64,000 nt of DNA from Planctomycetota bacterium (GTDB lineage Bacteria > Planctomycetota > Planctomycetia > Pirellulales > Pirellulaceae), in assembly GCA_017303505.1 (NCBI GenBank), contig JAFLCP010000014.1, positions 1 to 64,000 of the forward strand, read 5' to 3'. The notes under the pieces were generated by a model. It did not search any database. It was given only the letters and a program-made list of their open reading frames with translations, and was not told the DNA's origin. The position numbers and the translations under genes were made by a program. Below, one piece after another: positions 1 to 64,000 of this stretch. Every line of letters starts with the position of its first letter. Position 1 is the first letter of the stretch.

Positions 1-334
1 GTGATTAAACAAAAAATGTCTAGATGGCTAAAATGCGACCCAAAGAGACATCGAAAACTCGATAAATTGACCAAAACCTTTGCCGAATCAGTAGTTATGC
101 TTAATTGAACGGTATTGGGGTTAAACGCCCCAACCGATGCCAAATCAAACGTGATGACAGAAATGGGATCGTGTTAACTCCACAGCCCGAAGTCGCTCGG
201 ATTATGCTGCTATTTCCGCTTGAGTCAAAAGTTTTTGAAATAAATCCTTGCAAGCGGTGTCTCTCTTACGTGGGACTGATTCCGGCCCCAGAAAATAATC
301 CTCTTGGCAACTTGGAAACTCTGGCTGAAATATC
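1..334. other. Left-edge stretch without a convincing gene
   Basis: I see no protein with family features and no RNA gene here. An open frame from a TTG at 105 runs into the next gene but has no ribosome site and no recognisable composition. The promoter of the sigma-factor cassette that starts at 335 is expected here, but no clear -35/-10 pair stands out. Confidence 0.4.
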
Positions 335-856
335 GTGACTCGAATATCAGAAGCGGAACTTGAGCAACTGGTGGAAGCAATAGGGGGCTCCCTGGTGCTG
401 TTCGCGCGTCAGTGGTGCTCATCCCCAGACGATGCTCTGCAAGAGGCTCTTCTGGAACTAGCTACTCGAGATCCCGCCCCCAGATCTCCTAAAGCTTGGC
501 TTTTTCGAGTTGTACGGAACAAAGCCATGAACTTGGCCAGGGCCGAGCGACGGCGGTCCAAACATGAAGCTGCCTTTACGGTTCCCAGCCCATGGTTTGA
601 ACCCGATTCCGGTTCATTTATCGATGCACAACTGGCAACATCCTGGCTCCAACAACTCCCCGATGTTCAACGTCAAATTGTCACAGCACGTATATGGGCT
701 GATTTGACCTTCGAGCAAATCGCCGAGGTTGTCGACCGCCCCACAGCGACCGTTTTTCGATTGTTTCGCGAAGCCATCGAAACATTGCGACAACAAATGA
801 AACCACCCGTCGAGAAACAAACCACCCCAGAACGCAAACTAGAGAACAGACGATGA
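335..856 (+). CDS. ECF-type RNA polymerase sigma factor
   Basis: Sigma-70 family factor of the extracytoplasmic-function class, 173 aa, predicted to direct core RNA polymerase to a small regulon. Region 2 lies at about residues 20-75 (the DDALQEALLELAT helix, then AWLFRVVRNKAMNLAR). Region 4 lies at about 105-155, with LPDVQRQIV followed by the helix-turn-helix LTFEQIAEVVDRPTATVFR. There is no region 1 or 3, as usual for ECF factors. The start is GTG at 335. The stop overlaps the next start in an ATGA, so the two genes are translationally coupled, the typical arrangement for a sigma factor and the membrane protein that controls it. The target genes cannot be read from the sequence. Confidence 0.85.
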   Translation: MTRISEAELEQLVEAIGGSLVLFARQWCSSPDDALQEALLELATRDPAPRSPKAWLFRVVRNKAMNLARAERRRSKHEAAFTVPSPWFEPDSGSFIDAQLATSWLQQLPDVQRQIVTARIWADLTFEQIAEVVDRPTATVFRLFREAIETLRQQMKPPVEKQTTPERKLENRR

Positions 857-1470
857 ACGAACCATACGATAGCACCAAGGATCCTGAACTGGATGGTGAT
901 GTAATCGAAGCACTTAGAGCACACAAGCCTTGCGCCGCTCGAATCGATTGGGATGCCATCCATGCCGCCCGGATGAATCAAGATTCAAAATCCGCAGAGA
1001 AGACTATTCCAGCTTCTTGGGCTACATATCGAATAATCGCGGTAGCAGGTTGTTCCGGCTTAACTGTCGGAGCGGCCTTAACGTTCTTGATGATGAATTG
1101 GTTCATCATGAGCAAGCTTCACACCAAGATCGCAGAGCTCGAACAAGCAGCGAGCATAGCCGATCTGAATTCTGCAACGACAATAAAGACGAACGAAACA
1201 ACTATCACCCGCTCGGACTCTCTGCTCGACGTGTATCTACAACTAGATTCGCCGTTATCTGTCGGTACTTTGCGAGGTCGGCCAGATCGGTTCATCCATA
1301 CTCGGGCAAATAGGCTCGAACAAACCGCTTTCTCGGAGCAGGGATTGGATGAGCCAACTCCTGCACAAAGCGATAGTCCGCTCGCCGTAGGAAGTTATAG
1401 ATTCGAACCTCCAGAGAAGGGACCAACTCGTCAGCAACTGTTTAACGAGCTTCAGCAATCGATCTATTAG
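853..1470 (+). CDS. Single-pass membrane protein coupled to ECF sigma factor (possible anti-sigma)
   Basis: 205 aa. A cytoplasmic N-terminus of about 55 residues precedes one hydrophobic segment (about residues 57-84, AGCSGLTVGAALTFLMMNWF) and a polar, probably periplasmic C-terminal half. No zinc-binding HxxxCxxC anti-sigma motif is visible and I recognise no named family. The assignment as anti-sigma factor or membrane partner rests on the ATGA overlap with the sigma gene and on the one-helix topology. The C-terminal part contains two similar stretches (SPLSVGTLRGRPDRF and SPLAVGSYRFEPP) that may be a degenerate internal repeat. Confidence 0.6.
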   Translation: MNEPYDSTKDPELDGDVIEALRAHKPCAARIDWDAIHAARMNQDSKSAEKTIPASWATYRIIAVAGCSGLTVGAALTFLMMNWFIMSKLHTKIAELEQAASIADLNSATTIKTNETTITRSDSLLDVYLQLDSPLSVGTLRGRPDRFIHTRANRLEQTAFSEQGLDEPTPAQSDSPLAVGSYRFEPPEKGPTRQQLFNELQQSIY

Positions 1471-1565
1471 CCTTCGTTTGCTTTGATCTAACTCTCCCAT
1501 AAGTCACCCAAATTTCGATTCAGCGCTGCTATGATCCCTTTACGCAATTTCTATTGGAGCCGTAT

Positions 1566-3146
1566 ATGAAGTTAACTCGGGCGATGTATTACCTTGAAAG
1601 AGACTCTTCTATCCTAATATGGAGAGGGTATTGGGTACTAGGATTTCTCTTCAGCGTTTGCCTCATCGCTGGGGCTCGTCCAATAAACGCTCAAGCGACA
1701 AATACGGACGCTACGGATAATCCAAGTGCGGTCGAGACATGGAAACTAACAATCCATCCTGCGGTAGAAAGCAAACCGTCCCTGAAGATCAAATTACTGC
1801 CGGATCCCACCGAGCAACTCGATGGCAATGCGGCGGTCTTTTATCTGAAAGCGATGGGATTTCTGGAGCAAGAAGGGGCTCGCGATCGGATCAGGGAAAT
1901 CTACAAAAGTATTGGCGAGCAAGTGAAAGCAACCGGCAAGTCAGCCGAAGAGTTTCCGCCGTACTCCTATCAAGAAATGCATCCACGCGACTATCCCCAG
2001 AAAGAAGTTCGCGAGTTCTTGGAACTGCTTGCGTTTCAAGAACTTTCACTTCGCGAAGCCCGACGCTTTCGTGACTTTTCGATGTATCGTAATCTGCACC
2101 TTTCAGACAATCCAATTGGCTATCTTCTACCGGAGATGCAGGCCATGCGTGAACTTGCGCGAAACCAACGCATTCGTTGCCGCTTAGCCATCGCCGAAGA
2201 TCGAATCGATGACGCAATCGAGGTGATTGGGCAACAGATAACCATGAGTCATCATGTTGGCCAAGATGATTTTTTGGTTAGCTATCTGATCGGAGCAGCA
2301 ACTTTGAGAGTCGCGCTCGACGACACCCTGCTACTACTCGAACACGCCGATTGTCCCAATCTCTACTGGTCATTCGCTCAACTCCCTTCGCCGTTAATCA
2401 GTCCTGAACGCTCACTAGCGGTAGAAAAACAGTTTCTGTACATGCAGGTTCCCAAATTGAAGGAAGTGAATACTACGCCATTGCCCGAGGAATATTGGAC
2501 TCTATTCATCGAAGATTTTTCAAAGCGAACAGCGGACATCGATGCGTACAATGTTGGAAGCGACGTGACCATCGTTTCGAAAGTCCAAGGGGAAGAAAGA
2601 ATCAAGTCCATTCAAAAGTCGGTTCTGGAGAATGCTCCTCAAGCCAGGGAGTATTTGTTGAGCCGAGGTATCCTAAGCACTAACAACATCGACACCTACG
2701 CAAAGGAGCAGTTGGTCTTTTTGGCGATGAAAGACTATTACGAAGTGCACCGAGATGAACATTTCAAATGGTGCCATCTTCCTTATCAACTTTCTCGCGA
2801 AAAGATCGATCTAACCAAAGCGTCGATGAAAAAGGACCAGGAACGCTACGGATGGTTTACTGGAGTTACCCAAAATCTATTGCCAGCGATCGATGCCGTC
2901 AATGAAGTGGTTACGCGTACGCGATTGCGAATCGCCTTGATTCAAGCGATCGAAGCGATCAGGATGGCTGGGGCGGAGAACGGTGGTAAGCTAATTGAGA
3001 GTCTCAATCAAGCCCCCGTGCCGATTCCGAACAATCCCTACACGGATAAGCCATTCGGCTATCTTGTTTCTGAAGACATGGCTGTTCTCTCGTCGGATTT
3101 TCCTGAAGCCTTGCCGATTAGAATCGAGCTAAAGTTTGCAAAATGA
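1566..3146 (+). CDS. Secreted hypothetical protein
   Basis: 526 aa when started at the ATG at 1566, which has GGAG six bases upstream; a TTG at 1554 is in frame but overlaps that ribosome site. The N-terminus has a hydrophobic segment (YWVLGFLFSVCLIAGA) followed by INAQA, an export signal. The rest is mostly helical and charged without a family I can name. The C-terminus (RIALIQAIEAIRMAGAENGGKL, then VPIPNNPYTDKPFGYLV) follows a pattern I associate with uncharacterised planctomycete secreted proteins. It sits 95 bp after the sigma/membrane-protein pair in the same orientation and may be one of their targets (inference). Confidence 0.6.
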   Translation: MKLTRAMYYLERDSSILIWRGYWVLGFLFSVCLIAGARPINAQATNTDATDNPSAVETWKLTIHPAVESKPSLKIKLLPDPTEQLDGNAAVFYLKAMGFLEQEGARDRIREIYKSIGEQVKATGKSAEEFPPYSYQEMHPRDYPQKEVREFLELLAFQELSLREARRFRDFSMYRNLHLSDNPIGYLLPEMQAMRELARNQRIRCRLAIAEDRIDDAIEVIGQQITMSHHVGQDDFLVSYLIGAATLRVALDDTLLLLEHADCPNLYWSFAQLPSPLISPERSLAVEKQFLYMQVPKLKEVNTTPLPEEYWTLFIEDFSKRTADIDAYNVGSDVTIVSKVQGEERIKSIQKSVLENAPQAREYLLSRGILSTNNIDTYAKEQLVFLAMKDYYEVHRDEHFKWCHLPYQLSREKIDLTKASMKKDQERYGWFTGVTQNLLPAIDAVNEVVTRTRLRIALIQAIEAIRMAGAENGGKLIESLNQAPVPIPNNPYTDKPFGYLVSEDMAVLSSDFPEALPIRIELKFAK

Positions 3147-3219
3147 TGTCGCTGTAGATCGCAGGCTATAACCATCACGGATCGTTTAAGCGTTGATCGC
3201 CTACGGAGCTCAGACGCGC

Positions 3220-3420
3220 AGCGCATTAGCCGACGGTGTTAGCCGCGGTTTTATTTCACCAACGGTACACGCGCGATGTTCACCGCAAAACAGGACCAGG
3301 GTGTATTCGGCTGACCGCAGATCGAGTTATCGCGACGCCATAGGTATGGTGTTGCGTTTGCGGTTGGCGGTAAACCACAAATCGGTACCGTCAGAATAAT
3401 AAAACCACGGCTAATGCTAC
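3220..3420. repeat. Intergenic element with imperfect terminal inverted repeats
   Basis: An 18-base arm at 3238-3255 (GTTAGCCGCGGTTTTATT) matches the reverse complement of 3398-3415 at 16 of 18 positions, with weaker matching for about a dozen further bases inward. Just left of the first arm the word ATTAGCCG occurs again as a direct repeat. The roughly 140 bases between the arms carry no plausible gene. The layout fits a non-coding miniature inverted-repeat element or a dispersed intergenic repeat. No target-site duplication was identified. Confidence 0.45.
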
Positions 3421-3502
3421 CCTAGATTTGAGAGACTTGAACCTGCATAATACATTGCAATGGTCGAGGTAAAGGAGCAGCAAATTCTGGGAGCCCAATG
3501 TT

Positions 3503-3796
3503 ATGACGCCCACACCTGCGACGACTGCTCGCGAGCGAGTTGGTGCTTTGGCACTCTCAACGATTGTTGCGACTTATGGCTGTGCTTTGTTTCTTGCTGG
3601 AACATCCACCATTCATGTCGGTTGGTTTCTCGCCGCAATTCACCTTTTACTCTTAGTCCCCTTAGTTCCCCTGTTGTTGGTACTGCTTTGCAAGAACCGT
3701 ATGGGAAGGCGAATCTGCTTCGGCTTATTTCTTGTCCTCTCATCCTTTTTGCCACCGTCCCTTTTGCTTCTTCATCATGAATTAACCCAAAGGTAA
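3503..3796 (+). CDS. Small membrane protein, hypothetical
   Basis: 97 aa with three predicted transmembrane segments (about residues 15-33, 40-62 and 68-90) and short charged loops (CKNRMGRR). The start is ATG at 3503 with GGGAG nine bases upstream. I recognise no family. It lies four bases upstream of another small membrane protein, so the two are probably co-transcribed. Confidence 0.5.
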   Translation: MTPTPATTARERVGALALSTIVATYGCALFLAGTSTIHVGWFLAAIHLLLLVPLVPLLLVLLCKNRMGRRICFGLFLVLSSFLPPSLLLLHHELTQR

Positions 3797-3800
3797 AAAC

Positions 3801-4112
3801 ATGAACGAACGGAGCAGTAATCTAGAAACCCTTTTAGCCATTCTGGTGTGTTCGTTTTTCGTAACGCTCATCAGTTTCTATTTGTCGTTCTCTCTGTATA
3901 GTTACCTACGTTCGACCGCGTTTAATGCGATGTTCTTTTTCATCTTCTATCCCATAATCGTGCCCGGTATGGCATGTTCTTCCCTGACACTATTTGCGGA
4001 CAATAAGCCTAAAACATGGATCACTGTTTTAGTCTTCCTTTCGCACCTGTTATTCTTGCTGACTATTTTTCTGGTTCTCTATTTTTCGGAGCTTCGATTT
4101 TCGATCCAATAA
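3801..4112 (+). CDS. Small membrane protein, hypothetical
   Basis: 103 aa, three predicted transmembrane helices (about residues 10-32, 40-62 and 73-96) with a very high content of Phe, Leu and Ile. It starts five bases after the preceding membrane-protein stop. No family is recognised and there is no catalytic motif. The pair could be a two-component membrane unit, but nothing in the sequence says what it does. Confidence 0.5.
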   Translation: MNERSSNLETLLAILVCSFFVTLISFYLSFSLYSYLRSTAFNAMFFFIFYPIIVPGMACSSLTLFADNKPKTWITVLVFLSHLLFLLTIFLVLYFSELRFSIQ

Positions 4113-4264
4113 GAATCGCGAAAAGCCTGGGCTGTAACGTCCTCTTGATTGTCATGCCAGTAACCGCGAATCAACTACGTTTTGAGCAGACCGTGTAAAG
4201 TGTTGAAGATCGCGTGATTAACGATAGTTCGCAAAACAACTTTGAATTCTAATAGGCAGAAAAC

Positions 4265-4933
4265 ATGAGTGAGCTGTTCCTACCATTGGAGGACGATACA
4301 GAGTTAAACGTAGGTGACTGGCTTGCGGCTTTTCGTAATGATTCGGCTGCCAAGGTACGCGAGCGATTGGAGCGATACTGGGCTCCGCTTCGAACCCCCG
4401 AGTTTCAAGAGCTTGGAGCTTTGCTTCTCGAAGCAGAAGAGTTTGGAATTGTAGATGATTACGGTGGCTATCTCTTTGGTTAAGCCAAAGACACCACTGG
4501 CCAATGCATCGGTGATCGCTGGTATCTTCCCTGCCGCGATTCTTCGCCCAACTTTTCGGAACTACTCCAAGAATCAGGCCATAGACCTGATGGTGAGCTA
4601 TTTGAGTTCTTGACCTATTTCGGCGGTGTAGGGGATGACTTGTATTATTCAGGGAGGTTTATGTTTCATCCACCTTGTCGAAAGTTTACTACGGAAGTTG
4701 CCAGCTGGTTTGCTTACAAAATTGATGGCTTTGCAGACTGGGAAGATGCGCTCATGTTGTACGAAGCACTCGATGGGTCTGTGGCCTTGATTCGTTGCGA
4801 TGGGGCAGTAGGGTGGTGGATGACCGCAGAATTGAGAGTTCGCCCCACTGCGCGAAACCTCTCTGGTTTCGTCACGCAATATATTAACGCTAGAAAATCA
4901 CATAGTCCCTTCTGCTGCTATTCTCCTGACTAA
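4265..4933 (+). pseudogene. SUKH (SMI1/KNR4)-like gene interrupted by an in-frame stop
   Basis: The reading frame opened by ATG 4265 stops at a TAA at 4481-4483, but the same frame then stays open to 4933 and the two parts read as one protein of about 222 codons. The second part shows a SUKH-like pattern: FEFLTYFGGVGDD, then ALMLYEALDGSVALIRCDG, then AVGWWMTAELRVRP and a terminal FVTQYI helix. SUKH proteins often act as immunity proteins against contact-dependent toxins; no toxin gene is visible nearby. Alternatives are a base-call error at 4481 or two separate short proteins. Family assignment is moderate; same-frame continuity is read directly. Confidence 0.5.
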
Positions 4934-4950
4934 TTCGCAAGGCGTTTCCC

Positions 4951-5321
4951 ATGATTCGAACAGTAATTACTTGACCCATTCTCGGTGTTGCCATCGTATT
5001 TCATTTGACTTCGAGATCCACGGAGCAATCAGTAAAATCGGCCTTAAATTCGCATCCGGAAAGTGAACTCATCCGGGACGACATGCCCAATGCATGGTGT
5101 GTTTTGCGGTCGAACAAACGTAGCGTGCAATCCATACCTTCGATCATGAGAAAACCGCTTCAGAAGTTGTTTACCTCGACGGCTGCAAACTCAGTAGGAA
5201 TGCGTTTAGAATAGAATCCACTCCGGACGTCCTGCCAATCGGCATCACTTCGCTTAAATTACGATTCTATCGCGATATTAGCCGAACAAAGCCTAAAAGG
5301 TTCACACTCCCATTGACTTAG
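4951..5321 (+). pseudogene. Degenerate ORF with in-frame TGA and apparent frameshift
   Basis: From ATG 4951 the frame reads a short N-terminus, a TGA at the eighth codon, then a hydrophobic stretch (PILGVAIVFHL) and a polar region to about 5125. After about 5124 a different frame, lying 2 bases on, looks more protein-like (TFDHEKTASEVVYLDG to LPIGITSLKLRFYRDI) and ends at the TAG at 5319-5321. It resembles a small exported protein that has lost its reading frame. No family is recognised. It follows another broken gene, which fits a decaying accessory patch or poor local sequence quality. Confidence 0.3.
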
Positions 5322-5328
5322 AGTGCTT

Positions 5329-5718
5329 ATGGAAATGAATCGTCTTTTGTGGAGCCTAATCCTTCTGATGCAACTCTGCATTTTCGGCTGCGAACCACGG
5401 CACCAGAGTAGACTAGATACTCTTCGAGTGACTCGTATTCAGTGGGCCACGATACGCGGTCCCGGCATACCCAAAGAAATCGAGATTTCCAACACACAGA
5501 ATCTTATTATGACGCTCTATCCGCACGCAGAAATCAGCTCGTCGGTCGTAGGGCTAGAACAGTTTGATTTGACCATAAGTGCGGCCGGAGAAACGGCGCA
5601 TATCCACTGTTGGCCCAACACGAAGACTCTTACATTTGAGCTCGACGGCCGTTATTACTCCGGTGGCGATGCAAACGCATTTCGATCCCAGATCCAGCGT
5701 TTGAAGAGTGCCCCTTGA
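5329..5718 (+). CDS. Small predicted lipoprotein
   Basis: About 129 aa. The N-terminus is a short hydrophobic signal (RLLWSLILLMQLCIFGC) ending in a lipobox-like IFGC, so the protein is probably lipid-anchored. The mature part is a small, mixed-composition domain with no family I recognise (ISAAGETAHIHCWPNTKTL near the end). ATG at 5329 or 5335 or GTG at 5323 could start it; the ribosome site does not decide. Confidence 0.5.
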   Translation: MEMNRLLWSLILLMQLCIFGCEPRHQSRLDTLRVTRIQWATIRGPGIPKEIEISNTQNLIMTLYPHAEISSSVVGLEQFDLTISAAGETAHIHCWPNTKTLTFELDGRYYSGGDANAFRSQIQRLKSAP

Positions 5719-5822
5719 TAGTTGATAATCTAAAAAAATCTAAGTGACAACACTTTCCTCATCACGAGCGCACCGCTCGGACTATTCTTGATTTCCCCGA
5801 GACCGCATAAAGGATCCTTGCA

Positions 5823-6494
5823 GTGAATTCCGATCAGAGCGAACCACCAGCAACCGGTCCACGATTGATTAGCCCGAGACGAAAACTGTTCCTTATTCTT
5901 TTCTTTTTGTGGTTTGCTACCCTAGGCATACACGTCGGTTGGTACACCGAATCCGTAATAACTGAAAGGCAGGTGCTTAGTATCGAACCGGGCTCAACTC
6001 TAACCATTCGAACAACCATGCACCCTGGGACGGAGCGTTCAATTGGTATACCGTACTTCTTACTGCTGTCGAAGGAATCACTGCCTCGCTCCCTAACCGT
6101 CGTTATCGACGCACAAGGCCTGGAGCACGACAGCCAAGTAAGCATCGAGCGAATTATGGCCACTCAGGACTCACCCGAATCCCCGCAAGTGTTCGAAGAC
6201 ATTAGCCTACCGGTAAAGGATGGCTTGGGGGCAAAACTCATACAGAGAGGAAGCTCAGTGTCAGGGTATCAGTCTCCTCATAGCTTAACAGATCCGGTCA
6301 CAAGACTGTCGCATACACTTGCAAATGCAATAACCAGTGAAGGAGTTGTGTACTTGGAATTTTTCGTCTCAACAAAGAATGGTGATCAAAAAGCAAAATC
6401 CAGCCCTCCTCAACCTGTTAAATTCTCGATTCAGCAGCGACAGAATTTCTGTATTGTCTTGGGTTGGCAATCTTTGCTTTACAGCCAGCTTTGA
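5823..6494 (+). CDS. Membrane-anchored hypothetical protein
   Basis: 223 aa from a GTG start with AAGGA about ten bases upstream. A basic N-terminus (SPRRK) precedes one transmembrane segment (about residues 22-42, LFLILFFLWFATLGIHVGWY). A probably extracytoplasmic domain rich in beta-strand patterns follows (SIEPGSTLTIRTT, SLTVVIDAQG). No family is recognised. The last 20 residues become hydrophobic again, so the true C-terminus could differ if there is a sequence error. Confidence 0.45.
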   Translation: MNSDQSEPPATGPRLISPRRKLFLILFFLWFATLGIHVGWYTESVITERQVLSIEPGSTLTIRTTMHPGTERSIGIPYFLLLSKESLPRSLTVVIDAQGLEHDSQVSIERIMATQDSPESPQVFEDISLPVKDGLGAKLIQRGSSVSGYQSPHSLTDPVTRLSHTLANAITSEGVVYLEFFVSTKNGDQKAKSSPPQPVKFSIQQRQNFCIVLGWQSLLYSQL

Positions 6495-6788
6495 CGGAAA
6501 TCCGGGACGAAAGAAATGCATCCACCGAGCAAGACGTTAGGAGTACCGGGGATCGGAGAGTGAAAGGAAGGAGTGACGAAGCCTATCTGAGCGAGGTGCT
6601 TTCGGCGAATTACACCGTACGGTGAACAACCAAGAAAAACACGAAGAAACAAGAAAGCTGAATCGGCCAAAAGAGCAACGAATCAATCCGCCAAAGACTA
6701 ACGCCTCTTTCAATTCCAAGTATAATGAGGAAAATAAACTCTTCTCAGCAGCCAATCTTTGGCGGTCGACGCAGGCTCCGCAAATACC

Positions 6789-7232
6789 ATGTACTACAAA
6801 CTTGTACCTCAGAAGCCGATTCAAGGCGTTGGCTACCAGGGCTGGAATCTTAAGCTGCCTGCAACTGTCGGGCGCAGCGCGGATTCTCAAGTTTGTGTTG
6901 ATGATGAATCGATCAGTCGAGCGCATTGTCAACTCTTTCTGGGAAGTGACGAGAGTCTGCAAGTACGGGATCTCGACTCGCTTAATGGTACGTTTGTCAA
7001 TGGTGAGAAAATCAAAAAGGTTCACTCACTCTTTCCGGGCGACGTAATTCAAATTGGCTCGATCTCTTTGCGAGTCGACTACGCCTCCGATACCGATCCT
7101 GGAAAACCGCCCCCTAAGCGTGTCACGTCGCACAATAGCGTTACTCAACCGATGAAAGCAGTACGTCCCGAAGACTTGCCCGTTTTCAAACAGTCTGAGC
7201 CAACTAAGAAGTGGTGGGAGTTCTGGAAGTAG
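6789..7232 (+). CDS. FHA domain protein
   Basis: 147 aa when started at ATG 6789; a TTG at 6759 would add ten residues. A forkhead-associated domain fills about residues 5-90, with the hallmarks GRSADSQ, SRAHC (phosphothreonine-binding SxxH pattern) and LNGTFVNG. FHA domains bind phosphothreonine peptides, usually products of Ser/Thr kinases. The C-terminal 50 residues are proline- and lysine-rich and end in a Trp-rich basic tail (KKWWEFWK). No kinase gene adjoins it. It is probably cytoplasmic because no signal peptide is seen. Confidence 0.85.
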   Translation: MYYKLVPQKPIQGVGYQGWNLKLPATVGRSADSQVCVDDESISRAHCQLFLGSDESLQVRDLDSLNGTFVNGEKIKKVHSLFPGDVIQIGSISLRVDYASDTDPGKPPPKRVTSHNSVTQPMKAVRPEDLPVFKQSEPTKKWWEFWK

Positions 7233-7430
7233 CTGCTTGCGCTGGGACCACGAAAAAAGCGAAATGCACGAAACGGCAAAGATAACTGCAAAGCGAAGAG
7301 TCGCTTTCGCACGTTGATTCCAGCAGGGAATGTGGCCTTTTTGGCGAGACTCGCTACACTAAGGCAGCCTAACTCGAAGTCTCTCAGCTGCAACATCTTG
7401 AATTTCCCCTCAGCATTTAGGACCAGTCTC

Positions 7431-9557
7431 ATGGCGTCCTTGAAGTCCCTCATCTGTTCACTTTTCTGTTTCGCGGCAATCTGTCAAACGCTGTGCCTCG
7501 GCCAGAGTCCCGATACGATTTACATGGGCGGATCGATCCTAACCATGAAAGGGACGACACCAAGTTATGTTGATGCCATGTCGGTTAAGGATGGAACCAT
7601 TGTTTTCGCCGGCTCGCTCGATGAAGCTCTCCAAGCCAAAGGCGACAATACACGAGTCATCAACCTGCAAGGTAAAACGCTTCTTCCAGGTTTCATCGAC
7701 GCTCACAGCCATTACATCAATTCGCTGTTGGTGGCGAATCAATGCAAACTGTACGCACCCCCATCGGGTCCTGGAAAAGATGTTCCCACTATTGTGGCAA
7801 CACTCAAAAAATACGCGGAAGAGAGGAAAATCCCGAAGGGTGAATTGATTGTTGGTTACGGTTACGACGATACGGTCATGCCAGAAGGGAGACTACTGAA
7901 CCGCGACGATCTCGACGAGGCTTTCCCCGACAATCCCGTACGCATCGATCACGTCTCTATGCATGGAGCCGTTTTGAATAGCCTTGCTCTGAAGAAGTAT
8001 GGGATCAGCGCAGAAACAAAAACTCCACCCGGAGGTGTCATTGTTCGCAAACCTGGAACCGAGGAACCTTATGGTCTCATCATGGAAACCGCTTTTCTTC
8101 CCATTGTAGAACAAGCGGAACCCATGACTGCCCGACAAGAAGTTGAATGGAGCAGGGCAGGGCAATTACTCTATGCTGAAGCAGGCGTCACGACCGCTCA
8201 TGAAGGCGCGACTCATTTGGCTCAACTGCAAACAATCAAGCGAGCTGCGGACGCAGGAGCCAATGTGATTGATGTTGTGGCGTATCCCTTCATCACCGAT
8301 GTAGAGAAAGTTCTCAAGGAAATCCCTGTTGATTCTTGGGGCAAGTACCAAAATCGTTTTAAAGTCGGCGGGGTTAAAATCACCATCGATGGGTCGCCCC
8401 AAGGCCGAACAGCCTTCTTTACTACGCCATACCTGACCGGCGGACCTGGCGGCGAAAAAGATTGGAAGGGAGAACCAACCTTTCCTCAAGACTTAGCCAA
8501 TCAAATGGTCAAGAGAGTTTATGAACTGAATGTCCCACTCATTCTGCATTGCAACGGTGACGCAGCCATCGATTCTTTCTTGACCGCTTACGAGTTCGCT
8601 CGGGCTGGAGACTATAGTCGTCCTTGGAATGTCACCACCATCCACACACAGTTCTTGCGATCCGATCAAATTCCAAAGTTTGTCAAATACAAGATTCGGC
8701 CCTCGTTCTATACACTGCACACTTTTTACTTTGCCGACGCGCACATCGCCAATCGTGGCCGCGAGCAGGCGATGTACATCAGCCCGATGCGAGACGCAAT
8801 CGATGCCGGACTTCGCCCAACCAATCATACCGACTTCGTAGTGGCTCCGTTGGATCAAATGACGATGCTCTGGTCGGCCGTAAATCGCATCTCGCGAGCA
8901 GGTGAAGAAATCGGAGCCTCCCAGCGAGTTACGCCCTACGAAGCTCTCAAATGCATGACCGAATGGGCCGCTGAACAATATGACGAACAACAACTGAAAG
9001 GCACACTTGAAGTCGGCAAATGGGCGGACCTTGTGATCCTAGATCGTGATCCTCTCAAAGTGGAGCCAATGGCGATTAAGGAGATTCGTGTCGTCGAAAC
9101 CATCAAACAAGGAAAGACAATCTATCCATTGCAGAACGATAAGTTTTCACCGGAACTTCCAGCAAACTCAGCCGAGGCTACCTACCGTTGGCGAGCGCAT
9201 GTTTGCGATATGACCGAAGTAAATCAAGCTGCAGGGAAAGACTGGACTCTCGTTTCCCTCAACGGAAAAGCGATCACAACGAAGAAGCCACCCACGATGA
9301 AATTCCAAAGTGGAAAACTCTCCGTGTTTGGTGGAGTAAATCGTTTGTCAGGTTCTTATGCATTACTCGACAATCAAAGTGTAGTGCTCGGTCAGTTGAT
9401 GAGTACACGCATGGCGGGGCCAGCAGACTTAATGGACCTGGAAGGTAACTTCTCGAAAACACTAGCTACCGTGGATAGCTTCCACGTCGAGGAGAATCGC
9501 TTGGACCTGCTCAGCGGTGGAAAAGTTGTGGCGAGCTTTACGGCAGAGAAAAAGTAG
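7431..9557 (+). CDS. Secreted amidohydrolase (YtcJ-like) fused to a META domain
   Basis: 708 aa from ATG 7431, which has AGGA eight bases upstream and begins a signal peptide (LICSLFCFAAICQTLCLGQ). The longer frame from 7314 is unlikely. Residues about 30-590 form an amidohydrolase-3/YtcJ-like metal hydrolase: the metal-binding HSH at 92-94 (GFIDAHSHY), a candidate lysine in GGVKITIDG, LILHCNGDAAID, TIHTQF, and an NHTDFVVAP strand with the metal Asp. Such enzymes hydrolyse amide or ester bonds in cyclic or acylated substrates; the substrate here is unknown. Residues about 604-704 match the META/HslJ pattern (DWTLVSLNGK, GGVNRLSGSY, LMSTRMAGP). Fusion of the two domains is unusual. A PQQ-propeller gene follows. 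Confidence 0.85.
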   Translation: MASLKSLICSLFCFAAICQTLCLGQSPDTIYMGGSILTMKGTTPSYVDAMSVKDGTIVFAGSLDEALQAKGDNTRVINLQGKTLLPGFIDAHSHYINSLLVANQCKLYAPPSGPGKDVPTIVATLKKYAEERKIPKGELIVGYGYDDTVMPEGRLLNRDDLDEAFPDNPVRIDHVSMHGAVLNSLALKKYGISAETKTPPGGVIVRKPGTEEPYGLIMETAFLPIVEQAEPMTARQEVEWSRAGQLLYAEAGVTTAHEGATHLAQLQTIKRAADAGANVIDVVAYPFITDVEKVLKEIPVDSWGKYQNRFKVGGVKITIDGSPQGRTAFFTTPYLTGGPGGEKDWKGEPTFPQDLANQMVKRVYELNVPLILHCNGDAAIDSFLTAYEFARAGDYSRPWNVTTIHTQFLRSDQIPKFVKYKIRPSFYTLHTFYFADAHIANRGREQAMYISPMRDAIDAGLRPTNHTDFVVAPLDQMTMLWSAVNRISRAGEEIGASQRVTPYEALKCMTEWAAEQYDEQQLKGTLEVGKWADLVILDRDPLKVEPMAIKEIRVVETIKQGKTIYPLQNDKFSPELPANSAEATYRWRAHVCDMTEVNQAAGKDWTLVSLNGKAITTKKPPTMKFQSGKLSVFGGVNRLSGSYALLDNQSVVLGQLMSTRMAGPADLMDLEGNFSKTLATVDSFHVEENRLDLLSGGKVVASFTAEKK

Positions 9558-9686
9558 ATTTAAGCTTTTTCCACGCCGATTCTCACCGCACTTTTAGAGC
9601 ACGGAGTCTCGGGAATGTGGAATTTGTTTGGCCATTGTGTTATGGTCAAGGAGATTCGGCAACCGCCAACCCACTAGGAGCATCCG

Positions 9687-11030
9687 ATGAGCCCATCACG
9701 AATAGCGACGATGAGCGTACTATTGACTTTTACTGCTTGCTCTGGATGGGGCCATGCTCAAACACAATGGCCGCAGTTTCGCGGACCAGTGGCACGCGGT
9801 GTGGCGGAATCCAACCCTATCCCCGATCGCTGGTCCACGAGCGATAACGTCGAGTGGAAACGCGACATCCCCGGTCGTGGTTGGTCTTCGCCCGTGGTTT
9901 GGAACGATCGAATTTTCTTGACCACCGTCGTCAATACGGGCAAATCAGAAGAGCCCAAGAAGGGTTTGTATTTCGGTGGAAATCGTCCCACGCCACCCGA
10001 TTCGGATCATGAGTGGCGCGTGATGTGCCTCGATTTGAAGTCAGGGGAAACGCAATGGAATATCTGTCTTCACGCTGGTAAACCGCAATCACCCATCCAT
10101 GTAAAAAGCAGCTTTGCGGCTGAGACACCGGTAACCGATGGAGAGCGAATCTACTGCTGCTTTGGTAGCGTTGGAATTTTCTGCCTTGATTTCGATGCTA
10201 ATGAGCAATGGCGCTATGAGCTACCTCCCTTGCCAACTCGATATGGCTGGGGTGCTGCCGCCTCACCTGTTCTGCATAACGGAACGTTGTACTATTGCAA
10301 TGATAACGACCAAGAGTCGTACCTCCTCGCCCTCGATGCCAAAACAGGCAAAGAACGCTGGAAGGTCAAACGGGATGAGAAGAGCAATTGGGCGACACCT
10401 TACGTTTGGGAAAATGAAAAGCGAACCGAGATCATAACGCCAGGTAGCGGAGCGATTCGATCGTACGATCTCGATGGCAATTTATTGTGGTCGTTGAAAG
10501 GGATGTCGAGTATTACGATTGCCACCCCATTTTCAGCCAATGGCCTACTCTATGTCTCCTCCGGATATGTAGGGGATCAGACTCGACCGATCTACGCCAT
10601 CAAACCAGGTGCCTCGGGAGACATCACGCTCGCCAGTGGTCAAACCTCGAACGACTTTATTGCCTGGTCTCTACCTAAAGCTGCTCCGTATAACCCAACA
10701 ACGCTGGTATCTGGTAATCGACTTTACGTGCTTTACGACCGTGGCCTCGTCGCTTGTTACGATGCACTGACGGGCAAAGAGATTTTTGAACCGAAACGTT
10801 TACCCGATGGCCAAGCCTTCACATCGTCACCATGGGCAAACCAAGGCAAGATTTTCTGCCTCAATGAAAATGGAGTCACTTTTGTATTGAAGGATGGTGA
10901 CGCCTTCGAACTATTGCATACCAATCAACTCGCAGAAGACGACATGGGAATGGCAACCCCAGCCATCGTTGGCGATCACTTGCTCCTTCGCACGGCAGCA
11001 AGATTGTATTGCATCAAGAACAAACCTTGA
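9687..11030 (+). CDS. Secreted PQQ-like beta-propeller protein
   Basis: 447 aa with a signal peptide (ATMSVLLTFTACSGWGHAQ) and GGAG six bases before the ATG. The mature part consists of repeated PQQ/BamB-type blades: LDLKSGETQWN, LDFDANEQWRYE, LDAKTGKERWKVK, YDLDGNLLWSL and YDALTGKEIFE, each an aspartate-turn followed by a Trp-containing strand. It begins with WPQFRGPVARGVAES, a start common to many planctomycete propellers of this kind. Quinoprotein catalytic residues are not seen, so a structural or binding role in the periplasm is more likely than dehydrogenase activity. It follows the amidohydrolase by 129 bp in the same direction. Confidence 0.85.
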   Translation: MSPSRIATMSVLLTFTACSGWGHAQTQWPQFRGPVARGVAESNPIPDRWSTSDNVEWKRDIPGRGWSSPVVWNDRIFLTTVVNTGKSEEPKKGLYFGGNRPTPPDSDHEWRVMCLDLKSGETQWNICLHAGKPQSPIHVKSSFAAETPVTDGERIYCCFGSVGIFCLDFDANEQWRYELPPLPTRYGWGAAASPVLHNGTLYYCNDNDQESYLLALDAKTGKERWKVKRDEKSNWATPYVWENEKRTEIITPGSGAIRSYDLDGNLLWSLKGMSSITIATPFSANGLLYVSSGYVGDQTRPIYAIKPGASGDITLASGQTSNDFIAWSLPKAAPYNPTTLVSGNRLYVLYDRGLVACYDALTGKEIFEPKRLPDGQAFTSSPWANQGKIFCLNENGVTFVLKDGDAFELLHTNQLAEDDMGMATPAIVGDHLLLRTAARLYCIKNKP

Positions 11031-11112
11031 AGTTACCAGAGCTCACATCATCTGCTTGTGTATTCCTTGTTTGCACCGTTCTCAACTTACATATGCAATA
11101 CAAATTTCATCG

Positions 11113-12951
11113 TCAGCGTTGCTTGCGTTCGTAAGTGTAACTCAATGTCGATTCCGCCAGCGTCAGTCCTTGAATTGCCTGGAGCAAATCGACTCGATTG
11201 AACTTTCCAGCGGCTAACTTCGGTTCGCTCGAAAGTGCGTAGAGCGTGATGTGATATTCTTTGACTCCTGGTCCTTTGGAGTTCATCGGATCGTAGGCGG
11301 ATCTTTTCTTATCATTGAGTCCAATAAGGCCGACCTGCTTACTATTCTTTTCCAAGCTTTTGACATTGGCGGGAATATTGCTGATCACCCAGTACGACTT
11401 CACTTCGTCTGTACTGGAATTCGGTTTGTGCCACAGGACTAATGCAAAACACTTGGTGCCTTCGGGAGCATCGCTCCAAGTCAGCGGCGGCGAAATCCCG
11501 TCACCATCACCTGTGTATTCGGCAGGCATGGCGCCATGCTGTACAAACGCAGGACTCTTCAAAATGAAAGCGTCTTGAGGACGTTCATCTTTAGGAACCT
11601 CCGACGAAGATGTTTGAGAAGTGTTGGGATCTCGATTGTTGCGTCGCCCTTGATTCCCATTTGGATTGGGGTTACGAGGTTCAGTAGCTGGGGCAGGCCT
11701 CCCCGCCTGCGGCCGATTGTTTGGAGGACGCTGCTCACCGCGTGGAGGTGGCCGTCGCCCATCCGCTCGAATCGGATAATCTTCTGTTTTTACGTTTCCA
11801 TTCGGCTCGGTAAATGTAAACAGATAACTATCTGCATCCGCTTTGTACTGAACTGATCCCGATCGTCCGTTTTGTTCATAGATTACTTTGACCATGTTCT
11901 GCTCAGCATCGCGTTCAAAGCCTGTGATCTTTGCGCCTCGCAATGGGGTTAGAGCCGCTCGTGGTGAATAAGCGCGAGGCTGTGGATCAATTTGATCATC
12001 GCGAACAGTAACTTCACCTCTCAAGCCGCCGTTGATGTAAGGATAAGTCTTTGTCGAGTAATATCGATAACTACCATGCTCCATTCGACCATTGAACTCA
12101 TCCAAATCGTTCGGCACTTTTCCATTCTCATCGGTATAACCATAAAGTGGAAAGCCATCCAAGGCATAAGCAATCGGTTTACCGGGGCCAACCATTTTCT
12201 CTAAATGAATCGGCGCGATATGGTAATGATAATCATCACCCCGTCCGCAATGCCCTCCATATTGATCCAATTCACCTGCCAATAACGTATCGGTCCGACC
12301 ATCATTCTTGATCGGATTGAAAATGGGAACACCGTTTACAGCTAACGCAATCGCTCCACGAAACAATTGCTCTTTAGCAGAGACTGGATTACGAGCGAAC
12401 TTGGGGTGCAGAGGAATACGCCAGGCATTATCGCCAATGTATTTCTGAGGGATTGGAACCTGCTGTTGCCAAGCCGTGATACCGGTCATCATGGTATGGT
12501 CAGGCATTCCGTTCGATTCAACATACAGAAACTCTTGATCCCAACGCACCCTCACACTTTTTTCAAAGGCCTTAAATGCATCAGCCATGGCGGGCCGCTC
12601 GTTTTGGACGTTCGTATTGAACTCCGGAGTTGTGTGCCGAACCAAAATCACGGTAGGTTCGGTGTTAAGCGCAGTGATTCTTTTATATTCGGCTTTGGCA
12701 TTTTGCGAACTTCTCGCACTGAGGTCGCTCAAGGCAATCGCTTCGACTTCGCCGTTTTCAGCAAAGAAGCGCATGGTCGTCGCTTCGACCGAAATCAAAC
12801 TACCATGAAAGTGCGTCCCATTGGAACGAAACCATGTCCGAACTCGCTGATCCGCGCCACCATGCCCTTCTTCATGTGCATGCGCAGTTAAAACGAAAGA
12901 GATCCATAACAAAGTCCAAACCGCGATATTACGCCAAAATCTTGTTTTCAT
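11113..12951 (-). CDS. Secreted SHD1-YHYH-PEBP multidomain protein
   Basis: 612 aa, signal peptide to about residue 25. Residues about 33-90 resemble the SHD1 module (VRTWFRSNGTHFHGSLISVE, then VEAIALSDLSA). Residues about 175-310 are a YHYH domain, with the name-giving DDYHYH at 239-244 plus CGRG and LDGFPLYGY. A Pro/Arg/Asn-rich linker runs from 398 to 455. Residues about 458-610 are a PEBP/YbhB-type domain (LKSPAFVQHGAMPAEYTGDGDGI, PPLTWSDAPEGTK). YHYH domains have no proven function; PEBP proteins bind phospholipids or nucleotides. Its start overlaps the sulfatase stop by four bases, so it is the last gene of the sigma-headed minus-strand operon. Confidence 0.85.
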   Translation of the reverse strand: MKTRFWRNIAVWTLLWISFVLTAHAHEEGHGGADQRVRTWFRSNGTHFHGSLISVEATTMRFFAENGEVEAIALSDLSARSSQNAKAEYKRITALNTEPTVILVRHTTPEFNTNVQNERPAMADAFKAFEKSVRVRWDQEFLYVESNGMPDHTMMTGITAWQQQVPIPQKYIGDNAWRIPLHPKFARNPVSAKEQLFRGAIALAVNGVPIFNPIKNDGRTDTLLAGELDQYGGHCGRGDDYHYHIAPIHLEKMVGPGKPIAYALDGFPLYGYTDENGKVPNDLDEFNGRMEHGSYRYYSTKTYPYINGGLRGEVTVRDDQIDPQPRAYSPRAALTPLRGAKITGFERDAEQNMVKVIYEQNGRSGSVQYKADADSYLFTFTEPNGNVKTEDYPIRADGRRPPPRGEQRPPNNRPQAGRPAPATEPRNPNPNGNQGRRNNRDPNTSQTSSSEVPKDERPQDAFILKSPAFVQHGAMPAEYTGDGDGISPPLTWSDAPEGTKCFALVLWHKPNSSTDEVKSYWVISNIPANVKSLEKNSKQVGLIGLNDKKRSAYDPMNSKGPGVKEYHITLYALSSEPKLAAGKFNRVDLLQAIQGLTLAESTLSYTYERKQR

Positions 12952-14378
12952 GGTTTGTTTCCGTTTTTCTTGGGTTTGGTAGTTTGGCCTCTTTTTCCAC
13001 GCATCGCATCACGCGACGGAGCAGCAGTGGAATCATAGGCAGGGTTGATTTGCGGCAACTGTGCATTCACGGTCTTCAGATAACTTTCAAGCTGTTGGCG
13101 CAGCTCGGCTGTTTCTTTCGGTAGTTTTGCCGACAGGTCGTTCCTTTCACTCCAATCTTTCGAGAGATCAAAAAGCTGATCCGTGTTAGATTCGTACAAG
13201 TGAACCAGTTTGAGTGAACCGATGAGGATCGACGATTGAGGTTCATCGCTTTGATAATGCGGGAAATGAAATACTAGCCCAGGAAACTTCCGTTCCACTG
13301 TCACGTTGGATTTACCCGCTAGAAGTTCGGTGATGTCACCACCTTCTACATTCGGTGGTATAGATTCTTTGCTCACACCTCCCCAACGACAAAAGGTGGG
13401 AAAAAGATCATAGCCAACCACCGGTACATGACACCATGAGTTGGCTGCGATACCAGGTCCGCGGATCATGAGCGGGACGCGTAGTCCACCTTCCCATACT
13501 CCCCCTTTTCCACCTCGCAAGCCGCTTTTTTTGTCACCACCACCCGCACCGTTGTCGGACATGTAAATGACATAGGTGTTATTCGACAGGCCAAGCGTAT
13601 CGATAGCATCCAACACCGCGCCGACGCCGCGATCCAAATCTTCGGTGATCGCCGCAACGGCAATTGCTTTTTCATTCTGTCCTGCCATGTTTATTTCGTA
13701 TTTGACAAGAGCAGCTTTCGAAGCATTTTCCGAGGCGTGAAGGGCATTCCAAGACAACTGAATAAAAAATGGCTTGCCTGCTTGCTGGGCTCGCGTCATG
13801 AAGCTCTTCGCGCGCGTTGCCATACCAAAGATGTCGACGGGATTCGGATCTTGAAACTTAAAGGCATTTTCGTTGCCCGTGTCACCATCATGCTCGTCGT
13901 AGCCGTGAGCCCCTGGTCCACCACCGCTGATGTGCCACTTGCCATAATGCGCGGTGGTATAGCCTACACTTTTCAAAAGCTCGGCAATCGTTTTTTCGTT
14001 CTCAGAAATGCTTTTGATCAGCTTCGGTTCGATGAGCTTCATGCCTTCCACGGGCGGAGCGGCTTTCGTCCAATGCAATTGAGCGGGGGACTTGCCGGTT
14101 TGCAAACTAATTCGAGTCGGAGAGCAAACTGGGGCAGGGGAGTACCCTTGTGAGAATCGCATGCCTTGAGCGGCCAACTTCTCCAAATTGGGCGTTTGGA
14201 TAACTTTGCCTTTTGATTCACTCAATGTGGGATGCATCGCGACCGACGTACCATTCCAACCTTGATCGTCCGCTAGCATGAACACGATATTGGGACGTTC
14301 AGCAGCAGCAGCCTCAAGGCTGGGCATCAAGTTCAGCAGCGAAACGAACGCGATCATTAACGTTTGAATTATTCGCAT
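12948..14378 (-). CDS. Secreted sulfatase
   Basis: 476 aa with a signal peptide to about residue 27. The sulfatase fold is marked by NIVFMLADDQGW (calcium-binding D37, D38), the formylglycine motif CSPTR with C85 to be converted to formylglycine, HYGKWH with the active-site lysine, and YMSDNGAGGG. It should hydrolyse sulfate esters, probably on algal or other sulfated polysaccharides, in the periplasm or outside. The last 40 residues are basic and low-complexity (KRGQTTKPKKNGNKP). It starts 14 bases after the phosphoesterase gene and overlaps the YHYH gene. A dedicated formylglycine-generating enzyme is not in the window. Confidence 0.9.
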   Translation of the reverse strand: MRIIQTLMIAFVSLLNLMPSLEAAAAERPNIVFMLADDQGWNGTSVAMHPTLSESKGKVIQTPNLEKLAAQGMRFSQGYSPAPVCSPTRISLQTGKSPAQLHWTKAAPPVEGMKLIEPKLIKSISENEKTIAELLKSVGYTTAHYGKWHISGGGPGAHGYDEHDGDTGNENAFKFQDPNPVDIFGMATRAKSFMTRAQQAGKPFFIQLSWNALHASENASKAALVKYEINMAGQNEKAIAVAAITEDLDRGVGAVLDAIDTLGLSNNTYVIYMSDNGAGGGDKKSGLRGGKGGVWEGGLRVPLMIRGPGIAANSWCHVPVVGYDLFPTFCRWGGVSKESIPPNVEGGDITELLAGKSNVTVERKFPGLVFHFPHYQSDEPQSSILIGSLKLVHLYESNTDQLFDLSKDWSERNDLSAKLPKETAELRQQLESYLKTVNAQLPQINPAYDSTAAPSRDAMRGKRGQTTKPKKNGNKP

Positions 14379-14392
14379 CGGATAACTTTGAA

Positions 14393-15958
14393 TTAGGGTT
14401 GAGATGAGCGTGGCGAAACGACGTAGGAATAGGAAACTTCTCCATTGCGATTCGCGTTCTGCTTGTCGACATAAGTTCGAACATAGTCAACGCGGACCGC
14501 ATCCGCCTCGACGCGAACGCGGATGTAACCCGAACTGGGTTGAAAGTCGCCCATGAGATAACCGTACTCGGCAGCGTTGCGAGTATTGCCGACTCGAGCA
14601 TGACTAGGTTGCGGAACTTCTTGATAAACAACCCCATCCAATTCTTGTTTGGCAAAAAAGTGGTCATGCCCATGAAAGACGACGGACACTTTAGCGTCGG
14701 CTAACATTTGGTGAATGGGTTTTCCCCAACCTTGGCGATAGGTATCAAATTCATAAGTTCCGTCGAGGCTTTTACCGCCCCATTCCCACAAGTTGGCGAC
14801 TTCCACACCACCGCGTTGATTTTGAACGGTTCCACCTACCAAATGATGAATGAAGACAAAGCGATATTTGGCGGGCTTGCTCAATTCTTGCTTGAGCCAC
14901 TGATACTGCTCTTCTCCCAATGTCCAATACCAACTCGCAGGAACTGAAGAACTAGCACTTGCGCCTGGTGCTCTCTCGGCAACGTTGTACTGCCCATTTT
15001 GAGCTTCTCGTGATCCTCGGCCTCCCCGACGTTTAGAGATGGTGTATCGATAAGGATCAAGGACTATGAATTGCGAGTCGGCCCACATCCACGCGTAATA
15101 ATTTTCCGGGTGGCCAACGTCAGGCTCTTTTTGACGGTTCCCGCTATAGAAATGGTTGGGAGCGGGGTTGGCAAATAGAGACTTGCGAGTGGTAGAGGCC
15201 CAAGTGATTGAGCCTCTACCTGCAGATTCACCGTCGTGATTGCCGACGACAAAATACAAAGGAGCTGAATGACAAAGTTGAGACAAATAGTAACGTTGAG
15301 CCAAATATTGTGGATACGACAATTCGGGGCGAACGTACTTACCAGTCATAAAGGTATCCCCCAATTCCAAATGAAAATCGGGACGATCGGCCAGTGCATT
15401 TTGCAAGGTGCGTGAATACACCGCGCCGCTCGAATTTTCATCGAGATGTGAATCCGCTGTGACCGAAAATGCAAAGCTGCTTCCAGGAGATCGAGACGTA
15501 TGAAAGGAATACTCGTCGCTTACGGTTTCGTTCTTCTTATTTGCCCCAGTGTAAACCCAACAGTAGAAGTAACGAGTATTGGGAGCCAGATTTTCCAGTA
15601 AGATGGCAAATGGTTTTCCGTTTGAAAACTCGATTGAATCCGATTGCAACCACTCTTGTTTTCCATCCGCTCGAAACCGAATAAAGCCTTGGCCATCTGA
15701 GTTGTGGAGAATTCGTATCTCGATTGATGTATCAGTCGGACGTCCCAACACAATATCGTAGAGATGAGCCGGAATATCGTTTGCAGGTGGAGGCTTCTCG
15801 TAGTTTCCTAAACGGCTACCGCTATTTTGTCCACGCTCACCTCGTTCACGATTTGCATCGGTTTGGCCATGTAATAGGGTAGGTTGCACGCATGTCAGCA
15901 GGAACACGCTATGGACGAAACTCCACAACAAGCGATTATTCACGTAAGCGATTCTCAT
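14393..15958 (-). CDS. Secreted metallophosphoesterase, purple acid phosphatase-like
   Basis: 521 aa with a signal peptide (FVHSVFLLTCVQPTLLHGQ). A fibronectin-like N-terminal domain (about residues 65-155, ENLAPNTRYFYCWV) precedes a calcineurin-type phosphoesterase domain with all blocks: D169xH171 (TADSH), GD at 200-201, GNHD at 239-242, FIHH near 380 and GHDH near 440. This binds a dinuclear metal centre and cleaves phosphate mono- or diesters. It lies 42 bp after the small secreted protein and 14 bp before the sulfatase in the same operon, so phosphate and sulfate esters may be removed from one substrate (inference). Confidence 0.85.
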   Translation of the reverse strand: MRIAYVNNRLLWSFVHSVFLLTCVQPTLLHGQTDANRERGERGQNSGSRLGNYEKPPPANDIPAHLYDIVLGRPTDTSIEIRILHNSDGQGFIRFRADGKQEWLQSDSIEFSNGKPFAILLENLAPNTRYFYCWVYTGANKKNETVSDEYSFHTSRSPGSSFAFSVTADSHLDENSSGAVYSRTLQNALADRPDFHLELGDTFMTGKYVRPELSYPQYLAQRYYLSQLCHSAPLYFVVGNHDGESAGRGSITWASTTRKSLFANPAPNHFYSGNRQKEPDVGHPENYYAWMWADSQFIVLDPYRYTISKRRGGRGSREAQNGQYNVAERAPGASASSSVPASWYWTLGEEQYQWLKQELSKPAKYRFVFIHHLVGGTVQNQRGGVEVANLWEWGGKSLDGTYEFDTYRQGWGKPIHQMLADAKVSVVFHGHDHFFAKQELDGVVYQEVPQPSHARVGNTRNAAEYGYLMGDFQPSSGYIRVRVEADAVRVDYVRTYVDKQNANRNGEVSYSYVVSPRSSQP

Positions 15959-16000
15959 AAATAAGTCAGTGAACGGACATCAGACAACAAAGCAACGTTT

Positions 16001-16732
16001 CTATCGACCACGAGGACCGCGAGCAGGCTGCTCTGGTACAACGTTATTGAGATTGGAAAAATCCGTACGTTTTTTTCCGTCGGGTGATGACTTCACGACG
16101 CACCGAAAGATAACGGTATTGTCGAGCTTCAAATCGTCGGTCCATATGAACTTGGCGTTGGTAAAGTCGTGATCAAAAAACGGTTGCTTCGGACCTACTT
16201 CATCCGCAGAGTACTCCTTGGCTTGGCTCCATTGACTATCATCGAAATCGATGGCAAACCAATCCGGTGGAATGGGCTCGTTATGCACCTTCGGTTCTTT
16301 AGTATCACCGTTGAGTGGGCCTTTCGAAAAGCTTTTGGCGCGCCACTTAGCATCGGTCACCGTCCCATCGCTGAACTTGATACACAGACCACCGTCACCG
16401 ATGTTTGTGTTGGCATATTCCATCCCCGTCTTGGGATCGGCGTTATCCTTGGCCATAACAGCGATCGTCATGGGGTAAGTTGGTAACATATCAACCGAAA
16501 TGACGTTGTGCGGAATGAACTTGATCGAATCGACCGCAACCAATTCGCCGTTGATGTACATAACGAACCAATTGTCCGCATAGATGTTCGCTTTGATCGT
16601 ATCGCTCATTCGCGGCTTGCGCAGCTTTTCTGTTGCACCAGCCGAACGACGTTGCTCCTGAGCTGTAGCGGTTTGCGCCAGCGCGATGAAGACTGAAACG
16701 ACGATCGACCAGTGGGAACCAAAACGAAACAT
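16001..16732 (-). CDS. Small secreted beta-rich protein
   Basis: 243 aa, signal peptide ending TATAQ, with AAGGAG five bases before the ATG. The middle reads like a jelly-roll, sugar-binding-like module: ADNWFVMYINGELVAVDSI, then FIPHNVISVD, and later FDDSQWSQAKEYS and AKFIWTDDLKLDNTVIFRC. This is the pattern of the galactose-binding-like accessory domains of glycosidases, but no catalytic residues are visible. It lies between the anti-sigma-like gene and the phosphoesterase and ends in an Arg-rich tail. A carbohydrate-binding partner role is an inference. Confidence 0.6.
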   Translation of the reverse strand: MFRFGSHWSIVVSVFIALAQTATAQEQRRSAGATEKLRKPRMSDTIKANIYADNWFVMYINGELVAVDSIKFIPHNVISVDMLPTYPMTIAVMAKDNADPKTGMEYANTNIGDGGLCIKFSDGTVTDAKWRAKSFSKGPLNGDTKEPKVHNEPIPPDWFAIDFDDSQWSQAKEYSADEVGPKQPFFDHDFTNAKFIWTDDLKLDNTVIFRCVVKSSPDGKKRTDFSNLNNVVPEQPARGPRGR

Positions 16733-16753
16733 AGTTGCTCCTTCTCCAGGGCG

Positions 16754-17752
16754 TTATTCGCGGATCACTTTTCGCTCAGGGGCGTGATGTGCGGTATGCT
16801 GAAAGAAATCTTGGGACAGCGGAGTAAGATCGGTCAATGACATACGTACGGTCAAGCGATCTTCGCCGTAAGGCATGTCGATAAAACGAATCTGCTCGAT
16901 GAGGCGGCTATTTTGTTGATAGGTAATCTCAACACGCTGGGGGCCGCGATAACCTTTTCTTTTTGTGGCAACTAACAAACGCGTTGCCTCTGCTTCATCA
17001 CCGTCTGTATCACCTGGCTCCTGAGGTGACACAAAAATATCGTAGGCAACATTCAACTGCTTCAAGGCGTCATCGAGTTGGCACAAAGACATGGAGTACT
17101 CATGGCCAGGTACATCTCGATTGAACTCTTGAGGATCCGAACTCACGCGCACAGCACCTTTGTGAGGTACGGACCAACTCGACACGCCATCGCAACCTGT
17201 CAAAAACGTATCGCCGTTATCGAGAACTCTCTGCAGTACGAATTGGTGGTTGCCACGAACAAACAAACGCGCCCCGTTCAAAGGTGGTTTGGGTGGCCGT
17301 TGTTCGTCGCTCGGCCTACGGCGTTGCCTAGCTCCACCCAGATCATTGGATTCAACTTCCAACACATACGTTCGATCTTCAGTCAGTTGATTAGCGGCGA
17401 TCACTTTCTCTAACTCCGCCTGGGCGGCAATGACGACGGTATCGCCACGCCAAAAAAGAAGCATCAATAAGAGCGTTCCGGCAATAGCAACAAACGGTGC
17501 CAGTCGCCTTGAAACCCACCAAGCCGATGAGCTGCTTTTTGCTACAACAACTGGATATTGAATCTCCACGCTTTCGATGGCCGTTCGCGCCAGCATGTGT
17601 CCATGCAGTTGGTTATGGAGCAGAGCGACTTCGGCGAATTGCGTACGATGATTTTCATCGCTCAGCAACCATTCTTGAAATTCAGGCAGCTCTGCAGTCG
17701 TTAATTCGTCGTCGAGGTAACGGTTGATTTGCTGGTTCCAATCGGTACTCAT
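16754..17752 (-). CDS. Anti-sigma/FecR-like membrane regulator
   Basis: 332 aa. The N-terminal 70 residues have the zinc-less anti-sigma pattern (INRYLDDELTTAELPEFQEWL), followed by one membrane helix (about residues 84-102, LAPFVAIAGTLLLMLLFW). The periplasmic part, about residues 110-325, has the look of an outer-membrane-lipoprotein-sorting or LolA-like sensor fold (TYVLEVESNDLGG, LVRGN-type strands, RLIEQIRFIDMPYG). The start overlaps the sigma-factor stop by four bases. It should hold the ECF factor at the membrane until a periplasmic signal arrives. Confidence 0.7.
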   Translation of the reverse strand: MSTDWNQQINRYLDDELTTAELPEFQEWLLSDENHRTQFAEVALLHNQLHGHMLARTAIESVEIQYPVVVAKSSSSAWWVSRRLAPFVAIAGTLLLMLLFWRGDTVVIAAQAELEKVIAANQLTEDRTYVLEVESNDLGGARQRRRPSDEQRPPKPPLNGARLFVRGNHQFVLQRVLDNGDTFLTGCDGVSSWSVPHKGAVRVSSDPQEFNRDVPGHEYSMSLCQLDDALKQLNVAYDIFVSPQEPGDTDGDEAEATRLLVATKRKGYRGPQRVEITYQQNSRLIEQIRFIDMPYGEDRLTVRMSLTDLTPLSQDFFQHTAHHAPERKVIRE

Positions 17753-18267
17753 TCATAAGCCTCCGCAGCCGTTTGCTTACGAACGCAATCTCGCAATACG
17801 TCTCGAATCCTCTGTAACGCTTTGGCAATGTTGTTTGGTGTTGACTTGATGCGTGCGGCAATAGCCGCAGGCTTCAAATCTTGGGAATAACGCATATCGA
17901 GCAATTCCAATGCTTTGGTATCGAGCTTGCTAACACAAACGTGTAGACGATCGAGTGCGCGAGCTTCCTCGGTCATTCCATCGAAAGTGTCCGCTAAACT
18001 TGCAATGACTTTTTCATCGAATGTGAGACGATCACTTTTTTGTCGCCGCAAATAGATGCGTATATGGTTTCGTGCGATCCCTAAGGCCCAGGCTTGAAAA
18101 GGACGCGAAGCATCGTAGTGGTCATAAGACTCCAAGATGGCAACGGCTATTTCTTGAAGCACGTCGTCTCTGGCCGCAAAATCGCGGACAATGGCTCCAA
18201 CAAACGCCGACACAACAGGCTGAACCAGCGTCCATTGTTTTGTAGCCATCAATACTCGGTCGTCCAT
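17749..18267 (-). CDS. ECF sigma factor, planctomycete type
   Basis: 172 aa from ATG 18267, which has GGGAG eight bases upstream (a TTG at 18273 is too close to that site). Region 2 has RDDVLQEIAVAILESYDHYD followed by FQAWALGIARNHIR. Region 4 has LELLDMRYSQDLKPAAIAARI and NNIAKALQRIRDVLRDCV. It resembles the sigma-70 group that is expanded in Rhodopirellula and Verrucomicrobia. As first gene of a six-gene run whose other members are a membrane regulator and four exported proteins, it probably drives its own operon. Confidence 0.85.
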   Translation of the reverse strand: MDDRVLMATKQWTLVQPVVSAFVGAIVRDFAARDDVLQEIAVAILESYDHYDASRPFQAWALGIARNHIRIYLRRQKSDRLTFDEKVIASLADTFDGMTEEARALDRLHVCVSKLDTKALELLDMRYSQDLKPAAIAARIKSTPNNIAKALQRIRDVLRDCVRKQTAAEAYE

Positions 18268-18361
18268 CGCCAAAGCTCCCTTTATGTGTCAATTAACCGT
18301 AGACGGGAAATCATGACCCGAATTTTTTGAGAAATCTCTTTTTCTTGAAAAATCCAGCGTC

Positions 18362-19114
18362 TTAGCCTTTACTGGGACCATTAGCGAAATCAAAAGTAGC
18401 CACGACTGGATTGTGATCGCTGAGGGAGTTCCAACCGTCGCCTGAGAGAACCTCGCACGCTACGAGTCGCTCTTTCCACGCATATGGGACAAAGATCCCA
18501 TCGCAATGGTAGGGAATCGTCCTGTTGCCGGTCCAGCGAAGCGTTTGGGCTAGGGGCTGATTGGGGTTTGCGCACTCCCAACAATTGATGAGCCCAAACT
18601 CAATTTTCAAGCGTTCCTGAATGGCCAAGTCCTGTTTGCGGGTCGGTCTAGTTGAATCGGCGTGATGACTGACCGACAGATTAAAATCGCCAGCGATCAC
18701 GACACTTCGGCCCGTCCTAATCTTCGCAATCTTATCCAAGATCTTATTGACCTGTTTATGATACGGCTCGTTGTGACTCGGCGCGTGTAAACTGAAGACC
18801 AAAACTTCCTGGTACCCGCCAGGGAATGCAGTATCTTGCAAAGATGCCCCGACGACCCATCCGGTATAACTAGGTACGCTAATCGCTCCCAATGATCCCA
18901 TTCGTGAAAAGATAGCGCTTCCCCAACCGTTTTTCTCTGCCATCTCCCATGTCGACTTCCCGACAAATTCGGGATACAGCATCGGTGGAAGATGTTCATC
19001 GGGATGATAGCTCTCTTGAACCAAGAGCAAATCCACATGATGTTCCTCAATCATCTTTGCCCAATGCACACGTTTGGAACCCCCTTTGAGAATGTTGTAA
19101 GTGGCAATCTTCAC
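18362..19114 (-). CDS. Endonuclease/exonuclease/phosphatase (EEP) family protein
   Basis: 250 aa from a GTG at 19114 with AAGGA about seven bases upstream. All EEP blocks are visible: IATYNILKG near the N-terminus, LLVQESYHP (catalytic Glu), VFSLHAPSHN, VVIAGDFNLSV (Asp and Asn) and SDHNPVVATF at the C-terminus. The fold hydrolyses phosphodiester or phosphate bonds with Mg2+; substrates range from DNA to phospholipids and cannot be told here. No signal peptide is seen, so it is probably cytoplasmic. It lies 94 bp upstream of the sigma gene on the same strand and could be co-transcribed with it. Confidence 0.85.
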   Translation of the reverse strand: MKIATYNILKGGSKRVHWAKMIEEHHVDLLLVQESYHPDEHLPPMLYPEFVGKSTWEMAEKNGWGSAIFSRMGSLGAISVPSYTGWVVGASLQDTAFPGGYQEVLVFSLHAPSHNEPYHKQVNKILDKIAKIRTGRSVVIAGDFNLSVSHHADSTRPTRKQDLAIQERLKIEFGLINCWECANPNQPLAQTLRWTGNRTIPYHCDGIFVPYAWKERLVACEVLSGDGWNSLSDHNPVVATFDFANGPSKG

Positions 19115-19341
19115 AGTGTTTCCTTGGTCTGAGTGTGGGACATCGATTTCGCCAGTCGGATCGCGTATTCAAAATTGTACTCAAAAGATGCCAGGGCGTT
19201 GTTTACCGCATAAACCATCGAACGACGGAAACAACGAGCCATCCACTGCAATTTTCTGGCATTCTGCCTACCAAAGCAGTATGATCAGGATCTCTCCCCG
19301 CAGCGCATTGCTTCCCGCCCCCGCCATTACAACCTACCCCC

Positions 19342-21735
19342 ATGCCGAAGCACCGTTTATCCTTTTCGCTTTTCATTTTCGTCTGCCTATGCTTGGCAAA
19401 TGTGGGACAAGTGCTCGGTGGTGACATCGACTTCCATAAGGACATCCATCCTCTCCTGCAGACTTACTGCTTTCGTTGCCATGGATCGGACAGCCAGGAA
19501 GGAAACCTGAGACTTGACAACCTCTCGATTGCCATTCTCGAAGATCGCGCCGCCGCTGAACATTGGCACGAAGTTCTGAACGCTGTGCAAAAAGGTGAGA
19601 TGCCTCCTCGTGACGAGCCGCAGCTAACGAGCGATGAGCTTGCTCGTTTGACGGACTGGTTGAATCAGTCCCTCAAGATGGCTGCCGATGCACAACGGAC
19701 TACTGGGGGAAGATCTATCCTTCGCAGGCTCAACCGCACCGAGTATCAAAACACGATGCAAGAACTGCTTGGTCTCGAAATGGACTATGCTCGTGACTTA
19801 CCTCCCGATGCCTTATCCGCCGACGGTTTTCAGAATAACGGCGATGCACTGCAAATGTCGTCTTTGCAATTGGAGTATTATCTCTCAACGGCACGTCGCG
19901 CACTGGATCGAGTTATCGTACAAGGAGTTCGACCAGTGGCTTTGGACCATACCTTCACCGCGAGCAATCTTGATGATTGGCTAGGTGATGCACAACGCTC
20001 GAATCAACTCGGGCGCAAACAAGAGTTTCTGGGGCGCATCGTCGATGCCTATCCGGACGAAGGGGACTTTTGTGTGCGCGTGCAACTGACAGCCACACTA
20101 AAACCGAACACCGGCTTTCCACTCTTGGAAGTATCTGTGGGATATCGCCCCGATACGGAAATATTGATGCGAGAATTTTCGCTCGTTGAAATCACATCCG
20201 CAGAAGTGCAGACGTTTGAATTTCGCGGCCGCCTGGAAAACTTTCCATTGCCAGTGCGCGGTCAAAGCAAGTATCCGGGATTAGTCATTCGTGTTCGCAA
20301 TGTATATGACGATAAGAGCCCTTTGCCGAAAGAGCAAAAAGATGAGAACGGCAAACGAGTTTACCCCAACGAAGAACACTTACCGACTTTGACCATCCAA
20401 TCGGTCGAATTTCAGGGAAACGCCTACAAAGAGTGGCCGCCGCCACGACATCAACAAATCCTCTTCGATCCGCAGGGCGAAAACCAAGAAGATTTGAACT
20501 ATGTTTCCGAGGTCATCAAGCGATTTATGACGCGTGCTTTCCGCCGTCCGACTGGTGACGACGAAGTGGCTCGATTGGTAGCCTTCTATCAATCTATTCG
20601 GCCTGAGTTTCCTAGTTTTGAAGAAACCATGCGTGAAACACTTGCCATGGTTTTGATTCAACCCGACTTTCTGTTTTTGATTGAACCGGCAGGTGATGAA
20701 AAACGCGAACTGAATGAACATGAACTTGCCTCAAGACTTTCGTACTTTTTATGGAGTTCGCTGCCAGACGAAAATCTAATGCGTTTGGCCAATGAAGGAA
20801 AATTGCGGGAATCATTGCCGCAAGAATTGGAACGGATGCTGAATGATTCCCGAGCGGAACGCTTTACACAACAATTTACCGATCAATGGTTGAAGCTGAA
20901 TCTCGTTGCCAATGTGGCAGTGAATGCCAATCGTTATCCGGGTGTCGATGCATCGCTGAAAGAGGAAATGTGCAATGAAACTCGTCAGCTATTTGGGACG
21001 ATCCTCAAGGAGAATTTGAGCATTCATCAGTTGCTATCGGGCGACTTCACGATGCTAAATGAACCATTGGCTAAACATTATGGAATCGGAGATATCTTCG
21101 GCAGATCCTTTAGACGTGTCCCAGTTCCTGCGGATTCGCATCGCGGGAGTCTTTTGAGTCACGCGAGTATTTTGTTGAGCAATTCCACTGGCAGCGAGTC
21201 GCATCCCATTCGTCGTGCCGTATTCATACGAGATCGACTCTTAAATGATCCACCACCTCCGCCTCCACCAAACGTGCCAACGCTTGAACAAGCCGCCCCT
21301 GAATTCCATCAGCTTTCCATTCGAAAGCAGTTGGAGATTCATCGAACAAACGAAGCGTGCAACCAATGCCACAAGAATTTGGATCCGTGGGGACTTGCGC
21401 TGGAAAATCTCGATCCAGTAGGACGTTGGCGAACAGAAACGACGAACGCAACTGCAAACGACAAAGTGCATGTAGTTGACTCCACTGTTCAACTTCCCGA
21501 CGGTACAGCAATCCAAGGTGTTCAGGGTCTCAAGAGCTATTTGACCCAGGAAAAGCGGGACGATTTTGCCAAAGCACTGGTGACACGAATGTTGAGTTAC
21601 GCCCTGGGACGATATGTAGATTTTGCGGATCAGTCTGCCATCGATCAAATATTGACGCAAGCAAAGCCAGATAGCTATCGACTTAGAGACTTGGTTCGGC
21701 ATATCGTGATGAGCGAACCATTTCAAACCAAATAG
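19342..21735 (+). CDS. DUF1592-type planctomycete cytochrome protein
   Basis: 797 aa with a signal peptide. In order: PSCyt1 haem domain with CFRCH (C43, C46, H47) and a partner MPP motif (GEMPPRDEP), DUF1587 (LRRLNRTEYQNTMQELL), an inserted beta-rich region of about 200 residues, DUF1595, DUF1592 (ELNEHELASRLSYFLWSSLPDE), DUF1588 (RGSLLSHASILLSNSTGS) with a second CNQCH motif, and DUF1585 at the C-terminus (GRYVDFADQSAID). These proteins are nearly confined to Planctomycetes and relatives and are exported; c-type haem binding is expected from the motifs, the reaction is unknown. It is followed 45 bp later by a DUF1552 gene, its standard partner. Confidence 0.92.
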   Translation: MPKHRLSFSLFIFVCLCLANVGQVLGGDIDFHKDIHPLLQTYCFRCHGSDSQEGNLRLDNLSIAILEDRAAAEHWHEVLNAVQKGEMPPRDEPQLTSDELARLTDWLNQSLKMAADAQRTTGGRSILRRLNRTEYQNTMQELLGLEMDYARDLPPDALSADGFQNNGDALQMSSLQLEYYLSTARRALDRVIVQGVRPVALDHTFTASNLDDWLGDAQRSNQLGRKQEFLGRIVDAYPDEGDFCVRVQLTATLKPNTGFPLLEVSVGYRPDTEILMREFSLVEITSAEVQTFEFRGRLENFPLPVRGQSKYPGLVIRVRNVYDDKSPLPKEQKDENGKRVYPNEEHLPTLTIQSVEFQGNAYKEWPPPRHQQILFDPQGENQEDLNYVSEVIKRFMTRAFRRPTGDDEVARLVAFYQSIRPEFPSFEETMRETLAMVLIQPDFLFLIEPAGDEKRELNEHELASRLSYFLWSSLPDENLMRLANEGKLRESLPQELERMLNDSRAERFTQQFTDQWLKLNLVANVAVNANRYPGVDASLKEEMCNETRQLFGTILKENLSIHQLLSGDFTMLNEPLAKHYGIGDIFGRSFRRVPVPADSHRGSLLSHASILLSNSTGSESHPIRRAVFIRDRLLNDPPPPPPPNVPTLEQAAPEFHQLSIRKQLEIHRTNEACNQCHKNLDPWGLALENLDPVGRWRTETTNATANDKVHVVDSTVQLPDGTAIQGVQGLKSYLTQEKRDDFAKALVTRMLSYALGRYVDFADQSAIDQILTQAKPDSYRLRDLVRHIVMSEPFQTK

Positions 21736-21780
21736 AAACCGAGCCAACAGCAAATCTCCAACCTACCGTAGGACCTCCCC

Positions 21781-23133
21781 ATGGCGAGAAAATCTTGGCA
21801 CTTAAGCCGACGCACCTTTTTGATGGGCACTGGCGTATCTCTAGGCTTGCCCTGGCTGGATTGCATGAGTGCGGCAGGCGAAACAGTCGCCAAACAAGCG
21901 GGAGTACCACGTCGTATATGCGGCCTTTACTTTGGATTTGGAGTGGCACTTCCTCCAGAGAATCACGAGCATGCGAAATGGCGTTGGTTCCCTACAGGGG
22001 AAGGACGTGATTATCAATTCACAGAAACGCTAAAACCGCTAGCAGGTATTCGAGACAAGGTAACGATTCTGGGTGGCCTGTCGCATCCGAATGGTCGCCG
22101 CATGGGAGCCCACGATACGGCGGACACTTTTCTCACTGGCTCTTTCCTAAACAACAAATTCCTGATCAATACCGTGTCGATGGATCAAGTTGCAGCTCAA
22201 GCACTAGGCGATCAAACTCGCTTCTCATCGCTGGTACTTTCGACCGATGGTGGCGTTGGCGAACCGACGCGATCTAGCACCTTATCCTACAACGACAAGG
22301 GAAGACCAATTCCCGCGTTGCATCAACCGCGTCAAATCTTTGATCGCTTCTTTGGGGCAGGGGACGCAGACACTCTCGCCGAGCGTCGACGCCTAAAGAG
22401 TGCAGGAAGTATGTTAGATCGAGTGCTGGACGATTCGAATTCGCTGCGCAATCGATTGGGGCATCGCGATAAAGAAAAACTCGATGAATACCTCACTGCG
22501 GTTCGACAGATTGAACAAGGTGTGGAACGGTCGCAACATTGGTTGGAAATTCCGCGACCGGAATTACGCGATGAAGATCGCAAGCTGTTGCAACTGGATT
22601 CGGATGATAACGCTCCGCTGCAGTTCATTCGCACGATGTACGATTTGATTTACTTGGCCTTCCGTACCGATTCAACGCGTGTTGCCACTTATCAAATTAC
22701 CAACATGGCGGATTGCTCATCTAAAGCTGCAAAGTTCCCGCAACTGCAAGGGTTCAAAGATACCTTGCATACATTGGCTCATGATTGGGACAAACCAGGT
22801 GGTTCCGAGAGACTAGGTCAATGGGATCGATTCATGGCGGAACAGTTTGCGTACTTTATTGACCGCCTAAATTCCGCTCCAGAGGCTGAGGGAACACTCC
22901 TAGACAACTCCATTATTTTGTATGGCAGCAGCAATAGCGTCACTCATGACAATAACAACTATCCGTTGATCTTGGCTGGTGGTCGTGGGATGGGTTTCCA
23001 GCATGGTCGATATCTACGATTTGGCGCCGAGGTGCCGATGTCGAACCTTTTGCTAACGATGCTAAATCGAGCTGGAATTGAATGCCCATCTTTTGCGGAC
23101 AGCACTGGTGTCTTGTCAGAGCTGGTGAGTTGA
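21781..23133 (+). CDS. DUF1552 family exported protein
   Basis: 450 aa. A twin-arginine signal stands at the N-terminus (SRRTFLMGTGVSLGLPWLD), so the folded protein is exported by Tat. The body has the DUF1552 landmarks: GLYFGFGVALPPE, TILGGLSHPNGRRMGAHDTADTFLTG, SVDQ-type strand SMDQVAAQALG, and near the end ILYGSSNSVTHDNNNYPLILAGG. The C-terminal fold is related to DUF1501/alkaline phosphatase-like proteins. It is the usual partner of DUF1592 proteins; the pair appears to act together outside the cytoplasm. Confidence 0.92.
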   Translation: MARKSWHLSRRTFLMGTGVSLGLPWLDCMSAAGETVAKQAGVPRRICGLYFGFGVALPPENHEHAKWRWFPTGEGRDYQFTETLKPLAGIRDKVTILGGLSHPNGRRMGAHDTADTFLTGSFLNNKFLINTVSMDQVAAQALGDQTRFSSLVLSTDGGVGEPTRSSTLSYNDKGRPIPALHQPRQIFDRFFGAGDADTLAERRRLKSAGSMLDRVLDDSNSLRNRLGHRDKEKLDEYLTAVRQIEQGVERSQHWLEIPRPELRDEDRKLLQLDSDDNAPLQFIRTMYDLIYLAFRTDSTRVATYQITNMADCSSKAAKFPQLQGFKDTLHTLAHDWDKPGGSERLGQWDRFMAEQFAYFIDRLNSAPEAEGTLLDNSIILYGSSNSVTHDNNNYPLILAGGRGMGFQHGRYLRFGAEVPMSNLLLTMLNRAGIECPSFADSTGVLSELVS

Positions 23134-23170
23134 GCCTACTGAATTGAGCTTACTGGGTTGAGGCTACGTA
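23129..23170. repeat. Three tandem 14-bp units across the DUF1552 stop codon
   Basis: GTTGAGCCTACTGA, ATTGAGCTTACTGG and GTTGAGGCTACGTA follow each other directly. The first unit contains the TGA stop of the DUF1552 gene. The rest of the 355-bp gap up to 23488 holds no gene I can support. Confidence 0.5.
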
Positions 23171-23488
23171 ACGATATCTACCCGATTCGTTGTTTTCAGC
23201 GGCGACAAACTTGAATTTCCTTTACTTTCGCCGAGGAAATGCGATACTGCAACCTTGGTGAGGGGCATACTGCTTCGTGGAAACTCTTTGTCTTTTCCCT
23301 GCGTCCGAGAGTTTCCTTGCCTCTTAAGCGGCTCCTTCTTTTCTATTGGAAACCGCTTCAGAAGTGATGACGAGATCGCTTGCGCTTCAAGCTGATTGTA
23401 GCTTGTAGTGCGCAGTGGAATCTCGCATCACGTTGCGAACTTCTCATCACTAGGGCTAGTTCATCGAATTTAATAAGGGAACCGAGCG

Positions 23489-24823
23489 ATGTTTGTTTTT
23501 CGATATTATCTGTTTATTGGCTGCATGGCGTTGACACTGAGTGCTCTGGGGAGCACGTTGTTCGCTTATGACGTATCGCAGGATTTGGATGATTTTCTGA
23601 GTGCCGGACGACTTAAAGATGGCGAAGTGTTCTTTGAGAAGCAAGCGGCAATTGGCAGCACAAAAGACGAGACTCAGGTGGCCTTGGGGATCATTCGATT
23701 TCTACAGGCGATCGAATACTTAGGACAGTCGGGTTATCAGCATGGACTACTCAACCATCGAGTACAGGCTATTCCGATGCTGAGAATGCCCGTCCCAAGC
23801 AACCCCAATCCGAAGCCGCTCAGTTATGAGGGACTTCGAGAGATCGTGGCAGAGTTCCAGACCAAGTTAAAAGCAGCAGAGGCAACATTAGCGGAGGTGC
23901 CTACTGAATCGGTCTTTCTAAAATTCTACATCGGACGAACCAAACTGGATTTGGACGGAGATGAGGCGTTCGCGGCCAATGAAACCTTATGGCGCATCTT
24001 TTTCAATCTGAACAGAGGCTTAGCCACAGGTGGATTTGGGATCAACGGCACTCCGAACGACGACGATGCCCCGGATGCAGCATTTCAATCGGGCGCAGAA
24101 GCGTTTTATGTGGGTGTCGACGGCACTGATGTGCATTGGCTACGCGGTTATTGTCACTTCTTGATGGCAGTGTGCGATGGAGCGTTAGCTTACGATGAAC
24201 GTGAACTCTTTGAGCGGTGCGGTCAGTTGTTTTTCCCCAACATCGAATCGCCCTTCAAGATCACTAAAGAAGCGACGAACCCCGCCTTAGGAATCTTTGA
24301 CATGGGTGTTCTTCTAGACTCTGTCGCGGCTATACATTTAATCGACTTCAAACTGGTTGATGCGGAGCGAATGAAATCGGCTCGCCAGCACTTGCTGAGC
24401 ATGATTGAGCAAAGTCGCTTGCAGTGGGAGAGAGCCTTGGCGGAAACCGATAATGACCACGAATGGTTACCTAATCCAAAGCAAACAGGTGTGTTAAACA
24501 TGCCCGTGCAGTCAAACATCATCCTTGGTTGGAAGGCGGTTCTCGATGAACTTGAGAGTCTACTAGAAGGTAAAAAACTCCTTCCTCTTGTGCGCGACAA
24601 CGTGTTTCTCAGCAATGACACGCGCGCTCGAGCTCAACCCATTGGAATTAACGTTAAGAAGTTCTTTGATGAACCGACCGACTTTGATTTGATACTCGCT
24701 ATTCAGGGGACTGGCGTCGAACAATACGTCGAACCAGGCAGAGTCTCCGACTCTAGAACATGGCAGGAATTAACGCGTGTTTTCCGTGGCGACTTTTTTG
24801 GTTTCGCCGTGTGGTTCAATTGA
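23489..24823 (+). CDS. Secreted hypothetical protein
   Basis: 444 aa with a signal peptide (YYLFIGCMALTLSALGSTLFA) and AAGG about nine bases before the ATG. The mature protein is mostly helical. An N-terminal block (DVSQDLDDFLSAGRLKDGE) leads to long amphipathic helices, and the middle has a short glycine- and Asp-rich loop (ATGGFGINGTPNDDDAPD) that could bind a metal. I recognise no family. It follows the DUF1592/DUF1552 pair but the 355-bp gap argues for its own promoter. Confidence 0.6.
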   Translation: MFVFRYYLFIGCMALTLSALGSTLFAYDVSQDLDDFLSAGRLKDGEVFFEKQAAIGSTKDETQVALGIIRFLQAIEYLGQSGYQHGLLNHRVQAIPMLRMPVPSNPNPKPLSYEGLREIVAEFQTKLKAAEATLAEVPTESVFLKFYIGRTKLDLDGDEAFAANETLWRIFFNLNRGLATGGFGINGTPNDDDAPDAAFQSGAEAFYVGVDGTDVHWLRGYCHFLMAVCDGALAYDERELFERCGQLFFPNIESPFKITKEATNPALGIFDMGVLLDSVAAIHLIDFKLVDAERMKSARQHLLSMIEQSRLQWERALAETDNDHEWLPNPKQTGVLNMPVQSNIILGWKAVLDELESLLEGKKLLPLVRDNVFLSNDTRARAQPIGINVKKFFDEPTDFDLILAIQGTGVEQYVEPGRVSDSRTWQELTRVFRGDFFGFAVWFN

Positions 24824-24867
24824 AATCAGATTCGAATTTCTAGAATTTCCAGCGAAACTCCCTCAAT

Positions 24868-24912
24868 ATCCATCCGAATTTCGGCGAAAAACGGCGCCGA
24901 ATTCGGGTGGAT
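24868..24912. repeat. Long imperfect hairpin in intergenic region
   Basis: The arm at 24868-24886 pairs with 24895-24912 (core CCGAATTTCGGCG against CGCCGAATTCGG with one bulged base, extended by ATCC/GGAT). There is no T-run after it, so it is not a standard intrinsic terminator. It lies 45 bp downstream of the secreted hypothetical gene and may protect or end its transcript. The rest of the 300-bp gap has nothing I can name. Confidence 0.45.
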
Positions 24913-25123
24913 TTCGCGCCTAGTTTCTTGCCAATTTGTGCCCATTGCGCCGAACAGATTTTTGTCTCCGTTTCTTTTTGAGCTCCACAAGAATCAAACG
25001 TCGAAGAAACACAACTCTCCTTTCACCGCTGCACTCTAGCGGTATCGAATTGTAGATGCGATGCGTCTATAATTCCAACCAACCGCTATCCGTCCCTCCT
25101 AGAACTTTTCTACAGGCCTACCC

Positions 25124-26503
25124 ATGAGTGCTCGCTCACGCCAAACTGCATTAGACCGACGAACATTCCTTACACATACAAGTAGCTTAGGCTTAGCGTT
25201 TGGAGTAGTCGGAACCTCCGCCTTAACTACCAACGCGGCATCCTATTCGAGAATCATTGGCTCGAATGCCAAACTCAATATCGGCGCGATTGGAGTTGGA
25301 GGGCGTGGGGGAGGGGACCTTGATGCGGTCAGCTCGGAGAATATTGTCGCGTTGTGTGATATCGATGCTAACACATTGACTGGCGCGGCGAATCGATTTC
25401 CGGATGCAAAGAAGTATGCAGATTATCGTGAGTTAATCGAACAATCGAACCTCGACGCTGTGGTGATTGGTACCCCCGACCATCATCACGCGCCAGCGAC
25501 CGTGAGAGCTTTGCGACGAGGCTTACATGTTTATTGTGAAAAGCCTTTAACGCATACGGTCCATGAAGCGCGAATTGTGGCCGCGCTGGCCAAAGAAAAA
25601 GGTGTGGCCACTCAAATGGGAACACAAAATCATGAGCATCCAGGTTACCTGCGCTTGATTGAACTTTTACAAAGCAATGCGATTGGCCCGGTGCGTGAAG
25701 TGCATGTTATCACAGATCGCCCCGGACGCTGGTGGCCCCAAGGTGTGGCATTACCAACCGATAAGCCTGCAATTCCTGCTAACATGAATTGGGACTTATG
25801 GCTCGGCCCTGCACCCCAGCGCGACTATCATAGCGCCTTTGTCCCGTTCCGCTGGCGAGGCTGGTGGGATTTTGGCTGCGGAGCCATTGGCGATATGGCC
25901 ATTCATCTTATGGACCCAGCGTTTTGGGGCCTTAAGCTCGGTGGTCCGGTAACGGTGTTGTCCGATGGACCTTCACCTGATCCTTACTCTGGCCCTAAAT
26001 GGATGCATACGCGATTTCAGTTTGAGCAACGTGGTGCGTTACCACCCGTTGAAGTTCATTGGTATGAAGGTGAAACCACACCCGATGCAAAGATCGCGGC
26101 CGACCTCCCTATGAATGGTTCGCTCTTCATCGGAGACGTAGGAAAGATTGCGATTGCCCATGATGGATACCCAAAACTATTACCTGAAGATCGTTTCGCC
26201 AACTTTACCGCCCCCAAACCCTACCTACCTCCCTCTCCAGGCCATCACCAACAGTGGATCAATGCCGCCAAAGGGAATGGCAAAGCGAGCAGTTCGTTTG
26301 ACTATGCTGGCCCATTCACCGAAGTCGTTTTGTTGGGTAATGTTGCCTATCGTACCGGCTTGAAGATTGTCTACGATCCCGACCAAGGACGAGTTACAAA
26401 AGCGGAGACCACCCAAGCGACAAGTGAGTCTGTCGCCAAGCGACCTGTTGAATCCGCCAATGAATTGTTAACCAAAACGTATCGAAAAGGCTGGGAAGTG
26501 TAG
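25124..26503 (+). CDS. Gfo/Idh/MocA family oxidoreductase, Tat-exported
   Basis: 459 aa. Twin-arginine signal at residues about 10-35 (DRRTFLTHTSSLGLAFGVVG). A Rossmann NAD(P)-binding domain follows with NIGAIGVGGRGGGDL, then the conserved CEKPLTH motif carrying the catalytic Lys region, and the C-terminal alpha/beta domain with WDFGCGAIGDMAIHLMDPA. These enzymes oxidise or reduce sugars, inositols and similar polyols with a bound nicotinamide cofactor. Tat export of this family is very common in planctomycetes. The specific substrate is not evident and no sugar operon adjoins it. Confidence 0.9.
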   Translation: MSARSRQTALDRRTFLTHTSSLGLAFGVVGTSALTTNAASYSRIIGSNAKLNIGAIGVGGRGGGDLDAVSSENIVALCDIDANTLTGAANRFPDAKKYADYRELIEQSNLDAVVIGTPDHHHAPATVRALRRGLHVYCEKPLTHTVHEARIVAALAKEKGVATQMGTQNHEHPGYLRLIELLQSNAIGPVREVHVITDRPGRWWPQGVALPTDKPAIPANMNWDLWLGPAPQRDYHSAFVPFRWRGWWDFGCGAIGDMAIHLMDPAFWGLKLGGPVTVLSDGPSPDPYSGPKWMHTRFQFEQRGALPPVEVHWYEGETTPDAKIAADLPMNGSLFIGDVGKIAIAHDGYPKLLPEDRFANFTAPKPYLPPSPGHHQQWINAAKGNGKASSSFDYAGPFTEVVLLGNVAYRTGLKIVYDPDQGRVTKAETTQATSESVAKRPVESANELLTKTYRKGWEV

Positions 26504-26621
26504 TTTGCCTACGTTCCTGCGAAGAATCGAGTGAGACACCTAAGTTTCGTAAAACAGCAAAGCGGTGCATACATCGTAAGGTAGATGCAATCTGCTCCCA
26601 GACCATGACGCCGAACCCACG

Positions 26622-26659
26622 AAAAAAGCCGATGAGAAACTTCTTTCCCATCGGCTTTT
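26622..26659 (-). terminator. Intrinsic terminator of the giant repeat gene
   Basis: AAAAGCCGATG at 26624-26634 pairs perfectly with CATCGGCTTTT at 26649-26659 around a 14-base loop. Read on the minus strand the stem ends in six T's. It lies 33-70 bp past the stop of the giant gene and may also work for the oxidoreductase on the other strand, where only four T's follow. Confidence 0.8.
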
Positions 26660-26691
26660 GGGGGTAAAGCGTTAGATTTAACTTGCGAACA

Positions 26692-29600
26692 TTACACCAT
26701 GGTCGCAACCTGAACCGCACTTCCGCTGCTCACTCCGTCTGTAGTGACTACTGCGGTCAACAATCCAGCACTAAGCGGATTGGTCGAGAAGGTCACTACC
26801 AAACTGGTGGCTGTCGCAGAGGTCACAGTACCAACAGCACCGTTATTGAAGGTGACGGTGTTGTTGCCAGCTGTCGTGCTGAAGCCGAAACCGTTGATGG
26901 TCACGGTCGTCGCATTTAATGCCAAGTTGTTGGTTCTGGCCGTAACCACAGGTCGTACTTCTGCCACTTGTACGGCTGAACCACTATTCACTCCATTGGT
27001 CGTAACGACGGCTGTTAAGGAACCAGCAACCGCTGGCTTGGCCGAGAACAACACCGTTAACGAGGTTGATGTCGAAGCTGTCACAGCTCCTACAACGCCG
27101 TTGTTGAATACTACGGTGTTGTTACCAGGCGTTGAACTAAAACCAGTACCGGTGATCGTCATCGAACTGGAATTCGCATTTAAGCTCGCCGTGGAGTTGG
27201 TGACTGAAACGGGAACTGTAGCAACCTGAACGGCCGCGCCGCTACTGGTACCGTTGGTGGTAACTACCGCTGTTAGATTACCCGCAGAAGGTTTGGTCGA
27301 GAACGTTACAGTCAAGGACGTTTCCGTCGCAGCGGTCACGGTGCCAATTGCACCGTTGTTAAACAACACTCTGTTATTGGCAGCAGTCGTGCTAAAGCCA
27401 GTGCCCGCAATCGTGACAGTGGTAGCTGAATTCGACAAGCTGCTGTTATCGCTCGTCACCGATGGTGTAACTCGAGCAACTTGAATTGCCGCACCACTGC
27501 TGATGCTGTCCGTTGTTACAACCGCTGTCAAAACACCGGCAGCAGGTGTCGTCGAGAAAGTGACCGTCAGCGATGTTGCAGTCGAAGCGGTCACTGTACC
27601 TACGGCACCACTACTAAACACGACAGTATTGTTGCCAGGTGTCGTACTGAACCCGGCCCCCGTAATCGTGATCGTCGTCGCAGTGGAGGATAAAGTTGAC
27701 GTAACGCGTGTGACAGCGGGGCTAACGGTGGCAACTTGTACCGCCGAGCCACTGCTGTTGGAGTTTGTCGTAACAACTGCAGTCAAGTTACCTAAGCCAG
27801 TGGGCTTGGTACCAAATGTCACCGTCAAACTGGTTGCAGTCGCTGAGGTAACAGTACCGACAGCGCCATTATTGAACACAACGGTATTGTTTGCCGCAGT
27901 TGGGCTGAATCCAAAACCGCTTATCACAATTCCGTTTGCGTTGATGGCCAAGCCCGTGGTACGGCTGGTAACAACGGGGATCACCGTCGCCACTTGCACC
28001 GCAGAGCCGCTAGTTACACCACCTGATGTCACGATGGCCGTCAAGCTACCCGCTGTAGTGGGCTTCGTTGTGAATGTCACGGTCAACGTCGTTGATGTTG
28101 CAGCGGTAACTGTTCCGACCGCTCCATTGTTGAAAGACACGGTGTTGTTCGCAGCTGTTGTACTAAAGCCAGTTCCAGTGATTGTCACCGTAGATGCGTT
28201 AGCGGCCAAGTTCGATGTCGAACTAGTTACGGTCGGTGTCAAAGTCGCAACTTGAACTGGCGAACCACTGCTTACGCTCTTCGTTGTTACGATCGCCGTT
28301 AACCGACCAGCGGTTGGGACCGTGGAGAACGATATCGACAATGACGTTGCAGTTGCCGAAGTTACCGTACCAACGGCACCGTTGCTGAAGACCACTGTGT
28401 TTTCATTGGCAGTGGTGCTGAAGCCAGTACCCGCAATGGTCATCGTGGTTGCACCAAGTGCCAAGCTGGTCGAGCTTTGTGTGACCACAGGTCGCACCAC
28501 GGCAACTTGAACCGCTGTACCACTGCTTTGAGAATTCGTGGTGACGGAAGCAGTAAGGTTACCAGCTACCGTTGGTTTCGTACTGAAGGTCACCGTCAAG
28601 CTAGTTGTTGTAGCGGAGGTCACGGTACCGACTGCACCGTTATTAAAGGTAACGGTGTTGTTGGCTGCGACGGAACTGAACCCAACCCCAGTGATAACGA
28701 CTGTGTTAGCCGTGATCGCCTGGGCTGTTGTAGCGCTGTTTACGGTAGGAACCACCGTTGCAACTTGAACCGCTGCACCACTCGACTTACTGTTGGTCGT
28801 CACAATTGCCGTTAAGTTGCCAACACTGGTAGGACGGGTCGACAACACCAGGGTTAAGGATGTAGTCGTCGCTGAAGAAACTCGAGCCACAGCCCCGTTC
28901 GACAAACGCACCGTGTTATTTGCGGCAATAGTATCGAAGCCGAAACCATTAATGGTTAATGCCGTTGACGATGCACCTTGAGCCGTTGTCGCACTGGTAA
29001 CGACAGGAATCACGCTTGCGACTTGCACCGCAGATCCACTGCTTACACCATTTACGGCCACCGTAGCTGTCATGTTCCCAGCTTTAGGAGCGGTGGAGAA
29101 AGTAACCGTCAGCGATGTAGAAGTTGCCGAAGTCACAGTACCAACCGCACCGTTGCTGAAAGTCACAACGTTTTCAGCGGCTGTCGTACTGAAGTTCGTA
29201 CCGGCAATCGTAATCGTAGCTGCATTAGCAGCTAAGTTAGCACTGCTTGAGGTCACAGTAGGAGCCGTTCCGTTCGAAACTACGTTGGCTACTTTAACCG
29301 CCGTTCCACTTGAACGAGAGTTAGTCGTTACCGATGCATTGAGGACACCAACGGCCGTAGGCTTCGTGGTCATTGTAATCGTAAGTTCAGTAGCAGTAGC
29401 AGCTGCGACAGTACCAACGGGTCCACCCGCGAAGGTAACGGTGTTATTGGTGCGAACTGGATCGAATCCAAAACCGCTGATGACCAAGGTTGTACCGTTC
29501 AGAGCCAAATTTGTTTCTGAAGCGGTTACTACTGGCTTAACGGAAGCAACTTGTACCGATGAAGCAGAAGCAACACCCTTGGTCGTTACGATGGCGGTCA

Positions 29601-32600
29601 ATGAACCGGCCCAAGGCTTTTTCGAGAAGCTTACAGTCAACGATGTCGCGGTTGCGGCGGTAACTGTTCCGAGGGCACCGTTGCTAAATGTGACTGTGTT
29701 GTCAGCTGGCGTGGTACTAAAACCATTGCCCGTAATTGTCACCGTAGAAGCTGTTGCCAAGATTTCCGTGGTGGTTTGTGTCACTGTTGGCCGAACCGTC
29801 GCAATTTGAACTGCGGAACCATTCGAGAACGAGTTCACCGATACCGTTGCCGTCAAAGCACCAGCACCAGGATTCGTAGAGAATGTTACCGTCAATGCAG
29901 TTGCTGTCGCTGCAGTGACTGTGCCAACAGCTCCGTTATTGAATGTGACGGTGTTATTGCCAGGAGTGGTGCTAAAGCCAAAACCGTTAATCGTGACCGT
30001 CGTCGCATTGATAGCGAGGTTTGCTGTAGAGGACGTTACCGTTGGACCAACAGTAGCAACTTGTACTGCCGAACCTGAGGTGACACTGTTGCTAGTCACG
30101 ATGGCGGTCAAGCTTCCCATCGAAGTCGGCTTGGTCGAGAAAGTGACAATGAGTGAAGTAGCGGTCGCCGTAGTAACTGTACCAACGGCACCATTGTTAA
30201 AGGTAACAGTGTTATTGGCGGCGACAGTGTCAAAACCAGTACCGGCGATGGTAATAGTCGAAGCGTTCGCGCCTAAGGCTGCAGTGCTATTGGTCACAAC
30301 TGGAGCTACAGTAGCAACTTGCACGGCCGATCCGTTGGCCACACCGTTGACGCTCACTTGTGCCGTCAAGTTACCAGCTTTAGGCTTGGTCGAATAGGTT
30401 ACAGTCAACATGGTTGCAGTGGCACTTGTTACCGTACCTACTGCTCCGCTGCTTAGAGTCACTGTGTTATTCGAGGCTGTTGTGTCAAAACCGAAACCAT
30501 AGATCAAAAGTGTCGTATCACTTGCAGCCCGAGATGTTGTGCTGCTGGTGACAACAGGAATCGAATTGGAAACCTGAACCGCACTGCCACTGGTTTGACC
30601 ACTGGTTGTGACAACCGCAGTCAAACTGCCAACGGTGGTTGGTTTCACCGACAAAGTCACCGTGAGGGCAGTGGCTGTGGCTGTCGTAACAGTACCGACA
30701 GCGCCATTATTGAACGTAACAGTGTTCTGAGATGCAGTAGTACTGAAGCCAAAGCCATTGATCGTAACGGTATCTGCGTTGATACCCTGCGAAGTGGAGT
30801 TAGCCGTAACAACAGGCTTAACACTCGCTACTTGAACAGCCGAGCCACTGCTCATTGAATTGCTCGTAACAATCGCCGTTAAATCACCCACTGAAGCTGG
30901 AGCAGTGGAAAGCGTAACCGTTAAGGTTGTGGCAGTGGCGGCTGTTACAGTGCCTACGGCGCTGTTATTAAATACAACGGTGTTATTGCCGGCTGTTGGA
31001 CTAAAACCAAAACCGCTGATGGTAACCGTTGTGCCGTTGATCGCTAAACTCGTGGTGGCACTGGTGACAACGGGTGCGACTGTCGCAACTTGGACTGCCG
31101 TTCCGCTATCAACACTATTGGTTGTCACAATTGCGGTTAAACTTCCCGCACTCGTAGGTTTGGTGCTAAACGTTACGGTGATGGCTGTCGCTGTTGCAGC
31201 AGTGACGCTACCGACAGCTCCATTGTTGAAGACCACCGTATTGTTACCCGGTGTCGTATCGAAACCGGTACCATTGATAACCACAGTTGAAGCATCTGCG
31301 GCTAGCGTCAAGCCCGCATTGGCGTTAACTACTGGCGTGATATTGGCAATTTGCACCGCCGAACCGCTGTTATGACCACCGACAGTAACGATAGCTGTCA
31401 GCGAACCACCCGCGGCCGGTTTTGTCGAGAAGGTTACCGTCAAACTGGTTGCTGAAGCCGATGTTACCGTACCGACTGCACTATTGTTTAACGTGACAGT
31501 GTTCTGTCCAGCTGTCGGCGAGAAACCGAAACCGTTGATAGTCACGGTAGTTGCGTTGGCAGCAACGCTTGTTGTAGCACTGGTCACCACTGGCACCACG
31601 GTTGCCACTTGAACGGCTGCTCCGCTGCTTACAGAGTTGGTCGATACGACAGCGGTGAGTTGACCCGCCGTTGTCGGTTTCGTTGAGAAGGTGACCGTTA
31701 ACGATGTAGCTGTGGCAGTGGTCACTGTTCCGACGGCACCATTGTTGAAAGTTACCGTATTATCACCCGCTGTTGTGCTAAAACCGAAGCCATTAATCGT
31801 GATTGTGTCAGCATTCGCGGCCAAGTTCGACGAACTGCTGGTCACTACAGGTACAACAGTGGCGACTTGTACGGCTGAACTGCTGCTGACGCTATTGTTG
31901 GTAACAATTGCCGTCAAGCTGCCTGCCGTCGTCGGCGAGGTTGATAAGCTAACCGTTAGCGACGTCGACGTCGCGGCAGTGACGGTCCCCACAGCTCCAT
32001 TATTGAAGGTAACTGTGTTGTCGCCCGGCGTTGTATCAAAAGCATAACCTTGGATCGTAATACTCGTAGCGTTGGCGGCTAGATTATCGGTAACTGCGGT
32101 AACCACAGGCACGATGTTTCCGACTTGAACTGCTGAACCGCTGCTGAGCGCGTTCGAAGTGACACTCGCGGTGATGCTACCGACGGTATCAGGTTGCGTT
32201 GAAAAGGTTACTGTTAGCGCTGTGTTGGTCGCACTGGTGATAGTACCGACAGCTCCGTTGCTCAACGTGACCGAGTTATCTGCTGGGGTCGCACTAAAAC
32301 CAAACCCGTTAATAACCAATGTGGAAGCGTTTGCATTCACATCGGCTGTACTGCTGGTTACGACCGGCTTCACTGTAGCAACCTTCACAGGTGCACCGCT
32401 GCTGGCACTGTTCGAAGTAACGACGATGTTTAAGTCGCCAGCGGCTTCCGGCTTGGTTGAGAATGTCACCGTCAGCGAAGTGGCTGTTGCGGCTGTCACC
32501 GCTCCGACGGCTCCATTGTCAAAGGTGACGGTTGTGTTGGCGGTGTTGGTATCGAAACCGAAACCATTAATCGTGATGGTATCTGCGTTGGCGAGCAGAT

Positions 32601-35600
32601 CACTGTTGCTACTGGTAACAACAGGGACAACCGTAGCAACTTGAACCGCAGAGCCACTGTCGATTCCATTAACACTCACGATGGCAGTTAAACTACCAGC
32701 GGTCGTGGGAGGAGTATCCAACGTAACGGTTAAGCTGGTTGCTGTTGCCGACGCAACGGTGCCTTCGGCGCCATTATTGAAGGTAACTTCATTGTTTCCA
32801 GCGGTTGGATCAAAGCCTTGTCCAATGATGATCACGGTAGAAGCATTGGCGGCGATCTGATTGCCAGAGTTCGCAGTAACAACAGGGGATAGCGTTCCCA
32901 CTTCAACAGCCGAACCACTGTTTTCTCCATTGGACGTTACGATGGCTGTCAAGCTTCCAGCTGTGGTTGGCTTCTTAGAGAAGGTAACGGTAAGTGATGT
33001 GGCAGTTGCGGCTGTCACATTACCGATTGCACCATTATTGAAGACCACTGAGTTGTTCGCTGGTGTTGGATCAAAACCGAAACCGTCAATCACAATGGTG
33101 CTTGCGTTGGCCGCAATCGCATCATCATTGGTGGTTACGATCGGAGTGACCGTGGCGACTTGTACAGGAGCTTGGCTAGCGATGCTATTGGTGGTGACCG
33201 TTGCAGTCAAACTACCCGCAGTGGCTGGTTTGGTTGAAAAAGTCACAACCAGTTGTGTGGCGGTTGCGGCTGTCACAGTTCCAACAGCACCATTGTTGAA
33301 TACGACCGTATTGTTCGCGGCTGTTGGATCGAATCCATAGCCGTCGATAGTCACGCTTGCGGCATCTGCCGACAAGCTAGATGTGCTGCTGGTAACTACC
33401 GGTCGTGCTGTACCAACCTGAACTGCAGAACCGTTATTGATTCCATTGGTGGTTACAATCGCTTTCAAATTACCTGCCGCAGGAGCCGAGCTAAAGTTTA
33501 CTGCTAACAGCGTTGAAGTTGCAGATACAACAGTTCCAGTGGCGCCAGAGTCAAAAACAACCGTGTTGTTACCTGCTGTTGTGTCAAAGCCCACCCCAAC
33601 GATCAAGATCTGCGATGCGTTTGCATTGAGCATCGAGCCAGAGTTGGCAGTTACGACTGGTGATACACCCGCGACTTGCACAGCGGTACCGCTACTGATC
33701 GTATTGGTAGCCACTGAAGCATTAAGTTGTCCCGCCTCGGTTGGCTTGTTGACAAAGGTCACCGTCAACGAGGTCGCAGATGCAGCGGTTACGTTACCTG
33801 TTGCACCGTTATCAAACGTTACGGTGTTATTGCCTGGCGTGGGATCAAAACCATAACCGTTAATGGTGATGGTTGAGGCATTGGCAGTTATAAGATTACT
33901 TGGACTTGGTGTGACCGCCGGAATAACGGTGGCAACTTGAACCGCTGCTCCACTGGCAACCGAGTCTGTAGTCACGATTGAAGTGAGCGAACCAGCCATA
34001 GTTGGCAAAGTGGTTAGCGTTACAATCAATGAGGTTGGAGTTGCAGAGGTTACCGTACCAGCCGCACCATTATTGAACGTAACAACGTTATCAGCGGCTG
34101 TCGTATCAAAACCAAATCCAGCGATGGTTACCGTCGATGCATTGGCCGCCAAATTTGCGGTACTATTGGTAACTACGGGCAGCACGGTTGCCACTTGCAA
34201 AGCTGTACCGCTCGCGACACCGTTGGTCGTAACTATGGCGGTCAATGAACCGGCAGAGGTTGGCTTAACACCAAAAGTCACGGTCAACGATGTACTGGTT
34301 GCTGCGGTTACTGTACCCGTTGCACCATTGTTAAACGTGACAAGGTTATTACCGGGAGTTGTGGAGAAACCATCGCCCGCGATGGTCATTGTCGCGGCAT
34401 TCGCAGCTAGATTGGAAGTCGACGAAGTGACCACAGGCCGAACATTGGCAATTTGCACTGCCGAGCCACTATTCAAGGATCCAATCGTAACGATGGCTGT
34501 CAAGCTGCCAGCCGCCGTGGGATTGGTCGAGAACGTCACAGTCAAGCTGGTTGCTGAAGCTGCAGTCACTGTACCAACGGCACCGTTGTTAAGCGTGACT
34601 GTGTTGTTACCGGGGGTAGTATCAAAACCATAGCCGCTAATGGTCACGGTCGTTGCGTCAACGGCAATAGTCGCAGTGTTGGCAGTTACCACAGGCGTCA
34701 CATTGGCGACCTGAACAGCAGCGCCGCTCGTGACACCATTCGATGTCACCACAGCGGTTAATGAACCGGCTGTTGTGGGCTTGGTCGAGAGAGTTACCGT
34801 CAGCGAAGTCGCCGTTGCTGCAGTAACAGTACCTACCGCACCATTATTGAAACTGACTGAGTTGTTCGCCGCCGTTGGACTGAAGGCGGAACCAGCAATC
34901 GTAATCGTAGATGCGTCTGCCGCCAAGCTAGAAGTACTCGACGTTACCACAGGGCGAATCGAGGCAACCTGAACTGCGGTACCACTGCTAACGCTGTTCG
35001 TTGTAACCACGGCATTGAGTGTACCAGCCACGGTAGGATTGGTACCAAAGGTCACGGTCATGCTCGTGTTGGTAGCAGCGGTAACAGTGCCGACCGCTCC
35101 ATTGTTCATCACCACCAAGTTGTTGCCTGGCGTTGTTCCATCAAAACCAAAACCGGCGATTGTCAGCGTAGCGGCATTGGCAGCTACGGCGGTTGAGCTG
35201 CTCGTGATGACGGGCGTAACAGTGCCGACTTGAACGGCAGAACCGCTACCGACGCTGTTTGTCGTTACCACGGCGGTAAGGTTACCTGCCGTCGCTGGGT
35301 TGGTACTAAATGTAACCGTGAGCGTGGTCGCTGTAGCAGCAGTTACTGTACCAACGGCACTATTGTTTAGAACGACTGTGTTATTGCCCGGAGTGGTACT
35401 AAATCCGAAACCTTGGATTGTCATCGTCGCGGCATTGGCCGCCAATGCTACGGTTCGAGTCGTGACTACAGGTGTTACTGTCGCCACATTAACTGCCGAA
35501 CCATTGCTTACCGAATTCGTCGTTACCTGGGCAGTCAAGTTACCAGCTGCAGTTGGCTTAGTAGTAAACGTGACGTTAAGCGTGGTCGCAGTCGCTGAAG

Positions 35601-36498
35601 TAATTGTTCCAACTGCGCCGTTATTGAACGTGATCGAGTTGTTTGCAGCGTTGATGTCAAAGCCAAAACCGTTGATCGTGATGCTCGAGGCGTTCGCAGC
35701 CAAATTGCTGGTGCTGCTCGTAATCACAGGGGTGACCGTGGCGACTTGGACGGCAGCACCACTGCTATTGACACCGTTGGTAGTGACCAGCGCCGTTAAT
35801 GCTCCAGCGGTCTTCGGCGGTGTAGAGAACGAAACAGTCAAGGAGGTGGCGGTAGAGGCGGTCACCGTACCGACGGCCAGTCCATTGAAATCAACGGTGT
35901 TGTTACCGGGAGTTGTGCTGAAACCAAAACCGTTAATGGTCATGGTGGTTGCGTTGGCAGCCAAGTTGCTCGTGCTGCTAGTGATCACAGGGACCACCGT
36001 TGCAACCTGAACGGGGCTCACGCTGGCAACGCCGTTCGTTGTAACCGTAACATTCAGTGGGCCTGCTGCAGTAGGTGGAGTGGTGATATTAACGGTAAGT
36101 GAGGTATCGGTCGCGGACGTGACAGTACCCGCCGCTCCATTGGTGAAGGTGAGCACGTTGTTGCCAGCCGTCTCATCGAAGCCGTCACCATTAATCGTGA
36201 TTGTGGATGCATTAGCGGCGAGATTCGAAAGGCTAGCAGTAACCTTAGGTACTACGGTCGCAACCTGCACCGCCGAGCCACTGTTTTCTGTCAGCGTTGC
36301 GACAATCGCTGTTAGGGAACCAGCGTCATCTGGAGCTGTCGAAAACTGGACCGTTAACTGAGTAGGGCTGGCGGAAACAACTGTTCCCACGGCACTGTTA
36401 TTAAATGTGACCGTGTTGTTGCTTACAATCGGATCGAAACCAGATCCGGTAATCACAATCGCGGCAACATCGGGATTGATGTTGGCCGTGTTCGCATC
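26692..36498 (-). repeat. 38 tandem coding repeats of about 258 bp
   Basis: The units were counted from the recurring VATVxPVVTSST start. Amino-acid identity between neighbours is high, but the codons chosen differ widely from unit to unit. Length varies by one to three codons at the xAG(x)L position and in a few linkers; unit 29 from the N-terminus has an extra four residues in its linker (VANVVSNGTAPTVT). Confidence 0.85.
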
Positions 36499-36651
36499 AA
36501 CAACAACCGCGAATAAGTCTCTCTCTTCGAGTCGCTCGAAGGCTCGACTGCGAATACGACTCTGGCGTCGCGCCCGTTCCTTCTTTGCCTGCCGGTTGCC
36601 CATAAGCCACGCTATCAGCCGGAAACGACTCCAGATCAGAGACTTTTTCAT
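26692..36651 (-). CDS. Giant TIG/IPT-like tandem-repeat protein with LEPR-XLL-like N-terminus
   Basis: About 3,319 aa from ATG 36651, which has GAGGG about five bases upstream; a TTG at 36693 is less likely. The N-terminus is basic (RQAKKERARRQSRIRSR) and continues into FERLEERDLFAV, a variant of the LEPR-XLL signature seen at the start of giant planctomycete surface proteins. From about residue 52 to the end I count 38 tandem units of 85-88 residues, each close to the pattern TITINGFGFSTTPGNNTVTF, then GAVGTVTAATATSLTVTFST and TAGSLTAIVTTN. This is an immunoglobulin-like TIG/IPT fold. There is no Cys in the repeats, almost no Trp or His, and no C-terminal anchor or catalytic domain. Likely a secreted or surface fibre or adhesin. 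Confidence 0.85.
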   Translation of the reverse strand: MKKSLIWSRFRLIAWLMGNRQAKKERARRQSRIRSRAFERLEERDLFAVVVDANTANINPDVAAIVITGSGFDPIVSNNTVTFNNSAVGTVVSASPTQLTVQFSTAPDDAGSLTAIVATLTENSGSAVQVATVVPKVTASLSNLAANASTITINGDGFDETAGNNVLTFTNGAAGTVTSATDTSLTVNITTPPTAAGPLNVTVTTNGVASVSPVQVATVVPVITSSTSNLAANATTMTINGFGFSTTPGNNTVDFNGLAVGTVTASTATSLTVSFSTPPKTAGALTALVTTNGVNSSGAAVQVATVTPVITSSTSNLAANASSITINGFGFDINAANNSITFNNGAVGTITSATATTLNVTFTTKPTAAGNLTAQVTTNSVSNGSAVNVATVTPVVTTRTVALAANAATMTIQGFGFSTTPGNNTVVLNNSAVGTVTAATATTLTVTFSTNPATAGNLTAVVTTNSVGSGSAVQVGTVTPVITSSSTAVAANAATLTIAGFGFDGTTPGNNLVVMNNGAVGTVTAATNTSMTVTFGTNPTVAGTLNAVVTTNSVSSGTAVQVASIRPVVTSSTSSLAADASTITIAGSAFSPTAANNSVSFNNGAVGTVTAATATSLTVTLSTKPTTAGSLTAVVTSNGVTSGAAVQVANVTPVVTANTATIAVDATTVTISGYGFDTTPGNNTVTLNNGAVGTVTAASATSLTVTFSTNPTAAGSLTAIVTIGSLNSGSAVQIANVRPVVTSSTSNLAANAATMTIAGDGFSTTPGNNLVTFNNGATGTVTAATSTSLTVTFGVKPTSAGSLTAIVTTNGVASGTALQVATVLPVVTNSTANLAANASTVTIAGFGFDTTAADNVVTFNNGAAGTVTSATPTSLIVTLTTLPTMAGSLTSIVTTDSVASGAAVQVATVIPAVTPSPSNLITANASTITINGYGFDPTPGNNTVTFDNGATGNVTAASATSLTVTFVNKPTEAGQLNASVATNTISSGTAVQVAGVSPVVTANSGSMLNANASQILIVGVGFDTTAGNNTVVFDSGATGTVVSATSTLLAVNFSSAPAAGNLKAIVTTNGINNGSAVQVGTARPVVTSSTSSLSADAASVTIDGYGFDPTAANNTVVFNNGAVGTVTAATATQLVVTFSTKPATAGSLTATVTTNSIASQAPVQVATVTPIVTTNDDAIAANASTIVIDGFGFDPTPANNSVVFNNGAIGNVTAATATSLTVTFSKKPTTAGSLTAIVTSNGENSGSAVEVGTLSPVVTANSGNQIAANASTVIIIGQGFDPTAGNNEVTFNNGAEGTVASATATSLTVTLDTPPTTAGSLTAIVSVNGIDSGSAVQVATVVPVVTSSNSDLLANADTITINGFGFDTNTANTTVTFDNGAVGAVTAATATSLTVTFSTKPEAAGDLNIVVTSNSASSGAPVKVATVKPVVTSSTADVNANASTLVINGFGFSATPADNSVTLSNGAVGTITSATNTALTVTFSTQPDTVGSITASVTSNALSSGSAVQVGNIVPVVTAVTDNLAANATSITIQGYAFDTTPGDNTVTFNNGAVGTVTAATSTSLTVSLSTSPTTAGSLTAIVTNNSVSSSSAVQVATVVPVVTSSSSNLAANADTITINGFGFSTTAGDNTVTFNNGAVGTVTTATATSLTVTFSTKPTTAGQLTAVVSTNSVSSGAAVQVATVVPVVTSATTSVAANATTVTINGFGFSPTAGQNTVTLNNSAVGTVTSASATSLTVTFSTKPAAGGSLTAIVTVGGHNSGSAVQIANITPVVNANAGLTLAADASTVVINGTGFDTTPGNNTVVFNNGAVGSVTAATATAITVTFSTKPTSAGSLTAIVTTNSVDSGTAVQVATVAPVVTSATTSLAINGTTVTISGFGFSPTAGNNTVVFNNSAVGTVTAATATTLTVTLSTAPASVGDLTAIVTSNSMSSGSAVQVASVKPVVTANSTSQGINADTVTINGFGFSTTASQNTVTFNNGAVGTVTTATATALTVTLSVKPTTVGSLTAVVTTSGQTSGSAVQVSNSIPVVTSSTTSRAASDTTLLIYGFGFDTTASNNTVTLSSGAVGTVTSATATMLTVTYSTKPKAGNLTAQVSVNGVANGSAVQVATVAPVVTNSTAALGANASTITIAGTGFDTVAANNTVTFNNGAVGTVTTATATSLIVTFSTKPTSMGSLTAIVTSNSVTSGSAVQVATVGPTVTSSTANLAINATTVTINGFGFSTTPGNNTVTFNNGAVGTVTAATATALTVTFSTNPGAGALTATVSVNSFSNGSAVQIATVRPTVTQTTTEILATASTVTITGNGFSTTPADNTVTFSNGALGTVTAATATSLTVSFSKKPWAGSLTAIVTTKGVASASSVQVASVKPVVTASETNLALNGTTLVISGFGFDPVRTNNTVTFAGGPVGTVAAATATELTITMTTKPTAVGVLNASVTTNSRSSGTAVKVANVVSNGTAPTVTSSSANLAANAATITIAGTNFSTTAAENVVTFSNGAVGTVTSATSTSLTVTFSTAPKAGNMTATVAVNGVSSGSAVQVASVIPVVTSATTAQGASSTALTINGFGFDTIAANNTVRLSNGAVARVSSATTTSLTLVLSTRPTSVGNLTAIVTTNSKSSGAAVQVATVVPTVNSATTAQAITANTVVITGVGFSSVAANNTVTFNNGAVGTVTSATTTSLTVTFSTKPTVAGNLTASVTTNSQSSGTAVQVAVVRPVVTQSSTSLALGATTMTIAGTGFSTTANENTVVFSNGAVGTVTSATATSLSISFSTVPTAGRLTAIVTTKSVSSGSPVQVATLTPTVTSSTSNLAANASTVTITGTGFSTTAANNTVSFNNGAVGTVTAATSTTLTVTFTTKPTTAGSLTAIVTSGGVTSGSAVQVATVIPVVTSRTTGLAINANGIVISGFGFSPTAANNTVVFNNGAVGTVTSATATSLTVTFGTKPTGLGNLTAVVTTNSNSSGSAVQVATVSPAVTRVTSTLSSTATTITITGAGFSTTPGNNTVVFSSGAVGTVTASTATSLTVTFSTTPAAGVLTAVVTTDSISSGAAIQVARVTPSVTSDNSSLSNSATTVTIAGTGFSTTAANNRVLFNNGAIGTVTAATETSLTVTFSTKPSAGNLTAVVTTNGTSSGAAVQVATVPVSVTNSTASLNANSSSMTITGTGFSSTPGNNTVVFNNGVVGAVTASTSTSLTVLFSAKPAVAGSLTAVVTTNGVNSGSAVQVAEVRPVVTARTNNLALNATTVTINGFGFSTTAGNNTVTFNNGAVGTVTSATATSLVVTFSTNPLSAGLLTAVVTTDGVSSGSAVQVATMV

Positions 36652-36705
36652 TGCATCCCTCTTACAGGCATATGCCAAAGCTCGCCGTTTCAACCGCGTG
36701 GAACG

Positions 36706-36727
36706 TTAACGCTTCCCTAAGCGTTAA
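36706..36727. promoter_or_regulatory. Perfect palindrome upstream of the giant gene
   Basis: TTAACGCTT at 36706-36714 pairs with AAGCGTTAA at 36719-36727 around CCCT. It lies 55 bp upstream of the ATG at 36651 and could be a protein-binding operator or a leader hairpin. The remaining sequence up to 37046 contains no supported gene; the promoter should be here but I could not pick one with confidence. Confidence 0.4.
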
Positions 36728-37046
36728 AGTTTAACGATCGCGCGGGAATGCGAGTCTGTGTGTACATAGTTCGCAATCATTCGGCGGTGCAAGCGAATTG
36801 CAATAAGAAGATTCTCGACAAATTCCCAAAAACGAAAATGTCAGGAACCGCGCACGGATTGCATAAAGAAAACCGAAAAACAAGTCGGTGATGAATTTGT
36901 CAGACGAGTTTGCGCCACCGTTTCAGTTTAACAATCCATAGTCAAATCGATGTCAGCAATCGAGTTCAGCAGATTTCGACATTTATGGGATATTCCTTCA
37001 GAAAATCCAACCCAAATATCGGCAATTCATTTTCGACGCTGAGCCA

Positions 37047-37448
37047 TTATCTCCAGTTGCGATATGTAATCAGAACTTGCAAAACGGTGGCTATAGAAAC
37101 CCAAATGAAATAGGGAACCTGAGCCACCGCTAGCCATGGTTGATATTTCCAAATCGCGAACATCATCCACACAATGGTTCCCCATACCACCACAATATCG
37201 ACGGCTGCTAAGGGTAGGTTGCGCCACCCAAACTGAATGGGTGTAAAGATGAGATTCGCTATTAAGTTGATTGCGAAAGGAAGCACCACATACCACGGCA
37301 ATTCCCTCCTGGCCCCCTTCCAAAAGACGATGGCAAACGTAATCAGTATGACCGGGTACAAACATTGCCAAATAAAGCCGATCGTCGCCGGCTCAGGCGT
37401 CCAGGTTGGCTTATCGAGAGAGTCATACCATTGCTTCCAGCTCATCAC
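37047..37448 (-). CDS. TspO/MBR family membrane protein, short form
   Basis: 133 aa. TspO landmarks are clear: WYDSLDKPTWTPEPATIGFIW, QCLYPVILITFAIVF, INLIANLIFTPIQFGWRNLPLA and the terminal PYFIWVSIATVLQ. TspO proteins are tryptophan-rich and bind porphyrins or sterols in the membrane. Usual members have five helices and about 150-160 residues. Here the protein begins right before the WYDxLxKPxWTP loop, so helix 1 is missing. A stop codon six bases before the ATG excludes a longer N-terminus. Four helices remain. Confidence 0.85.
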   Translation of the reverse strand: MMSWKQWYDSLDKPTWTPEPATIGFIWQCLYPVILITFAIVFWKGARRELPWYVVLPFAINLIANLIFTPIQFGWRNLPLAAVDIVVVWGTIVWMMFAIWKYQPWLAVAQVPYFIWVSIATVLQVLITYRNWR

Positions 37449-37510
37449 TCACCAAACTTTCTAGCGATTCATCTCTCGGACTAAACCTCTGCCTCACGCG
37501 ACGCGGAGAC

Positions 37511-37969
37511 CTACGCAGACCTCACCCACCGCAGACGAGCTAGTTTCCTATGCCATTCAGGATGCTCGCGTTCCGATATCAGAGAAAACCCTTGCCGCTC
37601 ATAGAACCGCCAAGCCTTTTGATTTTCTTGAAACACCTCAACCTCGAGCGCGTAATGAGAACGTTGCACAAATTCCACTAAAGCTCGCCCGATTCCCAGA
37701 TTCTGAAAACGAGGCATTACAAACAATCCCCCCAGTTCCGCGCCAATCAATGAAGCGAAGCCCACGGTACGCTCTTCGATTTCACAGACCCAGGTCACCG
37801 CTGCAGGAAGATACTCGCTTTCGACAAGTTTCCGCTCCACGGGCCAGAAACTCTCCGGCATGAATGAGTAAACCTCTCGGGCGGAACTTTCCCAGACATC
37901 GAGAACATCCAACAAATCTCTAGGAGTATAGGGTCGAATCAAGTGGTTGATTAAGTCCGAGTGCAACAT
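37511..37969 (-). CDS. GNAT family N-acetyltransferase
   Basis: 152 aa from ATG 37969, or 163 aa from a GTG at 38002; neither has a good ribosome site. The acetyl-CoA fold is shown by LIRPYTPRDLLDVLDVWESS at the N-terminus, ELGGLFVMPRFQNLGIGRALVEF (strand 4 and the Q/RxxGxG/A pyrophosphate loop) and EVFQENQKAWRFYERQGFSLI (strand 5 and the FYERxGF helix). It probably acetylates a small amine or a protein N-terminus; the acceptor is unknown. It is 62 bp upstream of the TspO-like gene on the same strand. Confidence 0.88.
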   Translation of the reverse strand: MLHSDLINHLIRPYTPRDLLDVLDVWESSAREVYSFMPESFWPVERKLVESEYLPAAVTWVCEIEERTVGFASLIGAELGGLFVMPRFQNLGIGRALVEFVQRSHYALEVEVFQENQKAWRFYERQGFSLISEREHPEWHRKLARLRWVRSA

Positions 37970-38166
37970 GGTATTGTGTTCGATGGTAGATGATGAAAGC
38001 ACGTCTATTCAGTATACTAACCATCACACACTCTTTGAGCGTCTGAGCCTCCCGCTGTTTAAAAACGGGGCAAAAGCGTAGTTGCAAATTTACTGGGCAA
38101 AGGTGATACAGCCCATCGCTTGACTAACTTCTTGTAATTCACAACTCAATCAACTGGAACAAAAAT

Positions 38167-38739
38167 GTGAGTGATTCACTGTGGTTGGAAGCAACGCGCG
38201 AGACAATCGCCTCGTATCGTCGTTTGATCGACGGAGCGGTACAGCAGTTAACCGACGCTGAACTTCACCTTCGCCCGACCCCTGAAACTAACTCCGTTGC
38301 CATAATCCTGCGGCATTTAGGTGGCAATTTACGGAGTCGCTGGACGGACTTCCTTACGACCGATGGTGAGAAGCCCGACCGAAATCGCGACAATGAATTC
38401 AGCGATTGTGATGGAGATCGACAACAACTAATGGAGTGGTTTGATCAAGGCTGGAAAGCATTGGAAAATGCGATCGATGCTCTCGACCAGCACAACATCC
38501 ACCAAACCATTTATGTGCGGGGGGAACCCCATAGCATTCCCCAAGCCATTCTGCGATCGATAACACATCTAAGTTATCATGTGGGCCAGATACTGCTCAT
38601 TGCACGCACGGTTCACAACGGCCCATGGAGCTGGCTCAGTATTGCCCCTGGTCAATCTTCGCATCACAATCAACAGACGTGGGGAACTTCGGCAAGTCGG
38701 GCTGCTATGGGCGCAGCGAAACCGCCGAACCCAACTTGA
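38167..38739 (+). CDS. DinB-superfamily (DUF1572) protein
   Basis: 190 aa from GTG 38167 (the ATG two bases earlier runs at once into a stop). A four-helix DinB fold is suggested by TIASYRRLIDGAVQQLTDAEL, NSVAIILRHLGGNLRSRWTDFL and ITHLSYHVGQILLIAR; the histidines of RHLGG and HLSYHVGQ form the probable metal triad. Proteins of this superfamily include thiol transferases, but most are uncharacterised. The C-terminal 25 residues are polar and probably disordered. Confidence 0.75.
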   Translation: MSDSLWLEATRETIASYRRLIDGAVQQLTDAELHLRPTPETNSVAIILRHLGGNLRSRWTDFLTTDGEKPDRNRDNEFSDCDGDRQQLMEWFDQGWKALENAIDALDQHNIHQTIYVRGEPHSIPQAILRSITHLSYHVGQILLIARTVHNGPWSWLSIAPGQSSHHNQQTWGTSASRAAMGAAKPPNPT

Positions 38740-38803
38740 AAGACAAATAAACCACCAGAAGTTTTCTCTCCATCACGCGTTCAAGGATGAATTTGTTTCA
38801 CTC

Positions 38804-40078
38804 ATGCAAGCCAGCCAAGCTAACGCTAATCCGCCAGATCATGAGGCTCGTGACACGCCCCAAGTCACTAGCATCGCGAGACCACAATCGATTATTCGCG
38901 CGTGGACATTGCGTTTCATCGCTTTATCCATCGGCATCTGCACCGCACTGCTTTGCGCCGAAATAGGCTTAAGAATTCTTGGCATTAGCTATCCGCTACC
39001 GTATCAGACCGATCCATATTGCGGCACGAAACTACAATCCAATTTCACGGCCCACTTTATGAAAGAGGGAAGGGCTTGGGTCCAAACGACCCGCGATGGG
39101 CGTCGAGATCGTGAATATCCTCTCCAAAAAGCTCCCAATACATTTCGGATCGCCATCCTCGGCGATTCGTATGCTGAAGCCCTCCAAGTTGAACTCGAAG
39201 AAACATTTTGGACTGTGTTGCAAACAGAACTTGAAGAATGCGATTCATTGCAAAATAAAAAAATCGAAGTGCTAAATTTTGGGACATCAGGATTCGGTAC
39301 TGCACAAGAATTGCAAATGCTCGAACACTATGTGTGGGCTTATCAACCCGACTTGGTGTTGCTGGCTTTTTTGACAGGCAACGATATCAGCGACAACTCA
39401 AAGAAACTTTCAAGCAATCCTGTTCGCCCTTTCTATCAACTCGTCAACGATCAACTTGTGCTCGACGATTCATTCCTTCAGCACCCAACGTACTTGGCCG
39501 CCAACAGTCCGTGGGGTAAGACCAAAACAGCAGCCATCAATGGCTCAAGAAGCCTGCAGTTACTACGTGAAACTACCAATCGATGGCAAGCCCGCACGAA
39601 ACCCAGAACTTCAGAGGTTCAAGTCGAAGAGGGTTTGGATCCTATTTATGCCGCCCCGAAATCCAATGATTGGCAAGAGGCCTGGGCTGTGACCGAGAAA
39701 TTGTTGCAAAAGATGTCTAAAGAATGTGAACAACATCGATGTAAGTTCTGTGTTGTAACCCTCACCAATTCGCTCCAAGTGGAGCCGGATCGTCGTAAAC
39801 GTGAAAACGCACAACAGGCTAACGGCATAGAGCATTTGTTTTACCCCGATTTTCGCATTGCCGACTTAGGAAAACGCGAAGGTTTTTGCGTATTCAATTT
39901 GGCACCCTCCATGCAGGAATCGGCGGAACAAACGCAAACGTATTTTCACGGGTTTTCGAACACTAAATTTGGAACGGGACATTGGAACCGCGACGGTCAT
40001 CGCTTTGCGGGGCAATGGCTTGCCAAAGAACTCTGCCGTTTTTTGGACACAGTTGTCAACATCGCCCCGCCGCCTTGA
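38804..40078 (+). CDS. Membrane-anchored SGNH hydrolase
   Basis: 424 aa from ATG 38804; the frame opens further upstream but there it overlaps the preceding gene. A signal anchor lies at about residues 36-56 (FIALSIGICTALLCAEIGL). The SGNH/GDSL blocks are complete: AILGDSYAE (nucleophile Ser), NFGTSGFGTAQE (block II Gly), LAFLTGNDISDN (block III Asn) and HWNRDGHRFAGQWL (Asp-His pair). Enzymes of this fold remove or transfer acyl groups on lipids or polysaccharides. The active domain should face the periplasm. A methyltransferase gene follows 116 bp later. Confidence 0.82.
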   Translation: MQASQANANPPDHEARDTPQVTSIARPQSIIRAWTLRFIALSIGICTALLCAEIGLRILGISYPLPYQTDPYCGTKLQSNFTAHFMKEGRAWVQTTRDGRRDREYPLQKAPNTFRIAILGDSYAEALQVELEETFWTVLQTELEECDSLQNKKIEVLNFGTSGFGTAQELQMLEHYVWAYQPDLVLLAFLTGNDISDNSKKLSSNPVRPFYQLVNDQLVLDDSFLQHPTYLAANSPWGKTKTAAINGSRSLQLLRETTNRWQARTKPRTSEVQVEEGLDPIYAAPKSNDWQEAWAVTEKLLQKMSKECEQHRCKFCVVTLTNSLQVEPDRRKRENAQQANGIEHLFYPDFRIADLGKREGFCVFNLAPSMQESAEQTQTYFHGFSNTKFGTGHWNRDGHRFAGQWLAKELCRFLDTVVNIAPPP

Positions 40079-40194
40079 GAAAATCGCGAACTAACCACCG
40101 CTCTCCCTTCGAAATCGGACTTGGGGCAACTTGGAGAATGAGTTAGACTGACCGATCGTCGCTCATCTGATAGGCAACCGGAAGGAATCTGGTT

Positions 40195-41034
40195 ATGGAA
40201 ATCGTCTGCCCCATCCTCGCACGCCCCACATCTGGATTCGAAATCGTAATGCGACGAGATCAGTGGGAGCTTGTACGCTGCCGGGAAACCGGTTTTGTAT
40301 TTCTTTCCAATCCACCAGTTTACAATCAACTCAAGAGCGAGTTCGCCTGGGAAAAAACCTACGAGGCTGAACGCAAACGACGTCAAGAAAGCGAACCGAC
40401 GGTTCACGCGGCGTCGCAACTCGCCAAAAAACTCAAATACAGAATCAACCCTCGACGGAATCGTATCGCCGACATGGCGTTGCGGTTTTCCGCCTCCAAC
40501 GCCAACGAACCGATTCGCCTTTTGGACATCGGTTGCGGTAGTGGCCGATTGATGTTGGAACTCTGCCAACGCTTCGAACGACGAGGAGCAACAGCGGTCC
40601 CATTCGGTATCGAAGTATCCGAGCAATTGGCCGTAGAATCTTCGGAAATTGTCTCTCCTCTCGGCGGCGCCATTGTCAAAAACCATGCCGTTGGAGGTTG
40701 TCGCCATCTGAAGGGGCAGGGACAAAAGTTCGACTTGGTCATGATGTCATGCTTCTTGGAACATGAAGCTCAACCTTTGGAATTGCTCCGTTCGCTACAT
40801 GCTTTGCTAGCAAAGAATGGCTCAATTGTGATCAAGGTCCCCAACTATGCTTGCTGGAATCGGCACATACGGGGAGCAAGGTGGTGTGGGTATCGATTCC
40901 CCGATCACGTCAATTATTTCACTCCAAGAACGCTGAGAATGTTGGCGCAGGGAGCTGGATTTTCTAGGTTTCATCAGTCGTGGTTCGATCGGAACCCAGT
41001 GAACGATAATATGTATTGCGTCTTGCAAAAATAG
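40195..41034 (+). CDS. Class I SAM-dependent methyltransferase
   Basis: 279 aa, ATG preceded by GGAAGGA. The N-terminal 50 residues look like a decayed zinc ribbon (IVCPILARP, LVRCRETGFVFLSNPP) of the kind seen before many Methyltransf_23 domains. The SAM-binding loop is LLDIGCGSGRLMLELCQRF at about residue 105; the post-motif strand is KFDLVMMSCFLEH, followed by LLAKNGSIVIKVPN. The end (CGYRFPDHVNYFTPRTLRMLAQGAGF) matches the same family, which methylates sugars or lipids in surface polysaccharide pathways. The substrate is not known. Confidence 0.85.
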   Translation: MEIVCPILARPTSGFEIVMRRDQWELVRCRETGFVFLSNPPVYNQLKSEFAWEKTYEAERKRRQESEPTVHAASQLAKKLKYRINPRRNRIADMALRFSASNANEPIRLLDIGCGSGRLMLELCQRFERRGATAVPFGIEVSEQLAVESSEIVSPLGGAIVKNHAVGGCRHLKGQGQKFDLVMMSCFLEHEAQPLELLRSLHALLAKNGSIVIKVPNYACWNRHIRGARWCGYRFPDHVNYFTPRTLRMLAQGAGFSRFHQSWFDRNPVNDNMYCVLQK

Positions 41035-41162
41035 TCCCGCACAAAACTATTCTTTTGTCTATCTATCGTTTTAGCTAGCGGACCCGTATACACTATTTGG
41101 CTGCTCGTCCCATCATCGGGGACGCAACTCGTCTGGGTCAGTCAAAGTTAGGAGGGTGGCTA

Positions 41163-42128
41163 ATGAGTCGGGTCTCTTCCACAGGAATGGAACGCGAAGT
41201 CCAAGATGTCTTACGTCGCTTGCGCAAGATGGAAAAGACAGCCGAATACTGGCTGCAACAACGCCATCGCGAGGGGGCCAATGACGAGAACATGCAAGCG
41301 CTGTGGACGAGTTTAGGTGGCCTCACACAATGCCTTGATACGATCTATTCGTTTCAGCCGTTGCTGCACAAGGCATTGGAAAGTGGCGATGCGGCATGCC
41401 GCTGCCATGCGGCTGCACTCCTAGTTCGTATGGGCGTCACCGTTAAACCCCAAACGTTGCTCGCGATTCTCGAAGAGAGTTTTTCGTCGAGTGATTTGCA
41501 GAGCCGTCGCAATGCGGCCCGCATGATGTATGAGTTGCGATCTAAAGGCTTGCCTGTACTGAGTCGAGCCTTAACCGACAAGGACGAGCACGTACGCAAC
41601 TGGGGCTTGAAGCTGGTTCAAGCACTTGGCAAAGAAGCGATGCCCGCTTTGCCAGCTCTGATCGAACTGGTGCGTGTAGCATCGCAAACGTCCGGAGCTG
41701 ATATACCTAACATTCAACTACGAGCTGACGCCTGCGATTTGATCGCGGAATGGGGCACAGCGGCAGCCAGTGCGGCTAAGGTGTTGCTGACTGTCAGTGA
41801 AGAGCGATTTGATGGCGAAGACAATCGCTATCTTCGCTTGCGTGCAGTTCGGGCGCTGCATGCGGTCGCGAGCAATCCCAAACAAGTCATCAAAGTTGCT
41901 CTCGAAATTTTGGAAGCGCGGCCCGCGATCATTCAAGTTGACGAAAACGGAGTCCCTGTTGACGATGGCAGCTATTGGCCACGAGTATGGGCCTGCGACT
42001 TGATCGGCGAACTAGAGGCTGAGGGGGCCTCAGCGATCCCCAAACTCGAAAAGCTACTCAAGGAAGAAGAAAACGCTACCGTCCGCGAAGCTGCAGAAGA
42101 AGCGTTGCGCAAGATCACTGCTTCCTAA
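41163..42128 (+). CDS. HEAT-repeat protein
   Basis: 321 aa from ATG 41163, chosen because AGGAGGG lies six bases upstream. Repeated helical pairs of the HEAT/PBS type run through most of the protein: CRCHAAALLVRMGVTV, SRRNAARMMYELRSKG, HVRNWGLKLVQALGKEAMPALPALIELV, LRADACDLIAEWGTAA and VREAAEEALRKI. HEAT proteins are scaffolds for protein-protein contacts. No enzymatic motif or signal peptide is seen. Confidence 0.82.
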   Translation: MSRVSSTGMEREVQDVLRRLRKMEKTAEYWLQQRHREGANDENMQALWTSLGGLTQCLDTIYSFQPLLHKALESGDAACRCHAAALLVRMGVTVKPQTLLAILEESFSSSDLQSRRNAARMMYELRSKGLPVLSRALTDKDEHVRNWGLKLVQALGKEAMPALPALIELVRVASQTSGADIPNIQLRADACDLIAEWGTAAASAAKVLLTVSEERFDGEDNRYLRLRAVRALHAVASNPKQVIKVALEILEARPAIIQVDENGVPVDDGSYWPRVWACDLIGELEAEGASAIPKLEKLLKEEENATVREAAEEALRKITAS

Positions 42129-42141
42129 AGACATAACACTC

Positions 42142-42178
42142 CGTTGCCTCGTTTCCTTCCTCTGGAAACGAGGCAACG
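42142..42178. terminator. Bidirectional terminator between convergent genes
   Basis: A perfect 15-bp stem: CGTTGCCTCGTTTCC at 42142-42156 with GGAAACGAGGCAACG at 42164-42178, loop of seven bases. It fills the gap between two convergent genes. Neither side has a good T-run, so it may rely on Rho or act as a 3'-end stabiliser. Confidence 0.6.
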
Positions 42179-42185
42179 CTCTTCA

Positions 42186-43664
42186 TCAGCTCAAAATCGC
42201 TTTTACTACATTCCCGTGCACGTCCGTTAGGCGATAGTCACGCCCCTGGAATCGATACGTCAAGCGCGTGTGATCGAAACCAAGTTGATGCAAGATCGTG
42301 GCTTGCAAGTCGTGCACATGAACTTTATTTTCAGCCACTGAAAAGCCGAGTTCATCGGTCTCTCCGTAGGTCATACCGCCGCGAACGCCACCTCCGGCCA
42401 TAAACATGCAGTAACAGTCAGGGTAATGATCTCGACCGAGCACACTGCCGGCAGCGGTGCGGCCTTCACGGAATGGGGTACGACCGAATTCTCCACCCCA
42501 AACAATCAATGTCTCATCGAGCAATCCACGTTGGCGTAGATCTTTGATCAAAGCGGCGACCGGCTTATCCATAGTCGCACATTTGTTCGTGAGTCCGTCA
42601 CGAATGTCTTCGCCAGGCCCGGTTCCGTGGAAGTCCCAGCCCCAATCGAACAATTGCACATAACGAACTCCCTGCTCAACCAAGCGTCGAGCCAATAGAC
42701 AATTATTGGCCAAACTTGAAGCCCCAGGTTTAGCGCCATATTGCTCGAGTACTTCAGCAGGTTCACGTGAGATGTCCATTACTTCTGGGACCGACATCTG
42801 CATACGAAAAGCAAGTTCATACTGCGCAATACGAGTGGCTGTCTCTGGATGTCCCATCTCTGCCGCTTGCTTCTGGTTCAATTCACCAATCGCGTCCAAA
42901 GTGAGCCGACGCATATCTCGACTCATCCCAGGCGGGTCGGTTACATACAGCACTGGATCACCTTGCGAGCGACATTGTACGCCTTGATATACACTCGGTA
43001 AGAAACCGCTACCAAAGGAGTTCTTGCCACCGTTGGGTTGCACGCCACTTGAAATCAATACGACAAAGCCTGGCAGATTTTCATTCTCTGATCCGAGCCC
43101 ATACGTTACCCATGAACCGAGCGACGGACGTCCCGAACGCGCAGAACCTGTATACAACAACAACTCGGCGGGAGCATGATTGAATTGCTCGGTGAACATC
43201 GACTTGATCAAACAGATCTCATCAGCTACCCCATGGAAATTGGGAATCGCATCGCTCATCCAAGTTCCATTAGGACCATGTTGCGAAAATTTTCTCGGCG
43301 TGCCCAATAACTTAGGAACACCCGATGTAAATGCAAACCTGCGTCCCTTCAAAAAAGAATCCGGACAGTCTTGCCCAGTCCGAGCCACTAACTCCGGCTT
43401 GTAATCAAACAAATCCAAATGTGGAGGTGAGCCTGTGCAATGGATGTAGATTACGCGTTTCGCTTTAGCGGCAAAGGGTGGTACCTTCGGTGCGAGTGGA
43501 TTCACGACACCGTTGGAGTCCGAAGGTGTTTCGGCTCGACTTTCTTGTTGCAACATTGAGGTGAGGGCTAGGGCCCCTAAACCACCCGATGCATACTTCA
43601 AAAAATGTCGGCGGGTTTGCCAAGCAATTCGTTCGACGCGTGGATCATTCGATGCTGGTTTCAT
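42186..43664 (-). CDS. DUF1501 family exported protein
   Basis: 492 aa with a twin-arginine signal (TRRHFLKYASGGLGALALTSML). The DUF1501 features are AKRVIYIHCTGSPPHLDLFDYKP, the GPNGTWMSDAIPNFHGVADEICLIKSM segment, LIVWGGEFGRTPF and RDHYPDCYCMFMAGGGVRGG, ending in HDLQATILHQLGFDH. The fold is related to alkaline phosphatase/sulfatase-type enzymes, yet the activity is not known. It follows the PSCyt1/DUF1549/DUF1553 gene by 103 bp; the two are standard partners in planctomycetes. Confidence 0.92.
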   Translation of the reverse strand: MKPASNDPRVERIAWQTRRHFLKYASGGLGALALTSMLQQESRAETPSDSNGVVNPLAPKVPPFAAKAKRVIYIHCTGSPPHLDLFDYKPELVARTGQDCPDSFLKGRRFAFTSGVPKLLGTPRKFSQHGPNGTWMSDAIPNFHGVADEICLIKSMFTEQFNHAPAELLLYTGSARSGRPSLGSWVTYGLGSENENLPGFVVLISSGVQPNGGKNSFGSGFLPSVYQGVQCRSQGDPVLYVTDPPGMSRDMRRLTLDAIGELNQKQAAEMGHPETATRIAQYELAFRMQMSVPEVMDISREPAEVLEQYGAKPGASSLANNCLLARRLVEQGVRYVQLFDWGWDFHGTGPGEDIRDGLTNKCATMDKPVAALIKDLRQRGLLDETLIVWGGEFGRTPFREGRTAAGSVLGRDHYPDCYCMFMAGGGVRGGMTYGETDELGFSVAENKVHVHDLQATILHQLGFDHTRLTYRFQGRDYRLTDVHGNVVKAILS

Positions 43665-43767
43665 TCGTATCCCCGATCATTTCTGTCCGAGTTGGACCTG
43701 TTTTGTATTTCAAGTTTGTTGCGTTGGCACATACGGATAAACAGTCAAGAATTTCACGACAGCCGAA

Positions 43768-46700
43768 TCAACGACGCATCAAAAATTCATCCAAGTTAAA
43801 AATGGAATTCGCGACCACAGTCCAGGCTGCAAGCTCCGATATATCGACGCCTTCGGGCGCTGGTCCAATTGGATCCGTTGCCAATTTTTTCGCTTCATCA
43901 GGTTGCGACTTGAGAACTTCGAGAGCTTTATCGTACAGTCGTTTGAGCACACTCACTTCGTCGGCTGTCACGGGGCGTGAAAGGGCTCGCGATAGAGCAA
44001 ACTCGAGTCGTTCTTCTAATGTCTTGCCATTCTTCAACGCTAATCGACCGTAGGCTTGTGCCGCTTCGATGTAAACTGGATCGTTGAGAGTGACCAAGGC
44101 TTGCAGGGGCGTATTGGTTCGCACACGGCGCAAGGTGCAGACCTCGCGATTCGGTGCATCAAAAGTACTCATGGATGGATAAGGATTGGAGCGGCGCCAG
44201 GTGGTATAGATGCCTCGGCGATAACGATCATCTCCACCGCTGGTTTGCCAGTCGGTGCTCGAGCCAAATGCTGCGTTAAGTCCTAATGAGGGTTGTGGCG
44301 GCTTGACCGGTGGCCCGAACATTTTGTGACTCAACAGACCCGCTACGGCCAAGGCTTGATCTCGAATTGTTTCGGCAGGAAGTCGGAATCTTGGTCCTCG
44401 GGCAAGCAATCGATTTTCTGGATCGAGTTGCGCCAATTCGCGGCTAACCTTGGAACTTTGGCGATACGTTGCGCTCATCAACAATGTCTTGAGGAGCTTT
44501 TTCATATCCCAACCGTTGTCCATAAAATCGACGGCGAGCCAATCGAGAAGTTCTGGATGCGTAGGCAGATCACCTTGCGACCCAAATTCTTCGGCCGTTG
44601 CCACAAGGCCCGTGCCAAAGAGTTGCTCCCAATAGCGATTCACCGTCACGCGTGCAGTCAATGGATTATCGCGAGATACTAACCAACGAGCCAATCCCAA
44701 TCGATCATTTACTTTCTCGCCTGTGACTTGAAATACAGCAGGAATACCCGACTGTACTTCTTCACCTAGGTCCATGTAGTTACCGCGATTATGGACTTTG
44801 GTAACTCGTAAACTATTGGCCGCCAACTCTTTCATGACTGGGACCGTTGTCGTTGGCTTTAGAGAATTTAATTCTTGGCGACGCTCAGCTAATCGTTTTC
44901 GAACAGGTTCCAATTCAGTAGCAATTGTGCGGTAGTAGCCCGCTAGCTGATCTTTTTGTTGGCCAGTTCTCTCGCTTTCGGTAATCAAGAGTATTCGTTG
45001 AATGTCCGCTGGAATTGCGGCCCATTTTGTGATCTCGGTTTCGCTTGTGACGTGAACGCGAAACTTGCCCAAGATGTGTTGTGTATGGGGCGATTGCTGA
45101 ACCAAACGAATACGCAATCGGCTTCCGGGTCCCACTTTCACCGGCTGGTTGGCAACCAATGTCAATTGATGATCTCGCCCCGCAGCTCCACCGACAGCCC
45201 AACCTTTTTTGAGATCGATTTTCGCTGTCACCAAATTGCTCGCTTCGAATCCATCTTGATTGAAGTCAGCGAACGCTGTGGCAAAGCGAATGAGTTGCGT
45301 CCCATCGAGACTCCAGGCAACCTCTGGGTGGCTCGTATCCTCGATTTTGCTCTCCCACACTACTTGCTTTTGTTCATCAAGAACTTTGACAACAGCCCCC
45401 TTAAGGCGTTCCATGATTCCAGCCCCACCGTCGGTTCGATTCCAAACGGAGACTCGTTCGATTGGCACGTTCGTTTTCAGGTCGACTTCCCACCATGGAT
45501 CGGTACTATCGGCCTTCGAATGTGTCACAGACTTGGATTGAAAATATTGACCATCGGTGTTGCCATCGATTGCGAGCTTAGCATCGCCACCAAAATCTGT
45601 ACTGCTTTGACTGGCCTCGCCTTTCGTGGCGATGTTAGCACCATTGGAAAACACTTCAACTTCCGCCACAGACAGGATTCGATTTGAGCCAGGATTTTCA
45701 ACGCGAACATAGCGTCCCATTAGTTTGGATCCGGCCGGTGGGATTATGGTCGCTTGAACTTCACTCAACACAAAATTCCCACCGCTCCAACCTGGGCCAT
45801 TACCGGGTAAGGCTGAATCGGCAAGGGCTTCAACTTGCAAGGCAACCACCGAAGCACTTTCAGATTGAGCCAGCGATGACAGATCCAATTCGATCTCAAA
45901 GTTATCTTTGGCTGCGCCGACGGTGCTACGAACGATGGACGCCTCTGTGTCGATCTTCAGATCGACTCCGCCTTCACTCTTGGCAGACAGAACTTTGGGC
46001 GTTTGCCACTTCGGTTGACGAGGTAGAGTGGCTTCCCAATCTTTGAGAGTTTGCCAAAGTTCGGGTGTCATGGTATCGAGGATTTTTTGATCTTCGGCGA
46101 CCGATTGTTGCAATGCCTGACGTTTCTGAATTTGTTCATCAGCCCAAATTTCAACCAAGGGAGATTCGTCGCCTCGATCTGCATCTTCAGAATTATTGAA
46201 GATGGCAAACGACTGATAGAATTCCTTCTGGCTAAGTGGATCGTACTTATGAGTATGGCATTGAGCACAAGCCATGGTGGTCCCCATCCATACGGCGTAG
46301 GTGGTGTTGACACGGTCTACGACAGCCACATTGCGAAACTCTTCGTCGTTGGTTCCACCTTCATTGTTGGTAAGCGTGTTGCGATGAAAGGCTGTTGCGA
46401 CACGTTGATCTGGAGTTGCATCGGGCAATAAGTCACCAGCGATTTGTTCAATGGTGAATTGATTGAATGGCAAGTTCTGATTGAATGCCTTAATCACATA
46501 ATCGCGATAAGCCCAAATAGTTCGCGGCGGATCATCTGCGTAGCCAGCGGAATCAGCGTATCGCGCGAGGTCGAGCCACATTCGCGCCCAGTGTTCCCCG
46601 TAAGCGTCTTTCGCCAAGAAACGATCGACCATTTTCTCGTAAGCGTTAGCCGACTTGTCGTTAACGAACTCGGCCACTTCTTCTGAGGTTGGAGGTAAAC

Positions 46701-47322
46701 CGGTGACATCCAACGCAACTCGACGAACAAGTGCGTGGCGATCTGCTTCCCCTTGCGGCTGAAGCCTCTCTGCTTTAAGTCGCTGAAGAATGAAGTGGTC
46801 GATCGCATTACGAGCCCACCCTTTTTCCGCAGTGTCTTGAAGTTCGGGAACGGCAGGTCGCTGAGGCACAACGTACGACCAATGCATCGAGTACTCAGCA
46901 CCCTGTTCAATCCATTGCTTCAACAGTTGAACTTCAGCAGCCGTCAGTTTTTTTCCGCCATCAGGTGGCGGCATAACTTCGGATGGATCATCACTCAGGA
47001 TTCGATGGATGATGTGACTTTCATCCGGTTTTCCAGCGACAACTGCAAAGTGCCCACCTAAATCTTCACGCAATCCCTCGGGCGTATCGAGCCGCAGGCC
47101 ATGAGATCCACCACCTTCGCGTTCCTCCTCATCCGGCCCGTGACAGCGAAAGCAATTGTTGGAAAGTATCGGACGGATGTCTCGATTGAAATCCAACTTG
47201 GCTGGATTCTTGCTAGAGTCACTCTTTGAAGATTCAGTTTCTTGGGCCACAAGTGGTTGAAGAAACAATCCCGAGAGGAAGAACGCCGAGAGTCTGAAGG
47301 CGAGCATTACTGTCCGCGTCAT
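43768..47322 (-). CDS. PSCyt1-DUF1549-discoidin-DUF1553 exported protein
   Basis: 1,184 aa with a signal peptide ([17 protein letters not shown]). Order: PSCyt1 with CFRCH haem motif and [8 protein letters not shown]; DUF1549 ([42 protein letters not shown]) with a third motif [12 protein letters not shown]; a middle section of about 450 residues that holds a discoidin/F5-8-type C-like part ([43 protein letters not shown]); and DUF1553 ([36 protein letters not shown]). The haem motifs imply electron transfer in the periplasm; the discoidin part suggests carbohydrate binding. It is upstream of the DUF1501 gene in the same operon. Confidence 0.92.
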   Translation of the reverse strand: [1184 protein letters not shown]

Positions 47323-47432
47323 CGATGGCTCATTTGGGAGGGAAGTTAAATGGAGGGAAAAAACTCCCTTTCAGTATACTCCCTTTAGCGACGCATTTCG
47401 AGATATTTGCGGCGTGAGTCGGTCTGTCACAC

Positions 47433-48029
47433 CTAATTGCGGATCCGTTTCAGTTTTTCGTTAATTGGATCGAGAGACCGAATTTCTGGATCAAAGTTTG
47501 GCCCGAGCCGCTCACTGGCTAAGCGGTGGTGCGGATGGTTCGGGTTTCCCCAGGCTTGCAACCATTGCTCATATTGTTTTGGACCCGAACAATTTTCCTG
47601 AGGGCATACTCGTTCCGCTTCAACGCAGTACGGATAGTGCGTTCTTGGCTCGCGTGCCTCAGGTCCTTCAATCACGATAGAATGCACCCAATTGTGGGAC
47701 ATATCATATACATAATTGAACTCGCTAATTCCCTTTTTCCACAATTGACTCAATGTGATGCGAGCTGAGTTTTCCCATTCAAACTCGGCGATGGCTTTTC
47801 GATCTGCCGTGTACTCTCGCCCCTCGATATCGAAGTAGTGCAACTGGCGATTCTGCCACCCCAGCACAGCTTGCAAGATCTCGTGCAGTTTTGCCAAGTT
47901 GCAATCTCGTACTTGAACCCGACGAAACACGGGAGGTTCGATGCCGTCGATAGAGCAACTAACTTGAAAAACTTTGGGTTGCGAATTCGTGTTTGACGAA
48001 TCGGTATCGGTCACTGGATTTTGAGACAT
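47433..48029 (-). CDS. Plasmid pRiA4b ORF-3-like family protein
   Basis: 198 aa from ATG 48029, with GAGG about eight bases upstream; a longer frame to 48074 lacks a site. The family is recognised by VFQVSCSIDGIEPPVFRRVQV, LAKLHEILQAVLGWQNRQLHYFDI, FNYVYDMSHNWVHSIVIE and CVEAERVCPQENCSG. Its members are small beta-grasp-like proteins carried on plasmids, in IS1096-type elements and in chromosomes; no function has been shown. No transposase or terminal repeats surround it here. It starts 71 bp before the SMP-30-like gene ends on the same strand. Confidence 0.8.
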   Translation of the reverse strand: MSQNPVTDTDSSNTNSQPKVFQVSCSIDGIEPPVFRRVQVRDCNLAKLHEILQAVLGWQNRQLHYFDIEGREYTADRKAIAEFEWENSARITLSQLWKKGISEFNYVYDMSHNWVHSIVIEGPEAREPRTHYPYCVEAERVCPQENCSGPKQYEQWLQAWGNPNHPHHRLASERLGPNFDPEIRSLDPINEKLKRIRN

Positions 48030-48099
48030 GTCTTCGCCTCGCGGTGGAGGCCTGCACAAAAAATGAAAGAGCAATCTGCTAACGTTAGATAATGATCAC

Positions 48100-49059
48100 T
48101 CAATTTGGTTCAGGAAAAACGGGACAAGAATTGAGCGAATCAAAAGGAGTTTCACCCCAAAATAAATTACCTGCTTCGGGCGACGCATCTCGTCGTTCGG
48201 CGGGCATATGCTCGATGGCGGTGGTAATAATCAACTTCACCTTGCCTTCGTGCAGGACCAATTGAGGGCATGTGTTTTGCGGTGAGCCCACAGTTCGCCA
48301 AACGCGACAGAGCTTTCCATCGGCTAGGCGATACTCGCGTGTTTCGCCATGTTCTGCGGGGTTAGGGTTATACATGCTCACAATGCAGTACATATCGTTG
48401 GGAGTCAGAATCATTCCATCGGGTACGGCATGATCTTCTGTAAGATCTACCAGCGTTGTAGGCTCAGAGAGGGTGCCCGCATCGATATCAATGGTGTAAC
48501 CCACAATTTTTTTCGTGGGCGAATCGATGTCTAACAATTGCCAAGAACCGTCCGCGAGTTTGCGAACCGCCTTACCGTTGCTACATATCTGATCGCGACG
48601 CAGTGGGATCAGTTTTTTATCTTTGGCTCGCCAGAGATAGAGTCCCGCTTTGCGAGTTTTGAATTCGAGGTCCTTAGTTCCAAAGATAAGGTTACCATCA
48701 AAGACGAGACCATCATTGATGATGGTGTTTTCGACATCAGCGTCAACGCCATCGCAAAAAGTTGTCCAACTCTTTTCGATGGTGTCGTAAATGCCGAGCG
48801 AGCGTTCCAGACCGATAACAAAACGACTGGGCTTATTGGTTGGAAAAGCAAATCCAGGTCGACCTGGGAGCGGATACGCGTAGTTGGCTTTAGTCACTAG
48901 ATCCAAAATACACAGCGAGCCAGTTCGCGCGTCGGCTGCGTGTTGGATGGCCACCCAGGAAAACCGATTGCTTTGAAGAGGATAGGGCCCTTCAGGCAAG
49001 AATTTAAGATTTTCATTTTGAGGGCGGTAAAGCACTTGTGCATCGACGATCGTTGGCAT
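48100..49059 (-). CDS. SMP-30/gluconolactonase/LRE-like protein
   Basis: 319 aa, no signal peptide. The six-bladed propeller of the SMP-30 group is suggested by the N-terminal EGPYP, RFVIGLERSLGIYD, ENTIINDGLVFDGNLIFGTKD (the metal-binding Asn-Asp strand), NGKAVRKLADGSWQLLDIDSPTKKIVGYTIDIDAGTL and VPDGMILTPNDMYCIVSMY. Such enzymes open sugar lactones with a divalent metal. It could serve sugar acid metabolism, but the neighbouring genes give no pathway. The C-terminus (AGNLFWGETPFDSLNSCPVF) fits the last blade. Confidence 0.75.
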   Translation of the reverse strand: MPTIVDAQVLYRPQNENLKFLPEGPYPLQSNRFSWVAIQHAADARTGSLCILDLVTKANYAYPLPGRPGFAFPTNKPSRFVIGLERSLGIYDTIEKSWTTFCDGVDADVENTIINDGLVFDGNLIFGTKDLEFKTRKAGLYLWRAKDKKLIPLRRDQICSNGKAVRKLADGSWQLLDIDSPTKKIVGYTIDIDAGTLSEPTTLVDLTEDHAVPDGMILTPNDMYCIVSMYNPNPAEHGETREYRLADGKLCRVWRTVGSPQNTCPQLVLHEGKVKLIITTAIEHMPAERRDASPEAGNLFWGETPFDSLNSCPVFPEPN

Positions 49060-49442
49060 GTCTATCCTGGCTTTTCAAGCGATGTACAAAATTCCCATCG
49101 GAACTGCGTCTCCCTGGACACAGCGTCTCATCGGAATAGGGTGAATGCAGGTGCATAGTGATACCCTGCGGTGGTCAAAAGAATATCGTAAATTTTGGTT
49201 TTTGTCGTCTCCCCCAAGCTTGCCAAGCTTGTAGCGACTCCATAAGTCTTTACTGCGTTGGAGCTTACGCTTACAGAGCCCACGCAATCCATTAGCCCAA
49301 CAAGTGGGTAATAACGGCGGATGGCACCGGAACGCGGTGGGACCGTTGACGAAAAATGGAGCGGGTAAAATCTGCATTCTTTTGCCCAGTCATTGCCAGG
49401 CTGCCGACGAAATGGAAGAATCCAGGCGTTCGGATTTCGACG

Positions 49443-49472
49443 TTGACTCCGCAGTTCAAACCTGACTATGAT
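49443..49472 (+). promoter_or_regulatory. Probable sigma-70 promoter of dnaG-rpoD
   Basis: TTGACT at 49443-49448 and TATGAT at 49467-49472 are each one base from consensus and 18 bases apart, which puts the transcript start near 49480. A ribosome-site-like AGGAGG at 49510-49515 with a GTG at 49520 and a small hairpin (CTGGGA/TCCCAG at 49528-49544) lie in the leader. The rest of the gap from 49060 holds no supported gene. Confidence 0.6.
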
Positions 49473-49622
49473 CCGAGCCGTGTTAGAGATAACCTGGGCA
49501 CAACGAATTAGGAGGCGTTGTGTTCTGCTGGGAATTTATCCCAGACGAAGTGACACTGCGGCCAGGGTTCTGGAGCGGGGAGGATTCCCGCGTATCCAAC
49601 CTGATTGCCACAGGAGGTGCCG

Positions 49623-51509
49623 GTGTCCTTCACTATCGATCAAGAATTAAAAGAACGCGTTCGTCGCTCCGTCGACATCGTAGACCTGATGGGCAGCTAC
49701 CTAGACCTGCGCCGTCAAGGGCGGGGCTTTGTTGCGCGCTGCCCATGGCATGACGATCGTCGTCCTAGCCTCCAAATCAACCCCGAACGCCAAAGCTGGA
49801 AATGCTGGGTGTGCGACCTCGGTGGTGATATCTTTAGTTTCACGATGCAACGTGAAGGCATCACATTTCCCGAAGCACTGAGAATGCTGGCAGAGCGGGC
49901 TGGTATCCCGATCGAAAGCAAGGACTCGTCGGGACGTCCCTCACTTTCGCCCGATGACAAGCGAATGCTTTATCAGGCGGTCACGTGGGCCTGCCGAGAG
50001 TATCGAAAATTTCTAACGACAGCTAGTGAAGCCGAGAAGGCGCGACTCTATTTGAAAGAACGCGGCCTGGATGAGGCAACGCTGGAAAAATTTCAAATCG
50101 GTTTTGCTCCAGCAAGTTGGGATTGGTTGTTGCGCAGGGCAGGGGAGGCGCAGGTTTCGCTGGCCAACCTGGAAACAACTGGTTTTTTGGGGCGTAGCGA
50201 ACGTGGCTCGCGTTATGACCGTTTTCGCGAGCGAGTCATTTTCCCGATTCGCGATCCACAGGGACAATCGATCGCGATCGGCGGACGTATACTGCCTGGC
50301 TCAACGGAAGCTGCCAAATACATAAACTCACCTGAGACACGTCTCTATTCCAAGAGCCATCAGCTTTTCGGTTTAGACATGGCGCGTGACACGATTAGCA
50401 AGAGTCGTCGAGCGTTAGTGATGGAAGGCTACACCGACGTGATGATGGCTCATCAGTTTGGTGTGCATAACGCTGTGGCTGTTTGCGGTACGGCCTTAGG
50501 AAGTGGTCATATTCGATTACTGCGTCGCTTTTGTGACGAGGTGATTTTGATTTTGGATGGTGACGAAGCTGGACAACGCCGCACCAATGAAGTGTTGGAA
50601 TTGTTTGTCGCCGCTCAAATGAACTTGCGAATTCTGACATTGCCATCGGGCTTAGATCCCTGCGACTATTTTCTGCAGCAGGGTTCACAGGCTTTTCAAA
50701 CGCTATTAGATGAAGCGATTGATGCCTTAGAACATAAGATTCGCGTTTCCTGTCGCGGCTTTGATCCGCTGGTAGATACGCATCGAGCCAATAAAGCGCT
50801 GGAAGAAATTCTGTCGACCATCGCACTGGCCCCCAAAGCGAGCATCATGGGTGATGATGCAATGCAATTGAGACAGACGCAACTTTTGAGCCGAATTTCG
50901 CGACATTTTCACGTCGCAGAGCCCGAATTGCGTCAACGCGTGAAGCAACTTCGCGAAAAACCGCAAACCGATGCGGCTCGCTGGTTGAAAGCAGATTCAC
51001 CAACTGAGGTTGCAACGGCGCGGCAATATCGTTTTACTGATTTAAGTGTGATGGATCGCGAGCTGTTTGAGATCCTGATCCTGCAGGCGGACCTAGTACC
51101 TTTGGCCTTAGAACGCATTGCACCGAATCAACTGAGCTGCGACTGTGCCCGTGAGTTGCTAGCGATTTACCAGCGATTGGAGATGGCTGGTGATTCGTTA
51201 GAGTTTTCATCGGTACTGTCGAGTACAGAAGATCCAACTTTGAAAAGTGTATTGGTATCGCTCGAAGAAGATTGTTACCGCAAAGCGAAACGCAAACCGA
51301 TTGAGGCCTATCATCGATTGCAGGCGTTGTTGGATCGCTGGCACGAGCAAGTAGTGGAAAAAACACAGCAAGATATAATTCGAACTTTAGAGGAGTCCAA
51401 GTTGTCCGATGAAGAGGCGTTAGACGTCCTTCAAGATTTGGTTCGCCAGGCTCAATTGCGACATGGCTTGGTGAGTAAAACGATTGGTAGTACGGATACA
51501 CATTCCTGA
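49623..51509 (+). CDS. dnaG: DNA primase
   Basis: 628 aa from GTG 49623, which has AGGAGG five bases upstream; other GTG/TTG codons at 49617 and 49605 overlap that site. Zinc-binding CHC2 domain with C40, H43, C61 and C64 (ARCPWHDDRRPS, KCWVCDLGGD). The catalytic core follows (YLKERGLDEATLEKFQIGFAP, RVIFPIRDPQGQSIAIGGRIL), with the TOPRIM motifs MEGYTDVMMAHQFGV and ILDGDEAGQRR. The C-terminal helicase-binding part is less conserved, as in other species. It makes RNA primers for DNA replication. It is followed by rpoD, 181 bp away, without rpsU in front. Confidence 0.95.
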   Translation: MSFTIDQELKERVRRSVDIVDLMGSYLDLRRQGRGFVARCPWHDDRRPSLQINPERQSWKCWVCDLGGDIFSFTMQREGITFPEALRMLAERAGIPIESKDSSGRPSLSPDDKRMLYQAVTWACREYRKFLTTASEAEKARLYLKERGLDEATLEKFQIGFAPASWDWLLRRAGEAQVSLANLETTGFLGRSERGSRYDRFRERVIFPIRDPQGQSIAIGGRILPGSTEAAKYINSPETRLYSKSHQLFGLDMARDTISKSRRALVMEGYTDVMMAHQFGVHNAVAVCGTALGSGHIRLLRRFCDEVILILDGDEAGQRRTNEVLELFVAAQMNLRILTLPSGLDPCDYFLQQGSQAFQTLLDEAIDALEHKIRVSCRGFDPLVDTHRANKALEEILSTIALAPKASIMGDDAMQLRQTQLLSRISRHFHVAEPELRQRVKQLREKPQTDAARWLKADSPTEVATARQYRFTDLSVMDRELFEILILQADLVPLALERIAPNQLSCDCARELLAIYQRLEMAGDSLEFSSVLSSTEDPTLKSVLVSLEEDCYRKAKRKPIEAYHRLQALLDRWHEQVVEKTQQDIIRTLEESKLSDEEALDVLQDLVRQAQLRHGLVSKTIGSTDTHS

Positions 51510-51690
51510 GGTAAGACCCAAACCTACGCGGCAGTTCGCCAGCGCCCAGGCAGGAGCCGGCCGCTCGTGCGAAACCTCCCGCAACCCAGCAGGCAAAGTG
51601 TCATCAAACTACGAATTGCATGTTGTCGCATTTATTACCCGCCCTTACCCGCGCAGCATTGCGTGAACTGCATCGAAAAGGAGTTCGATT

Positions 51691-53310
51691 GTGGAACCGA
51701 TGGATATTGAATTACAGACCTTGGTAGAAAAAGCCAAAGAGCAAGGCTTTATTACTTACGAACAAGTGAATCGCTATTTGCCCAACGAAGGCTTTAGCTC
51801 AGATCATCTCGATAAGCTGTTGTCCGTTCTGGATAAACTTGGATTGGAGCTAGTAGACGCGGACCCCAACGCGCCAGCTGTAACGAATGTCTCGGCCAAA
51901 GAAGAGACGATGGTAAGCGGTGAGATGCCTCGCCTAACCAACGATCCGATTCGCTTGTACTTGAGCCAAATGTCAGAAATCCCGTTGCTCACTCGCGAGC
52001 AAGAAATTTCATTGGCCAAGAAGATAGAAATCAATCGCAAACGATTTCGCAAAGCCGTTTTGGGTAGCGACTATGCCATGCGGCAGACCGTTGAGATTCT
52101 CAAAAAGGTACATTTGGGTCAATTACCGTTTGATCGCACGATCAAGGTATCGCTCACAGAGAATCTGACCAAAGAGCAGATCACGGCCCGTATGCCGCAC
52201 AACTTGAAAACGCTGGATCGATTGCTGGAAGAAAATCGCCAAGCGTTCAACGAGATCATTCGCAAGAGCACAACGCCGGTTCGCAAACAGAACTTGATTC
52301 GACAATATGTGCGTCGTCGCAACAAGTGCTTAGTGTTGGTGGAAGAACTTTCGCTTCGTTCGCGACGCGTTCAACCGTTGATGCGACAACTGGAACAATT
52401 TGCGGATCGCATGGAGACGATCCAACGCCGTCTGAAAGTGATCGCCGACCAATCGTTCTCCTACATGGAGCGTGAGAAGCTGCAGCGAGAATATCGCCAG
52501 TTGATCATGCTCACGCATGAAAGCCCACGAGTTCTACGGGCTCGCTGTGAAGAATTCCGCAAGTACTATAAAGGTTACGAGAACGTCAAACGCGAGCTTT
52601 CCAGTGGCAACTTGCGCTTGGTTGTTTCGATTGCTAAGAAGTATCGCAATCGTGGTTTGTCTTTCTTGGACTTGATTCAGGAAGGTAACACCGGTTTGAT
52701 GCGAGCGGTGGATAAGTATGAGTATCGCCGTGGGTTTAAGTTTTCGACTTATGCAACTTGGTGGATTCGCCAAGCCATAACTCGATCGATAGCGGACCAA
52801 GCCAGAACGATCCGCATTCCGGTGCACATGATTGACGTCTTGAGTCGCTTGCGCCAAATCCAGAAGAGATTGTTACAGGACCTGAAACGCGAGCCCACGG
52901 TTGAAGAGATCTCGGCGCAAATTGATTTGCCAATTGAAGAAGTTCGACGGGTGTTGGATATCGGGCGCCATCCTGTCAGCTTAGACCGTCCAGTGGGCGA
53001 AGGCGAAGACAACAGCTTCGGTGAATTTATCGAAGATAGCAGCAGCGATAATCCGGTGAAGAACGCGACCAACGGTCTATTGCGAGAGAAGATTGATACG
53101 CTATTGAAGACATTAACGTATCGCGAACGAGAGATCGTACGATTGCGATATGGTCTAACAGATGGCTACTCGTACACCTTGGAAGAGGTGGGTCGAATCT
53201 TCAAGGTGACACGCGAACGAGTGCGTCAAATCGAAGCGAAGGCAGTGGCCAAATTGCAAAATCCAATGCGTTCGCAGCATCTTGAAACCTTCTTGAAGAA
53301 GGCGGCTTAG
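51691..53310 (+). CDS. rpoD: Primary RNA polymerase sigma factor
   Basis: 539 aa from GTG 51691 with AAGGAG seven bases upstream. Region 1.1 ([21 protein letters not shown]), region 1.2 ([21 protein letters not shown]), the long non-conserved stretch, region 2 ([27 protein letters not shown] and [18 protein letters not shown]), region 3 ([19 protein letters not shown]) and region 4 ([34 protein letters not shown]) are all present. It is the housekeeping sigma factor. Together with dnaG it forms the classical macromolecular-synthesis pair. A strong terminator follows. Confidence 0.95.
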
Positions 53311-53360
53311 TGGACAACGAGGCCATAGCGGGCTGCATAAGCGGTTGAGTTACGCGTGAA

Positions 53361-53390
53361 AAACTCCTGTCGAAAGACAGGAGTTTTTTT
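53361..53390 (+). terminator. Intrinsic terminator after rpoD
   Basis: AAACTCCTGTC at 53361-53371 pairs with GACAGGAGTTT at 53376-53386 around the tetraloop GAAA, then four more T's. It lies 51 bp after the rpoD stop. Confidence 0.9.
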
Positions 53391-53526
53391 GTACACGCAA
53401 TCAATTGCCTACTGGCAGAAAGCAGCCGGCTTACACTACACTTGAAAGACCACATTTGACCAACGGACCGTGAGTCATTCTGACTCTTTCCTCTTCGTTG
53501 CTCCCAGGCAGAAATTTGACATTAGC

Positions 53527-54234
53527 ATGAAGATTCCCTGTTCACAGCTTCAAGCACTTCACCGTCTCTTGAAGCAGAGACAAGACCTCCGCAACCAGTT
53601 GGAACGAGGTCCTCGGCAACTGGCAGCTAAAGCGGCGATGGTTGCCAGTGCGTTGGCGGGCTTGGATGCAGCCAAATTGAAATTGCGCGAATTGAAGATG
53701 GCCTGCGATCGAATGCAACTGCAATTGCGAGACCGAGAGAACAAGATTGCTGGGCTTGAAACCAAAATGAATCAAGCGGCCAGCAACCGGGAATACCAAA
53801 CCTTGAAGGAACAAATTGCAGCCGACAAACAAGCCAATAATGTCTTGTCCGACGAGATCCTGGAAACGCTTGAGCAGATTGATGCCGCTGTGAAGGGCGT
53901 AGCGGAAGCGGAAGCAAAGCACAAAGTGATGCAAGCGGAAGAAGCCACCTTTAAACAGCAGACCACCCAGCGATTGGAAGTGGTCAAGAGTGAACTGCAA
54001 CGGGTTAGCGAGGCGTACAAAGCGGCGGAACTATTGCTGCCTGAAGAGTTTACTCCCGAGTACTTGCGGGTCGTTAATGCGAGAAATGACGAAGCCCTCG
54101 CAGGAGTTGAGAATGGCACATGTGGCGGGTGCTATCATGTTCTGACTCCCAAAGTTGTCGACCAATTGCGGATGGACAACGTTATGTTTTGCCAATCATG
54201 CGGAGCGCTGCTCTACCTGGGAGGCGACGATTAG
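53527..54234 (+). CDS. Coiled-coil C4 zinc-ribbon protein
   Basis: 235 aa from ATG 53527; a GTG at 53470 would add 19 residues. Residues up to about 175 form long antiparallel coiled coils (LRELKMACDRMQLQLRDREN, NREYQTLKEQIAADKQANN). The C-terminus is a zinc ribbon with CGGCYHVLTP and FCQSCGALLYL. This matches the COG1579-type family of nucleic-acid-associated zinc-ribbon proteins, widespread in bacteria; its exact function is not settled. It lies between rpoD and greA in the same direction. Confidence 0.82.
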   Translation: MKIPCSQLQALHRLLKQRQDLRNQLERGPRQLAAKAAMVASALAGLDAAKLKLRELKMACDRMQLQLRDRENKIAGLETKMNQAASNREYQTLKEQIAADKQANNVLSDEILETLEQIDAAVKGVAEAEAKHKVMQAEEATFKQQTTQRLEVVKSELQRVSEAYKAAELLLPEEFTPEYLRVVNARNDEALAGVENGTCGGCYHVLTPKVVDQLRMDNVMFCQSCGALLYLGGDD

Positions 54235-54415
54235 TCGCGAACCGAACTTCCAGGGGCCAGTTCGACTCAAATCGAGGTTTTAGGGCCGTTTTTTGGCGAA
54301 TTTTGCATTTTTTTGGCAGAAAAATATCGCCCAGCAATGGGCCGGAGCAACTGGCCGAAGTTTGGATTTCGCCGTATAATCCGAGGAAACCGCGCAACCG
54401 GAAATCATTTAAATC

Positions 54416-54444
54416 TTGACAATTCGGACCCGGCTCCGAACGAT
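54416..54444 (+). promoter_or_regulatory. Candidate greA promoter
   Basis: A perfect TTGACA at 54416-54421 is followed 17 bases later by AACGAT at 54439-54444, a weak -10. A perfect TATAAT also stands at 54375-54380, with only TGGCCG as -35. Either would start transcription upstream of the hairpin at 54473-54504. Confidence 0.4.
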
Positions 54445-54472
54445 AAAGAACTTAATGTTGTTTTCTATTTCT

Positions 54473-54512
54473 CCGACCTCTTTTCGCCCTCGAAAAGAGG
54501 TCGGCTTTTTTT
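54473..54512 (+). terminator. Terminator-type hairpin just upstream of greA (possible attenuator)
   Basis: A perfect 14-bp stem, CCGACCTCTTTTCG at 54473-54486 with CGAAAAGAGGTCGG at 54491-54504 around CCCT, is followed by C and seven T's (54506-54512). It ends 16 bases before the greA ATG. It may end the zinc-ribbon gene transcript, or act as an attenuator inside the greA leader. Confidence 0.8.
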
Positions 54513-54527
54513 GGTAGAGATGCGACC

Positions 54528-55007
54528 ATGAGCGACTATGTACCTATGACCCGTGACGGGTACAACCGTATCAAAGCGGAGATTGAACGCCTTGAATCCG
54601 TGGAAATGCCGCTGATTGCTGAGAAAATTGCGGCTGCTCGTGCCGAGGGTGACCTGAAGGAAAACGCTGAGTATCATGCGCAGCGGGAAAACCAAGGCTT
54701 GCTTCAAGCTCGCATTAATCAACTTCGCAGCAAGCTTGCCCGCGCCCATATTGTGGATGTGGCGACTTTGCCGAAAGACGAAATCGTTTTTGGCGCGACC
54801 GTTAAAGTCCGTGACATTGACTTCGATGAAGTTGAAGAGTTCACGCTGGTTGGCGATGGAGACGAGGATTACGACACGGGCAAGATCTTGGCGACGAGCC
54901 CGATTGGTTCGGCACTTATGGGAAAGAAGAAAGGGGATCAGGTCAGCATTCCTGTTCCCCGTGGTATGCTCCGATACGAGATACTTGAGATTGAATTTCG
55001 CGACTAG
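54528..55007 (+). CDS. greA: Transcript cleavage factor GreA
   Basis: 159 aa, the usual length. The N-terminal coiled coil has the tip [17 protein letters not shown] with the acidic pair D42 and E45, which stimulate transcript cleavage by stalled RNA polymerase. The C-terminal domain is FKBP-like ([44 protein letters not shown]). It rescues backtracked elongation complexes. No other gene shares its transcript with certainty. Confidence 0.95.
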
Positions 55008-55114
55008 TTTCGTTGCTTAAGTGCGGAAGCGAGAAGTTGTGTTGCGATTAGGTGTCTTGGATATGAGGCGTTTTGGATATGAGACGCCTTGAATTCCGTG
55101 CAACAGGTTGAGAC

Positions 55115-55825
55115 ATGAGCAGCAACACAGAGACAACACAAACAGTTGAAAATAAAGAAGTTCCACTTGCACCAGCTTGCTTGGTCGTGGTGATTATCTT
55201 CAGCGTGATCATGAGTGTGGTTTGTGCGGGCCTTTCATGGTATCTCAATCAAAACCAAAGCGAGAATGCGGCACGAGCTTTGCGCGAGCAACTTATCCCT
55301 TGGGTTCAACAGTCCGCTCTTGAACCTACGGATAAAGAAGCGATCAGTGCAGAACTCAATCAGTTGGCAGTCCAGATGGATTCCAAGGATCTAAATGAGG
55401 GAGAGCTGCGGCGGCTTAGATTTTGTCTCACGGACAATCCCGTTTTGTTGTGGGGTTTTGTACAAGCTGCCGTGGGTAAGATTGAAAGTTGTTCTGAGCT
55501 TACGGATATTGAGAAAGAGCAAGCACGTTTAACAGCCGATCGCTTGCTTCGATTAGTGGCGGAGCGAAAGCTGACACGTTCAGCATTGGAATTCAGCCTG
55601 CAAACGGTGACTTTGGCACGCAGCGATGGCTCGGGGTTGGTAGTGAAAGATAATCCTACCACCGACGACTTACGGACATTTGTAAAACGAGGGGCGCAGC
55701 AGGCAGATGGTTTGCAAGCTTCAAAAGAGCCGTATGAAAAAAGTCCTGCTCAAGTATTTCACATGATGATTGAATCGGCTTTGGAAGATCCCCAGCCGGC
55801 CAAAGATAGTCCTGCCCAGAAGTAG
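55115..55825 (+). CDS. Single-pass membrane protein, hypothetical
   Basis: 236 aa. One transmembrane helix lies at about residues 22-43 (CLVVVIIFSVIMSVVCAGLSWYL), followed by about 190 helical, charged residues (LRFCLTDNPVLLWGFVQAAVGK, KEQARLTADRLLRLVAERKLT). No family is recognised. A 14-bp direct repeat TTGGATATGAGRCG (55057-55070 and 55073-55086) lies just upstream and contains a small hairpin. Confidence 0.5.
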   Translation: MSSNTETTQTVENKEVPLAPACLVVVIIFSVIMSVVCAGLSWYLNQNQSENAARALREQLIPWVQQSALEPTDKEAISAELNQLAVQMDSKDLNEGELRRLRFCLTDNPVLLWGFVQAAVGKIESCSELTDIEKEQARLTADRLLRLVAERKLTRSALEFSLQTVTLARSDGSGLVVKDNPTTDDLRTFVKRGAQQADGLQASKEPYEKSPAQVFHMMIESALEDPQPAKDSPAQK

Positions 55826-56202
55826 TCACTGCCCCACTTCGGATTTTGTTTCGCATTGTCTTCTTGCGAAATTTGAGTTTGGACAGGAACGCCATGGTTC
55901 TGCGGTGATGGCACCTCTGCGTGACGTCGTGTCATGTTGAAAGTGCGTCCGGGTAAAAACTCTTGTGCATTCACTGCTTTTCACTGCCTTTGTCAAACAG
56001 AAACCTTATCTTGCATTTGGACTGGAATGAGCCTGCGGATACAGCGAGCGAGGTGGGCATCTGTGTCTGCGACTGTGGCCTGTATCCAAAGCGGAGAATT
56101 GCTGGCTTTGGCTGTTTACGGATACGACCACTCAGGCTGTTTTTGCTGAGCAGAAGGTTCTGTCCCAGAACCGACTTCAACTTCCGGCGTCATCCTGAAT
56201 TG

Positions 56203-56771
56203 ATAGCATCCTCAAGCCGAACGCCAACAACGTGCCTGGCACCAAATTTTCCACGCGGTTTGCTAGCATTCAACGACAAAATCAGCGTGCCTGGCACCAT
56301 TTTCGGGCGCACGGCCCAATGCTAGCAAACCTACTCCGTCACTATCCTATTTTGCTAGCATTCCCAAGTCGAACGCCCGCCACCAAACAACTGGGTGCCT
56401 GGCACCAAATTTCCCACTCGGTTTGCTAGCATTCAACGACAAAATCAGCGTGCCTGGCACCATTTTCGGGCGCACGGCCCAATGCTAGCAAACCTACTCC
56501 GTCACCATCCTATTTTGCTGGCATTCCCAAGTCGAATGCCCGCCACCAAACAACTGGGTGCCTGGCACCAAATTTTCGACGCGGTTTGCTAGCATTCAAC
56601 GACAAAATCAGCGTGCCTGGCACCATTTTCGGGCGAACGGCCAAATGCTAGCAAACCTACTTCGTTGCCATCTTGTTTTGCTAGCAAGCCCGAGTCCAAC
56701 ACTCGCCGTCAACCAACAGAGTGCCTGGCACCAAATTTTCGACGCTCATTTGCTTGCTTTGTAACGAAGGG
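56203..56771. repeat. Array of nested palindromic repeats, 163-bp period
   Basis: The palindrome GTGCCTGGCAC starts at 56232, 56395, 56558 and 56721 (exactly 163 bp apart) and again 55 bp into each complete unit (56287, 56450, 56613). Each unit is flanked around the inner palindrome by GGTTTGCTAGCATT and its exact inverse AATGCTAGCAAACC (56257-56270 and 56318-56331 in unit 1), with AAAAT/ATTTT inside, so the whole unit can fold into a nested hairpin. A further TTTTGCTAGC lies near the unit end. Units 1 and 2 differ by a few bases; unit 3 is more diverged and unit 4 is cut short. No coding function: the period is not a multiple of three. The gap 55826-56202 has no supported gene. Confidence 0.85.
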
Positions 56772-57653
56772 AAAGGTGTGAAATGCCAAACTGCCGCAAT
56801 ACAACGACTACCATTTGTGACCACCAAATAACAACATGAATGCTAGCAAAGTTTGGGCAAAAGCAACTTTCATCGCCACCATACTACTCAACTGACGTCG
56901 CCATACCCAAAGCAACTGAAGCACGAACAATACCAAAATGGTACCGGCAAATTTACACCCTAAAAAAACTGCGATATGTGGCGTACATCCGGTAAGCGGA
57001 TCATCCAGCCCCATCATGTAGCGCCCAACCGGGTTCAACTCCAGACTCTGCAAAGAATCAACGTACATCACCGTCAAATAACTGTCATACGCAGAAACAA
57101 AAACAACTGGGTGCCTGGCACCAAATTTTCGACGCGGTTTGCTAGCATTCAACGACAAAATCAGCGTGCCTGGCACCATTTTCGGGCGAACGGCCAAATG
57201 CTAGCAAACCTACTTCGTTGCCATCTTGTTTTGCTAGCAAGCCCGAGTCCAACACTCGCCGTCAACCAACAGAGTGCCTGGCACCAAATTTTCGACGCTC
57301 ATTTGCTTGCTTTGTAACGAAGGGAAAGGTGTGAAATGCCAAACTGCCGCAATACAACGACTACCATTTGTGACCACCAAATAACAACATGAATGCTAGC
57401 AAAGTTTGGGCAAAAGCAACTTTCATCGCCACCATACTACTCAACTGACGTCGCCATACCCAAAGCAACTGAAGCACGAACAATACCAAAATGGTACCGG
57501 CAAATTTACACCCTAAAAAAACTGCGATATGTGGCGTACATCCGGTAAGCGGATCATCCAGCCCCATCATGTAGCGCCCAACCGGGTTCAACTCCAGACT
57601 CTGCAAAGAATCAACGTACATCACCGTCAAATAACTGTCATACGCAGAAACAA
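56548..57653. repeat. 553-bp perfect tandem duplication
   Basis: Bases 56548-57100 recur as 57101-57653, offset exactly 553, and I found no difference in the parts compared. The unit holds the third and fourth palindrome units and the 3' half of a membrane-protein gene. Both borders fall in a short CAAA/AAAC stretch (CACCAAACAACTGG and CAGAAACAAAACC), which fits a microhomology-mediated duplication. Palindromes at 57111, 57166 and 57274 are the duplicated ones. Confidence 0.85.
56808..57104 (-). pseudogene. Duplicated 3' fragment of the membrane-protein gene
   Basis: About 98 codons identical to the C-terminal part of the gene at 57361-57846 (from FVSAYDSYLTVMYVDSLQ to the shared stop). It lacks the N-terminal signal and promoter; upstream in frame it reads into the palindrome array (to 57197). 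It is probably not functional and is a by-product of the 553-bp duplication. Confidence 0.75.
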
Positions 57654-57846
57654 AACCAATGAGCAAAGAACAAATCGGCACCGTTAAATGATGTCGAACC
57701 ATTTGACGATAAAGCCGCGCAAACTCAACCAACATGGAACGCTGGCGCTGAAATACCGCAACGGAATTATTGCCGGACACTGCAAATGGTTGCTCTAGCC
57801 CCAGCACTGCACCACCCGAAACCGCCCCAATACGAACCTCGGACAT
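57361..57846 (-). CDS. Membrane protein, hypothetical
   Basis: 161 aa from ATG 57846 with GAGGAG about ten bases upstream; the longer frame to 57993 is less likely. The N-terminal 45 residues are cytoplasmic and basic (RQRSMLVEFARLYRQMVRHH). There are about three helices: LTVPICSLLIGFVSAYDSYL, IAVFLGCKFAGTILVLFVLQ and VAMKVAFAQTLLAFMLLFGG. The middle signature SLELNPVGRYMM resembles DUF5658-like small membrane proteins (weak match). Its 3' half has been duplicated in tandem on the downstream side. Confidence 0.55.
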   Translation of the reverse strand: MSEVRIGAVSGGAVLGLEQPFAVSGNNSVAVFQRQRSMLVEFARLYRQMVRHHLTVPICSLLIGFVSAYDSYLTVMYVDSLQSLELNPVGRYMMGLDDPLTGCTPHIAVFLGCKFAGTILVLFVLQLLWVWRRQLSSMVAMKVAFAQTLLAFMLLFGGHKW

Positions 57847-58065
57847 GATCTTCAATCTCCTCGTAACCAAAACGCATTTTGGGAATCCTCTCTGCCCAGA
57901 GAGTGTCCCATCTGCCCGATCATGACCAACGCAAACCCCATACCTAACCGATAAACAAAACTCGCCCCGCGAGATACACTCGACGTAAACCAAATCCAGG
58001 AAACAACTTACAACCCATCAAGTATCGCATTTTTCCGGACGCACTAGATCGGACTCTCCATCCAA

Positions 58066-58086
58066 TTTGCTTGCCCCTCAAGCAAA
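58066..58086. repeat. Hairpin in a 547-bp non-coding gap
   Basis: TTTGCTTG at 58066-58073 pairs with CAAGCAAA at 58079-58086 around CCCCT. Its sequence TTTGCTTGC is close to the TTTGCTAGC word of the nearby palindrome array. The gap from 57847 to 58393 between divergent genes otherwise holds no supported gene; promoters for both sides are expected in it. Confidence 0.45.
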
Positions 58087-58393
58087 GAATCTGGCATCCC
58101 CCCAAAAAGGAGATGAGAGGGCAAGCCAATCCCGCCTTCCGCTCGCTCAACGGTAACTTTCCGCCCCCAAATTCATTTTCCGGCGGGCCTGCCCGAATAC
58201 GAGGCAGCCTGCCTAGAAATGCGTCACACCCACACCACCCAACCGCCCCAAACTACCCATTATTGGGCAACATGGCTCTCTGTAGTTCTCTTGCGCAAAG
58301 TTCCCTTGCCCTGGACGACTGTTTTTCCGTAGAAAGAACGGTTGAACTACCGGCCGTTTTCTGATGACGCTGCATTTCGCAGGACCTCGATCC

Positions 58394-58867
58394 ATGAGTA
58401 CACCTCTCCTATTCGAAGAGCTCTCCTTGAACGATTGCTGGAAGAGCCCAGGTCGCACCATTACTGAGACCGACTTGGTGCAATTTTCATGCTTGACGGG
58501 CGACTTCGACCCACTTCACATGGATCACGAACATTGCAAAGAAACGCCGTACGGGAAGCCGATCGCCCACGGCTTGTTGGGGCTCTCTTACCTCGCCGGA
58601 CTCAGTTCGCAGTATCCACGCATGAAGACAACGGCGTTTACCAGAATCGAACAATGGCAGTTTTTGAAACCCATTTATGTCGGCGATACCATTCATGTTC
58701 GAACTGAAGTGGTCGGCTTACAGGAACATGGAAGACGACATGGCGAAGTCACTTGGAAAAGACAACTCGTCAATCAACGTGGCGAAGTGACACAAGAAGG
58801 TGTATTTGTCACTCTAGTTGCTCGCGCCACTATGTCCGTGAAGTATCCCGAACGAAACGCCGCATAG
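58394..58867 (+). CDS. MaoC-like dehydratase
   Basis: 157 aa from ATG 58394 (AGGA about ten bases upstream), or 167 aa from 58364. Hot-dog fold with the hydratase motif FSCLTGDFDPLHMDHEHC and the following GKPIAHGLLGLSYLAGL, where Asp and His are the catalytic pair. Later GDTIHVRTEVVGL fits the second part of the fold. Such proteins hydrate enoyl-CoA in fatty acid or polyhydroxyalkanoate metabolism. No other acyl-CoA gene is nearby. Confidence 0.85.
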   Translation: MSTPLLFEELSLNDCWKSPGRTITETDLVQFSCLTGDFDPLHMDHEHCKETPYGKPIAHGLLGLSYLAGLSSQYPRMKTTAFTRIEQWQFLKPIYVGDTIHVRTEVVGLQEHGRRHGEVTWKRQLVNQRGEVTQEGVFVTLVARATMSVKYPERNAA

Positions 58868-58896
58868 TCTTCTCAAACACAATCAGCAGCCGGCGA

Positions 58897-59784
58897 CTAC
58901 CGCGAAACACCATTTTGCTGCATGGCTGCCGTTAATGTGTTCTTGAGCAACATCGCAATCGTAAGCGGCCCAACGCCACCAGGCACTGGCGTAATCGCGC
59001 TAGCTACGGAGCTCACACTTTCGAAGTCAACATCACCAACAATTCCCGTATCGATTCGATTGATGCCAACATCAATCACGACAGCCCCCGCCTTCACATG
59101 CTCTTTCTTGATGGCATTAGCCCGTCCGATGGCAACAATCAGAATGTCCGCTTGCTGAGTCACTTCGGCAAGATTTTTCGTCTGACTGTGGCACACGGTG
59201 ACTGTCGCATTCGCAACTTTGTCACCGACAGGCCCTGTCCGCTGCATCAATAACATCGCCAAGGGTTTCCCCACAATATCGCTGCGTCCAACCACTACCG
59301 CATGTTTCCCCGACACCTCGATGTTATAACGGGCAAGCAATTGAAGTACCCCGTGCGGTGTGCATGGCAGAAAGCGAGGTCGCCCTTGGCAAATAAGCCC
59401 AACGTTCTCTGGTCCAAATGCATCAACATCCTTCGCTGGTGACACAGCATCCAAAACTTGGTTCGTATCCCAGCCCGTCGGCAGAGGAAGCTGCACCAAG
59501 ATCCCATGCACAGAAACATCTGCATTCAAGCGCCCAATGAGCTGCAGGAGTTCCTCCGGGCGAGCACTCGACGGCAAACGCTCGAGCCTGCTGGTCATCC
59601 CGACTTTTTCGCAAGTCTTTTGTTTGTTGCGAACATAGACCTCGCTCGCTGGGTTATCCCCTACCAAAACAGCTACAAGACAGGGAACCACACCTGTGGC
59701 TTGCCTGAATTGAGTTACCTCCGCAGCAATTTCAGCTTGAATTTGTAGAGCAACTGCTTTTCCGTCCAAAATCATGGCCGACAT
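58897..59784 (-). CDS. folD: Methylenetetrahydrofolate dehydrogenase/cyclohydrolase
   Basis: 295 aa, the usual length, from ATG 59784 with AGAGG about seven bases upstream. Catalytic region VYVRNKQKTCEKVGM with the key Tyr and Lys, then HGILVQLPLP, CTPHGVLQLLARY, the Rossmann loop VVVGRSDIVGKPLAMLL and the terminal PGGVGPLTIAMLLKNT. It interconverts 5,10-methylene-, methenyl- and 10-formyl-tetrahydrofolate, supplying one-carbon units. It is divergent from the nitrite/sulfite reductase, 180 bp apart. Confidence 0.95.
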   Translation of the reverse strand: MSAMILDGKAVALQIQAEIAAEVTQFRQATGVVPCLVAVLVGDNPASEVYVRNKQKTCEKVGMTSRLERLPSSARPEELLQLIGRLNADVSVHGILVQLPLPTGWDTNQVLDAVSPAKDVDAFGPENVGLICQGRPRFLPCTPHGVLQLLARYNIEVSGKHAVVVGRSDIVGKPLAMLLMQRTGPVGDKVANATVTVCHSQTKNLAEVTQQADILIVAIGRANAIKKEHVKAGAVVIDVGINRIDTGIVGDVDFESVSSVASAITPVPGGVGPLTIAMLLKNTLTAAMQQNGVSR

Positions 59785-59964
59785 GCTGAACCTCTCGCTT
59801 GGAGCCTAAATCAAGAATATTAATTCTGTTCCGCCAGAAGTACGGGACGGACCTAGTGCTGTAGTGGGAATTTGCCCTGGGCGTTATATTAACGACAAAT
59901 TGGGAAAAGTTTGACAGGGGGGAAGCCCCTTTTCGCATACGCAACGAGAGGATTGAGGAACTCC

Positions 59965-61683
59965 ATGTCCGAGGAATCAGGATTGAGTGCCGTAGAGGCT
60001 GTAAAGGACAAGAGCAACTACCTATTTGGCACAATTCGCGAAGATCTCCGCGAAGGGACTGCGAGCTTTGTCAAAGAGAATGCGCAATTGCTGAAATTTC
60101 ATGGCACTTACCAACAAGATGACCGTGAGGCTCGCACCTCTACAGGCGAAGGTAAGTCGCTCAAAGAAATCAGCTTCATGGTTCGAACTCGAATCCCTGG
60201 CGGCAAAATGAACGTGGCCCAATTGCTTGCCCATCTCGATATGTGCGACGAAATCGGTAACGCCACTCTTAAAATCACTACCCGTCAAGCGTTGCAACTT
60301 CACGGCATTGTAAAGTCCGATCTGTGGAAGTGCATTCATCGCATCAACGAGATCCAACTCTCGACCCTAGCGGCTTGCGGTGACGTCAATCGCAATGTGA
60401 TGTGCTGCCCCGCTCCTTACAAAGATCCAATTCATATCACACTACAAAAACTCACCGATGATTTGGCTCAGCATCTCGCTCCGCGCACAAAAGCCTACTA
60501 CGAAATTTGGGTGAAGGATCCTGACTCCGGTGATTCGCAATTGGTCGGTGGCGCAACGGAAGAAGATGTTGAACCAATTTACGGCAAGCATTACTTGCCC
60601 CGCAAATTCAAGATCGCAGTTGGCTTACCTGAAGACAATTGCGTCGACATCTACACCAACGACTTAGGCTTCCTAGCCATTGTTCGCGATGGAAAAGTTG
60701 TGGGCTATAATGTTCTCGTCGGTGGTGGCTTGGGAACTACGCCTGCCAACAAGAAAACTTTCCCTGCGTTGGCCAAACGCATGGCGTATTGCACCGCAGA
60801 TCAAGCCGTCGCTGTCGCTGAAGCTGTGGTAAAAGCACAACGCGATCATGGCAATCGAGCTGACCGAAAGATCGCGCGTCTCAAATATGTCATCGCTTCG
60901 AAGGGCGTCGAGTGGTTCCGTGAACGTGTCGAAGAACACCTGGGTTATAAGCTGACCGATTGCCTACCTGATGATGTACATGATTTCGATGATCACATCG
61001 GCTGGTTCGAGCAGGGTGATGGATTATGGTTCTACGGCCTCAACGTTGAGAATGGAAGATTGTTCGATCGCGAAGAACGCCGCTGGAAAACGGCATTCCG
61101 GGAAATCTGCCACGAACTCAATCCGGGCATTCGACTCACTCCACACCAAAGCATTCTGTTCACCGATATTAAACCCGAACATCGTGCCACTCTCGAAAGT
61201 ATCCTTAAGCGAAACGGTATTCCGCTAAGTGCAGAAATATCCAATGTTCGCCGGTGGTCCATGGCTTGCGTTGCTCTCCCCACTTGCAGCCTTGCGATTA
61301 CAGAAAGCGAACGAGTTCTTCCATCCGTCATGGACCAACTCGAAAAAGAAATCGCACGCCTGGGCCTCTCCAGTGAACGATTTACGGTCCGCATGACGGG
61401 CTGCCCTAATGGATGTGCCCGACCCTACAATGCTGATGTGGGCTTGGTTGGAAAAGCTAAGGGCCGATACACGTTGTATCTCGGCGGAACTTTACTTGGC
61501 ACTCGTTTAGGTACGATCTACAAAGACCTCGTACCACTCGAGCAAATCACTCCAACATTGTCTCCCATCCTAATCGCTTTCAAGCAACATCGAGCATCTA
61601 CAAATGAAACGTTCGGAGACTTCTGTCACCGAGCGGGGAAAGAGCAACTAGAGAAATGGAGCGTTGAATACGCGACCGTTTAA
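59965..61683 (+). CDS. Siroheme nitrite/sulfite reductase, ferredoxin-type
   Basis: 572 aa from ATG 59965 with GAGG seven bases upstream; the longer frame from 59911 has no site. Two half-repeats of the ferredoxin-like fold are present (VRTRIPGGKMNVAQLLAHLDM, TTRQALQLHGIV; FYGLNVENGRLF, LTPHQSILFTDI). The [4Fe-4S]/siroheme ligands are C435 and C441 (ACVALPTCSLAI) and C480 and C484 (TGCPNGCARPY). It reduces nitrite to ammonium or sulfite to sulfide by six electrons; which of the two cannot be decided because no nitrate or sulfate assimilation partner adjoins it. Confidence 0.9.
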   Translation: MSEESGLSAVEAVKDKSNYLFGTIREDLREGTASFVKENAQLLKFHGTYQQDDREARTSTGEGKSLKEISFMVRTRIPGGKMNVAQLLAHLDMCDEIGNATLKITTRQALQLHGIVKSDLWKCIHRINEIQLSTLAACGDVNRNVMCCPAPYKDPIHITLQKLTDDLAQHLAPRTKAYYEIWVKDPDSGDSQLVGGATEEDVEPIYGKHYLPRKFKIAVGLPEDNCVDIYTNDLGFLAIVRDGKVVGYNVLVGGGLGTTPANKKTFPALAKRMAYCTADQAVAVAEAVVKAQRDHGNRADRKIARLKYVIASKGVEWFRERVEEHLGYKLTDCLPDDVHDFDDHIGWFEQGDGLWFYGLNVENGRLFDREERRWKTAFREICHELNPGIRLTPHQSILFTDIKPEHRATLESILKRNGIPLSAEISNVRRWSMACVALPTCSLAITESERVLPSVMDQLEKEIARLGLSSERFTVRMTGCPNGCARPYNADVGLVGKAKGRYTLYLGGTLLGTRLGTIYKDLVPLEQITPTLSPILIAFKQHRASTNETFGDFCHRAGKEQLEKWSVEYATV

Positions 61684-61768
61684 GGCGTTACTTGGCCCCT
61701 GACTGGATGTAGCGAACCCGTCACTAGCATTTCGGTTGACAAGGTTCTTTACAAATAACAAACCCTGG

Positions 61769-61800
61769 CCTTCGGATTGAGAAGATTATTCATCCGAAGG
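61769..61800. promoter_or_regulatory. Perfect inverted repeat upstream of the FAH gene
   Basis: CCTTCGGAT at 61769-61777 is the exact inverse of ATCCGAAGG at 61792-61800, 14 bases apart. It lies 50 bp before the FAH-family start and has no T-run. It may be an operator for the sugar-acid genes or the 3'-end hairpin of the reductase transcript. Confidence 0.4.
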
Positions 61801-61850
61801 TACAAGGTGCTTGTTTCTTCGTTTGAGTATTATTGAGGAGGTTTTGTACC

Positions 61851-62708
61851 ATGGCCAAACTTGCACGTTTTCAATCCGAAAATGGCCCACACGTAGGACG
61901 TATTGAAGGCGATAGCGTAGTGCCGCTCAATCTTCCGATTGCAGGGATGACCATGCTGCAGCAGTTGCTTGCCCATCCCGATCTGCCGCAACTGGCCAAC
62001 GAACTCCCTGCGTCCGGGCCCGCGATTCCTCTCGCCTCCTGTATCTTGCTTCCCCCTATCGATCTCCAGGAAGTATGGGCAGCTGGAGTTACGTACAAAC
62101 GAAGCCAAACCGCGCGCATGGAAGAATCGGAAACGGCCGCATCGTGCTACGACCGCGTCTATCGTTCGCCGCGCCCGGAACTATTTTTCAAAGCGACACC
62201 TCATCGCGTTAGCGGCACTAACGAGGCGTTGCGAATCAGGAAAGATGCCACCTGGAATGTTCCCGAACCTGAACTCGCGCTGGTTATTTCACCCGATCAA
62301 CGCTTAGTCGGATTCACGATCGGAAACGACATGAGCTCCCGAGACATCGAGGGAGACAATCCGCTCTATTTGCCTCAAGCAAAATGCTACAATCAATGTT
62401 GCGGACTTGGGCCTTGGATCAGCTTGATCGACGAAATGCCCGAACGAAATGCGATTACGATCGAACTACAAATCACACGTTCTGGAAGTGTCATCTATTC
62501 GGGCAACACGAGTGTTGCCGAAATGGCTCGAACCTTTGAAGACCTTATCGGTTGGCTGTGCCGGGACAACTCCTTTCCCAACGGAGCTTTCTTGTTAACA
62601 GGAACAGGAATCGTTCCCGACACTCCTTTCACTCTTCAACCCGCTGACCAAGTCGATATCAAAATTGCCGGTATCGGCACATTGACCAATACTGTCGTAC
62701 AAGGCTGA
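61851..62708 (+). CDS. Fumarylacetoacetate hydrolase-family protein
   Basis: 285 aa from ATG 61851 with GAGGAGG nine bases upstream. The family features are clear: EVWAAGVTYKRSQTAR, PELFFKATPHRV, WNVPEPELALVISPD with the metal-binding Glu residues, and GFTIGNDMSSRDIEGDNPLYLPQAKCYNQCCGLGPWI. The DIEGDNPLYLPQAK stretch is the form found in 2-keto-3-deoxy sugar acid dehydratases of the Weimberg route. The next gene encodes an alpha-ketoglutaric-semialdehyde-type dehydrogenase, the following step of that route, so dehydration of a 2-keto-3-deoxy-pentonate is the best guess. Confidence 0.8.
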   Translation: MAKLARFQSENGPHVGRIEGDSVVPLNLPIAGMTMLQQLLAHPDLPQLANELPASGPAIPLASCILLPPIDLQEVWAAGVTYKRSQTARMEESETAASCYDRVYRSPRPELFFKATPHRVSGTNEALRIRKDATWNVPEPELALVISPDQRLVGFTIGNDMSSRDIEGDNPLYLPQAKCYNQCCGLGPWISLIDEMPERNAITIELQITRSGSVIYSGNTSVAEMARTFEDLIGWLCRDNSFPNGAFLLTGTGIVPDTPFTLQPADQVDIKIAGIGTLTNTVVQG

Positions 62709-62776
62709 AAAACCTCGCGCGTTTCCAGCCGACTTGAACACCAACACTCTATCTCAATTATTACGCGTTCATACTT

Positions 62777-64000
62777 ATGACCAACAACAATCCTGGACAG
62801 CCTGTTCCTGTACTTCTCGATGGAAAGTGGCAAACCTCTAACTCCACTGGAACCTTTCAAGCGACCAATCCCACTACGGGAGAGAAAATCGCAACTCTAT
62901 TTCCCATCAGCAGTTGGAAGGATTGTGAACTCGCATTGCAAGCCGCTGAGGCTGCATTCTGGGAACTTAAAAAGTGTGGTATAGAAAAAATCGCCAAGTT
63001 CCTAGAACTCTACGCCGACAAGATCGATGCCGATAAAGCCACTCTGGTTGAATTAGCCAATCGCGAAACCGGGCTTCCAACTGCTCCTCGACTTGGCGAT
63101 GTAGAACTACCACGCACCACAAACCAACTTCGCATAGCAGCCAAGGCCACTCGCGAAGGAAGCTGGAGCCTACCAACGGTTGATACCAAGGCGAACATTC
63201 GCTCGTGCTACCAAGCACTTGGCCCTATTGCCGTTTTTGGCCCCAACAATTTCCCTTTCGCATTTGGCAGTTTATCCGGTGGCGATTTTGCCGCTGCAAT
63301 CGCGGCAGGTAATCCTGTGATAGGCAAAGCGAATAGCTCGCACCCAGAAACCACTAAACGCTTCGCGGAACTTGCCATCGATGCAGTTCGTGAAGCAGGC
63401 CTTCCGCTCGGTACAATCCAACTCATCTACCGAACATCGCATGACGATGGAATGAAATTGGTCAGCGATCATCGAATTGGAGCAACCGGCTATACAGGGA
63501 GTCGACACGCCGGCCTTGCATTAAAAGCCGCTGCTGATGCCGCAGGAAAACCTATCTACTTGGAACTTAGCAGTGTAAACCCAGTTGTATTCCTGCCCGG
63601 AGCATTGGCCGAACGAGGTGAACAACTCGTTGACGAATACCTTGGAAGCGTCTTGATGGGCACTGGGCAATTCTGCACGAACCCAGGGTTCGTACTGGTC
63701 TTGGATAATGCTGATGGCCAACTTTGGATTGAAAGAGTGGCCGCCCGTTTCAAAGCTGCTCCGTGCGGCACATTGCTTTCCCCAGCTGTCCAGCGTTCGC
63801 TGACCACGAGCGTTCAAACTCTGGTAGGCTTTGGTGCCAAACTACTCGCTGGAGGCACACCGGTCGATGGCCCTCGCTGTGCTTACTCCAACACTTTACT
63901 TGAGATCACTGCCAGCACTTTCGTGACGAACCCAGAGGGTTTCCAAACAGAAGCTTTCGGCAATGCGGCGTTGGTCGTCAAAGCCAAGTCCGTTGCTGAG
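62777..64000 (+). CDS. Aldehyde dehydrogenase, alpha-ketoglutaric semialdehyde type (partial)
   Basis: Starts at ATG 62777 and runs off the window after 408 codons; a full member has about 510-530. Landmarks: FGPNNFPFAFGSLSGGDFAA (cofactor region), GATGYTGSRHAG, the general base E263 in YLELSSVNPV and the nucleophile C300 in GTGQFCTNPG. The FPFAFxxxGGDxxxALAAG and ATGYTGSxxxG forms are typical of the NADP-dependent 2,5-dioxovalerate dehydrogenase group. It would oxidise the semialdehyde to 2-oxoglutarate. It follows the FAH-family gene by 68 bp. Confidence 0.85.
   Translation, partial: MTNNNPGQPVPVLLDGKWQTSNSTGTFQATNPTTGEKIATLFPISSWKDCELALQAAEAAFWELKKCGIEKIAKFLELYADKIDADKATLVELANRETGLPTAPRLGDVELPRTTNQLRIAAKATREGSWSLPTVDTKANIRSCYQALGPIAVFGPNNFPFAFGSLSGGDFAAAIAAGNPVIGKANSSHPETTKRFAELAIDAVREAGLPLGTIQLIYRTSHDDGMKLVSDHRIGATGYTGSRHAGLALKAAADAAGKPIYLELSSVNPVVFLPGALAERGEQLVDEYLGSVLMGTGQFCTNPGFVLVLDNADGQLWIERVAARFKAAPCGTLLSPAVQRSLTTSVQTLVGFGAKLLAGGTPVDGPRCAYSNTLLEITASTFVTNPEGFQTEAFGNAALVVKAKSVAE

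Follow-up and report, generated by a model that had tools for sequence, protein, structure and literature searches.

A candidate autoregulated ECF sigma operon for exported lectin-like, YHYH and ester-cutting proteins in Planctomycetota

Six consecutive minus-strand genes (18267-11113, separated by at most 42 bp according to open reading frame calls) lie in the window, by which we mean the whole 64,000-nucleotide stretch of planctomycete DNA analysed, and with confidence slightly better than even we read them from their sequence as an operon autoregulated by its own ECF sigma factor and coding for a multi-part exported module that would bind and cut esters. The open reading frames bear out the preliminary description of a six-gene run with 4-bp overlaps at both ends, with gaps from the sigma gene onwards of -4 (ATGA), 21, 42, 14 and -4 (ATGA) (Table 1). 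That description knew of no described system with this set, and our literature search, mostly outside subscription journals, likewise found no account of it. New here are the promoter motif, the LolA/RseB-like anti-sigma protein, the lectin-like orphan family and the two histidine triads of the YHYH domain.

Table 1. Features of the six-gene run; "exported" refers to signal peptides assigned by eye.
Feature	Positions	Strand	Basis or remark
Candidate ECF-type promoter, GTCAT-N14-GGTTAA	18293-18317	-	25 nt upstream of sigma gene ATG
P0001, ECF sigma factor, TIGR02989 (gvs1) family	17749-18267	-	ORF and NCBIfam match
P0002, membrane anti-sigma-like protein with LolA/RseB-like periplasmic domain	16754-17752	-	ORF and structure model
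P0003, small exported orphan protein, jelly-roll lectin-like	16001-16732	-	Fold from homologue's model
P0004, exported metallophosphoesterase with purple-acid-phosphatase-N-like domain	14393-15958	-	Pfam
P0005, exported formylglycine-type (CSPTR) sulfatase	12948-14378	-	Pfam and motif
P0006, exported SHD1-like, YHYH, PEBP protein	11113-12951	-	Pfam
First YHYH His triad, H234, H242, H244, intact	12220-12252 (codons 234-244)	-	Alignment
Second YHYH His triad, in the window R289, R296, Y298	12058-12087 (codons 289-298)	-	Alignment

P0001 scores 136.4 bits against TIGR02989 (Sig-70_gvs1; cut-off 124.55), which places it among the ECF sigma factors; besides its ATG at 18267, a TTG start at 18273 is also possible. 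The preliminary description had proposed looking upstream of 18267 for a shared promoter motif, and there is one: of 50 loci, 25 have GTCAY-N14-GGWTAA ahead of the sigma gene, always with N14 spacing, an exact match being absent in the other 25, and loci with other sigma types have other motifs. GTCAY-N14-GGWTAA also precedes the split-off members L032, L061 and L063. The window holds the motif only at 18317-18293, and its strict form occurs a single time in the 7.76-Mb genome, 25 nt ahead of the operon; in six other genomes it is likewise found once per genome, ahead of the cluster sigma gene. A putative promoter at fixed spacing before the sigma gene itself is consistent with local autoregulation, and because the strict motif occurs once in the genome, P0001 probably serves this operon alone. 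Since the motif sits between P0007 (endonuclease/exonuclease/phosphatase family, 18362-19114, minus strand) and the sigma gene, we set P0007 aside as a possible first gene. Inside the run, sigma-70-like sites number 3 against 8.0 expected in shuffles, sigma-70-like promoters and terminators both being rarer than in shuffled sequence, and an Rfam scan of the window returned zero matches. The sigma gene of one related locus, L035, seems interrupted.

We regard P0002 as an anti-sigma-like protein because of its place in the run, its membrane helix and two kinds of weak match, to DUF4880 in the protein itself and to zf-HC2 in family members. A structure model gives its periplasmic part a LolA-type fold (Z 13.6 to LolA, 10.0 to RseB and 9.6 to MucB), which backs the LolA-like periplasmic part proposed earlier. 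Pfam reports no RseB/MucB family match for P0002 and lists none among 41 relatives (E<=0.1), so P0002 would resemble an RseB sensor in its working, though unclassified as one by sequence family. E. coli RpoE-RseA-RseB and P. aeruginosa AlgU-MucA-MucB share the combination of ECF sigma factor, membrane anti-sigma protein and LolA-type sensor fold, but here the sensor and anti-sigma parts are joined in one protein, and the regulator sits before one dedicated operon of exported proteins. The modelled fold suggests that the signal is lipid-like, and such a ligand need not be a cell-surface polysaccharide. The genome also has a second LolA-type anti-sigma pair, which lies near a protein-kinase gene and does not represent another copy of the operon.

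The small protein P0003 has zero Pfam or NCBIfam family matches, and its "jelly-roll-like" label therefore stands only by way of a homologue, whose model matches jelly-roll lectins (6kc2, Z 10.0, rmsd 3.7 over 122 residues; 2okx, Z 9.3) at an identity of 16-22%, the lectin-like fold itself resting on 16-18%. The modelled fold resembles that of CBM67-type lectins and domains of GH78 rhamnosidases, but no glycosidase is joined to the small protein. Searching PDB sequences with profiles found nothing related, and one weak Bac_rhamnosid_N match (E 0.14) was seen among 37 homologues; we accordingly dropped CBM67 membership by sequence, and neither a sequence family nor a calcium site was confirmed. 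P0003 thus represents an orphan family with a modelled fold similar to that of CBM67-type lectins.

P0006 carries a YHYH domain (PF14240, 59 bits, cut-off 25) and a PEBP domain (69.4 bits, cut-off 24), and the PEBP fold is clear in the homologue from L099 (Z 22.9). The "SHD1" label fared less well: P0006 itself has no match to PF03983 at E<=0.1, but 8 of 48 members of its family alignment (A2) do. Across 72 copies we define two histidine triads in the YHYH domain, the second of which is lost in the window (H289R, H296R, H298Y) while no other of 68 conserved residues is; the chance of this, 1 in 50,000, is a post hoc figure that weights all columns alike. The second triad is also lost in L098 and L107, and its positions read R, H and V in L063_673, an extra copy that is divergent. 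The YHYH part found no convincing match among PDB folds, though it may have a known fold; its best viral-library match is to an unnamed protein (E 1.3e-4), and PHROGs matched P0006 only in its PEBP part. Phage tail or baseplate YHYH domains likewise have conserved histidines and an aspartate and are described as a predicted metal-dependent hydrolase with a predicted metal site (PMC7824862); here the domain instead belongs to a bacterial exported protein, in which its partners are PEBP, a sulfatase or phosphoesterase, and the small protein.

Both enzymes retain their catalytic motifs. P0004 matches Metallophos (PF00149, 30.7 bits, cut-off 21.5), and because its purple acid phosphatase N-domain match (PF16656, 25.2 bits) falls under the cut-off of 30 we class it only as a metallophosphoesterase. 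P0005 is a sulfatase (PF00884, 148.5 bits, cut-off 25) whose CSPTR motif (C-x-P-x-R) marks the S1 formylglycine type, and its best PDB relative is the kappa-carrageenan sulfatase S1_16 (PDB 9fo1, E 1.6e-67). Of the 113 sulfatase frames across all loci, 94 have CxPxR, 11 are short and 8 lack it.

The preliminary description had asked whether the gene order is conserved beyond this genome, and the set does recur in other planctomycetes and in Verrucomicrobiota. Of 308 loci we examined 80 named ones that encode the small protein, counting partners on the same strand within 9 kb of it, with simple open-frame calls and with profiles built from those same loci at loose cut-offs (E 1e-5 to 1e-3). On this basis YHYH and sulfatase are each found in 64 loci, a sigma gene in 48, PEBP in 39 and phosphoesterase in 22, which makes these last two optional. 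Among the loci, L093-L096 and L079/L081 are near-copies, L013 and L033 as well as L014 and L038 have identical small proteins, and the Alphaproteobacteria label of L070 and the Verrucomicrobiaceae label of L084, which groups within planctomycetes, may reflect mis-binning. The exact gene order of the window occurs in 3 loci; elsewhere YHYH forms a fusion with the small protein, with the phosphoesterase or with a sulfatase, and exported parts are joined in a single frame 17 times. Among 294 genomes, all seven strong carriers have YHYH, against 41 overall. We infer that the small protein and YHYH form the core, to which enzymes are added or swapped, and because the phosphoesterase is optional while these two are the most constant members, the system may centre on something other than removal of sulfate and phosphate esters.

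How might such a unit work? At rest, the membrane anti-sigma protein would hold the sigma factor. Its periplasmic domain would bind a ligand, most likely a lipid-like one given the LolA/RseB/MucB fold, whereupon the sigma factor would be freed and transcribe its own operon. The small protein might bind sugar, possibly using calcium like CBM67-type lectins, and together with the metal-binding YHYH domain hold a glycoconjugate that bears sulfate or phosphate groups. The sulfatase(s), and the phosphoesterase where present, would strip esters from it while PEBP would bind an anionic group. The sigma-headed exported unit with a membrane regulator thus survives from the earlier interpretation, now with conservation and a promoter motif behind it, whereas its substrate is only inferred. 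A bolder version of this reading, tentative and rather doubtful, is that the highly conserved lectin-like orphan and a two-site YHYH metallo-domain make up a new, hitherto undescribed machine attacking glycoconjugates, with swappable sulfatase and phosphoesterase arms and a one-operon sigma switch whose anti-sigma protein has a lipid sensor of its own, the species of the window being a natural variant that dropped just one of two metal sites.

SusC/SusD-type polysaccharide utilization loci also place exported sulfatases under local sigma/anti-sigma control, but Pfam scans found no SusC/SusD in the six genes and their four nearest neighbours, and no transporter or glycoside hydrolase among the six. 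That absence would also suit an unlikely but serious alternative, envelope upkeep rather than feeding, in which the sensor detects the cell's own misplaced lipids or lipoproteins, in the manner of RseB and MucB, and the operon remodels the sulfated or phosphorylated glycans or lipids of the cell's own surface; the LolA/RseB-like fold of P0002 fits this too, as does lipid sensing by MucB (PMC7400510). The patchy presence of the system (9 of 294 genomes at E<=1e-3) is unlike a housekeeping response. Sulfatases, moreover, are typical of glycan scavenging in Planctomycetota.

It is also conceivable, though distinctly improbable, that the core has another job, for instance in handling metals, in attachment to a matrix or between cells, or in attacking other microbes, and that the enzymes are passengers sharing its promoter. 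The pared-down loci L059 and L067, which have nothing beyond regulators, small protein and YHYH, conserved His/Asp/Glu residues, and the hydrolase prediction for the phage-tail domain would all accord with this; yet a sulfatase is present in 32 of the 34 loci with long flanks, and YHYH is fused directly to phosphoesterase and to sulfatase. Chance adjacency might be suspected in a genome with 54 sulfatase and 64 TIGR02989 matches, but because that genome has only 1 YHYH and the same set recurs in two phyla, with fusions and a shared motif, we consider a chance assembly ruled out for practical purposes.

The "enigmatic" YHYH domain is now tied to constant partners, natural fusions and one regulator whose putative promoter can be read, and its function thereby becomes testable in isolates such as Stieleria tagensis TO1_6 and Rhodopirellula solitaria CA85. 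Planctomycetes have dozens of uncharacterised sigma factors, as the count for this one genome illustrates, and a one-promoter ECF system, together with loci where a different sigma type goes with a different promoter motif, may aid in decoding them.

The operon is conserved, has a dedicated promoter-like motif and encodes exported parts that are fused to one another at other loci. ORF calls confirmed its six genes at the positions claimed in the preliminary description, in a draft genome of 7.76 Mb that belongs to a planctomycete, judging from related sequences. Neighbouring genes overlap by 4 bp (ATGA) at two junctions and are 21, 42 and 14 bp apart at the other three. The ECF sigma factor P0001 scores above the TIGR02989 cut-off, the sulfatase P0005 has a CSPTR motif, and the metallophosphoesterase P0004 has the usual metal-ligand motifs DSH, GDTF, GNHD and GHDH; the putative signal peptides of P0003-P0006, the last four gene products, were assessed by eye. 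Direct evidence that the YHYH, PEBP, small protein, phosphoesterase and sulfatase parts belong together is that they are joined in single frames: YHYH-phosphoesterase at seven loci, YHYH-PEBP-small protein at five, YHYH-PEBP-phosphoesterase at two, and YHYH-small protein, YHYH-sulfatase and small protein-YHYH-sulfatase at one each. These 17 frames include near-copies, and five of the loci come from outside the named collection.

Coordinates of features in the window and at compared loci
Sequence	Coordinates	Strand	Feature
Window	18267-11113	-	Six-gene operon
Window	18317-18293		Sole match in this genome to the strict motif GTCAYRA-N12-GGWTAA
Window	26692-36693	-	Single 3333-aa frame with several dozen similar ~80-residue repeats (by eye) and an N-terminal stretch resembling those of surface proteins in planctomycetes; probably itself a giant protein of this kind
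Window	7314-9557	+	Amidohydrolase-3 protein with a META domain at the C-terminus within the same frame
Same genome, contig 294 (L116)	1654-3275		Second same-family sigma gene, then a weaker LolA-type anti-sigma homologue of P0002
L017	5500-7518		YHYH joined to small protein by an EF-hand-like linker (by eye)
L011 (genome G152)	5156-6028		Transposase- or integrase-like frame on one side of the cluster (by eye)
L011 (genome G152)	12013-14129		Transposase- or integrase-like frame on the other side (by eye)

The small protein P0003 has homologues (E<=1e-3) in nine of the phylum's 294 sampled genomes, seven of them strong. All seven strong carriers have a YHYH domain, versus 41 of the 294 overall, a co-occurrence whose chance probability would be 6.4e-7 for independent genomes, a condition that does not quite hold here. 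Presence is patchy, since no P0003 homologue was found in any of the three further genomes that represent the window's family in the sample. A P0003 relative is encoded by 308 stretches of the named collection; the best 80, nearly all labelled Planctomycetota or Verrucomicrobiota, were re-annotated with profiles made here, counting parts that lie no more than 9 kb away on the same strand. In these best 80 of 308, YHYH and sulfatase are each present in 64 loci, followed by anti-sigma (50), sigma (48), PEBP (39) and phosphoesterase (22); for scale, the window's own genome has one YHYH and 54 sulfatase matches. YHYH adjoins or is fused with the small protein in 36 of the 80 and lies one annotated gene away in 23, and 11 of the 16 loci missing it have under 4.5 kb of sequence downstream. 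Where at least 4.5 kb flanks each side (34 of the 80), sulfatase is found in 32, YHYH in 30 and sigma plus anti-sigma in 25; sigma, anti-sigma, small protein, sulfatase and YHYH are all present in 23, and all six parts in seven.

As checks, the preliminary description had proposed testing whether the gene order is conserved in other planctomycetes and looking for a shared promoter motif upstream of 18267 and elsewhere; both were found. The exact window order recurs in three of the 80 loci (L034, L035, L037), and 16 loci have the order sigma, anti-sigma, small protein, sulfatase, YHYH. In the P0003 tree the two phyla are largely separate, so the set is either old or rarely exchanged between them. 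The frames flanking the L011 cluster are a possible route of spread. A recurring protein of ~350 aa, whose L079 copy carries DUF5658 at the C-terminus, lies beside the set in L041, L077, L079, L081, L084, L085, L087, L088 and L091, some of which also have an EF-hand protein there.

The motif, GTCAY-N14-GGWTAA, lies upstream of the sigma gene in 25 of 50 loci (window included), always with a spacer of exactly 14; the same boxes with spacers of 8-13 or 15-21 occur in none of the 50 upstreams, and shuffled upstreams give 0.005 exact matches on average. With at most one mismatch, 33 of 50 match versus 0.1 in shuffles. Both strands of 1.21 Mb of locus DNA hold 29 exact matches: 24 precede a sigma gene, two (L030, L035) are sigma upstreams overlooked by anchoring, and three precede separated set members, namely sulfatase plus small protein (L032), a solitary small protein (L061) and a second YHYH gene (L063). 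The strict form matches the window's own genome once, against three matches of a reversed control pattern; a slightly looser form has 11 matches in six other genomes versus 11 for the control, exactly one per genome preceding the cluster's sigma and anti-sigma genes. Given that single strict match and the one cluster match per genome, this operon is probably the only one that the motif serves.

At some loci the sigma factor shares only ~25% identity with the main type and the upstream motif differs: pattern search places TGTCCC...GACAGT at five loci and TTGACA...GCGACATTAGC at two, and the latter is seen by eye at L049. The effector set is unchanged under such sigma factors and differing motifs in L062, L075, L084, L088, L091 and L047-L049. 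Regulator and promoter thus seem to have been exchanged together, and because sigma type and motif co-vary, we infer that the cluster sigma factor reads GTCAY-N14-GGWTAA.

The anti-sigma-like protein P0002 was modelled at mean pLDDT 86.8, with a helical first part and a long helix (85-122) including a likely membrane span. Residues 105-332 adopt a LolA-type fold in the model, whose structure search returned LolA (Z 13.6, rmsd 3.4 over 180), LppX (10.9), LprG (10.5), RseB (10.0) and MucB (9.6). MucB senses lipids by a hydrophobic cavity (PMC7400510), and because it is related in fold to P0002 a lipid-like signal is the likeliest guess. The second sigma/anti-sigma pair of the same genome, L116, lies near a protein-kinase gene, and its upstream stretch resembles the TGTCCC...GACAGT motif of other loci.

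On the exported side, we modelled the natural YHYH-PEBP-small protein fusion of L099 (mean pLDDT 77.1, pTM 0.49). Its PEBP fold is clear (Z 22.9). The small-protein part is similar in structure to a lectin from Pleurotus ostreatus (Z 10.0; rmsd 3.7 across 122 residues) and to a rhamnosidase domain of family GH78 (Z 9.3), modules that one paper describes as CBM67-like and calcium-dependent (PMC11512411); P0003 itself matches no Pfam family. The L017 linker, EF-hand-like by eye, would likewise point to calcium. The YHYH part of the model has no convincing PDB match. Across 72 YHYH copies, conservation covers two histidine triads, H-x7-H-x-H and H-x6-H-x-H, together with several acidic residues. 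The window copy differs at 3 of 68 conserved columns, exactly H289, H296 and H298, and L098 and L107 share this second-triad loss; that all three went together suggests that they make up a single site. For phage YHYH, an earlier paper (PMC7824862) predicted that the domain has a zinc site and acts as a metal-dependent hydrolase.

A literature search, with coverage excluding most subscription journals, found no description of this gene set. Ligand binding would release the sigma factor, and the exported proteins would target a glycoconjugate from which the enzymes would remove esters. The removal of sulfate and phosphate stressed in the preliminary description may be the work of helpers rather than the core of the system, because the phosphoesterase is an optional part and the set is reduced to regulators, small protein and YHYH in the smallest loci, L059 and L067.

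Follow-up and report, generated by a model that had tools for sequence, protein, structure and literature searches.

A palindrome array in a Planctomycetota genome: a probable in-place amplification of REP-like elements associated with RAYT-type transposase genes

Introduction

A short intergenic region in the genome of a Planctomycetota bacterium (Pirellulaceae; assembly GCA_017303505.1, contig JAFLCP010000014.1) is densely packed with a palindromic 11-nt core, GTGCCTGGCAC. The region raises the question of whether the array is an entity of its own or the local representative of a dispersed element, and, in the latter case, to which genes the element belongs. A sequence-only reading had described nested palindromes with an exact 163-bp period, and had considered a dispersed palindromic family (REP- or MITE-like), a structured RNA or a DNA-binding array. 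Here we outline the architecture of the array within the window, i.e., the whole 64,000-nucleotide stretch analysed, and trace its core through this and other genomes. The array is most likely a cluster of REP-like elements, which belong to HuH/Y1 transposase genes of the RAYT type and were amplified in place by duplication.

Architecture of the array

Two convergent genes face each other with their 3' ends, and the array fills the gap between them. Pattern search confirms ten copies of GTGCCTGGCAC, all of them exact, within 56232-57284; with up to one mismatch and on both strands, the window holds 20 copies compared with 1.0 expected from shuffles. The features are as follows (position in the window, strand, description and source).

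55115-55825, plus strand: gene of unknown function, 236 aa, convergent with 57361-57993 (ORF list, profile searches)
56232-56745, plus strand: 163-bp tandem array of 3.2 copies, with two GTGCCTGGCAC and two or three GCTAGC-type motifs per unit (TRF, repeat search)
56232-56242, plus strand: REP-like core GTGCCTGGCAC, copy 1 (pattern search)
56287-56297, plus strand: core copy 2 (pattern search)
56395-56405, plus strand: core copy 3 (pattern search)
56450-56460, plus strand: core copy 4 (pattern search)
56558-56568, plus strand: core copy 5 (pattern search)
56613-56623, plus strand: core copy 6 (pattern search)
56721-56731, plus strand: core copy 7 (pattern search)
57111-57121, plus strand: core copy 8, duplicate of copy 5 (pattern and repeat search)
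57166-57176, plus strand: core copy 9, duplicate of copy 6 (pattern and repeat search)
57274-57284, plus strand: core copy 10, duplicate of copy 7 (pattern and repeat search)
56257-56331, plus strand: 75-nt nested unit, consisting of the GGTTTGCTAGCATT arm, the core at 56287-56297 and the AATGCTAGCAAACC arm (inverted repeats I2, I6, I9, I11; DNA fold)
56548-57102, no strand assigned: 553-bp duplication, first copy, one REP unit plus gene tail (repeat search, TRF)
57101-57655, no strand assigned: 553-bp duplication, second copy (repeat search, TRF)
56808-57102, minus strand: truncated duplicate of the 3'-terminal part of gene 57361-57993, brought by the duplication (ORF translations with common C-terminus)
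57361-57993, minus strand: intact gene with its 3' end towards the array, 210 aa as listed (ORF list)

The 55/108-bp rhythm of the cores and the unit length of 163, which is no multiple of three, are present as described. The 163-bp period holds for 56232-56745 (92% matches), but not beyond: the cores at 56721 and 57111 are separated by a step of 390 bp, and the last three cores derive from a 553-bp tandem duplication that is separate from the 163-bp array. The two duplicated stretches are completely identical over 555 nt and overlap at their junction by just 2 nt, in A-rich sequence. Each contains one REP unit and the 3'-terminal part of the minus-strand gene, and the “array” therefore includes a truncated gene copy. 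The duplicate tail lies open within a 129-aa chimeric ORF (56808-57197) that incorporates REP sequence, and the product of the intact gene gives a weak DUF5658-like match (E 0.01, below cut-off).

The nesting of a core within inverted arms is borne out in four units, where the 14-bp arms GGTTTGCTAGCATT and AATGCTAGCAAACC stand 47 nt apart; in addition to the unit listed above, these are found at 56420-56494, 56583-56657 and 57136-57210. Elsewhere in the window, TRF reports three copies of a 14-bp tandem repeat, TGAGTTGAGCCTAC, at 23126-23167.

Dispersal of the core through the genome

The exact core occurs 109 times in the 7.76-Mb genome (49 and 60 copies on the two strands), compared with a single occurrence of the reversed control; these numbers are lower bounds, as several contigs end in RAYT genes or repeats. 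The copies are mostly clustered, and one or more single exact copies lie inside a long ORF (contig C86). Across 87 distinct copies the common context is an A-rich stretch before the core and a T-rich one after it, with a C directly following in 82. A GCTAGC motif is located 20-50 nt from the core on at least one side in 59 of these 87 copies, mostly at about 24 nt. Less than 100 bp from a core, such motifs reach a density of 7.2 per kb, versus 0.57 elsewhere at the same loci. GCTAGC is a second motif, the lineage-specific partner of the core. The perfect nested arms, on the other hand, are peculiar to the array in the window and not kept in other copies, and they were rejected as the mobile unit. 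A comparison of the array with a plasmid collection yielded no match.

The period differs from cluster to cluster: TRF gives 235 bp at C240 and 217 bp at C239, and repeated sub-clusters are spaced by 439 bp at C219 and by 324 bp at C238. The period is therefore a product of local duplication rather than a property of the element, and the 163-bp unit, being a local duplication length, is ruled out as the element. An ordinary tandem repeat without any wider family, in which a chance palindrome was multiplied by replication slippage, would explain the periods of 163 and 553 bp, since both are local duplications. Yet it accounts for the period only: as a full account it is refuted by the genome-wide copies, to which the adjoining RAYT genes and the presence of the core in many phyla (see below) are added, and we regard it as very improbable. 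The sequence-only reading had held that absence of the unit elsewhere, combined with a lack of covariation, would leave just such a local repeat; the motif proved abundant elsewhere in this genome and in others, with GCTAGC as a partner in this one, and the stem was found to covary between genomes.

The copies lack the GT[AG]G foot: GTAG (3) and GTGG (8) occur as scattered matches without a fixed position in the 20-nt flanks, which were inspected for 86 copies. Moreover, neighbouring copies less than 150 bp apart are arranged directly in 41 cases and inverted in 11, which is not the inverted-pair order of REPINs.

RAYT genes beside the motif

On contig C44, a gene coding for a 357-aa protein sits between two motif clusters of opposite orientation. 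In single searches the protein weakly matches the REP-associated tyrosine transposase (RAYT) family NF047646 (E 1.1e-6, score 28.6 against a cut-off of 80) and Pfam Y1_Tnp (9e-4), and a search with Pfam Y1_Tnp alone missed the RAYT of this genome. A profile-profile comparison with canonical RAYTs gives 99.1% and an E value of 1.2e-18, and a profile grown from an Oceanobacillus RAYT recovers the protein at 126 bits. The canonical RAYT profile in turn matches the TnpA-REP structure 4er8 (3.7e-7), NF047646 is matched by 14 of 15 family members, and HuH and Y-x-x-x-NP are conserved. Judged by these profile matches, the 357-aa protein is a predicted HuH/Y1 transposase of the RAYT type.

Nine places in the genome match this RAYT, and at eight of them the motif lies within about 210-480 bp (C44, C227, C17, C263, the end of C46, the start of C230, the end of C179 and the start of C86), at C44 and C263 on both sides. 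No motif is found near the ninth place (C187, 26% identity), nor near the IS200-type Y1 matches at C2, C90 and C113. The contig of the window is itself among the eight, with a RAYT at C46:75733-76078, 18 kb past the array. This locus, beyond the window, and C230:1-346 are closely similar RAYT 5' ends truncated by contig ends. The repeat that flanks the transposase gene is hence the repeat dispersed in the genome, as is characteristic of a REPtron or TIRtron.

The core in other genomes

A protein search of a genome contig collection with the RAYT returned no relative, and a DNA pattern scan for two cores 8-38 nt apart was used instead. At least 119 stretches matched this pattern, and the phyla named among them number at least 14. 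In 25 genomes drawn from it, and thus selected for carrying the motif, the core is present in 5-473 copies each, mostly at least 40, versus 0-8 for the reversed control. Genomes with a high copy number belong to the Planctomycetota, Bacillota, Acidobacteriota, Actinomycetota, Chloroflexota, Cyanobacteriota, Pseudomonadota and others. The constancy of the core between genomes is imposed by the search and constitutes no result; its abundance per genome does.

Among 119 loci listed by the scan, RAYT is the one protein family that is consistently close to the core (0-187 bp in five loci). This proximity bears on the possibility that the repeat is a MITE of a DDE insertion sequence and not a RAYT element. 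The 75-nt unit with its inverted arms around a core has the outline of a MITE, but these arms are not retained in other copies, the family that accompanies the core is RAYT and no insertion sequence with such ends came to notice, which makes a MITE extremely unlikely. A dispersed, REP-like palindromic family, as envisaged from the sequence, is well supported by the genome-wide copies, the adjoining RAYT genes and the core in other genomes.

In the motif-selected genomes the motif is found at 19 of 90 RAYT loci, whereas at most 4.8 are expected from its density. The usual pattern there is one flanked RAYT per genome, often with the motif on both sides at 20-300 bp; examples are Oceanobacillus (L282), Metabacillus (L287), a cyanobacterium (L315), Acidimicrobiales (L343), Planctomycetaceae (L320), Acidobacteriota (L341) and Clostridium (L312). 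One RAYT subfamily of genome G021 has eight members, each accompanied by a motif cluster at a distance of 1.33-1.36 kb from the matched domain; none of the 21 other RAYTs has one within 3.5 kb. In this genome, of another genus of the family, the same core also forms a tandem array with a 128-bp period and unrelated intervening sequence (L153, G021:C1:342656-343762).

The pairing of RAYT and motif across genomes is patchy. Five Planctomycetota genomes chosen by motif count alone comprise three with one flanked RAYT and two without, and 3 of their 17 RAYT loci are flanked versus 0.64 expected. Of 58 RAYT loci that a protein match picked out in relatives from the family, just 2 have the motif, and the motif-rich genomes G119, G120, G146 and G297 show no motif-flanked RAYT among the matches checked. 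The motif itself is also unevenly distributed: 20 or more copies are present in 6 of 199 sampled Planctomycetota genomes, that of the window included.

This distribution has to be weighed against a further explanation, according to which the array binds a host chromosomal protein involved in nucleoid organization or partition and the link to RAYT is incidental. In favour of such an array, exact copies of the core abound despite the divergence of their stems, and host proteins bind the REPs of E. coli. A housekeeping site, however, would not be expected to be confined to so few of the sampled genomes, and the motif is placed close to RAYT genes; we therefore deem a host-protein array unlikely, and retain the RAYT-associated family.

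On a quickly built tree of 155 proteins, whose branches are long, 16 changes are required to explain the flanked state compared with 22.5 when shuffled, and at least 8 are forced by well-supported branches. The flanked state is accordingly neither a single clade nor random. Beside other RAYTs, in a betaproteobacterium, a Bacillus, an Acidimicrobiales MAG and a planctomycete (L281, L325, L352, L374), GGGTCnGACCC palindromes were observed, possibly a second widespread tip; L281, L325 and L352 lie in three of the motif-selected genomes. In genome G024 (L131, L135, L147, L151) the core lies within a longer inverted repeat that starts with GTGGGGCACG and ends with CGTGCCCCAC and looks like a different element.

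Folding and covariation of the stem

The proposal that the units fold into hairpins stands for the 75-nt nested unit, which reaches -19.1 kcal/mol as DNA (z -4.2 against shuffles), a value expected of any 14-bp inverted repeat. It does not stand for the single-motif hairpin, which as single-stranded DNA amounts to -2.2 kcal/mol and is no better than shuffles.

Covariation likewise depends on the level of comparison. Among the genome's own copies none was detected, neither in the core flanks nor in the GCTAGC arms, and both were dropped as conserved stems. Between genomes, in contrast, the outer stem covaries around a constant tip. One copy was drawn per genome from 67 genomes of at least 14 phyla, and the right flanks were dealt out among genomes as a control: 4.19 of 10 positions pair, compared with 2.70 after shuffling. 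None of 1000 shuffles reached the observed pairing, a count that does not equal a probability, as the genomes are related by descent. In register, 0.40 of the positions pair, versus 0.25-0.27 when the flanks are slid by 1-3 nt.

These results also speak to a structured or regulatory RNA, such as a terminator or mRNA-stabilising hairpins serving the two genes. The location of the array between convergent 3' ends would suit this role, and five of the six terminator-like matches in the region are cores read on the minus strand. Yet six such matches are not clearly above the 3.4 expected from shuffles, a search of the array against Rfam gave no match and the copies within the genome do not covary. 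An RNA element, as one of the initial proposals, is thus not supported and appears improbable as the main explanation; a secondary effect of this type is compatible with REP-like elements of a RAYT.

A model for spread and amplification

The element to be explained is, in the proposed model, a short DNA palindrome with the tip GTGCC-T-GGCAC and a variable stem, which in this genome is accompanied by GCTAGC motifs at a distance of about 24 nt. If the RAYT acts as TnpA-REP does, it would recognise the hairpin in its single-stranded form, cleave and rejoin the DNA nearby, and thereby spread copies to intergenic sites. Where several copies come to lie together, slippage or short-homology duplication could multiply the cluster in place, and this multiplication would give rise to periods of 163 and 553 bp here and to other periods elsewhere. 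Dispersal, RAYT association, the same core in other genomes, stem covariation between genomes and local duplication are observed; recognition, cleavage and mobilisation by the RAYT, as well as any benefit to the cell, are inferred. The repeat copies offered no example of an empty site, a target duplication or a strain polymorphism, so that they are no more than putatively mobile.

While the array as such represents the local multiplication of a RAYT-associated repeat family, a high-copy 11-nt core that spans phyla and often lies beside RAYTs is less ordinary. The importance of the locus resides in this family, as the same core is found beside RAYT types that a survey reported without REPs (PMC6006769). 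We tentatively consider, as a possibility somewhat less likely than not, that a single pan-bacterial hairpin family has GTGCC-T-GGCAC as its invariant tip; its stem would be rebuilt per genome and the tip used by RAYTs of several deep lineages, contrary to the rule of one repeat per RAYT. If one tip does serve many RAYT lineages, recognition may depend on a conserved tip and not on a tag, and such repeats would have been overlooked because searches required the GTAG foot.

Comparison with known systems

REP/BIME systems and their RAYTs (TnpA-REP), e.g., the GTAG REPs of E. coli (PMC2817692, PMC6006769), resemble the present family in their dispersed, high-copy short palindromes and mosaic clusters, and in repeats flanking the gene of a HuH/Y1 single-strand transposase with Y-x-x-x-NP. 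The present family differs from them in that it lacks the GT[AG]G foot and its neighbours are mostly direct, not inverted; it is therefore not filed as a classical REP. In a bacterial-repeat context, GTGCCTGGCAC is not printed in the literature searched, which comprised the texts of openly accessible articles.

With regard to the transposases, the 357-aa protein shares WE, Y[IV]DLNP and a long insert between HuH and tryptophan with TnpA-Y1 subclass 2.3 (Quentin et al. 2018, PMC6006769), and many flanked proteins from Bacillota and other phyla resemble subclass 2.1 (NH[YF]H, Y[IV]HLNP); both assignments are by motif only and not by the profiles of that study. No REP-like sequences were found there beside genes of subclass 2.1 or 2.3 (PMC6006769), whereas palindromes do flank 2.1- and 2.3-like genes here, and by motif it is these two subclasses to which the majority of flanked proteins are similar; this is the main departure from the earlier work.

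A further likeness is to TIRtrons and their TIRYTs, RAYT-like genes between non-GTAG inverted repeats (Di Nocera et al. 2013, PMC3733652). According to the text of that article, some TIRtron repeats are self-complementary and occur in moderately repeated families as dimers or clusters. Its printed consensus is GGGGWSAS, which GGGTCnGACCC, found beside other RAYTs in some genomes here, resembles; GTGCC repeats are not named in the text. The present family fits the looser TIRtron description given there.
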